This document shows positions 1 to 32,813 of a stretch of 32,813 nucleotides of DNA, in pieces; within the stretch, counting starts at the first letter, position 1; the number at the start of each line of letters is the position of its first letter. The translations under genes were made by a program, and so were the position numbers. The notes beneath the pieces were generated by a model, which did not search any database, had not been told where the DNA came from, and saw only the letters and a list, made by a program, of their open reading frames with translations. Source of the stretch: Hansschlegelia zhihuaiae (GTDB lineage Bacteria; Pseudomonadota; Alphaproteobacteria; Rhizobiales; Methylopilaceae); NCBI RefSeq assembly GCF_004103825.1, contig NZ_RYFI01000020.1:9780-42592 (forward strand). Reading direction: 5' to 3'.

Positions 1-2
1 CG

Positions 3-440
3 GACTGCGACGTCTATGTGGTGTGCGGGGGAGCCGGCTGGCCCGAGGCGTCCCGCGACGAGGAGTTGATCGGGTTCCTGCGTCGGCGCCCGCGGGAGCG
101 TCTCGCATCGGTCTGCACGGGCGCGCTGGTGCTGGCTGCGTCCGGCGCGCTGGATGGGCGCAGGATCACCACCCGCCGCAATGCCGCGGGCGCCGAACCG
201 AAGGCGCCGATCGAGCTGCTCGCGGGCGTCGCCAAGGGCGCGTCCGCGATCCCGGCGGCGGTCGTGGACGACGTGGTGGTCACGGGCGGCGGCGTGTCGC
301 TCGCGATCGACGCGACGCTCTACCTCATCGGGAAGCTCTACGGGCAGGCAGCGGGCGACGAGGTCGCCCGGTTGATCGAGTACGACCGCGCCTATCGCGC
401 CAACAAAGCCGAACTCGGGCATCTGACGCCGGGTGTTTGA
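3..440 (+). CDS. DJ-1/PfpI-family protein, 3' part
   Basis: The open frame runs in from the left edge, so the true start lies outside the window; 145 residues are visible. The segment ASVCTGALVLAASGALDGRR fits the nucleophile elbow of DJ-1/PfpI class I glutamine amidotransferase-like proteins, with the cysteine of VCTGA as the likely reactive residue. Members include isonitrile hydratase-like enzymes, deglycase/chaperone-like proteins and the N-terminal domains of some AraC-type regulators. The visible part ends soon after the fold, with no helix-turn-helix domain, so a stand-alone DJ-1-like protein is more likely than a regulator. Its substrate cannot be told. It converges on the tctC-like gene across a strong hairpin. 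Confidence 0.75.
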   Translation, partial: DCDVYVVCGGAGWPEASRDEELIGFLRRRPRERLASVCTGALVLAASGALDGRRITTRRNAAGAEPKAPIELLAGVAKGASAIPAAVVDDVVVTGGGVSLAIDATLYLIGKLYGQAAGDEVARLIEYDRAYRANKAELGHLTPGV

Positions 441-454
441 GGCGCCGGATGAAA

Positions 455-480
455 TCCCGGCGCGCCGGAGCGCGCCGGGA
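455..480. terminator. Bidirectional hairpin terminator
   Basis: A perfect 11-bp stem (TCCCGGCGCGC with GCGCGCCGGGA) closes a CGGA tetraloop. It lies between two convergent genes. On the minus strand the stem is followed by a short TTTC run, so it is best seen as the terminator of the tctC-like gene, and it may also serve the DJ-1-like gene. Confidence 0.65.
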
Positions 481-516
481 CCTGAGGGATGATCGGCGTC
501 GCCCCCGCCGGGTCCG

Positions 517-1503
517 TCAGTTCTGCGCCTTGGCCGAGGCGCCGCTTTCGGCGATGACGCGCTTCCAGCTTTCGAGTTCCGACATCAGGCGCTTGCGATG
601 CGCCTCCGGGGTCCGCTCGGCCTCCGGGAAGGTCTTGGTGCCGACGTCGCTGAAGCGCTTGATGATCGACTCGTCCTTCAGGGCGATCAGCAGCGCGTCG
701 TTCAGCTTCTTCACGACGTCGTCCGGCGTGCCCTTGGGGGCGTAGAGACCGTGCCAGATGATGAACTCGAAGCCCTTGAGGCCCGCCTCGTCGAGCGTCG
801 GCAGGTCCTTCAGGGCCGGCAGCCGCTCTTTGGACGACACCGCATAGCCCTTGATCGACTTGGCGTTGACCGGTCCGACCGCATTGGTCGACTGGTCGCA
901 CAGCACGTCGACCTGGCCGCCGATCAAGTCGGTCATGGCCGGCCCGGTGCCGCGATAGCCGACCAGCGTGAACTGCTGTCCGACCGCCTTCTGCAGGAGC
1001 AGCGCGCAGAGATGCGCGTTCGACCCGACGCCGGCATGCGCGACGGTCGTCTTCTGGCCGTCGGCCTTGAGCTTGGCGATGATCTCCTTGGCGTCGTTCG
1101 CGGGGAAATCCTTCTTGGCGGCCAGCACCATCGGCCCGGTGTTGATCAGCCCGAGCGGCTGGAACGCCGTCGCCGTGTCGTAGGTGAGATTGTCGTAGAG
1201 CGAGGCGCTGGCGGGCAGCGCGACGTGGTGGATCAGCAGCGTGTAGCCGTCGGGATCGGCTCGCGCGACCCGGGCCGCGCCGAGCGTGCCGCCGGCGCCC
1301 GTGACGTTCTCGACCACGACCTGCTGGCCGAGCGTCTTGGTCATGGATTCCGCGACGCTGCGCCCGATCATGTCGCTCGGGCCGCCGGCCGAATAGGGCA
1401 CGATCAGCGTGATGACGCGGTTGGGATAGCCCTGCGCCCATGCGGACGAGGCTGCGAGAGCGAGGCCGGCCGCGACGGCCAGCGACTTCAGGACGAGTTT
1501 CAT
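517..1503 (-). CDS. TctC/Bug-family tripartite tricarboxylate transporter binding protein
   Basis: A 328-residue periplasmic solute-binding protein. The start at 1503 gives a clean signal peptide (KLVLKSLAVAAGLALAASSAWAQ, cut at AWA-Q); an upstream in-frame ATG at 1566 would add an arginine-rich stretch and is unlikely. After the signal come features of the Bug/TctC family: YPNRVITLIVPYSAGGPSDM near the mature N-terminus and VENVTGAGG about 45 residues later. The membrane subunits TctA and TctB are not in the window, so the protein is an orphan here. It diverges from the GntR regulator and shares its operator-rich intergenic region, which suggests that it captures sulfolactate or a related acid for the neighbouring suy/slc genes. 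Known sulfolactate clusters include transporters of this type; ligand specificity is inferred. Confidence 0.85.
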   Translation of the reverse strand: MKLVLKSLAVAAGLALAASSAWAQGYPNRVITLIVPYSAGGPSDMIGRSVAESMTKTLGQQVVVENVTGAGGTLGAARVARADPDGYTLLIHHVALPASASLYDNLTYDTATAFQPLGLINTGPMVLAAKKDFPANDAKEIIAKLKADGQKTTVAHAGVGSNAHLCALLLQKAVGQQFTLVGYRGTGPAMTDLIGGQVDVLCDQSTNAVGPVNAKSIKGYAVSSKERLPALKDLPTLDEAGLKGFEFIIWHGLYAPKGTPDDVVKKLNDALLIALKDESIIKRFSDVGTKTFPEAERTPEAHRKRLMSELESWKRVIAESGASAKAQN

Positions 1504-1641
1504 GAGGCCTCCAGGGTTTCGCGTTCCTCGGAACGCCCGAGGCCTCGGCCTCCGGCGGATCCGCATGGCCCATCTCGGCGGCGGCCAGCGAGCCGCCCGT
1601 CCGCGTTCTCCACGGATCGCATGCGGCTATAACGATATCAT

Positions 1642-1657
1642 ATGTCTTATATAATAC
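1642..1657. promoter_or_regulatory. Candidate GntR operator O1
   Basis: The site reads ATGTCTTATATAATAC. Its core GTCTTATATAATAC is an imperfect palindrome of the GT...AC type common for GntR/HutC regulators. The first 13 bases are identical to those of the site ahead of suyA (2716-2728). It lies about 140 bp upstream of the tctC-like start, so it probably overlaps that gene's promoter. Confidence 0.6.
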
Positions 1658-1800
1658 TAGACGCTGATCGCCCGCTTTCGAACGGCTCCGCGCCTTATGA
1701 TGATATAATTTATCGAATGCCTCACCTGTTGAACCGTGGAGGGCCTGAAGGCCCCCTGCGCATCCGGACGGCGGATCGCGCAGGACGCAGACAGCGCACG

Positions 1801-1814
1801 ACTTATATATAAGA
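1801..1814. promoter_or_regulatory. Candidate GntR operator O2
   Basis: CTTATATATAAG (1802-1813) is a perfect 12-bp palindrome with the same CTTAT/ATAAG half-sites as the site ahead of suyA, but with two extra central bases. It lies about 90 bp upstream of the regulator start and could provide autoregulation. The altered spacing makes it a weaker match than O1 and O3. Confidence 0.5.
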
Positions 1815-1904
1815 TATATGATTTAGCAGCCCGTCCGGCTGGCGGCCGCCCGCCGCGTTCGTGTAGCATCTCTCCTGCAAGGGATTCTCGCGAAAGGCCC
1901 GTTC

Positions 1905-2657
1905 ATGACCGCCGCAAGGGCTTCGGCGCAGCAGACGGAGCACAGTGACGCGCTGGGCTTCCGGCCGCTGTACCGTCAGGTCCGCGACACGCTGATACGG
2001 CGCCTCGTCGACCGTGTCTGGGCGCCGGGAGCGCCGCTTCCGAGCGAGATGCAGCTCGCGGCCGAGCTCGGCGTCAGCCAGGGCACCGTACGGAAGGCGC
2101 TCGACGCCATGGCGGCGGAGAACATGGTGGTGCGGCGCCAGGGCCGCGGCACCTTCGTGGCGAAGCACGACGAAGAACGGATCATGTTCCAGTTCTTCAA
2201 GCTCGTCGGCGACGACGGGGTGCGGAGCTTCCCCGCGAGCCGGGTGCTCGGCCTCTCGCAGGGCCGCGCCAACGCCGGCGAGCGCGAGGCGCTGAAGCTC
2301 GCCAAGGACGCGCGGGTCATCCGCATCCGCCGCCTGCGGTCGATCGACGGCGCGCCGGCGCTGGTCGAGGCGATCGCGCTGCCCGAGGCGCTGTTTCCGG
2401 GTTTGGCGACAATGGAGATCCCTAACAATCTCTATGGTCTCTACGCCATGCGCTTCGGCGTGACTGTGGCGAGCACCCGCGAGAAGCTGAAGGCGGTCGC
2501 GGCGTCGCCGAAAGACGCCGAGGCGCTCGGCGTGGCGCCCGGGACGCCGGTGCTGGAGATCGACCGGCTCGCGCTCTCTCTCGAACGGACGCCGGTCGAA
2601 TGGCGGCTCAGCCTCTGCCTGACCGACCGGATGCACTATCTGTCCGAGCTTCGCTGA
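1905..2657 (+). CDS. GntR/HutC-family transcriptional regulator
   Basis: A 250-residue regulator. Residues 20-86 form the GntR winged helix-turn-helix, with LPSEMQLAAELGVSQGTVRK for the helix-turn-helix and RRQGRGTFVA for the wing. Residues of about 95-245 fit a UTRA ligand-binding domain of the HutC subfamily, ending in the typical YLSELR-like tail. It lies between the divergent tctC-like gene and suyA, and AT-rich palindromes flank it on both sides. It is therefore the likely local regulator of sulfolactate uptake and breakdown, with sulfolactate or a pathway intermediate as the probable effector. Family assignment is secure; the ligand and the sign of control are inferred. A GC-rich repeat (CGGCGCC at 2658, GGCGCCG at 2685) just after the stop may be a weak terminator. 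Confidence 0.88.
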   Translation: MTAARASAQQTEHSDALGFRPLYRQVRDTLIRRLVDRVWAPGAPLPSEMQLAAELGVSQGTVRKALDAMAAENMVVRRQGRGTFVAKHDEERIMFQFFKLVGDDGVRSFPASRVLGLSQGRANAGEREALKLAKDARVIRIRRLRSIDGAPALVEAIALPEALFPGLATMEIPNNLYGLYAMRFGVTVASTREKLKAVAASPKDAEALGVAPGTPVLEIDRLALSLERTPVEWRLSLCLTDRMHYLSELR

Positions 2658-2715
2658 CGGCGCCGGGGCCATGCGCCGCACGCGGGGCGCCGGCTGTTGA
2701 CCGCAGCCGAGTCAG

Positions 2716-2730
2716 ATGTCTTATATAAGA
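2716..2730. promoter_or_regulatory. Candidate GntR operator O3 ahead of suyAB
   Basis: TCTTATATAAGA (2719-2730) is a perfect 12-bp palindrome within ATGTCTTATATAAGA. It lies 30 bp before the suyA start, in the short gap after the regulator gene. Its first 13 bases equal those of O1 (1642-1654). Its position next to the suyA start fits repression of the catabolic operon until substrate is present. Confidence 0.65.
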
Positions 2731-2760
2731 TATAAAGCCAAGCAGGGAGACGCCGCCGCC

Positions 2761-3072
2761 ATGAGCAGCAAACCGAACGGGGACGGCCGCAATCCGCATG
2801 TCCTCGCCCACAGCCCGAAGGACAATGTCGCGGTCGCGGTGATCGAGGGGCTGAAGGCCGGCACGCAGGCCTTCGGCGTCGTCACCGAGAACGACACGAC
2901 CTTCGAGGTCGCGGTGAAGCAGGACATCCCGATCGGCCACAAGGTCGCGCTCGCCGATCTCAAGGCCGGCGACACCGCGATCAAGTACGGCCAAGACATC
3001 GGCAAGATCGTCAAGGACGTGGCCAAGGGCGAGCATGTGCATGTGCACAATGCCAAGACGAAGCGCTGGTGA
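2761..3072 (+). CDS. suyA: (2R)-sulfolactate sulfo-lyase, small subunit (SAF domain)
   Basis: A 103-residue protein made of one SAF domain, as found at the N-terminus of UxaA-type altronate dehydratases. The stretch HNPH-like start, [22 protein letters not shown] and the histidine-rich GEHVHVHN end are typical of this domain. A separate SAF protein just ahead of a UxaA-type large subunit is the arrangement of SuyAB, which splits (R)-3-sulfolactate into pyruvate and sulfite in the cytoplasm. The start at 2761 has GGGAGA about ten bases upstream; an earlier ATG at 2716 falls inside the operator and would give an unlikely N-terminus. The gene is 13 bp from suyB and surely co-transcribed. Altronate or galactarate dehydratase is the alternative, but the downstream dehydrogenases favour sulfolactate. 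Confidence 0.85.
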
Positions 3073-3085
3073 GGGGGCCGGACCG

Positions 3086-4366
3086 ATGACCGAGATCAGC
3101 ATGTTCCACGCCGAAGAGGCGAAAAACCCGTTCAGCGGCGGCGCGACCGACCAGCTCGTCACCAAGGCGACGCCGACAGAGCGGGCGTCCGAGAATTTCG
3201 CTTCCGCGACCTTCATGGGCTGGCGGCGCGAGAACGGCCGCGTCGGCGTCCGCAACCACGTGATCATCCTGCCGCTCGACGATCTGTCGAACGCCGCCTG
3301 CGAGTCGGTCGCCAACAACGTCAAGGGAGCGATGGCGCTGCCCCACGCCTATGGCCGTCTGCAGTTCGGCGAGGATCTCGAGATCCATTTCCGCACGCTG
3401 ATCGGCATCGGCTCGAACCCGAACGTCGCGGCCGTGGTGGTGATCGGGATCGAGGACCAGTGGACCAACCGGGTGGTCGAGGGCATCGCCAAGACCGGCA
3501 AGCCGGTCGTGGGCTTCGGCATCGAGGGCCATGGCGACATCGCGACCGTCGCCAAGGCGAGCTACCAGGCCAAGCGCTTCGTGCAGTGGGCGACCGAGCT
3601 GCCGCGCGAGGAGTGCAAGATCTCCGAGCTCTGGGTCTCGACCAAATGCGGCGAGAGCGACACGACGACAGGCCTCTCCTCCTGCCCGACCGTCGGCAAC
3701 ATGTATGACAAGCTGATCCCGCACGGCATCTACGGCGTGTTCGGCGAGACCTCCGAGATCACAGGCGCCGAGCACCTCTGCAAGGAACGTGCGGCCAGCC
3801 CCGAGATCGCCGAGAAGTGGTACAAGATGTGGAAGTCCTATCAGGACGACGTCATCGAGGCTCACAAGACCGACGATCTCTCGGATAGCCAGCCCACCAA
3901 GGGCAACATCGTCGGCGGCCTCACGACGATCGAGGAGAAGGCGCTCGGCAATCTCGAGAAGATCGGCCACGAATGCCGGTATATCGACGCGCTCGAGCCC
4001 GCCGAGGCGCCGGCCAAGGGGCCCGGCCTCTACTATATGGACACGTCCTCGGCGGCCGCCGAATGCGTGACCCTGATGGCGGCGGCGGGCTATGTGGTCC
4101 ACACCTTCCCGACCGGCCAGGGCAACGTCATCGGCAACCCGGTCGTCCCCGTCATCAAGATTTCGGGCAACCCAAAGACCCTGCGCACCATGGGCGAGCA
4201 CATCGACGTCGACGTCACCGGCGTGCTGCGCCGCGACATGACGATCCCGCAGGCCGGCGACGCGCTGATCGACATGATCATCCGCACCGCCAACGGCCGC
4301 CTGACCGCGGCGGAGTCGCTCGGCCACCGCGAATTCGTCATGACGAAGCTCTACCGCAGCGCGTGA
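3086..4366 (+). CDS. suyB: (2R)-sulfolactate sulfo-lyase, large subunit
   Basis: A 426-residue UxaA/GarD-type lyase. Residues 44-62 ([19 protein letters not shown]) and the segment [18 protein letters not shown] at 187-204 match the conserved regions of altronate/galactarate dehydratases, where the Cys-containing motif binds the metal. SuyB is a member of this family that removes sulfite instead of water. The start at 3086 is preceded by GAGGGGG with good spacing; the frame is open further up, but an earlier start would overlap suyA. The first 40 residues (to about FASATF) are a polar extension before the recognised domain. A palindrome-rich gap of 186 bp follows. Assignment to sulfolactate rests on neighbours slcC and comC and on the split SAF subunit. 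Confidence 0.85.
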
Positions 4367-4552
4367 CGCCGCCTGTTCCTCCCTTCTCGCGACAGCGGGG
4401 AGGGTGGCCCCACGCGAAGCGTGGGGCCAGGCGGGGCCTTCGGACGCAAAGCTCCATCCTGCCCGATCCCCACCCGGCCGGGCTTCGCCGCCCGTCCGCC
4501 CTCCCCTTTGAAGGGGGAGGGACGCCATCCGATCGCCTCCCGCAAGGTCCCC
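4367..4552. repeat. GC-rich palindromic intergenic elements between suyB and slcC
   Basis: Two strong hairpins lie inside the operon. The first has a 10-bp stem (GGCCCCACGC, 4406-4415, pairing with 4419-4428) around a GAA loop. The second pairs CCCTCCCC (4499-4506) with GGGGAGGG (4514-4521). Such short palindromic mosaics are common, repeated intergenic elements in Hyphomicrobiales genomes. They could weaken read-through from suyB into slcC or protect the upstream mRNA. No gene is present. Confidence 0.6.
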
Positions 4553-5497
4553 ATGCCCCGCATCGTCATCTCCGAATTCATGGACGAAGCTGCGATCCGT
4601 GAAGGCCTCGCGGGCTTCGACGTGCTCTACGACCCGAAGCTGGTGGACGACCCGGCGGCGCTTGAAGCCGCCGCGGCCGACGCCGATGCGTTGATCGTGC
4701 GCAACCGCACGCAGGTGCGCGGCGCGCTTCTTAACTCGGCTACGAAGCTCAAATGCGTCGGCCGTCTCGGGGTCGGTCTCGACAATATCGACGTCGAGGC
4801 CTGCCGCGCGCGAGGGATCGCGGTGTTCCCGGCGACCGGCGCCAACGACGTCTCGGTCGCGGAATATGTCGTCGGCGCCGCCATACTGCTGCTCCGCGGC
4901 GCCTACGCATCGACCGCCGAGGTCGCGGCCGGAGCCTGGCCGCGCAACGCGCTGTCGAACGGCCGCGAGATCTCGGGCAAGCGGCTCGGCCTCGTCGGCT
5001 ACGGCTCGATCGCGCGCGAGACCGCCCGGCGCGCCGCGGCGCTCGGCATGAGCGTCGCGGCCCACGACCCCTATCTCAAACCCGACGATCCGGCCTGGCG
5101 GCCCGATTTTGGCCCCGTCGAGCCGTTCGCGCTCGACGATCTCGTCGCGACCTCCGACGTCCTCTCGCTCCACGTCCCGCTGACCGACGGCACGCGCGGC
5201 ATGATCGATGCGGCGGCCATTTCCCGCATGAAGCCCGGCGCGATCCTGATCAACGCCGCGCGCGGCGGGGTGGTGGACGAGGCCGCCGTCGCCGCGGCGC
5301 TGAAGTCCGGCGCGCTCGGCGGCGCGGCGCTCGACGTGTTCGACACGGAGCCGCTCAAGGGCGGGGCCGCCAGCGTGTTCGCAGGCTGCCCGAACCTCGT
5401 GCTGACGCCGCACATCGCCGGCGTCACGGCGGAATCGAACGTGCGCGTCTCGGGCGTCACCGCTGCGTCCGTCGCCAAGCATCTCAGGAGCCTCTGA
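4553..5497 (+). CDS. slcC: (S)-sulfolactate dehydrogenase, D-2-hydroxyacid dehydrogenase family
   Basis: A 314-residue NAD-dependent enzyme of the phosphoglycerate dehydrogenase family. It has the nucleotide-binding motif GLVGYGSIA (146-154) followed by the adenosine-ribose binding aspartate in AAHDP. The catalytic triad of the family is visible: R237 in NAARGGVV, E266 in DVFDTEP and H287 in LTPHIAG. In a suyAB cluster with comC, the fitting role is oxidation of (S)-sulfolactate to 3-sulfopyruvate, the first half of a two-enzyme inversion that supplies (R)-sulfolactate to SuyAB. The start at 4553 was chosen because the longer frame runs through the palindromic repeats. The ribosome site is weak (AAGG). 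comC follows after 4 bp. By sequence alone, another 2-hydroxyacid substrate cannot be excluded. Confidence 0.82.
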   Translation: MPRIVISEFMDEAAIREGLAGFDVLYDPKLVDDPAALEAAAADADALIVRNRTQVRGALLNSATKLKCVGRLGVGLDNIDVEACRARGIAVFPATGANDVSVAEYVVGAAILLLRGAYASTAEVAAGAWPRNALSNGREISGKRLGLVGYGSIARETARRAAALGMSVAAHDPYLKPDDPAWRPDFGPVEPFALDDLVATSDVLSLHVPLTDGTRGMIDAAAISRMKPGAILINAARGGVVDEAAVAAALKSGALGGAALDVFDTEPLKGGAASVFAGCPNLVLTPHIAGVTAESNVRVSGVTAASVAKHLRSL

Positions 5498-5501
5498 CCC
5501 C

Positions 5502-6491
5502 ATGCCGATGCTGAGCCTCGACGACGCCCACGCGCTGGTCTCGGCCGCGCTGAGGCGCAACGGCGCGAACGAGGCGAACGCCGCGAGCGTCGCGCGCGCC
5601 CTCGTCGGAGCCGAGGCCGACGGGCTGAAGGGGCACGGGCTTTCGCGCGTGCCGACCTATTGCGGGCAGCTGCGGTCGAAGAAGGCGCTCGGCGACGTCG
5701 CGCCCGTCCTGTCGCGGCCGCGGCCCGGCGCGCTCGTCATCGACGCCGCCCACGGCTTCGCCTATCCGGCGCTCGACCTCGCGATCGAGGTGCTGCCAGA
5801 GGCCGCCCGCGTGCAGGGAATCGCGGCCGCCTCAATCTTCCGCTCACATCACTGCGGCGCCGCCGGACGCCCGGTCGAGGCGCTGGCCGACGCCGGGCTG
5901 GTCGCGCTGCTGTTCGCCAACACGCCGGCCGCCATGGCCCCCTGGGGCGGCTCGAAGGCGGTGTTCGGCACCGACCCGATCGCCTTCGCCTGCCCGCTCG
6001 CCGGCAAGCCGCCGATCGTGGTGGACCTGTCGCTGTCGAAGGTCGCGCGCGGCAACATCCTGGCCGCAAAGCAGCGCGGCGAGGCGATCCCGGGCGACTG
6101 GGCCTTCGATTCCGAAGGCCGGCCGACCACCGATCCCGACGCCGCGCTCGCCGGGACCATGGCCCCGATGGGCGAGGCCAAGGGCGTCGCGCTCGCGCTG
6201 ATGGTCGAGCTGCTCGCCGCCGGCCTGACGGGCGCGAACTATGCGGCCGACGCATCCTCCTTCCTGGACGACAAGGGCGGCCCGCCCTCGACCGGCCAGC
6301 TGATCGTGGCGATCGACCCGGAGGCCTTCTCGTCCGGCGCGCCCGAGCGTTTCGCGACGCTCGCCGCTTCCATCGAGGCGCAGGACGGCGCAAGGCTGCC
6401 CGGCGCCCGCAGGCTGGCGCTGCGTCAGACCGCGGCGCGCGACGGCCTCAAGGTCTCCGACCAGATCATCTCACAGATCGAAGCCGCCTGA
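5502..6491 (+). CDS. comC: (2R)-3-sulfolactate dehydrogenase, Ldh2/ComC family
   Basis: A 329-residue member of the malate/L-sulfolactate/ureidoglycolate dehydrogenase (Ldh2) family. Diagnostic segments are DGLKGHGLSRVPTYC (40-54), FRSHHCGAAGRP (113-124) with the catalytic-type histidine pair, and the FGTDPIAFACP region with the GG(S)K stretch that binds cofactor. ComC reduces sulfopyruvate to (R)-sulfolactate, usually with NADPH. Together with SlcC it would convert (S)-sulfolactate through sulfopyruvate to the (R) form used by SuyAB. AGGAG lies inside the slcC end, 11 bases before the start, so translation is probably coupled. Specificity is inferred from context; the family is clear. Confidence 0.82.
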   Translation: MPMLSLDDAHALVSAALRRNGANEANAASVARALVGAEADGLKGHGLSRVPTYCGQLRSKKALGDVAPVLSRPRPGALVIDAAHGFAYPALDLAIEVLPEAARVQGIAAASIFRSHHCGAAGRPVEALADAGLVALLFANTPAAMAPWGGSKAVFGTDPIAFACPLAGKPPIVVDLSLSKVARGNILAAKQRGEAIPGDWAFDSEGRPTTDPDAALAGTMAPMGEAKGVALALMVELLAAGLTGANYAADASSFLDDKGGPPSTGQLIVAIDPEAFSSGAPERFATLAASIEAQDGARLPGARRLALRQTAARDGLKVSDQIISQIEAA

Positions 6492-6638
6492 AGAGCAGGT
6501 TCGTTCCGAGGAGACCCGGGCCGCGTCGAAGGCCCTCCCTAAGATGCGGCGGATCGTCCTGACGCGCCCGTCCGGCTGGACTCGACGGCGGCCGTCCGCC
6601 AGTTGGCGCGCAGCGCCAATGAGCCGGGAGGAGCAGCC

Positions 6639-7424
6639 ATGAGCCTCAAGTCCAAGACCGCCGTCGTGACCGGATCGACCAGCGGCATCGGTCTCGCGAT
6701 CGCCCGCGGCCTGGCCCGCGACGGCGCGAACGTCGTCATCAACGGCTTCGGCGAGCCGGACGCGATCGAGAAGGCGCGCGCCGGCGTCGAGTCGGAGTTC
6801 GGCGTCCGCGCCGTCCACTCCCCCGCCGACATGACCAAGCCCGACGAGATCGACGCTATGATCGCGCTCGCGGTGGAGACCTTCGGCTCCGTCGACGTGC
6901 TCGTGAACAACGCCGGGATCCAGTACGTCTCGCCGATCGAGGAGTTCCCTCCCGCACAGTGGGAGAAGATCATCGCGCTCAACCTGTCGGCCGTGTTCTA
7001 CGCGATGCGGGCCGCGATCCCGCATATGAAGAAGGCCGGCTGGGGCCGCATCATCTCGACGGCCTCAGCGCATTCGCTCGTCGCATCGCCCTTCAAGTCG
7101 GCCTATGTGGCGGCGAAGCACGGCGTCGCCGGCCTCACCAAGACCGCCGCGCTTGAGCTCGCGACCCACAAGATCACGGTGAACTGCATCTCGCCGGGCT
7201 ATGTCTGGACGCCGCTGGTCGAGGCGCAGATTCCGGACACGATGAAATCGCGGGGGATGACCAAGGAGCAGGTCATCAACGACGTGCTGCTCGCCGCGCA
7301 GCCGACCAAGGAGTTCGTGACCGTCGACCAGGTGGCGGCGCTCGCGGTCTTCCTGTGCTCCGACGCCGCCTCAAACGTCACGGGCGCCAACCTGTCGATG
7401 GACGGCGGTTGGACGGCCGGCTGA
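6639..7424 (+). CDS. 3-hydroxybutyrate dehydrogenase, SDR family
   Basis: A 261-residue short-chain dehydrogenase. It shows the cofactor motif TGSTSGIG (11-18), NNAG (90-93) and the catalytic S143, Y156 and K160 (SAYVAAK). The whole sequence resembles (R)-3-hydroxybutyrate dehydrogenase, including INGFGE after the first strand, NNAGIQYVSPIEEFP, SAHSLVASPFKSAYVAAKHGV and the DGGWTAG end. It would oxidise 3-hydroxybutyrate to acetoacetate with NAD during use of polyhydroxybutyrate. GGGAGGAG precedes the start at 6639, 147 bp after comC, so it may have its own promoter and need not belong to sulfolactate breakdown. Confidence 0.85.
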   Translation: MSLKSKTAVVTGSTSGIGLAIARGLARDGANVVINGFGEPDAIEKARAGVESEFGVRAVHSPADMTKPDEIDAMIALAVETFGSVDVLVNNAGIQYVSPIEEFPPAQWEKIIALNLSAVFYAMRAAIPHMKKAGWGRIISTASAHSLVASPFKSAYVAAKHGVAGLTKTAALELATHKITVNCISPGYVWTPLVEAQIPDTMKSRGMTKEQVINDVLLAAQPTKEFVTVDQVAALAVFLCSDAASNVTGANLSMDGGWTAG

Positions 7425-7425
7425 G

Positions 7426-7439
7426 CCGGTCGCGACCGG
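7426..7439. other. Perfect 14-bp palindrome between convergent genes
   Basis: CCGGTCGCGACCGG fills most of the 18-bp gap between the 3-hydroxybutyrate dehydrogenase stop and the chromate transporter stop. It may be part of a short bidirectional terminator, but with no loop and no T-run this is uncertain. Confidence 0.35.
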
Positions 7440-7442
7440 AAG

Positions 7443-8846
7443 TCAGCCGCCGACCGCGCGCAGGGCGACGCCGGCGAGCGCGCAGGCCGCGAGCGTCGCG
7501 GTCATGCCGATCTTGAAACGCAGCATCGCGACCATGGCGGCGGCCGCGAGCAGCGCGGCGCTCCAGTCGATCGAGGCGAGGACCGGCAGGTCGGGGCCGA
7601 AACCCATCGGCCGGACCTCGCGGAACACGACGTGCAGCGCGAACCAGACCGCGAGGTTGAGGATCACCCCGACCACCGCCGCGGTGACGGCCGAGAGCGC
7701 GGCGAAGAGCCGCCGGTTCGAGCGCAGCGCCTCGACGTAAGGAGCGCCGAGGAAGATCCAGAGGAAGCAGGGCGCGAACGTCACCCATGTGGTGAGCAGC
7801 GCGCCAAGCGCGCCGGCGACGACCGGATCTAGGGCGCCCGGATCCCGATAGGCCGCGAGGAAGCCTACGAACTGCGTCACCATGATCAGCGGGCCGGGCG
7901 TGGTCTCGGCGAGGCCGAGCCCGTCGACCATCTCGCCGGGCTGCAGCCAGCCGAAGGTCTCGACCGCGGCCTGGGCGACATAGGCGAGCACGGCATAGGC
8001 GCCGCCGAAGGTCACGACCGCCATCGAGCTGAAGAATGCGCCGACATGCGTCCAGACGCTGTCCGGCCCGGTCAGAACGAGGAGCGCGACCACCGGGCCG
8101 AGCCAGATCGGCAGCCAGACGGCCAGGACCTTCATCGCCCGCGACATGGACGGCTCGGCATGGGCGAGTTCGCCGCGGGCGAACATCTCGTCCACGATCC
8201 CGGTCGCCTGCGCTCCGGCGGAGGCGCCATGGCCACCGCCGCCAGCGAACAGATCCGGCCGCCGCCTTGCGCCGACCCAGCCGACGATCCCGGCGAGCAG
8301 GATGATGATCGGGAACGGGATCTTGAACAGACAGATGCCGATAAAGGACGCCGCCGCGATCGCCATCATGGCGCGGTTCCTCAGCGCCCGACGTCCGATC
8401 CGCAGCACCGCCTCCACCACGACGGCGAGCACGGCCGCCTTGACGCCGAAGAACACGGCGTCGACCAGCGGCGCGTCGCGGTAGAGCGCGTAGAACAGGC
8501 TGAGCGCGAGCATGACGATCGCGCCGGGCAGCACGAACAGCAGTCCGGCGGCGACGCCGCCGGCCGTCCGGTGCATCAGCCAGCCGATATAGACCGCGAG
8601 CTGTTGGGCCTCGGGGCCAGGCAACAACATGCAGTAGTTGAGCGCGTGCAGGAACCGCTCCTCGCCGATCCAGCCGCGCCGCTCGACGAGTTCGCGGTGC
8701 ATCAGGGCGATCTGCCCGGCCGGCCCGCCAAAGCTCAGGAGCCCGATGCGGGCCCAGATACGGAAAGTCTCTCCAAATGTGGGGACGACCGACCGCGGAT
8801 GCTGCGTGGCGGCCGGCGGCGCGTCGATGTCGATGCGGGAAGACAT
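7443..8846 (-). CDS. chrA: Chromate transporter, long ChrA type
   Basis: A 467-residue inner-membrane protein with two homologous CHR halves. The first half has LLSFGGPAGQIALMHRELVE soon after the N-terminus and a PGPEAQQLAVYIGW segment. The second half has TFGGAYAVLAYVAQ and ETTPGPLIMVTQFVGF. These are the repeated FGG and PGP motifs of the CHR family, which exports chromate and has been linked to sulfate-like oxyanions. Many hydrophobic segments are visible. The start at 8846 gives a short cytosolic lead (MSSRIDIDAPP) before the first domain; an open extension to 9032 lacks domain features. No chrB or chrF regulator is adjacent. It stands alone between a convergent and a divergent neighbour. 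Confidence 0.88.
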   Translation of the reverse strand: MSSRIDIDAPPAATQHPRSVVPTFGETFRIWARIGLLSFGGPAGQIALMHRELVERRGWIGEERFLHALNYCMLLPGPEAQQLAVYIGWLMHRTAGGVAAGLLFVLPGAIVMLALSLFYALYRDAPLVDAVFFGVKAAVLAVVVEAVLRIGRRALRNRAMMAIAAASFIGICLFKIPFPIIILLAGIVGWVGARRRPDLFAGGGGHGASAGAQATGIVDEMFARGELAHAEPSMSRAMKVLAVWLPIWLGPVVALLVLTGPDSVWTHVGAFFSSMAVVTFGGAYAVLAYVAQAAVETFGWLQPGEMVDGLGLAETTPGPLIMVTQFVGFLAAYRDPGALDPVVAGALGALLTTWVTFAPCFLWIFLGAPYVEALRSNRRLFAALSAVTAAVVGVILNLAVWFALHVVFREVRPMGFGPDLPVLASIDWSAALLAAAAMVAMLRFKIGMTATLAACALAGVALRAVGG

Positions 8847-9057
8847 GAGCGTCCGGTCCCCGAAAGGCTCAAGGACGCGAACATTGGGTCCGGGCGGGAC
8901 CTCACGGGGTCGTCGCGCGTGAACCCCTGAGGCATTTAGGAGCGCGGACGGGCGGCCGTCAATTCCGCCGCCGTCCGATCCGTCCGCCGGCCTTGACCCC
9001 TGCCCCTCGCCGGCGCCCGATAGGTCCAACAAGGCGTCAAATCAGGGAGCGGCGGCT

Positions 9058-9942
9058 ATGATCGGCTTCATCGGGCTGGGCAATATGGGCGGGCCGATGG
9101 CCGCGAATCTTGCGATGGCCGGCCACGAGGTCCTCGGCTTCGACGTGACGGCGGCGGCCGTCGATCGGGCCGCCGCCGCGGGCGTCTCAGCCGCCCGCTC
9201 CATCGAGGAAGCGGCCGCCGAGGCCGACATCGTCGTCACCATGCTGCCGAGCGGGAGCCATCTGGTCTCGGTCTACGAGACGCTGGTCGCGGTCGCGCGA
9301 CCCGACGCGCTGCTGATCGACTGCTCGACCGTCGACGTCGCGTCCTGCGTGAGGGCGCACGAGATGGCGCGCGCGAACGGCCTCGCCTCGATCGACGCCC
9401 CGGTCTCGGGCGGCGTCAGCGGGGCCGCGGCCGCGACCCTGACCTTCATGGTCGGGGGCGACGAGGCGGCGGTGGAGCGCGCCCGCCCGGCGCTCGAGGC
9501 GATGGGCCGGCGCGTCGTCCATTGCGGCGTGGCGGGAGCCGGCCAGGCGGCCAAGACCTGCAACAACATGGTCCTCGGCATCTCGATGATCGCGCTCGCC
9601 GAGGCCTTCACGCTCGGCGAGCGCCTCAACCTGTCGCACCAGGCGCTGTTCGACGTGCTGTCGACCTCTTCGGGCCAGTGCTGGGCGCTCGTCAATCACT
9701 GCCCGGTCCCGGGACCGGTGCCGGCGAGCGCCGCCAATCACGGCTTCCGGCCGGGCTTCGCGGCAGCGCTCATGCTGAAGGACCTGAGGCTCGCCCGCGA
9801 CGCCGCCGACGCCGCTGGCGTCGACATTCCTCTCGGACGCCAGGCCGCAGGCCTCTACGAGCAGTTCAACGCCCTCGACGAGGAGGGTCTCGACTACGCG
9901 GCGATCATCAAGCTGGTGCGCGAGCGCTCCGGGATGAAGTGA
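9058..9942 (+). CDS. 3-hydroxyisobutyrate dehydrogenase-like NAD(P)-dependent enzyme
   Basis: A 294-residue beta-hydroxyacid dehydrogenase. It has the N-terminal Rossmann motif GFIGLGNMGGPMAANL (3-18), the substrate-binding DAPVSGGVSGA (113-123) and the catalytic lysine K166 in GQAAKTCNNM. The length equals that of 3-hydroxyisobutyrate dehydrogenase (MmsB), which makes methylmalonate semialdehyde in valine breakdown. Other family members act on tartronate semialdehyde or glyoxylate, and no valine-pathway neighbour is present to settle the matter. GGGAG lies nine bases before the ATG. The 211 bp upstream separate it from divergent chrA and show no other gene. It ends 7 bp from the convergent alcohol dehydrogenase. 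Confidence 0.85.
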   Translation: MIGFIGLGNMGGPMAANLAMAGHEVLGFDVTAAAVDRAAAAGVSAARSIEEAAAEADIVVTMLPSGSHLVSVYETLVAVARPDALLIDCSTVDVASCVRAHEMARANGLASIDAPVSGGVSGAAAATLTFMVGGDEAAVERARPALEAMGRRVVHCGVAGAGQAAKTCNNMVLGISMIALAEAFTLGERLNLSHQALFDVLSTSSGQCWALVNHCPVPGPVPASAANHGFRPGFAAALMLKDLRLARDAADAAGVDIPLGRQAAGLYEQFNALDEEGLDYAAIIKLVRERSGMK

Positions 9943-9949
9943 GCGCCTC

Positions 9950-11005
9950 TCACGCCGCCTGCTTGAGCGATTTCATGTCGATGACGAAGCGGTACTTCAC
10001 GTCGCTCTTCAGCATCCGGGCGTAGGCCTTCTCGATGTCCTGGATCGGGATGATCTCGATGTCGGACGTGATGCCGTGCTTGCCGCAGAAATCGAGCATC
10101 TCCTGCGTCTCCGCGATCCCGCCGATCAGCGAGCCCGCGAAGTTGCGGCGCGAAAAGATCAGGCTGAACACCGCCACCGCCAGCGGATCTTCGGGCGCGC
10201 CCACCTGGCAGAGCGTCGCGTCGCGCTTCAGCAGCGCGATATATTCGTTGATGTCGTGCTGCGCCGCCACGCAGTCGAGGATGAAATCGAAGCTCGAGGC
10301 GTGGGCGGCCATCTGGTCCTTGTCCTTCGAGATCACGACATCGTCGGCGCCGAGCTTCCTGGCGTCGTCGACCTTGGAGGGCGAGGTCGTGAACAGCACG
10401 ACATGCGCGCCCATCGCGTGCGCGAGCTTGACCGCCATGTGGCCGAGCCCGCCGAGGCCCACGACGCCGACCTTCTGGCCGGCCCCGACCTTCCAGCGAC
10501 GGAGCGGCGAATAGGTGGTGATGCCGGCGCAGAGCAGCGGCGCGGCGGCCGCGAGGTCGAGGTTCTCGGGCAGGCTCAGCACGAAGTCCTCGTCGCAGAC
10601 GATCGCGTCCGAATAACCCCCAAACGTGTTCTCGCCGGTCTGCTTGTCGGTCCCGTTATAGGTCGCGACGAACATGTTCTCGCAATACTGCTCGAGCCCT
10701 TCCTTGCAGCTCGCGCAGCTGCGGCAGCTGTCCACCATGCAGCCGACGGCCGCGTTCTGGCCGACCCTGAACCTGGTCACCTCGGGTCCGACCGCGACCA
10801 CCTTGCCGACGATCTCGTGGCCGGGCAGGCAGGGATAGACGGTGTTCTTCCATTCGTTGCGGACCTGATGCAGGTCCGAATGACACACGCCGCAGAACGC
10901 GATTTCGATCTTGACGTCCTTCGGCCTGAGGTCGCGGCGCTCGAAGCTGAACGGGCTCAGCGGCTTGTCAGCGGCGTCGGCAGCGTATCCGGTGCAGGCG
11001 AACAT
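9950..11005 (-). CDS. Zinc-dependent NAD(P) alcohol dehydrogenase, cinnamyl/YahK type
   Basis: A 351-residue medium-chain dehydrogenase. CGVCHSDLH (38-46) and PGHE (61-64) supply catalytic zinc ligands, and C94, C97, C100 and C108 in VDSCRSCASCKEGLEQYC form the structural zinc site. VGVVGLGGLGHMAVKLA is the cofactor-binding motif. The pattern, including the NTFGGYSD segment, fits the cinnamyl alcohol dehydrogenase/YahK/AdhC group, which reduces a broad range of aldehydes with NADPH. The start at 11005 (MFACTGYAA) matches the usual N-terminus; an earlier in-frame ATG would add a basic leader. It is a single gene with no operon partners, and the physiological substrate is unknown. Confidence 0.88.
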   Translation of the reverse strand: MFACTGYAADAADKPLSPFSFERRDLRPKDVKIEIAFCGVCHSDLHQVRNEWKNTVYPCLPGHEIVGKVVAVGPEVTRFRVGQNAAVGCMVDSCRSCASCKEGLEQYCENMFVATYNGTDKQTGENTFGGYSDAIVCDEDFVLSLPENLDLAAAAPLLCAGITTYSPLRRWKVGAGQKVGVVGLGGLGHMAVKLAHAMGAHVVLFTTSPSKVDDARKLGADDVVISKDKDQMAAHASSFDFILDCVAAQHDINEYIALLKRDATLCQVGAPEDPLAVAVFSLIFSRRNFAGSLIGGIAETQEMLDFCGKHGITSDIEIIPIQDIEKAYARMLKSDVKYRFVIDMKSLKQAA

Positions 11006-11162
11006 GGCGGCGATCCTCCGATGGAGTGAGGCGAACGGCCGCCTCTCTCGCGGCCGGCGCCGCGGCGCGATATATGGCGCCGCGCGACGATGGCGCGTTG
11101 CGAAAGAGCATGGCGGGCCTTGCAGGCGCCGGCAAAACGACGTGGACCACACGCCGCTCTGG

Positions 11163-11657
11163 TCAATCTCCCACCTGGAAGTCGCCGGGCTGCGGAGGCG
11201 CGAGCGGCGTGAAGGCGCAGCGGTCGGGCTTGAGGTCGATCAGCGGCGTGCCGTCGAGGCAGTCGAGGCCGCGGACCAGCATGGTCGCGCCTTCGACGCC
11301 CAGGAGCGTCACGAGCGACGTGCCGATCGGGTTCGGCCGGACCGGCGAGCGCAACGCGAACACACCGCGCGTGGAGCCGTCGTCCGCAGGGCTCTGCCGC
11401 ACGAGGTCGCGGCGCGACCGGTCGAGCCAGTAGAGCACCTCGAGGGTCTCGAAGGCCTCGATTCCGGCGAGGCCCGGCGTCCAAGGCTCGAAGAGCTCGA
11501 TCCGGCAGGTCGGCCCGTCCCTCCGCCCCTGGCGCGGGCAATCGAGGCGCGACGTCCATGGCGTGCGGATGCGCCCGATGAAGACGAGGCCGGCGTCAGT
11601 CGCGGGCGGCGCATCGATCGCGACTTCGCCTTTCCGGATTTCCTGCCGCAGCGACAT
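11163..11657 (-). CDS. TrmO-like tRNA m6t6A37 methyltransferase (TsaA/UPF0066)
   Basis: A 164-residue protein with the signature [10 protein letters not shown] at 103-112 and IGRIRTPW at 28-35, both hallmarks of the YaeB/TsaA (TrmO) family. TrmO uses S-adenosylmethionine to N6-methylate threonylcarbamoyladenosine at position 37 of threonine tRNA. The protein is shorter than the E. coli enzyme (about 235 residues) and lacks its C-terminal domain, as do many homologues. The family includes members placed near metal or methylation genes whose role differs, so tRNA modification is likely rather than certain. The 157 bp upstream of the alcohol dehydrogenase, into which it points, hold no other gene. 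Confidence 0.82.
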
Positions 11658-11723
11658 GATCTTTCGCGACTCCGTTCCGAGCGCCGGTCGCCTGCCAGGC
11701 GCCCGGGCGCCGCGACGTGCGGA

Positions 11724-12530
11724 TCAGATGAGTTCTTCGGCCTCCCCCTCGCTCTTGACCTCCCTCTTGTGACGCAACGCTCGCTCACCCGCCATCCCAA
11801 TCACCAACATGACGATGGTCACGGCGACGACATAGACCAAATCGAGGTTCCGGCATTCATATCCCGCATAGAATCCCTCGCGGAAAAACTCAATACAGTG
11901 AAAAACCGGATTCCACGAGAATATACTTCTCAGAGCGATCGGCATCCTGTCCATGAGGAAAGAAAAACCGCACGTCATAAACATGACGAGCATAAATATC
12001 TGCTGGAAATGACGTAGACCAGGCGCCAGAGTAATTATAAGACCGAGAGTAAGGCCGAAAGCAAGCGTGTAAAAAGACAGAAATCCGTACGCCACCAAAC
12101 ATGTCAGGATGTCTGCCGGCATCGCCTCGAAACCGACGATCCCCATGATGACGAGCAAGACGCTCATCACAACAAGGCCGGTCAGCATTTCGAGGATCCA
12201 GAGCGCCAGGATCAGATCGGAGTGGAACGTCGAAGGCAGCGAAAGCCGTTTGCGCTTGATCACGATATTCGCGAGCTGGTTCCCGCACATGCGCCACGAC
12301 CGCGCCATCGAGATGCCCGTCACCAGGAACACCTCGTAGCTGTCGCCAAGCGGCGGCGGCCGGCTGCCGTTCATGCTCAGGGTGAACTTCAGCACGAAGA
12401 TCCAGGCCATCGGCTCGATGAAGGCCCACAGATAGCCCGCCCGCGATCCGGTGTATTCCGACCGGACGCGCTGCAGTAGGAGCGCGACGACGACTCGCGC
12501 TTGGAGCATGGCCGACGCCTGAAGATTCAT
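11724..12530 (-). CDS. ABC-2 type polysaccharide-export permease, orphan
   Basis: A 268-residue membrane protein with about six hydrophobic segments and the N-terminal region ALLLQRVRSEYTGSRAGYLWAFIEPMAWIF, typical of KpsM/RkpT/Wzm-type permeases that export capsule or O-antigen sugars. FSWNPVFHCIEFFREGFYAGY near the C-terminus is also typical. The start at 12530 removes an unlikely arginine-rich leader; no good ribosome site is seen. The ATPase partner (KpsT/Wzt-like) and sugar genes are absent from the window. The stretch from about 11800 to 12100 is richer in A and T than its neighbours, suggesting acquisition by transfer or relaxed selection. It seems a full-length permease rather than a fragment. 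Confidence 0.8.
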   Translation of the reverse strand: MNLQASAMLQARVVVALLLQRVRSEYTGSRAGYLWAFIEPMAWIFVLKFTLSMNGSRPPPLGDSYEVFLVTGISMARSWRMCGNQLANIVIKRKRLSLPSTFHSDLILALWILEMLTGLVVMSVLLVIMGIVGFEAMPADILTCLVAYGFLSFYTLAFGLTLGLIITLAPGLRHFQQIFMLVMFMTCGFSFLMDRMPIALRSIFSWNPVFHCIEFFREGFYAGYECRNLDLVYVVAVTIVMLVIGMAGERALRHKREVKSEGEAEELI

Positions 12531-12915
12531 GCGGGTTCGCCTGCTGTTGAGAGGGCCGGAGCTTACAGCCGCGCCCGCCCGCCGCAAAGTCCGCTGACGG
12601 ATTCCGCGAGCGCCGCTGGACTCGAGGCCTCATCGACCCCGCATCCACGGCTTGGCGAAGATCCTCACCGCGGCGAACTGACGTCCGCGCGAAACCCGCC
12701 GATGGTCCGGCGCCTGGAGCTGGAACACGCCGAACATCGACAACGCCAGCGCGAGCCGCCCGAAGCGGCGTCGACGCGCTCATCGACGCGCTCATCGACG
12801 CGCTCGTCGCGGGCGTGACCGATTGCCTCCGCGAACCTGCAGGCCTCGAGGCCGTCGACTCGAAGCTTATGAGGTTGACGTCTGGTCGGACGGACCGCCG
12901 ACCGACCAGGGTCCG
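12531..12915. other. 385-bp gap between permease and gcvP
   Basis: No convincing gene is present in this stretch. It contains the 12-bp tandem repeat at 12769-12804 and weakly coding-like frames with no recognisable protein. It may be the remains of genes that once accompanied the orphan permease, but nothing can be identified. Confidence 0.4.
12769..12804. repeat. Three-copy 12-bp tandem repeat
   Basis: Two exact copies of CATCGACGCGCT (12781-12792, 12793-12804) follow one copy starting CG instead of CA (12769-12780), and a partial fourth unit (CGTCG) follows. The unit length is a multiple of three, so a frame crossing it stays open, but no recognisable protein spans it. Confidence 0.6.
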
Positions 12916-15770
<2,855 letters not shown>

Positions 15771-15774
<4 letters not shown>

Positions 15775-16133
15775 TTGGAGATGTCCGCATAGGCCGCCTC
15801 GTCCATCAGGCCATCCATGGCCGAGACGTCGTCGAGCCGCATCCGGTAGAGCCAGCCGGCGCCCTGGGGGTCCGCCCCGATCGACGCCGGGTCCGCAGCC
15901 GCGGCCTCGTTGACCTCGACCACCTCGCCGGACAACGGGGCGTAGACGTCGGACGCCGCCTTGACGGACTCGACGACCGCCGCGGCGGAGCCTTTGGTCA
16001 GCTTCGCTCCCGGCTTCGGCAGTTCGACATAGACGAGGTCGCCGAGTTGTTCGGCCGCGAAGGCGGTGATGCCGACGGTCGCGACGTCGCCGTCGAGCTG
16101 CAGCCATTCATGGTCTTCGGTGAAACGCAGCAT
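15771..16133 (-). CDS. gcvH: Glycine cleavage system H protein
   Basis: A 120-residue lipoyl carrier. The conserved ESVKA places the lipoyl lysine at K58, and [21 protein letters not shown] precedes it as in other H proteins. It shuttles the aminomethyl group between P, T and L proteins. The last four bases overlap the gcvP start, and 36 bp separate it from gcvT upstream. The L protein (lipoamide dehydrogenase) is not in the window and is probably shared with other complexes. Confidence 0.97.
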
Positions 16134-16169
16134 GATGAGGTCCTTCGCGTAAGGGGCGGTCTTGGAGGC

Positions 16170-17339
16170 TCAGCGCCGAAAGCGGGCGGCGACGAAAGGC
16201 GTCGGCGCGACGGTGACGGCGAGACGGCGGCCGCGCAGATCGGCGAAGACCCGCGATCCGGGGTCAGCGAGGCGCGCCGGCAGGTAGCCCATGGCGACGG
16301 GAGTCTGCAGCGTGGGCCCGAAGCCGCCGGAGGTCACGACCCCGATCGGCTCGTCGCCAGCCTCGTCGGCGAAGAGCGCCGCGCCGGCCCGCACGGGCGC
16401 CCGGCCCTCGGGAAGCAGTCCCACCCGCCGGCGCAACGGACCCGACCGAAGTTCCGCAAGGACGCGTTCGGCGCCCAGGAAGCCGCCCTCGCGCGCGCCG
16501 CCGGCGCGCCGCGCCGCCGGGATCGCCCAGGCCAGGCCGGCCTCCACCGGGGTCGTGGTCGCGTCGATGTCGGAGCCGTAAAGGCAAAGTCCCGCCTCAA
16601 GGCGAAGCGAGTCGCGGGCCGCAAGCCCGATGGGGGCGACGTTTTCGTCATCGAGCAGCGCCGCCGCGATCTCTTCGGCGCGATTCGAAGGAAGCGAAAT
16701 CTCGAATCCGTCTTCGCCCGTGTAGCCGGAGCGAGACGCCAGGCAGGCCGCGCCCCGGATTTCGATCCCGCGCACGTCCATGAAGCGCATGGTCGCGACC
16801 TGCGGGGCGAGGCGCGCGAGCGCGCCTTCGGCGCCCGGTCCCTGAAGGGCGATCAAGCAGCGGTCGCGCGGCGCGACCTCGACGTCCGCCGGCAGGTTCT
16901 CGCGCAGATGCGCCTCGTCGGCCGCTTTCATGGCGGCGTTGACGACCAGCGTCAGCCTGTCGGGAAGCCGTGCGACCATCAGATCGTCGAGGATTCCTCC
17001 CGATCGATCGGTGAACAGCGCATAGCGCTGCCGTCCCGGCTTCAAGCCGACGACGTCGACCGGAACCAGCGTCTCGAGCGCCGCCGCGACGTCGCCGACA
17101 TCGCCCGCGCGCGGCCGCAGCTCGATCTGGCCCATGTGGGAGACGTCGAACAGGCCGACGGCGGAGCGGGTGTGGATGTGCTCCTTCAGCACGCCCGCCG
17201 GATAGCTGAGCGGCATCTCGTAGCCGGCGAAAGGGCAAAACCTGGCCCCGAGCCGAACGTGGAGCTCATAAAGCGGGGTGCGCCTGGGCGCGCCCGCCGG
17301 CAGGGCGTGGCAGGAGGCAGACTGAACGTTCTGGCTCAT
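16170..17339 (-). CDS. gcvT: Aminomethyltransferase, glycine cleavage T protein
   Basis: A 389-residue protein with RTPLYELHVRLGARFCPFAGYEMPLSYPAGV at the start (folate-binding GcvT domain), GLFDVSHMGQIELR, and the C-terminal barrel domain with GFGPTLQTPVAMGYL. It transfers the methylene group from GcvH to tetrahydrofolate and releases ammonia. The N-terminal 20 residues are somewhat longer than in E. coli. It is the first gene after the tandem glycine riboswitch, so glycine should raise its expression. Confidence 0.95.
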   Translation of the reverse strand: MSQNVQSASCHALPAGAPRRTPLYELHVRLGARFCPFAGYEMPLSYPAGVLKEHIHTRSAVGLFDVSHMGQIELRPRAGDVGDVAAALETLVPVDVVGLKPGRQRYALFTDRSGGILDDLMVARLPDRLTLVVNAAMKAADEAHLRENLPADVEVAPRDRCLIALQGPGAEGALARLAPQVATMRFMDVRGIEIRGAACLASRSGYTGEDGFEISLPSNRAEEIAAALLDDENVAPIGLAARDSLRLEAGLCLYGSDIDATTTPVEAGLAWAIPAARRAGGAREGGFLGAERVLAELRSGPLRRRVGLLPEGRAPVRAGAALFADEAGDEPIGVVTSGGFGPTLQTPVAMGYLPARLADPGSRVFADLRGRRLAVTVAPTPFVAARFRR

Positions 17340-17370
17340 AGGCGTCTCCGCGACGGCTCGTCGTCAGGCT

Positions 17371-17386
17371 GCGCCCGAAAAGGCGC
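17371..17386 (-). promoter_or_regulatory. Hairpin between riboswitch and gcvT
   Basis: On the transcript, GCGCC (17386-17382) can pair with GGCGC (17375-17371) around a TTTTCG loop. It follows the second aptamer and precedes the gcvT start by about 30 nt, where an expression platform would be. It lacks a U-run, so control of translation start is more likely than termination. Confidence 0.35.
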
Positions 17387-17405
17387 GTCCCGACCTCGAA
17401 CCCCC

Positions 17406-17599
17406 ATCTGTCGCGGCTACCTGAGAGCTTCCCTCACGCGCCTATCGGCCGGGAGGTTTCTCCTTCGGTGGACGCCGTGCGGCGCCTCTCTCCAGATTGT
17501 CCAACGATGCGGTGATTGTGCCTGAGAGTTTCCGGGGGCGGTTGCTCCGTCGGCGCCATACCGATCCTGCAGCAGGAACGGCCAGGCTCTCCCGCATCG
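17406..17599 (-). ncRNA. Tandem glycine riboswitch (two aptamers)
   Basis: Read on the minus strand, the leader of gcvT has two consecutive glycine aptamers. The first is closed by a perfect 8-bp P1 stem (CGATGCGG at 17599-17592 with CCGCATCG at 17512-17505). It contains GGGAGAG, then GCGCCGACGGAGCAAC, then ACTCTCAGG. The second is closed by ATCTG (17497-17493) with CAGAT (17410-17406) and contains GGAGAG, CACCGAAGGAGAAAC and GCTCTCAGG. These are the conserved core elements of the class. The linker between them is short, as usual. The device lets excess glycine switch on gcvTHP. Confidence 0.95.
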
Positions 17600-17843
17600 T
17601 CTTTGGCGGACATGGCAAGAATGGCGCAGACCAGCGCCGACGGCAAGGGCCAACGAAGCTTCCAAAGAGCCATTCGATCGTCGGCCGCTCCTTCGATCGC
17701 GGAAGCTTGCTTTACGGGCTCATTTCGAGCGGTCAGGCCTACTAGATTGCCTTGTGCATCGACTGCGAGCCCTTCGGAGGCGTCGAAGTCCGCCTGGCTC
17801 AGCTGAAACAGATTCACTTGCGCAGCAAGTCGACGACAAAAAG
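17600..17843. other. Gap between riboswitch and soxT-like gene
   Basis: This 244-bp stretch should contain the promoter of the gcv operon on the minus strand; no clear hexamers can be assigned. A minus-strand frame is open across it (residues such as FDASEGLAVDAQGNLVG), but it has no good start and runs on into the riboswitch. It is therefore not called as a gene. Confidence 0.4.
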
Positions 17844-19055
17844 TCACGGTCGCGACGACTTTGACAACCTTCCGAGCCCGGCGGGATCGACTGCCGTGGG
17901 GGCCAACGTCTCTGCATTTGCGGGAGACGACCGATCTTCCGGCCGGAGAATTGACAGAGGCGCGCCCGTCGACGGCCGGGACCGCAGCGACCGCAAGAGG
18001 TGGAGAATGGATCCCTCCATCAGAACCGCGACGCCGAACCGGGCGCCCAAGGCGATGCCGAGCAGCGCCACCGGCCACGACAGCGCGAGCATTGATCCGG
18101 CGGTCAGACCCTGGCCGATCGTGCAACCACCACAGATGACGCCGCCCACGCCCATTAGCGTCGCCCCGCCCAGATGACGTTTCATCTCGAGGGGATCATC
18201 GAATGCCTCCCAGCGGAATTCATCTGCGCGCCGCGCCGCGAGCCATGCGCCGCACACGACTCCGCACACCGAACCCACGCCGAAGTCCAGCAGGACATCG
18301 CGATCGAAAGCGACTCCAAAGAGCGCCCGTGCGACAGGCGACACGAACGTCAGGCTCTGCGGAACGATCGGCCCCACGAATTCGTCGGCGAGGAATCGCG
18401 TCGCAGCCCAGCCGGCGACGACGCCGAGCCCAAGCGTCACGCCCCCCGCCACCAGCCGCGGCGTCCGGCGAAGCCGCCGGTCCGTCACGGCGAGCAGCAG
18501 AAGGCCGCCGGCGATCGCGAGCGCGATCCAGATCCGGGCGTCAAAGCCGAACGCCGCTTCGGCGAGACCCGGAATGTCCGCGCGACCGGGCGGCGGCGGC
18601 GCGTATGCGACGCTCTCGATGACGCCGATCCTGAAGGGCGCAAGCACGCCGCGAAGCGTCGCATAGGCGGCCACGCCGAATATCAGCATGACGACGACGC
18701 TCCTGAGATCGCCTCCTCCGAGACGTATGAGGGAGCCGAAAGCGCAGGTCCCGACGAGCGCCATTCCAAACCCGAACAGCAGGCCGCCGAGGGCGACGCC
18801 GAGCCAGGGGACCGCGACCGAAACATAAGTCGTCTGCGTCGGGTCGATCAGGCCCGAGAGCACGAGGGCCTGCGTCCCCGCGATCGCCACGGCCGCCGCA
18901 AGGCCGAAGACGCGAAGGCGCCGCGTGTCCGAGCCGACGAAGGCGTCCTCCAGCGCGCCGAAGGTGCAAAGCCGTGCTCGCCTGACGGCGAAGCCGACGA
19001 TCGCGCCGATCGCAAGACCGGCGAGCGCGAGCCATGACGGCCCGATGAACTCCAT
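17844..19055 (-). CDS. YeeE/YedE-family sulfur-compound transporter (SoxT-like)
   Basis: A 403-residue membrane protein with about nine to ten hydrophobic segments. The conserved cysteine motifs of the YeeE/YedE (TsuA) family are present: RRARLCTFGALEDA, VGTCAFGSLIRLGGG and GGVICGGCTIGQGLTAGS. E. coli YeeE imports thiosulfate, and YeeE-like proteins within sox loci (SoxT) import sulfur compounds for oxidation or for signalling to an ArsR-type regulator. The gene lies 79 bp after soxR on the same strand, which suits either role. A polar tail of about 55 residues follows the last membrane segment. The substrate (thiosulfate, persulfide or another) is inferred. Confidence 0.88.
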   Translation of the reverse strand: MEFIGPSWLALAGLAIGAIVGFAVRRARLCTFGALEDAFVGSDTRRLRVFGLAAAVAIAGTQALVLSGLIDPTQTTYVSVAVPWLGVALGGLLFGFGMALVGTCAFGSLIRLGGGDLRSVVVMLIFGVAAYATLRGVLAPFRIGVIESVAYAPPPPGRADIPGLAEAAFGFDARIWIALAIAGGLLLLAVTDRRLRRTPRLVAGGVTLGLGVVAGWAATRFLADEFVGPIVPQSLTFVSPVARALFGVAFDRDVLLDFGVGSVCGVVCGAWLAARRADEFRWEAFDDPLEMKRHLGGATLMGVGGVICGGCTIGQGLTAGSMLALSWPVALLGIALGARFGVAVLMEGSILHLLRSLRSRPSTGAPLSILRPEDRSSPANAETLAPTAVDPAGLGRLSKSSRP

Positions 19056-19134
19056 TGCGCCCGGTCCTCCCGTCCCTACGGCCGGCGCGGAGCTTTTCCC
19101 GCTCCTTGTCGCCAGCCCGGCGCGCTAAGCAGTC

Positions 19135-19503
19135 TTACGCTTTCTGATCCCTGCCGCAGAAAATATCGTAGATAACCGAAATGATCCGCCGGACGTCGTC
19201 GTTCGCCAGACTGTAGTAGATCGCCTTGCCGTCGCGGCGCGTCGTCACGAGCTCTTCAAGCCTCAGCCGAGCTAGCTGCTGCGAAACGCTCGCCTGACGC
19301 AGGGACAGAATGTTCTCGAGCTCGGTCACCGATCGTTCGCCCTCGGCCAGGAGACAGAGCAGCAGTAGCCTGCTTTCGTGTGAGAGGGCCTTGAGAAAGT
19401 CGCTCGCGTCGCGCGCGTTGCGCATGAGCGCGTCGAGCTCTGGCGAAACTTCCGGACCGTCACGCAGCTCCTCCTCGATCTTGGCCGATACGATTGAAGG
19501 CAT
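19135..19503 (-). CDS. soxR: ArsR-family persulfide-type regulator SoxR (SqrR/BigR-like)
   Basis: A 122-residue winged-helix repressor. The helix-turn-helix is around residues 58-86 (LENILSLRQASVSQQLARLR) with the wing RRDGKAIYYSL. It has exactly two cysteines, C50 in LLLLCLLAEGE and C116 in YDIFCGRD. Their spacing of 66 residues equals that of the two reactive cysteines recalled for Rhodobacter SqrR (C41 and C107), which form a polysulfide bridge when reactive sulfur is present. The gene lies 16 bp after soxS and diverges from soxV. It probably represses the sox promoters until sulfide or thiosulfate is available. This soxR is unrelated to the MerR-type SoxR of enteric bacteria. Confidence 0.9.
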   Translation of the reverse strand: MPSIVSAKIEEELRDGPEVSPELDALMRNARDASDFLKALSHESRLLLLCLLAEGERSVTELENILSLRQASVSQQLARLRLEELVTTRRDGKAIYYSLANDDVRRIISVIYDIFCGRDQKA

Positions 19504-19519
19504 CTGAAATGATCCTCGA

Positions 19520-19903
19520 TCAGTCCTGGCGGGGCGTGGGAGAAAGACGGGCGATCAATGCGGCAAGCTCGGTCCAGAAGAAATCCTTGCCCGGATATCC
19601 CGTCAGACGGCCGACCTCGCGATCGCCATCCACGAGCACGAAGGTTGGCGTGATCCGCACATTCTGCGCAAGCGCAAAGCCCGCTTCGCCTTGCGCGCGA
19701 ATGTCAACGCGACGCAACGGGGCGCGCCGGCCTTCCGTCGAATTTGCATAACCGGACGCGACCTCGGCCTCGAAGCGCTGGCACCAGACGCAGCCGGGTT
19801 GATCGAACATCACGAGTTCCGCGCTGCGGGAGCCTGAGCCCCCGGTCAGCGCGCTGATCAGAAGCGCGAACACGGACATCAACAGAATACGACGAAACGC
19901 CAT
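19520..19903 (-). CDS. soxS: Periplasmic thioredoxin-like SoxS
   Basis: A 127-residue thioredoxin-fold protein. The start at 19903 gives an N-terminal membrane or signal segment (FRRILLMSVFALLISALTGG), followed by the active site PGCVWCQRF with C38 and C41 and a cis-proline region ITPTFVLVDGDREVGRLTGYPG. In Paracoccus, SoxS helps to reactivate the SoxYZ carrier. It would take electrons from membrane SoxV. An upstream frame to 20071 reads through the divergent promoter and is not used. It is transcribed away from soxV and together with soxR. Confidence 0.88.
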   Translation of the reverse strand: MAFRRILLMSVFALLISALTGGSGSRSAELVMFDQPGCVWCQRFEAEVASGYANSTEGRRAPLRRVDIRAQGEAGFALAQNVRITPTFVLVDGDREVGRLTGYPGKDFFWTELAALIARLSPTPRQD

Positions 19904-19970
19904 GCTTGATATATAATCGTATTCGAATATGAATTCCACTTTTGGATCACGGCGGTTTGGGAGGCGGCGA
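19904..19970. promoter_or_regulatory. soxS/soxV divergent promoter with SoxR operator
   Basis: This 67-bp gap between divergent genes contains TATAAT (19912-19917) immediately followed by a palindrome, TATTCGAATA (19920-19929). ATTC also recurs in opposite sense as GAAT at 19931-19934. ATTC/GAAT half-sites are what BigR/SqrR/SoxR-type ArsR repressors recognise. The recalled consensus has eight bases between half-sites, whereas six or zero are seen here, so the exact footprint is uncertain. A homologous soxS-soxV operator bound by SoxR is known in Pseudaminobacter. Confidence 0.65.
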
Positions 19971-20693
19971 ATGGGCCTGGACGTGAGCCTTGCAGGCGCC
20001 GCCGCGGCCGGCGCGCTTTCGTTCGCTTCGCCCTGCGTCCTGCCGCTGACGCCCGCGTATCTCGGCTTCATCAGCGGCGCCGCGTCGCCCGACCAGATCG
20101 AGCGCGCGCGGTCCAGGGTGTTCGCGCTGGCGCTAGCCTTCGTGGCGGGCTTTTCGACCGTGTTCGTCGCGCTCGGGGCGACCGCCTCGACGATTGGTCA
20201 GTTCCTCTCGAACTACGCGCAGCCGCTGACCGTCGCGGCCGGCGCGCTGCTGGTCCTGTTCGGCCTGCACTTCATGGAGATCGTCCGCATCCCGCTGTTC
20301 TACCGTCATGCCGGCGTCGGCCTGGAACGGCGACCAACCGGTCCGCTCGGCGCCTATGCGGTCGGCCTCGCCTTCGGCTTCGGCTGGACGCCGTGCGTCG
20401 GGCCGATCCTGGCGGCGATCCTCATGGTGGCGGGAGCGGAGCAAACGGCGTGGCGCGGTGCGGCGCTTCTTGGCGCCTACTCGGCCGGCATCGGATTGCC
20501 GTTCCTGCTCGCCGCAGCCTTCATGGGCGCGTTCCTGCGCTGGTCGCGCGCGTTGAAATCCCGGCTCGGGCTGATCGAGAAGGTGTCCGGGGGGCTGCTC
20601 ATCGTCACGGGATTGGCTTTCATCGGCGGCTGGGTGCCGGTCGCCGCGGGCTGGCTGCTTGAAATGTTCCCAGGGCTCGCCGAGATCGGATGA
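19971..20693 (+). CDS. soxV: SoxV, CcdA/DsbD-type membrane thiol reductant carrier
   Basis: A 240-residue membrane protein with six predicted hydrophobic segments. It has the two conserved cysteines of the CcdA family: C22 in FASPCVLPLTPAYLG and C142 in GWTPCVGPILAAIL. These pass electrons from cytosolic thioredoxin to periplasmic partners such as SoxW and SoxS, keeping the SoxY cysteine reduced. The start at 19971 has GGGAGGCGG upstream; an earlier ATG at 19929 lies in the operator. soxW follows after 10 bp. Confidence 0.92.
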   Translation: MGLDVSLAGAAAAGALSFASPCVLPLTPAYLGFISGAASPDQIERARSRVFALALAFVAGFSTVFVALGATASTIGQFLSNYAQPLTVAAGALLVLFGLHFMEIVRIPLFYRHAGVGLERRPTGPLGAYAVGLAFGFGWTPCVGPILAAILMVAGAEQTAWRGAALLGAYSAGIGLPFLLAAAFMGAFLRWSRALKSRLGLIEKVSGGLLIVTGLAFIGGWVPVAAGWLLEMFPGLAEIG

Positions 20694-20703
20694 GGAGACT
20701 GCG

Positions 20704-21270
20704 GTGACCAGACGGATCGGACCCGATCGCCGCGCATTTTTGGGCCTCGGCGTCGGCGCTTCGCTCGCCGCGACGACGGGCTCCCGCGCCGCTTCCGTTC
20801 TCGGCGACGACGGCAATTACGTGCAGGACTGGTACGTGGACAGCTTTCTCGACCTCGGCGAGGACGCGCAGGCGGCGCTGGGGAAAGGCAAAGGGTTCGC
20901 GACGCAGTGGGGCATGCGCGGGTGCCCGGCCTGCAAGCGGCTCCACACCGTCTATTTCGCAGAGCCCGGGATCGAGGGCTTCGTGCGGGAGAAGTTCGAG
21001 ATCGTCCATCTCGACACCTTCGGGTCGCGGGAGGTGACGGACATCGACGGCGAACGCCTCGGCGAGAAGGCGCTCGCCGCGAAGCGCGCCGTCAGAACGA
21101 CGCCGACGTTCCAGTTCTTCGCGATGCAAGGCGGCCGGATCGCCGAGGTCGCGCGGATGCCCGGGCTGCTCGGCGAGCGCGAATTTCTTGCCATGTTCCG
21201 GTTCGTCGCCGAGGGCGGCTACACGGGCCGCTCCTTCGAGGAGTGGCTCAAGGCGCAGCAGGCCAGGTGA
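20704..21270 (+). CDS. soxW: Periplasmic thioredoxin SoxW
   Basis: A 188-residue protein read from a GTG start at 20704, with TGAGGAG well placed upstream. The N-terminus (GPDRRAFLGLGVGASLAATTG) looks like a twin-arginine signal. The thioredoxin motif is CPAC (74-77) in GMRGCPACKRLH, with RTTPTFQFF as the cis-proline loop. It is the expected partner of SoxV for delivering reductant to the Sox system. An alternative ATG at 20659 would overlap soxV and is less likely. Confidence 0.88.
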   Translation: MTRRIGPDRRAFLGLGVGASLAATTGSRAASVLGDDGNYVQDWYVDSFLDLGEDAQAALGKGKGFATQWGMRGCPACKRLHTVYFAEPGIEGFVREKFEIVHLDTFGSREVTDIDGERLGEKALAAKRAVRTTPTFQFFAMQGGRIAEVARMPGLLGEREFLAMFRFVAEGGYTGRSFEEWLKAQQAR

Positions 21271-21311
21271 TCGCAGTCGCGTCGGGCACGACATTCAACG
21301 AGAGATCGCAC

Positions 21312-21917
21312 ATGAAGATCGCAATCCTGCTCGTCGCCGGCCTTTGCCTGGGTTCTGCTTCATCGTCTGTTCCCGCGCTGGCGCAGTCCGCCCCCGCAGG
21401 CGCCCCCTCGCACGTGGTTCCCCAGGCGAAACAGACGGCGCTCGGCCTCTACGTCACGCCGCGCGAGGCCGCCGACATCATGCGCGCTGAGGGCGGCCGG
21501 ATCCTGTTTGTCGACGTCCGGACACGCGGCGAGATGCTCTTCACCCGTTGGACGCCGATGATCGACGGTCACGTGCCATTCGTGGACGTGACCGAATTCT
21601 GGGACTGGGACGACAAAGAGGGACGTTACAGGCTCGAACCGAACGGGACGTTCAGCCAGGACGTGCAGAAGCTTCTCGCGGCCAAGGGACTGTCGAAGTC
21701 AGACCGCGTCATCGTGATGTGCCGTTCGGGCGACCGCTCGGCCCGCGCCGCCAACAAGCTGGTCGAGGCGGGCTTCACCAACGTCTACAGCCAGTACGAG
21801 GGTTTTGAGGGCGACCAGTCGCCCTACGGCCAACGCACCGTCAATGGCTGGAAGAACGCCGGCCTGCCCTGGACCTACAAGCCGGACAGAGCCAAGTTCT
21901 ACGCTGGCGGATTCTGA
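21312..21917 (+). CDS. Exported rhodanese-domain protein
   Basis: A 201-residue protein with a Sec signal peptide (KIAILLVAGLCLGSASSSVPALAQ, cut after ALA). A rhodanese domain covers residues of about 48-195. The catalytic cysteine is C137 in VMCRSGDRSARAA, a six-residue loop of the CRSGDRS type, and FVDVRTRGEMLF is the CH2A-like motif. An insert with VTEFWDWDDKEGRYRLEPNG distinguishes it from plain single-domain rhodaneses. It would move sulfane sulfur in the periplasm. Rhodaneses occur next to some sox loci, but its role here is unproven. It is 41 bp after soxW and probably in the same operon. Confidence 0.85.
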   Translation: MKIAILLVAGLCLGSASSSVPALAQSAPAGAPSHVVPQAKQTALGLYVTPREAADIMRAEGGRILFVDVRTRGEMLFTRWTPMIDGHVPFVDVTEFWDWDDKEGRYRLEPNGTFSQDVQKLLAAKGLSKSDRVIVMCRSGDRSARAANKLVEAGFTNVYSQYEGFEGDQSPYGQRTVNGWKNAGLPWTYKPDRAKFYAGGF

Positions 21918-21936
21918 CCAGCGGGCTGCGAGGGCC

Positions 21937-21979
21937 GCCCGGAGGCGCAGCGGCCTGACGTTCCGCTGCGCCTCCGGGC
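21937..21979. terminator. Long convergent hairpin terminator
   Basis: GCCCGGAGGCGCAGCGG (21937-21953) pairs perfectly over 17 bp with 21963-21979 around a 9-nt loop. It fills the gap between the convergent rhodanese gene and soxX. There is no clear T-run on either side, but stem length and position suggest a bidirectional transcription barrier separating the two halves of the sox locus. Confidence 0.7.
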
Positions 21980-21994
21980 TCTTGCAGGCGTCGC

Positions 21995-22609
21995 CTATTT
22001 GTTCACCGGCGACTGGGGGTCGAACAAATAGGCGGTGACGTCCTTGATCTGCTTTTCAGTCAGCACGTGGTTCGAGCCGAAGCGCGGCATGTTCGAACAG
22101 GCAAGCACGGCCTGGGCGTCGTATATCTTGGCGTAGGTCGCCTTGGCCGCCTCTTCGGAAAACTTGAACGCCTTGCCGTAGCCCTTCAGGCTCGGTCCAA
22201 GCGTGCCATAGCTGGTTTCCTTTGGATCGAGCTGGTGGCAGGCGTAGCAGTTTCCGCCGGCCTCCGTTCCCGCCGGATCGCTGAACTGAAATCCTCGTCC
22301 GTTCTGGGCGACCTTCTCGCCGGCCTTCCAGTCGCCTACCACCTTGCCGTCGGCGGGCATCTGCACTTTCGATTTCTCGGCCTCGACGATCTTCTCGGCC
22401 TGCGCCTCCGAAGGCTGGTTCCGGGTCTCGGAACAGATCCGCTGGGCCTCGTCCTGCTTGAGGCGGTCGTCCCACCCTTCGGGCAAATTGGTGAAGCTTG
22501 ACGCGACGGTCTTGTCGACGCGGGCGGCATCGACCGTGGGTCCCTCGCCGGCCGCGGAAGCGGACGTCGCCAGCGCTATTGCGGTAAGCGCGATGAATGG
22601 CGTCTTCAT
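21995..22609 (-). CDS. soxX: Sulfur oxidation c-type cytochrome SoxX
   Basis: A 204-residue cytochrome with a signal peptide (KTPFIALTAIALATSASA). One heme motif CYACH is at 121-125, and a likely distal methionine is M174 in ACSNMPRFG. It pairs with SoxA to couple thiosulfate oxidatively to the SoxY cysteine. The stretch of about 85 residues between the signal and the cytochrome domain, with RICSETRNQPSEAQAEKIVE, is typical of the larger SoxX type. GGGGAG lies upstream of the start at 22609, and 17 bp separate it from soxA. Confidence 0.95.
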   Translation of the reverse strand: MKTPFIALTAIALATSASAAGEGPTVDAARVDKTVASSFTNLPEGWDDRLKQDEAQRICSETRNQPSEAQAEKIVEAEKSKVQMPADGKVVGDWKAGEKVAQNGRGFQFSDPAGTEAGGNCYACHQLDPKETSYGTLGPSLKGYGKAFKFSEEAAKATYAKIYDAQAVLACSNMPRFGSNHVLTEKQIKDVTAYLFDPQSPVNK

Positions 22610-22626
22610 GATTCCGGCTCCCCGCG

Positions 22627-23481
22627 TCAACGCTTGATGGAGGGCACTTTCAGCTCGCCCCCTTCAGCGCTCTTGTTCAGGTAAAGGGTGATCGCGGTCA
22701 CGGCTTCCGAGCCGTAGCCGGGCGCGGGCATCCGCATCTGCCGGTAGCAGTCCCAAAGCCGGTGCTGCATCGTCCGCGTCGCGCTCTGGGAGACGCGGTA
22801 GGTGGGCCAACTCCCCATCGAGGCCTGCGCGGACTTGTTGGGTACATCGAACTGCGGCAGGTCCGTCGTGCGAATTCTCTTGTTGGCTGCGCCGTGACAG
22901 GTCGCGCAGGAGAAGTCCATGACGGCGGAGCGCCGGAAGAACAGCGCTTCGCCGATCTCGTAGAGCTCCTTCTCCTTCGGATACGCGAGCTGCGCCTCGA
23001 TCTTCATCCCGCTCGACTTGTTGGCGATGAAGGCGACGAGATCCTCCATGTCCGAGCCTCTGCCGGGACCGGAGAACGGCTTCGCTCGAATCGGCTTGGT
23101 GTCGAAAGCCTGGATCTTCTCCATGCACCAGAGCAGCCGCTGCTCGAGGTCCATGACCTGGTCGGCGTCCTTGAAATAGCGGGGGAGCTTGGCATAAGCG
23201 CCATCGAGGACGCCCGGTCCCTCGCCGAGATCGCAGGTTTCGAGCGAGACGTTCTTCTCGCCGCGCGCCTCCGACCAGAGCGCCTCGCCTCGGTCGACGT
23301 TCAGAAAGCCCGGATTGGCCATCGGGTCGTCGATCATCTTGCGGTAGCGCTCGATCTCCGCCGCGCTTGTCGAACTGTTGGAGTTGACGCCGTCCTGGGC
23401 GGACCCGAGCCCGGTCAAGCCCAGCGACAGCGCGATCGCGGCGACGCCCAGAAAGGCGACGCCGATGGCCTTCGATCTCAT
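22627..23481 (-). CDS. soxA: L-cysteine S-thiosulfotransferase subunit SoxA, monoheme type
   Basis: A 284-residue exported cytochrome. The C-terminal heme motif CATCH is at 192-196, and C245 in [10 protein letters not shown] is the cysteine that carries the persulfide heme ligand and takes part in catalysis. In diheme SoxA a second CxxCH occurs in the N-terminal domain; here that domain keeps only C83 and C119, which probably form a disulfide, so this is the monoheme type. With SoxX it links thiosulfate to SoxYZ. The signal peptide covers about the first 29 residues. The gene diverges from soxY across a 234-bp AT-rich region. Confidence 0.95.
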
Positions 23482-23715
23482 GTTTCGTCCCCATTCATTT
23501 TCTTGTTGCGGACCGACCGCATCCGGCCAGCCAGGGCGTCCACCTGCGCCGATCGCGTTCGTCAGCGAACTTTCGATCGACCGATAGACGACTTTACATT
23601 CAAAAAACTCTATATCACAATATGTCTAGACCGATTGATGCGCATATGGCGTCCGATCGTAAATAACAAATATAAGTCAAAGCCTTACGGATGCGTTTGG
23701 CTTGGGAGGAAGCGC
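23482..23715. promoter_or_regulatory. soxAX/soxYZBCD divergent promoter region
   Basis: This 234-bp region separates the divergent soxAX and soxYZBCD operons. About 23590-23690 is AT-rich compared with the genes around it and should hold both promoters. A lone ATTC half-site occurs at 23598-23601, but no full ATTC/GAAT palindrome like that at soxS/soxV is visible. No gene is present. GGGAGGA at 23704-23710 is the soxY ribosome site. Confidence 0.55.
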
Positions 23716-24180
23716 ATGATGCTGTTCGAGCAGTCCCGTTCCCGGCGGGAGGCGATGCGACTCGCAGCCATTTCCGTCGCAGTCGCCGCTCTGACGCCCC
23801 GGCTGGCCTTCGCAAAGCCGGAAGACGTCAAAGCCGAGATGGACAAGCTCTACGGCGGCAAGGAGATGGCGACGGGCAAGCTGAAGCTCGACATGCCCGA
23901 GATCGCCGAGAACGGCCTCGTCGTGCCCATCAACATCGAGGTCGAAAGCCCGATGACGGAGGCGGACTATGTGAAGTCCGTCAGCGTCTTCGCCGAGGGC
24001 AATCCTTTCCCCCGGGTTCTGACCTATCACTTCACGCCGGCGTGCGGCCGCGCGGCGGCGTCTCTGCGGATGCGCCTCGCCCAGACGCAGAACGTCATCG
24101 CCGTCGCCGAGACCTCGACCGGCCAACTCTATACGGCGAAATCCGAAGTGAAGGTCACGATCGGCGGCTGCGGCGGCTGA
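23716..24180 (+). CDS. soxY: Thiosulfate oxidation carrier protein SoxY
   Basis: A 154-residue protein. The N-terminus (SRSRREAMRLAAISVAVAAL) is a twin-arginine signal, allowing co-export with SoxZ, which has none. The C-terminus is the invariant GGCGG, whose cysteine (C152) carries the sulfur substrate during the cycle. Two adjacent ATGs (23716 and 23719) follow GGGAGGA; the second has the better spacing, and the choice adds only one methionine. It starts the operon soxYZBCD-soxE-soxF. Confidence 0.95.
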   Translation: MMLFEQSRSRREAMRLAAISVAVAALTPRLAFAKPEDVKAEMDKLYGGKEMATGKLKLDMPEIAENGLVVPINIEVESPMTEADYVKSVSVFAEGNPFPRVLTYHFTPACGRAAASLRMRLAQTQNVIAVAETSTGQLYTAKSEVKVTIGGCGG

Positions 24181-24231
24181 GGCTGACGCACGCGCCCGAT
24201 CCGACAGAACCCGAGACAAAAGAGCGATCAG

Positions 24232-24558
24232 ATGGCCAAGACCTCCGCCCGCGTCCGCGTCCCGCCGAAGGCGAAAAAGGACGAGATCATCGAGGTGAAG
24301 ACGCTGGTCTCCCACGAGATGGAGAGCGGCGTCCGCAAGGATTCCTCCGGCAAGATCGTGCCGCGGAACATCATCAACAGGTTCACGGCGGCGTTTAACG
24401 GCAAGGTGGTGTTCGAGGCAGAGTGGTTCCCCTCGGTGTCGGCGAATCCCTATCAGTCCTTTTTCTTCAAGGCGCAGGAATCCGGCGAGTTCACCTTCAC
24501 TTGGAAGGACGACCAGGGCCAGGAAACGACCGCCAAGGCGAAACTCGAAGTCGCCTGA
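24232..24558 (+). CDS. soxZ: Thiosulfate oxidation carrier complex protein SoxZ
   Basis: A 108-residue protein, the normal SoxZ length, with ARVRVPPKAKKDEIIEVKTL at the start and FTFTWKDDQGQETTAKAKLEVA at the end of its immunoglobulin-like sandwich. It forms the SoxYZ heterodimer that presents the SoxY swinging-arm cysteine to SoxAX, SoxB and SoxCD. It has no signal peptide and relies on SoxY for export. The gene lies 51 bp after soxY. Confidence 0.95.
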   Translation: MAKTSARVRVPPKAKKDEIIEVKTLVSHEMESGVRKDSSGKIVPRNIINRFTAAFNGKVVFEAEWFPSVSANPYQSFFFKAQESGEFTFTWKDDQGQETTAKAKLEVA

Positions 24559-24650
24559 CGTCAGAAGCGCATGGCGACGCCTGACGACGCGCCCGGATTC
24601 CGCCGGGCGCGAGAGGGCCGTCGCGTCCCGACATGGAGAGAACGCCTCTC

Positions 24651-26345
24651 ATGATATCCCGCCGAGAATTCGTCGTCGCGGCGACGGCCGCAGCGTCTCT
24701 GGCGACCGCCTCCGGCCGAAGCCTCGCCCAGGTCGCGTCGAGCGGAAAGCTTACCCAGGACGACCTCTTGCGCTTCGATGCCACGGGCAAGGTGACGCTA
24801 CTCCACATCACCGATACGCACGCGCAGCTCAACCCCGTTTACTTCCGCGAACCGTCGGTAAACCTGGGCGTCGGCGAGACCAAGGGACTGCCGCCCCACG
24901 TCACCGGCGCGGCCTTTCTCGACCAGTTCAAGATCAAGCCGGGCAGCCCCCAGGCCTATGCGCTGACGAGCGAGGATTTCGTCGCGCTCGCCAAGGCCTA
25001 TGGCCGAATGGGCGGGTTCGACCGCATCGCCGCGCTCGTGAAGGCGATCCGCGCCGAGCGGGGGGACGACAACGTGCTTCTTCTCGCTGGCGGCGATGAG
25101 CTGCAGGGCAGCTGGACGTCCCTGAAGACCCGAGGCGAGGACGTGCTACAGGCGCTCAAGGCGCTGAAGCTCGACGCGATGGTCGGCCACTGGGAGTTCA
25201 CCTATGGCGCGGACCGCGTGAAGGAGATCGCCGAGGCGGGTCCCTTCGCCTTCCTCGCGCAGAACATCCGCAGCCTCGAATGGCAGGAAGAGGTCTTTCC
25301 CGCCGCCAAGGTCTTCGAGCGGGGCGGCGCGAAGATCGCGGTCATCGGGCAGGCCTATCCGCGCACGCCGATCGCGAACCCCCGCTGGATGACGCCGGAC
25401 TGGGAGTTCGGCCTGCGCGAGGACGACCTGCGCAGACAGGTCGAGAGCGCACGCTCAGGGGGCGCCGACGTCGTCGTCCTGCTCTCGCACAACGGTTTCG
25501 ACGTCGACCGCAAGCTGGCGCGCCGCGTCAAAGGACTCGACGTCATCCTCACCGCCCACACCCATGACGCGATCCCGATGGCGGTCGAGGTCGACAAGAC
25601 GCTGCTGATCGCTTCCGGCTCGCACGGCAAGTTCCTGTCGCGGCTCGATCTCGACGTGAAGGACGGCAGGGTCGCGGGCTATCGCTTCGGCCTGATTCCG
25701 GTCTTCTCCGACGCAATCGCGCCGGACGCCGAGATGACGAAGCTCGTCGCGGACGCCCGCGCTCCCTACGCCGCAGAACTCGCACGGGAGGTCGGGCGGA
25801 CCGAGAGCGTCCTTTACCGCCGCGGCAATTTCAACGGCACCCTCGACGACGTCATTTGCCAGGCGATGATTGAACAGCGCGATGTCGAGATCGCGCTGTC
25901 GCCCGCCTTCCGCTGGGGCACGAGCCTTCTGCCAGGCGATCCGATCACCTTCGAGGCGATCTCGAACGCGACCGCCGTGACCTACCCGAACTGCTACCGC
26001 TCCGCCATGACCGGCAAGCAGTTCAAGGACGTGCTCGAGGACATCGCCGACAACATCTTCAACCCCGACCCCTACTTCCAGGGCGGCGGCGACATGGTGC
26101 GCCTCGGAGGCGTCGGCTACGCGATCGACGTCGCTCAGCCGATCGGCAAGCGCATCTCGAACCTCACTTTGCTCAGGTCCGGCGCGCCGATCGAGGCCGA
26201 CAGGTCCTACACGGTCGCGGGTTGGGCGAGCGTCAACCAGAACGTCGAGGGACCGCCGATCTGGGAAGTGGTCGAGCGCCACGTCGCCGACCGCAAGACG
26301 ATCAAGGTCGAGCCTAACGACGCCATCAAGGTCACCGGCGCATGA
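24651..26345 (+). CDS. soxB: S-sulfosulfanyl-L-cysteine sulfohydrolase SoxB
   Basis: A 564-residue periplasmic hydrolase of the calcineurin/5'-nucleotidase fold. The twin-arginine signal is SRREFVVAATAAASL. Metal-binding motifs are ITDTHAQ (53-59), GDELQGSW, GHWEFTYG, LLSHNGFD and LTAHTHD, which hold the dimanganese site. It removes sulfate from the SoxY-bound thiosulfonate. The start at 24651 follows GGAGAG with good spacing; ATG at 24633 would place six residues before the signal. Its stop overlaps a weak ATG ahead of soxC. Confidence 0.95.
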   Translation: MISRREFVVAATAAASLATASGRSLAQVASSGKLTQDDLLRFDATGKVTLLHITDTHAQLNPVYFREPSVNLGVGETKGLPPHVTGAAFLDQFKIKPGSPQAYALTSEDFVALAKAYGRMGGFDRIAALVKAIRAERGDDNVLLLAGGDELQGSWTSLKTRGEDVLQALKALKLDAMVGHWEFTYGADRVKEIAEAGPFAFLAQNIRSLEWQEEVFPAAKVFERGGAKIAVIGQAYPRTPIANPRWMTPDWEFGLREDDLRRQVESARSGGADVVVLLSHNGFDVDRKLARRVKGLDVILTAHTHDAIPMAVEVDKTLLIASGSHGKFLSRLDLDVKDGRVAGYRFGLIPVFSDAIAPDAEMTKLVADARAPYAAELAREVGRTESVLYRRGNFNGTLDDVICQAMIEQRDVEIALSPAFRWGTSLLPGDPITFEAISNATAVTYPNCYRSAMTGKQFKDVLEDIADNIFNPDPYFQGGGDMVRLGGVGYAIDVAQPIGKRISNLTLLRSGAPIEADRSYTVAGWASVNQNVEGPPIWEVVERHVADRKTIKVEPNDAIKVTGA

Positions 26346-26374
26346 CGCGGCCATCGATCCAAGGAGACAGCGCG

Positions 26375-27640
26375 ATGAGCGAACCCGTCACGCTCAACAG
26401 GCGGCGCGTCCTCAATCTCGGCATCGCCGGAGCGGGCGCGGCCGCGCTTACGCCGGCGCTCGCGGCGGCGCAGACGCCGGATCCGCTGATCGTCGAGAAA
26501 CAGGAGTGGACCCAGTATCTCGGCGAGGGCGTCAACGCGAAGCCCTACGGCGTGCCGTCGAAGTTCGAGAAGGAGGTCGTGCGCCGCGAGGTTGAGTGGC
26601 TGACCGCCAGCCGCCAAAGTTCGGTGTCCTTCACGCCGCTCCACGCGCTCGACGGGATCATCACGCCGAACGGGCTGTGCTTCGTGCGCCATCATGGCGG
26701 CGAGGCGGAGATCGACCCGGCGAAACACCGCTTCATGATCAACGGCATGGTGGACAAGCCGCTCGTCTTCACAATGGAGGACGTCAAGCGGATGCCGGGG
26801 CGCGTGAACCGCGTCTACTTCCTCGAATGCGCCGCGAACAGCGGCATGGAGTGGCGCGGGGCGCAGCTGAACGGCTGCCAGTTCACCCACGGCATGATCC
26901 ACAACGTGGTCTACACCGGCGTGCCCCTGAAGGCCTTTCTGAATGAGGCCGGGGTCAGCCCGAAGGGCAAATGGGTGCTCGCCGAAGGCGCCGACGCGTC
27001 TGCGATGACGCGCTCGATCCCGCTCGAGAAGGCGATGGACGACTGTCTTGTGGCCTGGGCCATGAACGGAGAGGCGCTGCGGCCCGAGCAGGGCTATCCG
27101 CTGCGGCTCGTCGTGCCCGGTTGGGAAGGCAACATGTGGGTCAAGTGGCTGCGCCGCGTCGAGGTCGGCGACCAGCCCTGGGCGCAGCGCGAGGAGACGT
27201 CGAAATACACGGATCTGCTGGCCGACGGCCGGTCGCGCCAGCACACCTTCCTGATGGACGCCAAGTCCGTCGTCACCAATCCGAGCCCGCAGGCCCCCCT
27301 CAAATCCAAGGGGCCGAACGTGCTGTCAGGCGTCGCCTGGTCGGGACGGGGAACGATCAAGCGCGTCGACGTCTCGATGGACGGGGGACGCAACTGGCGC
27401 ACGGCGCGCATCGAGGGACCGAATTTCCCGCGCGCCATGGCGCGCTTCTACGTCGACTTCGACTGGAACGGCCAGGAGCTCATGCTGCAGTCGCGGGCGA
27501 TGGACGACAGCGGCTACGTGCAGCCCACCAAGGACGAGCTCCGGAAATATCGCGGCTCGAACTCAATCTACCACAACAACGGCATCCAGACCTGGCTGGT
27601 GCGGCCGGACGGGAGCGCGGAAAATGTCGAAGTCAGCTAA
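26375..27640 (+). CDS. soxC: Sulfane dehydrogenase molybdenum subunit SoxC
   Basis: A 421-residue protein of the sulfite-oxidase family. It has a twin-arginine-type signal (NRRRVLNLGIAGAGAAAL) and the molybdenum-ligand cysteine C152 in FLECAANSGMEW. The dimerisation domain follows, with GRGTIKRVDVSMDGGRNWRT. SoxC and SoxD oxidise SoxY-bound sulfane sulfur, so the pathway can proceed fully to sulfate without sulfur globules. A perfect AAGGAG lies eight bases before the start at 26375, which is preferred over the ATG at 26342 overlapping soxB. The end overlaps soxD by 17 bp. Confidence 0.95.
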   Translation: MSEPVTLNRRRVLNLGIAGAGAAALTPALAAAQTPDPLIVEKQEWTQYLGEGVNAKPYGVPSKFEKEVVRREVEWLTASRQSSVSFTPLHALDGIITPNGLCFVRHHGGEAEIDPAKHRFMINGMVDKPLVFTMEDVKRMPGRVNRVYFLECAANSGMEWRGAQLNGCQFTHGMIHNVVYTGVPLKAFLNEAGVSPKGKWVLAEGADASAMTRSIPLEKAMDDCLVAWAMNGEALRPEQGYPLRLVVPGWEGNMWVKWLRRVEVGDQPWAQREETSKYTDLLADGRSRQHTFLMDAKSVVTNPSPQAPLKSKGPNVLSGVAWSGRGTIKRVDVSMDGGRNWRTARIEGPNFPRAMARFYVDFDWNGQELMLQSRAMDDSGYVQPTKDELRKYRGSNSIYHNNGIQTWLVRPDGSAENVEVS

Positions 27641-28298
27641 GGCGATCGCCATCGTCGCGCTCACCGCTCTCATGCCCGTCCCGGCCTCCGCGGCGGATAA
27701 GGTGGGCCTCGGCCGCGTGGCGCTTCCGGAGGAAATCAAGGCCTGGGACATTGATGTGCGGCCGGACGGGGTGGGCCTGCCCGACGGCAAAGGCTCAGTC
27801 AGCGACGGAGAGGCGCTGTTCCAGACGAAATGCTCCTCCTGCCATGGCGAGTTCGGCGAAGGCGCGGGTCGCTGGCCGGTGCTCGCCGGCGGCCAGGGCA
27901 GCCTGAAGTCTGACCGGCCCGAGAAGACCATCGGATCGTTCTGGCCCTATACGTCGACCGTCTACGACTACATCCATCGCGCGATGCCGTTCGGAGAAGC
28001 TCAGTCGCTGTCGCCCGACGAGACTTACGCGCTCACCGCTTATCTGATGAATCTGAATGACCTCGTTCCAAGCGATTTCGTGCTGTCAAAGGAGAATTTT
28101 CCGAAAAATCTTCCTAACGAGAAGAATTTCTACGATGACGACCGAGAGACGACTGAGAAGGCGTTCTGGAAAAAGGATCCTTGCATGGCGAACTGCAAGG
28201 AGAGGGTCGAGATCACGAACCATGCGCGCATTCTCGACGTCACGCCCGACGACCAGAAGGACGACAAGGACCAGAAGCCGAGCGCGGGCGTCGAATGA
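27624..28298 (+). CDS. soxD: Sulfane dehydrogenase cytochrome subunit SoxD, short monoheme form
   Basis: A 224-residue cytochrome with a signal peptide (residues 1-23), VGLGRVALPEEIKAWDIDVRPDG and the heme motif CSSCH at 70-74. The FLSKEN-like segment and DPCMANCKERVEI are also typical of SoxD. The Paracoccus protein is about 384 residues with a second C-terminal heme domain; here the protein ends after the first domain with a highly charged tail (DDQKDDKDQKPSAG). It accepts electrons from SoxC. Start and end both overlap neighbours, so translation is tightly coupled. Confidence 0.93.
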   Translation: MSKSAKAIAIVALTALMPVPASAADKVGLGRVALPEEIKAWDIDVRPDGVGLPDGKGSVSDGEALFQTKCSSCHGEFGEGAGRWPVLAGGQGSLKSDRPEKTIGSFWPYTSTVYDYIHRAMPFGEAQSLSPDETYALTAYLMNLNDLVPSDFVLSKENFPKNLPNEKNFYDDDRETTEKAFWKKDPCMANCKERVEITNHARILDVTPDDQKDDKDQKPSAGVE

Positions 28299-28614
28299 CC
28301 TTGTCCTCGCGCTCGCGCTCGTGGCGGCGTTCGGCTTGCCGAGCTACGCCACGGCGGGAGGCGAGGAGGCTTCCGATCGGACGGCCGCGCTAGCCGCGCG
28401 TTGCGCCGCCTGCCACGGCCCCGGTGGCGGGCGCGGCGCCATTCCGGCGATCGCCGGCCTCCCGGCGCGCGAGATCGCCGACAAGCTGCGCTTCTTCCGC
28501 GACGCTGGACCGAAGAGGGACGTCATGACCACCCGCGCGTCCCGTCTCAGCGACGCCGACATCGACGCGCTTGCCAACTATTTTGCGAGCCGCACGCCGG
28601 ATCGGCCGGACTGA
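28222..28614 (+). CDS. Class I cytochrome c, FccA/SoxE-like; start uncertain
   Basis: The clear part of the product is a hydrophobic signal-like segment (LVLALALVAAFGLPSYATA), then RCAACHGPGGG as the single heme motif and ADIDALANYFASRT at the end. Segments IPAIAGLPAREI and MTTRASRLSDADI match the small cytochrome of flavocytochrome c sulfide dehydrogenase, and the next gene is its flavoprotein. The start is a problem. The only upstream in-frame ATG near enough (28222) lies 77 bp inside soxD and adds an arginine-rich lead. The ATG that overlaps the soxD stop (28295) is in another frame. A small indel in the TCGCGC-rich stretch 28303-28320 or a non-standard start would explain this. Confidence 0.7.
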   Translation: MRAFSTSRPTTRRTTRTRSRARASNDLVLALALVAAFGLPSYATAGGEEASDRTAALAARCAACHGPGGGRGAIPAIAGLPAREIADKLRFFRDAGPKRDVMTTRASRLSDADIDALANYFASRTPDRPD

Positions 28615-29879
28615 TGGCGTTCCGCCCGAGCCGCAGGGCCGTCGTCGCTGGGCTTTCGTCAGCTCTGGCCGCCGTTTCGGCTCGGGGAGCGGCGCGTCCT
28701 CGCCTCGTGATCGTGGGTGGCGGGGTCGGCGGCGCGACGGCTGCGCGTTACGCGGCGATCTGGGGGCGGGGGGCGCTCGATGTCGCGATGGTGGAGCCGT
28801 CCGAGACATATGCGACCTGCTTCTTCTCCAACCTCTATCTCGGCGGGCTGAGATCGTTCGACTCACTCGTCCATGATTACGAGGCGCTGGCCCGGCGTCC
28901 GGGTCTTCGCATCGTCCGCGGGTTCGTGGAGCGCATCGATCGCGAGCGGAAACTGGTTGCGCTGTCGGACGGAAGCAGCCTCGCCTATGACCGGCTGATC
29001 CTGTCTCCCGGGATCGACCTCGACTTCGGCTCGGTGCCCGGCTACTCGGACGTCGCAGCCGAAGTCATGCCGCACGCCTGGAAGGCAGGACCGCAGACCA
29101 AGCTCCTGAAGGCGAGGCTCGACGCCGTCCCGGATGGCGGCCTCATCGTCATGATCGCCCCGCCCAACCCCTATCGCTGTCCGCCCGGCCCCTATGAGCG
29201 CGTGTCGATGATGGCGCACGCGCTGCAAGCCGCCGGCAAACGGAAGACGCGCATCGTTGTGCTCGACCCCAAGGACAAGTTCTCGAAGATGGGCCTCTTC
29301 CAGGAGGGCTGGGACCGCCGCTATCCGGGCGTCGTGGAGTGGCAGGATCCCACGATCCATGGCGGGATCAAGGGCGTCGACGCAGCGACCATGACGGTCG
29401 CGACCGATTTCGAGGAGCGTCGCGCCGACCTCGTCAACGTCATCCCGGCCCAGCGCGCCGGTCGGATCGCGCGCGACGCCGGGCTTGCCGACGCGACCGG
29501 CTATTGTCCCATCGACGCCTCAAGCATGCGCTCGGCGGCCGACGCTTCCGTCTTCGTCATCGGCGACGCCTGCATCGCGGGCGACATGCCGAAATCGGGC
29601 TTCGCCGCGAACAGCCAGGCGAAGGTGGCGGCGCTTGCGGCGCTCGCCGATCTCGTCGGCGCTCCCCCGACGCCGGCCTACTATGAAAGCACCTGCTGGA
29701 GTCTCCTCACGCCCACCGATTGCGTGAAGGTGGACGGCGTCTACGAGGCGCGGGGCGGGCGGATCAAGGAGGTCGCCGGCTTCGTCTCTGACACCGGCGA
29801 GGCTGATGAGCGAAGACGGCGCAACGTCGACGAGGCGCAGGCCTGGTACGACGCGATGATCGCGGACGTCTTCGGTTGA
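28614..29879 (+). CDS. soxF: Flavocytochrome c sulfide dehydrogenase flavoprotein SoxF/FccB
   Basis: A 421-residue FAD protein. A twin-arginine signal (PSRRAVVAGLSSALAA) precedes the FAD motif LVIVGGGVGGATAARY (31-46). C69 in ETYATCFFSNLYLGG and a later cysteine in ESTCWSLL are at positions where the FccB redox disulfide is expected. GDACIAGDMPKSGFAANSQAK is the second FAD-binding region. It oxidises sulfide to sulfane sulfur and passes electrons to the small cytochrome encoded just upstream. Start and upstream stop overlap as TGATG. In Paracoccus SoxF also stimulates Sox activity by reactivating SoxYZ. Confidence 0.93.
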   Translation: MAFRPSRRAVVAGLSSALAAVSARGAARPRLVIVGGGVGGATAARYAAIWGRGALDVAMVEPSETYATCFFSNLYLGGLRSFDSLVHDYEALARRPGLRIVRGFVERIDRERKLVALSDGSSLAYDRLILSPGIDLDFGSVPGYSDVAAEVMPHAWKAGPQTKLLKARLDAVPDGGLIVMIAPPNPYRCPPGPYERVSMMAHALQAAGKRKTRIVVLDPKDKFSKMGLFQEGWDRRYPGVVEWQDPTIHGGIKGVDAATMTVATDFEERRADLVNVIPAQRAGRIARDAGLADATGYCPIDASSMRSAADASVFVIGDACIAGDMPKSGFAANSQAKVAALAALADLVGAPPTPAYYESTCWSLLTPTDCVKVDGVYEARGGRIKEVAGFVSDTGEADERRRRNVDEAQAWYDAMIADVFG

Positions 29880-29911
29880 GCGCACGAAGTCCAGGCTTGA
29901 GGAGAAACAGG

Positions 29912-30427
29912 ATGGCCGGCGAAATGAGCAGAAGGGCGATCGTGGCCGGCGTGGCGCTCGGCGGCGTGGCCGCGGCCGGACGGGCGGCGGCTGCGCCCGT
30001 TCATCTCGGACTGGACGAAATCAAGAAGGAGGGCGAGGTCGCTGCTCTCTATCACTGCGATTACGGCGACGTCGCCCGCTTCGAGCAGACGCTCAACAAC
30101 ATCGCCAATCACTACTCGGCTTACAATGGCGATCCCTTCGCCCTGCAGATCGCGATCGTCGCGCATGGCGGCGGCATCAAGTTTTTTCTCGACAGCCTCG
30201 AGGGCACGCAGTGGAAGGACGAGAAGCTGCCTGCGGAGCTGTTCGAGCGGGCGAACTCGCTCTCGAAGAACGGCCTCAAGGTCTATCTCTGCGAGATCAC
30301 CTTCAAGCGCAACAAGCTCGACCCGTCCCGCGCCCGCCAGGCGGATTTCGTCTCCTTCGTGCCGTCAGGCGTCGCGACCGTCGCGGCCCTCCAGACGAAA
30401 GGCTTCGTATATGTGAAGGTCGGCTGA
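29912..30427 (+). CDS. Tat-exported DsrE/F-like protein
   Basis: A 171-residue protein. It starts at 29912 after GAGGAG with a twin-arginine signal (MSRRAIVAGVALGGVAAAG) and about 28 residues to the cut site. The rest resembles the DsrE/DsrF fold (ALQIAIVAHGGGIKFF and GLKVYLCEIT). It has two cysteines, C49 in YHCDYGD and C127 in YLCEITF; the second is at a position typical for sulfur transfer in DsrE-like proteins. DsrE proteins are usually cytoplasmic sulfur carriers, so a Tat-exported one points to periplasmic sulfane-sulfur transfer alongside SoxYZ or SoxF. It is 32 bp after soxF and ends the operon. Function is inferred. Confidence 0.8.
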   Translation: MAGEMSRRAIVAGVALGGVAAAGRAAAAPVHLGLDEIKKEGEVAALYHCDYGDVARFEQTLNNIANHYSAYNGDPFALQIAIVAHGGGIKFFLDSLEGTQWKDEKLPAELFERANSLSKNGLKVYLCEITFKRNKLDPSRARQADFVSFVPSGVATVAALQTKGFVYVKVG

Positions 30428-30577
30428 AGGCGCCTGCAGGCGGATCGTCGGGCTCGCCGCGCCGGGGCGAAGCTCGGCCGGACCGTGTCAGGGGCGACCG
30501 CGCAGACGACGCTCGAACGCCGCAGTCCCACGAGTCCGCGGAGGCGCTCCCCGGCGCATTTCGGATCGGATCGAGCG

Positions 30578-30598
30578 CCGCGGCGGCCCCGCGGTTTT
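30578..30598 (+). terminator. Intrinsic terminator after the sox operon
   Basis: CCGCGG (30578-30583) pairs with CCGCGG (30589-30594) around a CGGCC loop and is followed by TTTT. It lies about 150 bp after the DsrE-like gene. The intervening stretch (30428-30577) holds no gene. Confidence 0.6.
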
Positions 30599-30775
30599 AT
30601 TCAGCCGCTTCGAGGCTCTTGTGTTCGGGCTTGGCCATCGGCTCGCGCCCGGTCGGCGGAATGATCGACCGGGACCTTGCCGCCGTTGGCGATCCGCTTG
30701 CTCACGCCCGAAATGTCGCAGCCGGCGGCCCGCGCGCGTTCGATGATCTCCGGAAGAGGCCGCTTGCCGGTCTGG
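30597..30775 (-). pseudogene. Unrecognised gene remnant
   Basis: The minus strand carries a coding-like segment (IERARAAGCDISGVSKRIANGG) that continues as VPVDHSAD, and in another frame ends MAKPEHKSLEAAE before a TAA at 30599-30597. The two halves would join only with a frame change. It abuts the transposase fragment, so it may be the cut-off 3' end of a gene interrupted by the insertion. I do not recognise the family. Confidence 0.3.
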
Positions 30776-31205
30776 AAGCGGTTCTGGCGGCTGCGCGAGG
30801 CGGGCGTCTTTGAGGCGTTCTTCGAGGCGCTGGCGGGTATGAGCCGCTCTGCGCGTCTCGTCCAGATGTTCGACGAGACCATCGTGCGGGCGCATGTCTC
30901 GGCGGCCGGGCCAAAGGGGGCAGGCGAGCCAAGCGCTCGGCCGCTCCCGCGGCGGCTTCTCCACCAAGGCTTGTCCCTGCGTAGGCGGGGATCCACCTCA
31001 GGAGCGACTTCGAGGGACAGCCGCTCGCCTTCCATCTGACCGGTGGCGAGGCCGGCGACAGCCCGGTCTTCAACCGGTGGCTCGACATCGGTCCGGACGT
31101 CACGCCGCGCGCGGCGCTCGCCGACAAGGGCTATGACGCCAAAGCCAACCGCGCCGCCGCTCGCGAGCGGGCCATCGCGCCCGCCATTCCGGTCAAGTCC
31201 ACCGC
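30776..31205 (+). pseudogene. IS5-family transposase fragment with two frame breaks
   Basis: Three reading frames together give one IS5-type transposase segment. The first (KRFWRLREAGVFEAFFEAL, then MFDETIVRAHVSAAG) holds the first catalytic aspartate. It breaks at a run of five G (30916-30920) and resumes as QALGRSRGGFSTK. A 22-bp insertion (30969-30990) then interrupts it. It resumes as IHLRSDFEGQPLAFHLTGGE and reaches ALADKGYDAKAN, with the second aspartate. It stops near IPVKSTAP, before the glutamate of the triad. Both ends are missing and no terminal repeats are seen, so it cannot move by itself. Confidence 0.8.
30969..30990. repeat. 22-bp insertion inside the transposase fragment
   Basis: Removing GCTTGTCCCTGCGTAGGCGG plus the following GG joins the codon AAG to ATCCACCTC and restores the expected transposase peptide (STK-IHL). 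The insert resembles a short GC-rich repeat of the 'CTGCGTAGGCGGGG' kind that I associate with intergenic regions in related genomes. It appears only once in this window. Confidence 0.55.
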
Positions 31206-31215
31206 CCCGGACGCT

Positions 31216-32130
31216 TCAAAAAGTCATCGTCTTGCGAGCGCGCGCGGCATCGACTTGCGTCATGTCCACCAAGTCCGCCGACCGAGGATCGGATCTCGGC
31301 CGTTGCGCTCGACCATCGATGAACGCCGTTCGGTCCGACAGGAAGAGGCCCGCCACCCCGCTCGCGTGACGAATGGTCTCCTCGAGCGCGTCGCCGCGCA
31401 GATAGGCGTCGATGAAGCCGGCGGCGAAGACGTCTCCCGCGCCTGTGGTGTCCGACGCGGGCGGCCGCGCGGTCACTTCGATCGAAGCTCGACCATGCGC
31501 GTCCCAGACTTGGACCGGCCGCGGCCCATCGGTCAGAACGAAATGACGCAGGCTGGATCCCGCCAATCGACGCGCATGGTCGAACGGGTCGCGGAGGCTC
31601 GAGACGTTCAGATCGGACGATGAGCCGATCAGCACGGTCGCCGGGCGCCTCTCGCCGACGTCGACAGGAATCTGCGCGACGACGTCCATTCGGCCAAGCA
31701 GCTTCGCGAGGCCCGACGGATCGGTCCGTCGCAAAGCCACATAGGCCAGGTCGGCTTCGATCGCTTGGAGATCCCAGTTCGGAAGGCGGGTCTCGATCGA
31801 AGCCGGAACGACGATCGTCCGCTCGCCGGCCGGATCGACGAAGATTTCGGTCGGGACCGTCCTCTCCCGCCGGAAGACGACCTGGCTGGTGTCGAAACCG
31901 AGGTCCCGCAGCGCGCGGCAGCACGCGCGTCCGGCTCTGTCGTCCGCAAGCGACGTGGCGATGACGACCTCGTGTCCCAGAGCGTCGAGCGCGCAGGCGG
32001 TGTTGAAGCCGCCTCCCCCGATGCGCCGCGTGACGGCGCCGAAGATGTTGCGGCGCCCGGCATGCAGGGGCGCGCCAAGTCGCCAGACGCGATCAACGTT
32101 CACTCCGCCAAGCACGAAGACCCTGGCCAT
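31216..32130 (-). CDS. PfkB-family carbohydrate kinase
   Basis: A 304-residue ribokinase-type enzyme. The N-terminal substrate motif is RRIGGGGFNTACALDALGHEV (36-56), and the C-terminal ATP and catalytic motif is DTTGAGDVFAAGFIDAYLRG (227-246), with the base D233. It phosphorylates a sugar, sugar acid or nucleoside; which one cannot be told. The start at 32130 (MARVFVLGGVNVD) fits the family; the frame is open to 32220, but that lead is polar and unlike the family. The gene ends about 10 bp from the transposase fragment, and the last 30 residues (after FIDGRAQRP) are unusual, so the 3' end may have been altered by that event. Confidence 0.85.
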   Translation of the reverse strand: MARVFVLGGVNVDRVWRLGAPLHAGRRNIFGAVTRRIGGGGFNTACALDALGHEVVIATSLADDRAGRACCRALRDLGFDTSQVVFRRERTVPTEIFVDPAGERTIVVPASIETRLPNWDLQAIEADLAYVALRRTDPSGLAKLLGRMDVVAQIPVDVGERRPATVLIGSSSDLNVSSLRDPFDHARRLAGSSLRHFVLTDGPRPVQVWDAHGRASIEVTARPPASDTTGAGDVFAAGFIDAYLRGDALEETIRHASGVAGLFLSDRTAFIDGRAQRPRSDPRSADLVDMTQVDAARARKTMTF

Positions 32131-32288
32131 GGCTCGACCATCATCCGGCGGAAACCGACCGTCCGGCACCGCTCCGAAATGCAAGTCCCGGCCGACCTCA
32201 TCCGCATTGACCTTCCTCAAGGCCCGCGCCCGGCGGAGCTGATCTGATAAGGTGATCGGCGCGGCGGAGCGCCGGAAGGAGATTGATC

Positions 32289-32750
32289 ATGACGCGGATC
32301 CGAATCCCCTGTATGAGTTGGGTCCTGGTTTGCGACGGCGCCAAGGCGCTCATCTTCCGAAACCGCGGGGACGACGACATCGTCGTGCTTGAGACTGTGG
32401 ACGTCATGGTCGAACCGCATCCGCCCGCGCGCGAGCTCGGGTCCGATCGTCCGGGACGCGTTCGCGAGAGCGGCTCTGCGTCCCGCAGCGCCGTCGCGGA
32501 GATCAACCGTCACGACGAGGCGGAGGCGACGTTTCTCGCACGGGTCGCGGAACGACTGGACGAGAGGCTTGGCGCTTCCGAACGTCGAGGGCTGATCGTC
32601 GTGGCGCCGCCCCGCGTCCTCGGCCTGCTGCGCGGCCGCCTTACGCCTGGGGCGCGTGACAACCTCACCGCCGAGATCGCCAAGGATCTCGCGCATCTCG
32701 CCACGGCTGAGATCGAAAAACATCTGAGCGAAGCTCAGCGGCGCGGGTGA
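32289..32750 (+). CDS. Host attachment-like protein (baeRF_family12)
   Basis: A 153-residue protein beginning with IPCMSWVLVCDGAKALIFRNRGD and ending DLAHLATAEIEKHLSEAQ, with GLIVVAPPRVLGLLRG in the middle. This pattern fits the family first described as needed for attachment of Agrobacterium to host cells, related to eRF1-like domains. AAGGAG lies seven bases before the ATG at 32289. The biochemical role of the family is not established; many free-living alphaproteobacteria carry it. It diverges from the PfkB gene with about 160 bp between them. Confidence 0.82.
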   Translation: MTRIRIPCMSWVLVCDGAKALIFRNRGDDDIVVLETVDVMVEPHPPARELGSDRPGRVRESGSASRSAVAEINRHDEAEATFLARVAERLDERLGASERRGLIVVAPPRVLGLLRGRLTPGARDNLTAEIAKDLAHLATAEIEKHLSEAQRRG

Positions 32751-32767
32751 GCCACGGACTGAGCCGC

Positions 32768-32813
32768 TCACGCCGCCTTGCTCCTGAGGGCGATCGGCGG
32801 GGAGGCGCCCCCC
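32768..32813 (-). CDS. Possible C-terminal end of a gene running off the window
   Basis: On the minus strand the last 46 bases can be read as GGASPPIALRSKAA followed by TGA at 32770-32768. It is only 14 codons, so it is no more than a hint of a gene that enters from beyond the right edge. Confidence 0.2.
   Translation of the reverse strand, partial: GGASPPIALRSKAA

Follow-up and report, generated by a model that had tools for sequence, protein, structure and literature searches.

A proposed sulfolactate utilisation locus in Hansschlegelia zhihuaiae and a candidate GntR operator at suy loci

A stretch of 32,813 nucleotides from Hansschlegelia zhihuaiae (contig NZ_RYFI01000020.1; here called the window) carries a tctC gene divergent from a gntR-suyA-suyB-slcC-comC series (Table 1). 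Each gene named in the initial annotation was recovered as an open frame at its position, with the start of suyA moved to 2761. This start was picked from the sequence, and it was preferred to 2716 because a palindrome occupies positions 2719-2730. Positions 3089-4366 served as queries in the SuyB searches. The 84 related loci used for comparison comprise the best 80 matches listed and four picked plasmids, and are close relatives by choice. Neighbouring genes were considered as further parts of the locus and rejected. In loci L003-L086, a short-chain dehydrogenase (SDR; 6639-7424), which scored above cut-off as 3-hydroxybutyrate dehydrogenase, had matches of at most 37% identity, ChrA (7443-8846) had none, and HIBADH (9058-9942) had a single match at 28%. 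HIBADH was also rejected as a sulfolactaldehyde reductase (score of 169.8 vs a cut-off of 348).

Table 1. Features of the proposed sulfolactate locus and the soxC gene in the window.
Feature	Positions	Strand	Assignment	Evidence
tctC	517-1503	-	TctC-type solute-binding receptor, SlcH-like	Pfam TctC 192.6 bits
Operator-like site	1645-1656		Upstream of tctC	1 mismatch
Operator-like site	1803-1814		Upstream of the GntR gene	2 mismatches; weakest of the three
gntR	1905-2657	+	GntR regulator, HutC type (UTRA domain)	Pfam UTRA 110.4 bits, GntR 72.6 bits
Palindrome TCTTATATAAGA	2719-2730		Upstream of suyA	Exact
suyA	2761-3072	+	Small subunit of SAF type (103 aa)	Pfam SAF 23.3 bits (cut-off 21), scored on the longer frame 2716-3072
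suyB	3086-4366	+	UxaA/GarD-family large subunit of sulfolactate sulfo-lyase	Pfam GD_AH_C 272.7 bits; tree; cysteine columns
slcC	4553-5497	+	D-2-hydroxyacid dehydrogenase, proposed (S)-sulfolactate dehydrogenase	Pfam 2-Hacid_dh_C 185.9 bits; clade travels with SuyB
comC	5502-6491	+	Ldh2-family, proposed (R)-sulfolactate dehydrogenase	Pfam Ldh_2 322.1 bits; clade travels with SuyB
soxC	26342-27640	+	In sox cluster, outside the suy operon; possible sulfite sink	TIGR04555 633.8 bits (cut-off 420)

The small SAF-type and large UxaA-type subunits are encoded by two separate genes, as in the (2R)-sulfolactate sulfo-lyase SuyAB. In a tree whose reference rows were homologues from strains related to the described ones, rather than the assayed proteins, SuyB joined the SuyB of Cupriavidus pinatubonensis and Paracoccus with 100/100 support, and a 100/100 branch separated 22 SuyB rows from the rest of the tree. 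The initial annotation had proposed to judge SuyB by its grouping, and SuyB was not found among the altronate or galactarate dehydratases. Three cysteine columns of the family hold Cys in none of the 22 SuyB rows vs 7 of 9 other members, while the fourth cysteine, Cys187, is retained in SuyB. This loss in all 22 rows agrees with a passage in PMC6336799 that describes sulfolactate sulfo-lyase without the four-cysteine set of its superfamily. SuyB is 64% identical to its C. pinatubonensis homologue, which adjoins hpsN and hpsO, and 78% identical to that of P. versutus, which adjoins a sulfate exporter. Among plasmid records the SuyB clade lies at 59.5% identity or above, and the next record drops to 39%. 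The curated galactarate dehydratase profile gave SuyB 136.6 bits vs a cut-off of 730.85. Together these results support SuyAB as a sulfolactate sulfo-lyase that would convert (R)-sulfolactate to pyruvate and sulfite.

The SlcC and ComC families span many functions. Relatives of SlcC (at least 55% identity) and ComC (at least 45%) were both present near suyB in 71 of the 84 related loci, more often than expected by chance. The top eight plasmids for SlcC were also the top eight for ComC, and all eight carry a SuyB of at least 77%. An exception is the SuyB plasmid of Rhodobacteraceae SC52 (76%), which has a ComC relative at 49% and no close SlcC among the listed matches. SlcC thus falls in a clade of 2-hydroxyacid dehydrogenases that occurs together with SuyB, and a role in sulfolactate oxidation is proposed. 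An NCBIfam search of SlcC matched broad families and no equivalog. ComC scored 179.9 bits with NF040650, the L-sulfolactate dehydrogenase equivalog (cut-off 500), and the label "ComC-like" therefore rests on clade and context. The sulfolactate assignment of the initial annotation is backed by the SuyB tree, the loss of three cysteines and the two dehydrogenase clades that travel with SuyB.

The palindrome TCTTATATAAGA was found upstream of suyA in exact form in 54 of the 84 loci and with at most one mismatch in 76. The GntR gene is present in 69 loci, all of which have the palindrome, and it is absent from all eight loci that lack the palindrome. This conservation partly reflects common descent because the loci were chosen as close relatives. 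Across the H. zhihuaiae genome the sequence occurs in two places, both at this locus. P. versutus has a one-mismatch site within the TctC-TctB promoter, and M. radiotolerans has two exact sites between suyA and tauE. The HutC-type GntR protein is proposed to repress the locus via these predicted operators. The co-occurrence of palindrome and GntR gene at suy loci is what this analysis adds. The operator ties the receptor to the lyase and, in certain species, to an exporter as well, and it offers a simple sequence test for the regulon in alphaproteobacteria.

TctC is 59% identical to the TctC of P. versutus, which adjoins slcC- and comC-like genes. Neither TctA nor TctB was found beside it in the locus, where an SlcHFG-type system would have the receptor with both membrane subunits. 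Five TctA proteins are encoded elsewhere in the genome, the closest to P. versutus TctA at C34:80742 (63%). The TauE family had nine matches genome-wide and none on the contig of the window, and PF03601 had no match anywhere in the genome; the earlier statement that the window holds no exporter was not contradicted by these profiles. The locus had also been called complete. Its gene set stands; its completeness does not, given an orphan TctC, no TctAB and no recognised exporter. The claim that the window lacks a sulfite dehydrogenase was wrong, as soxC matches TIGR04555 ('sulfite dehydrogenase') and soxX, soxA and soxB also score above cut-off.

Sulfite released by SuyAB is possibly handled by this sox system 22 kb away, with a putative action of SoxCD on it. 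The sox and suy genes occur together in 20 of 150 relatives vs 10.4 expected (Fisher p 1.1e-4; by genus p 0.005). They lie within 30 kb of each other only in this genome (22 kb) and in one relative (28 kb), a count from which the contig ends of draft assemblies may hide others. The SoxC of that relative is 49% identical to the one in the window. The idea of sox and suy as a single functional island was considered and found no support as a general rule.

A second operon, with succinate-dehydrogenase-like, fumarase-like and TauE genes, came to light on contig C45 of the same genome when exporters were traced. In this operon, gntR is divergent from sdhB-sdhD-sdhC-tauE-fumA-fumB and a gene for an FAD flavoprotein. 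Operons of this type are present in several proteobacteria, where exporters for sulfite or sulfate and transporters of dicarboxylate type accompany them, and in a haloarchaeon, where a gene of the argininosuccinate-lyase family and a pair resembling SuyAB do so. It is possible, as a tentative reading, that the C45 operon breaks down a C4 dicarboxylate bearing a sulfonate group, for which sulfosuccinate would be the simplest choice, and that the suy locus forms one branch of a broader network of sulfonate metabolism. Sulfosuccinate would be dehydrogenated to sulfofumarate. Hydration at the sulfonated carbon would then give oxaloacetate and sulfite directly, and hydration at the other carbon would give 3-sulfomalate, which a SuyAB-type lyase could split. 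The operon is a lead, with sulfosuccinate as a candidate substrate. A search of literature available without subscription found no paper pairing sulfosuccinate with pathway terms. Sulfosuccinates are surfactants and dispersants, and the operon, if the lead is true, would supply genes for their desulfonation.

SuyAB might then serve mainly another beta-sulfonated hydroxy acid, such as 3-sulfomalate, with sulfolactate minor. Of the 150 relatives, 20 have the SDH-like flavoprotein, and 17 of these also carry suyB against an expectation of 4.9; at 22 of the 84 loci the flavoprotein gene lies close to suyB. Among xsc-positive genomes, suyB is present in 15 of 18 with the flavoprotein vs 7 of 25 without it (p 0.0005; kinship ignored). 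However, the flavoprotein is equally tied to xsc (18 of 20), which weakens the co-occurrence as proof that it feeds SuyAB. Several C45-type operons have no SuyAB in view, SuyB shares a clade with those of described DHPS/sulfolactate clusters, and the C45 operon sits on a separate contig from the suy locus and lacks the operator, so this reading is improbable. A role of the UxaA-type pair as a dehydratase of sugar acids (altronate, galactarate or the like), with the two dehydrogenases acting on ordinary hydroxy acids, is more doubtful still. Pfam and NCBIfam assign the pair to the UxaA/GarD family, and split SAF and UxaA pairs also adjoin 2-keto-3-deoxygluconate permease genes; against this stand the tree placement, the lost cysteines and the genes linked to the SuyB clade, namely hpsN/hpsO or those for TauE or a sulfate exporter. 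Least credible is a supply of sulfopyruvate by SlcC and ComC to a decarboxylase-Xsc route with SuyAB secondary. The genome does encode an Xsc above cut-off (C34:23461-25188), but on another contig amid SucCD-like and acetate-kinase-like genes, and SlcC and ComC are linked in the compared loci to suyAB rather than xsc.

The whole explanation in terms of a sulfolactate utilisation locus is held with high confidence, and the earlier finding of such a locus holds in substance. Gene identity, clade membership and regulator-operator co-occurrence come from computation, while the substrate and its stereochemistry, the repression and its effector, the grouping as an operon and the route that sulfite takes are inferred. 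The TctC receptor would bind 3-sulfolactate, with membrane subunits needed from elsewhere in the genome. SlcC would oxidise (S)-sulfolactate to sulfopyruvate, ComC would reduce this to (R)-sulfolactate, and SuyAB would remove sulfite to leave pyruvate. GntR bound to the TCTTATATAAGA palindromes would repress tctC, its own gene and suyAB-slcC-comC until released, probably by sulfolactate or sulfopyruvate. Export or oxidation of the sulfite would fall to genes outside the locus, possibly sox. H. zhihuaiae would be a further candidate among bacteria for the mineralisation of sulfolactate.

The SlcC-ComC-SuyAB pathway itself is already known and its chemistry is ordinary; the switch and the putative second sulfonate gene set on C45 are less so. 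Passages in the sources place this pathway in Chromohalobacter salexigens, together with SlcHFG (Denger and Cook 2010, as cited in PMC5812351 and PMC12421959), and in Taurinivorans muris (PMC10507020). According to the published model, SlcC and ComC together give access to both enantiomers; for this locus the same is inferred. Two dehydrogenases, a split lyase and a nearby TctC-type receptor are shared with these systems, whereas they carry the TTT transporter SlcHFG and this locus has the orphan TctC, no recognised exporter gene and a different gene order. In C. pinatubonensis JMP134, a cluster given as hpsRNOUPsuyAB in a passage of PMC11382572 encodes a SuyAB homologous to ours (SuyB 64%; locus examined in strain HN-2). 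That cluster serves DHPS via HpsN, whereas the best HpsN match in H. zhihuaiae is 38%, so the HpsN route was rejected, with no evident DHPS feed. The motif TCTTATGTCTTATATAAGACATAAGA, printed for the HutC regulator SdhR in PMC4494728, has an identical core palindrome. SdhR and the regulator described here are alike in subfamily and in this 12-base core, whereas the sites at this locus are shorter than the SdhR motif and tied to sulfolactate genes.

The initial annotation had read the UxaA-type protein of the window (G000:C13:9780-42592; draft genome of 4.62 Mb) as SuyB, the large subunit of sulfolactate sulfo-lyase. A phylogeny of 31 rows upheld this reading: SuyB does not group with altronate or galactarate dehydratases, and a 100/100 branch separates the 22 SuyB rows from UxaA and GarD of E. 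coli and from seven further members, with a tool warning that the long branches among the non-SuyB rows are unsure. Four conserved cysteines have been described for the superfamily, sulfolactate sulfo-lyase excepted (PMC6336799). In the 31-row alignment, three of these columns hold Cys in none of the 22 SuyB rows versus seven of the nine other members (the exceptions are Variovorax and Haladaptatus), and the fourth, Cys187, is retained in all 31. Arg90 is present in every SuyB row at a place occupied by Cys in UxaA and GarD, which makes it a candidate sulfonate contact. Of 316 records from a search of plasmids, 13 fall in the SuyB clade, at 59.5 to 87% identity, and the next record is at 39%. 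The clade takes in a C. pinatubonensis protein adjoining hpsN and hpsO and a P. versutus protein near a sulfate exporter, a sulfite oxidase and a hisD-annotated gene, HpsN-like by context. A SuyAB-like pair, its SuyB just 39% identical, was also seen on a Variovorax sp. PBL-E5 plasmid (L087, 5544-10307). The SuyB-like protein likewise lacks the three cysteines and has Arg90 and Arg382 in common with SuyB; the pair is accompanied by a hydroxyacid dehydrogenase, an Ldh2 protein and a TctC of its own, with a GntR gene close by. This locus may be a sister system.

The SAF frame as listed begins at 2716, an exact palindrome, TCTTATATAAGA, occupies 2719-2730, and a purine-rich stretch precedes a downstream ATG; suyA was therefore taken to start at this ATG. 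Positions are collected in the table. Glycine cleavage genes (GcvP, GcvT) lie between the suy and sox clusters at 12916-17339.

Features of the window and of related regions elsewhere in the genome (bare positions are window coordinates)
Feature	Position	Remarks
TctC-type receptor	within 517-6491	first gene of span, minus strand; family profiles
GntR/UTRA regulator, SAF protein, UxaA/GarD-family protein, D-2-hydroxyacid dehydrogenase, Ldh2-family dehydrogenase	within 517-6491	rest of span
suyA	2761-3072	start at ATG 2761
suyB	3086 (start)	ATG
soxX	21995-22630	above profile cut-off
soxA	22627-23481	above profile cut-off
soxB	24633-26345	above profile cut-off
soxC	26342-27640	above profile cut-off
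Cytochrome c, soxD-like	27624-28298	follows soxC
Flavocytochrome-c-type flavoprotein, DsrE protein		after soxD-like gene
soxYZ (putative)		from position and sequence alone
Second soxC and soxD-like frame	C1:316418-317623	L091
SDH-like/fumarase-like set	C45:148753-154285	TauE gene inside; stretches L144/L145, C45:148753-155180

Comparative loci were drawn from a genome-contig scan with at least 596 pattern matches, at least 586 of them relatives; the best 80 were retained and four plasmid loci added by hand, giving 84 loci (L003-L086) that are close relatives by choice. SlcC (at least 55%) was found in 72, ComC (at least 45%) in 76 and both in 71. Neither was found in seven, four of which are on stretches under 9 kb; among the remaining three, P. 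versutus has slcC- and comC-like genes farther along its plasmid, and Rhodococcus koreensis has relatives at 43 and 39%, under threshold. In plasmids, SlcC was matched at 58.8% or more in eight, which were also the best for ComC (at least 59%), and SuyB of at least 77% is found on every one of them; beyond these eight, identity falls to 40% for SlcC and at most 49% for ComC. The exception is Rhodobacteraceae SC52 (SuyB 76%, ComC 49%), with no close SlcC among the matches listed. The window ComC scored below the L-sulfolactate dehydrogenase equivalog cut-off in a profile scan.

The palindrome is the proposed operator of the GntR regulator. With up to two mismatches it has three sites in the window (1645, 1803, 2719) and none in 100 shuffles; when at most one mismatch is allowed, two places remain in the whole genome, both at this locus, against one for a reversed-pattern control. 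Within 900 bases upstream of suyB, it was exact in 54 of the 84 loci and within one mismatch in 76. The rest of the 1.2 Mb of loci held 14 such sites (three exact), nine before a GntR gene, one before a TctC gene and four unassigned. GntR, counted from 40% identity upwards, over 60% of its length, was present in 69 loci, all with the operator; seven had the operator only (one, L028, appears to have an 82% GntR farther out), eight had neither and none GntR alone (Fisher p 1.5e-7 for 84 related loci, kinship ignored). Five suyAB loci (L046, L047, L053, L068, L079) have ComC and lack operator, GntR gene and close SlcC; they may be a differently controlled form. Judging from operator sites at suyA, between TctC and TctB in P. 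versutus (one mismatch) and, as two exact copies, in the suyA-TauE interval of M. radiotolerans, one switch appears common to receptor, lyase and, in places, exporter. The closest relative of P. versutus TctA in the genome, at C34:80742 (63%), is a candidate partner of the orphan TctC receptor.

The statement that the window has no sulfite dehydrogenase overlooked the sox cluster, with soxC above cut-off. SoxCD acts on sulfane sulfur. In a roseobacter, the oxidation of sulfite and of thiosulfate has been linked to the sox cluster (PMC4334477). The cluster of the window is a possible sulfite sink. The region (17844-30427) also holds YeeE/YedE-type sulfur transporter, ArsR regulator, CcdA-like and thioredoxin-like genes. 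The second soxC is 46% identical to that of the window and closest, of five compared, to a Methylobacterium nodulans soxC (52%) beside an SDH-like set. A profile search of the genome gave no PF03601 exporters and nine TauE-family hits.

A further lead lies outside the window. In Methylobacterium and Paracoccus, suyAB neighbors include SDH-like genes and two-subunit fumarase-like genes; at 45% or more to M. radiotolerans, the flavoprotein was found in 22 of the 84 loci, fumB in 19 and fumA in 14. Two further stretches (L138, L139) carry such an operon, with TauE, tied to suy loci. The C45 set has a divergent GntR, 40% identical to that of the window, and no operator site within two mismatches. 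Its flavoprotein retains His242, Arg286, His354 and Arg399 (E. coli numbering), residues with functional roles in SdhA, but Thr254 is replaced by Glu and His45 by Cys; a separate SdhA relative at C59 is 53% identical to E. coli SdhA. Among 150 relatives, the flavoprotein occurred in 20; of these, 17 also have suyB against 4.9 expected, and 18 have xsc against 5.7 expected; because it goes with xsc as with suyB, much of this co-occurrence may reflect a shared guild. The flavoprotein was found on 18 plasmids, and six of these also encode a SuyB from the clade (M. radiotolerans twice, M. oryzae, P. versutus, P. ferrooxidans, R. jostii). Seven further contexts were viewed: TauE was present in five (THAF37, MPC6, NT-26, M. 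nodulans, Haloarcula), in P. seriniphilus the sole exporter candidate was a YeiH gene at the edge, and no exporter was in view in Sulfitobacter S190. A TTT, TRAP-type or dicarboxylate symporter gene is present in every one of the seven, and genes for a sulfite dehydrogenase or oxidase in two. Haloarcula alone shows a SuyAB-like pair within the stretch viewed; the large subunit of this pair is 32% identical to the window SuyB and has Arg90 and Gln344. From gene content, the C45-type operon would possibly fit sulfosuccinate or a similar compound as substrate. Elsewhere, Xsc above cut-off lies near SucCD-like, acetate-kinase-like and TTT genes (C34:12000-31999, L158), perhaps a sulfoacetate-type cluster.

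The operator is strongly conserved, and no published suyAB regulator with a TCTTATATAAGA site, nor any earlier description of the operator, was found in the literature searched, which included part of PMC4334477 and few subscription papers. The same core palindrome has been printed for SdhR, another HutC regulator (PMC4494728). The locus itself is a well-supported member of a pathway that is known, because its SlcC/ComC-pathway enzymes have been reported to be raised on sulfolactate and on sulfofucose (PMC10507020 and PMC12421959).
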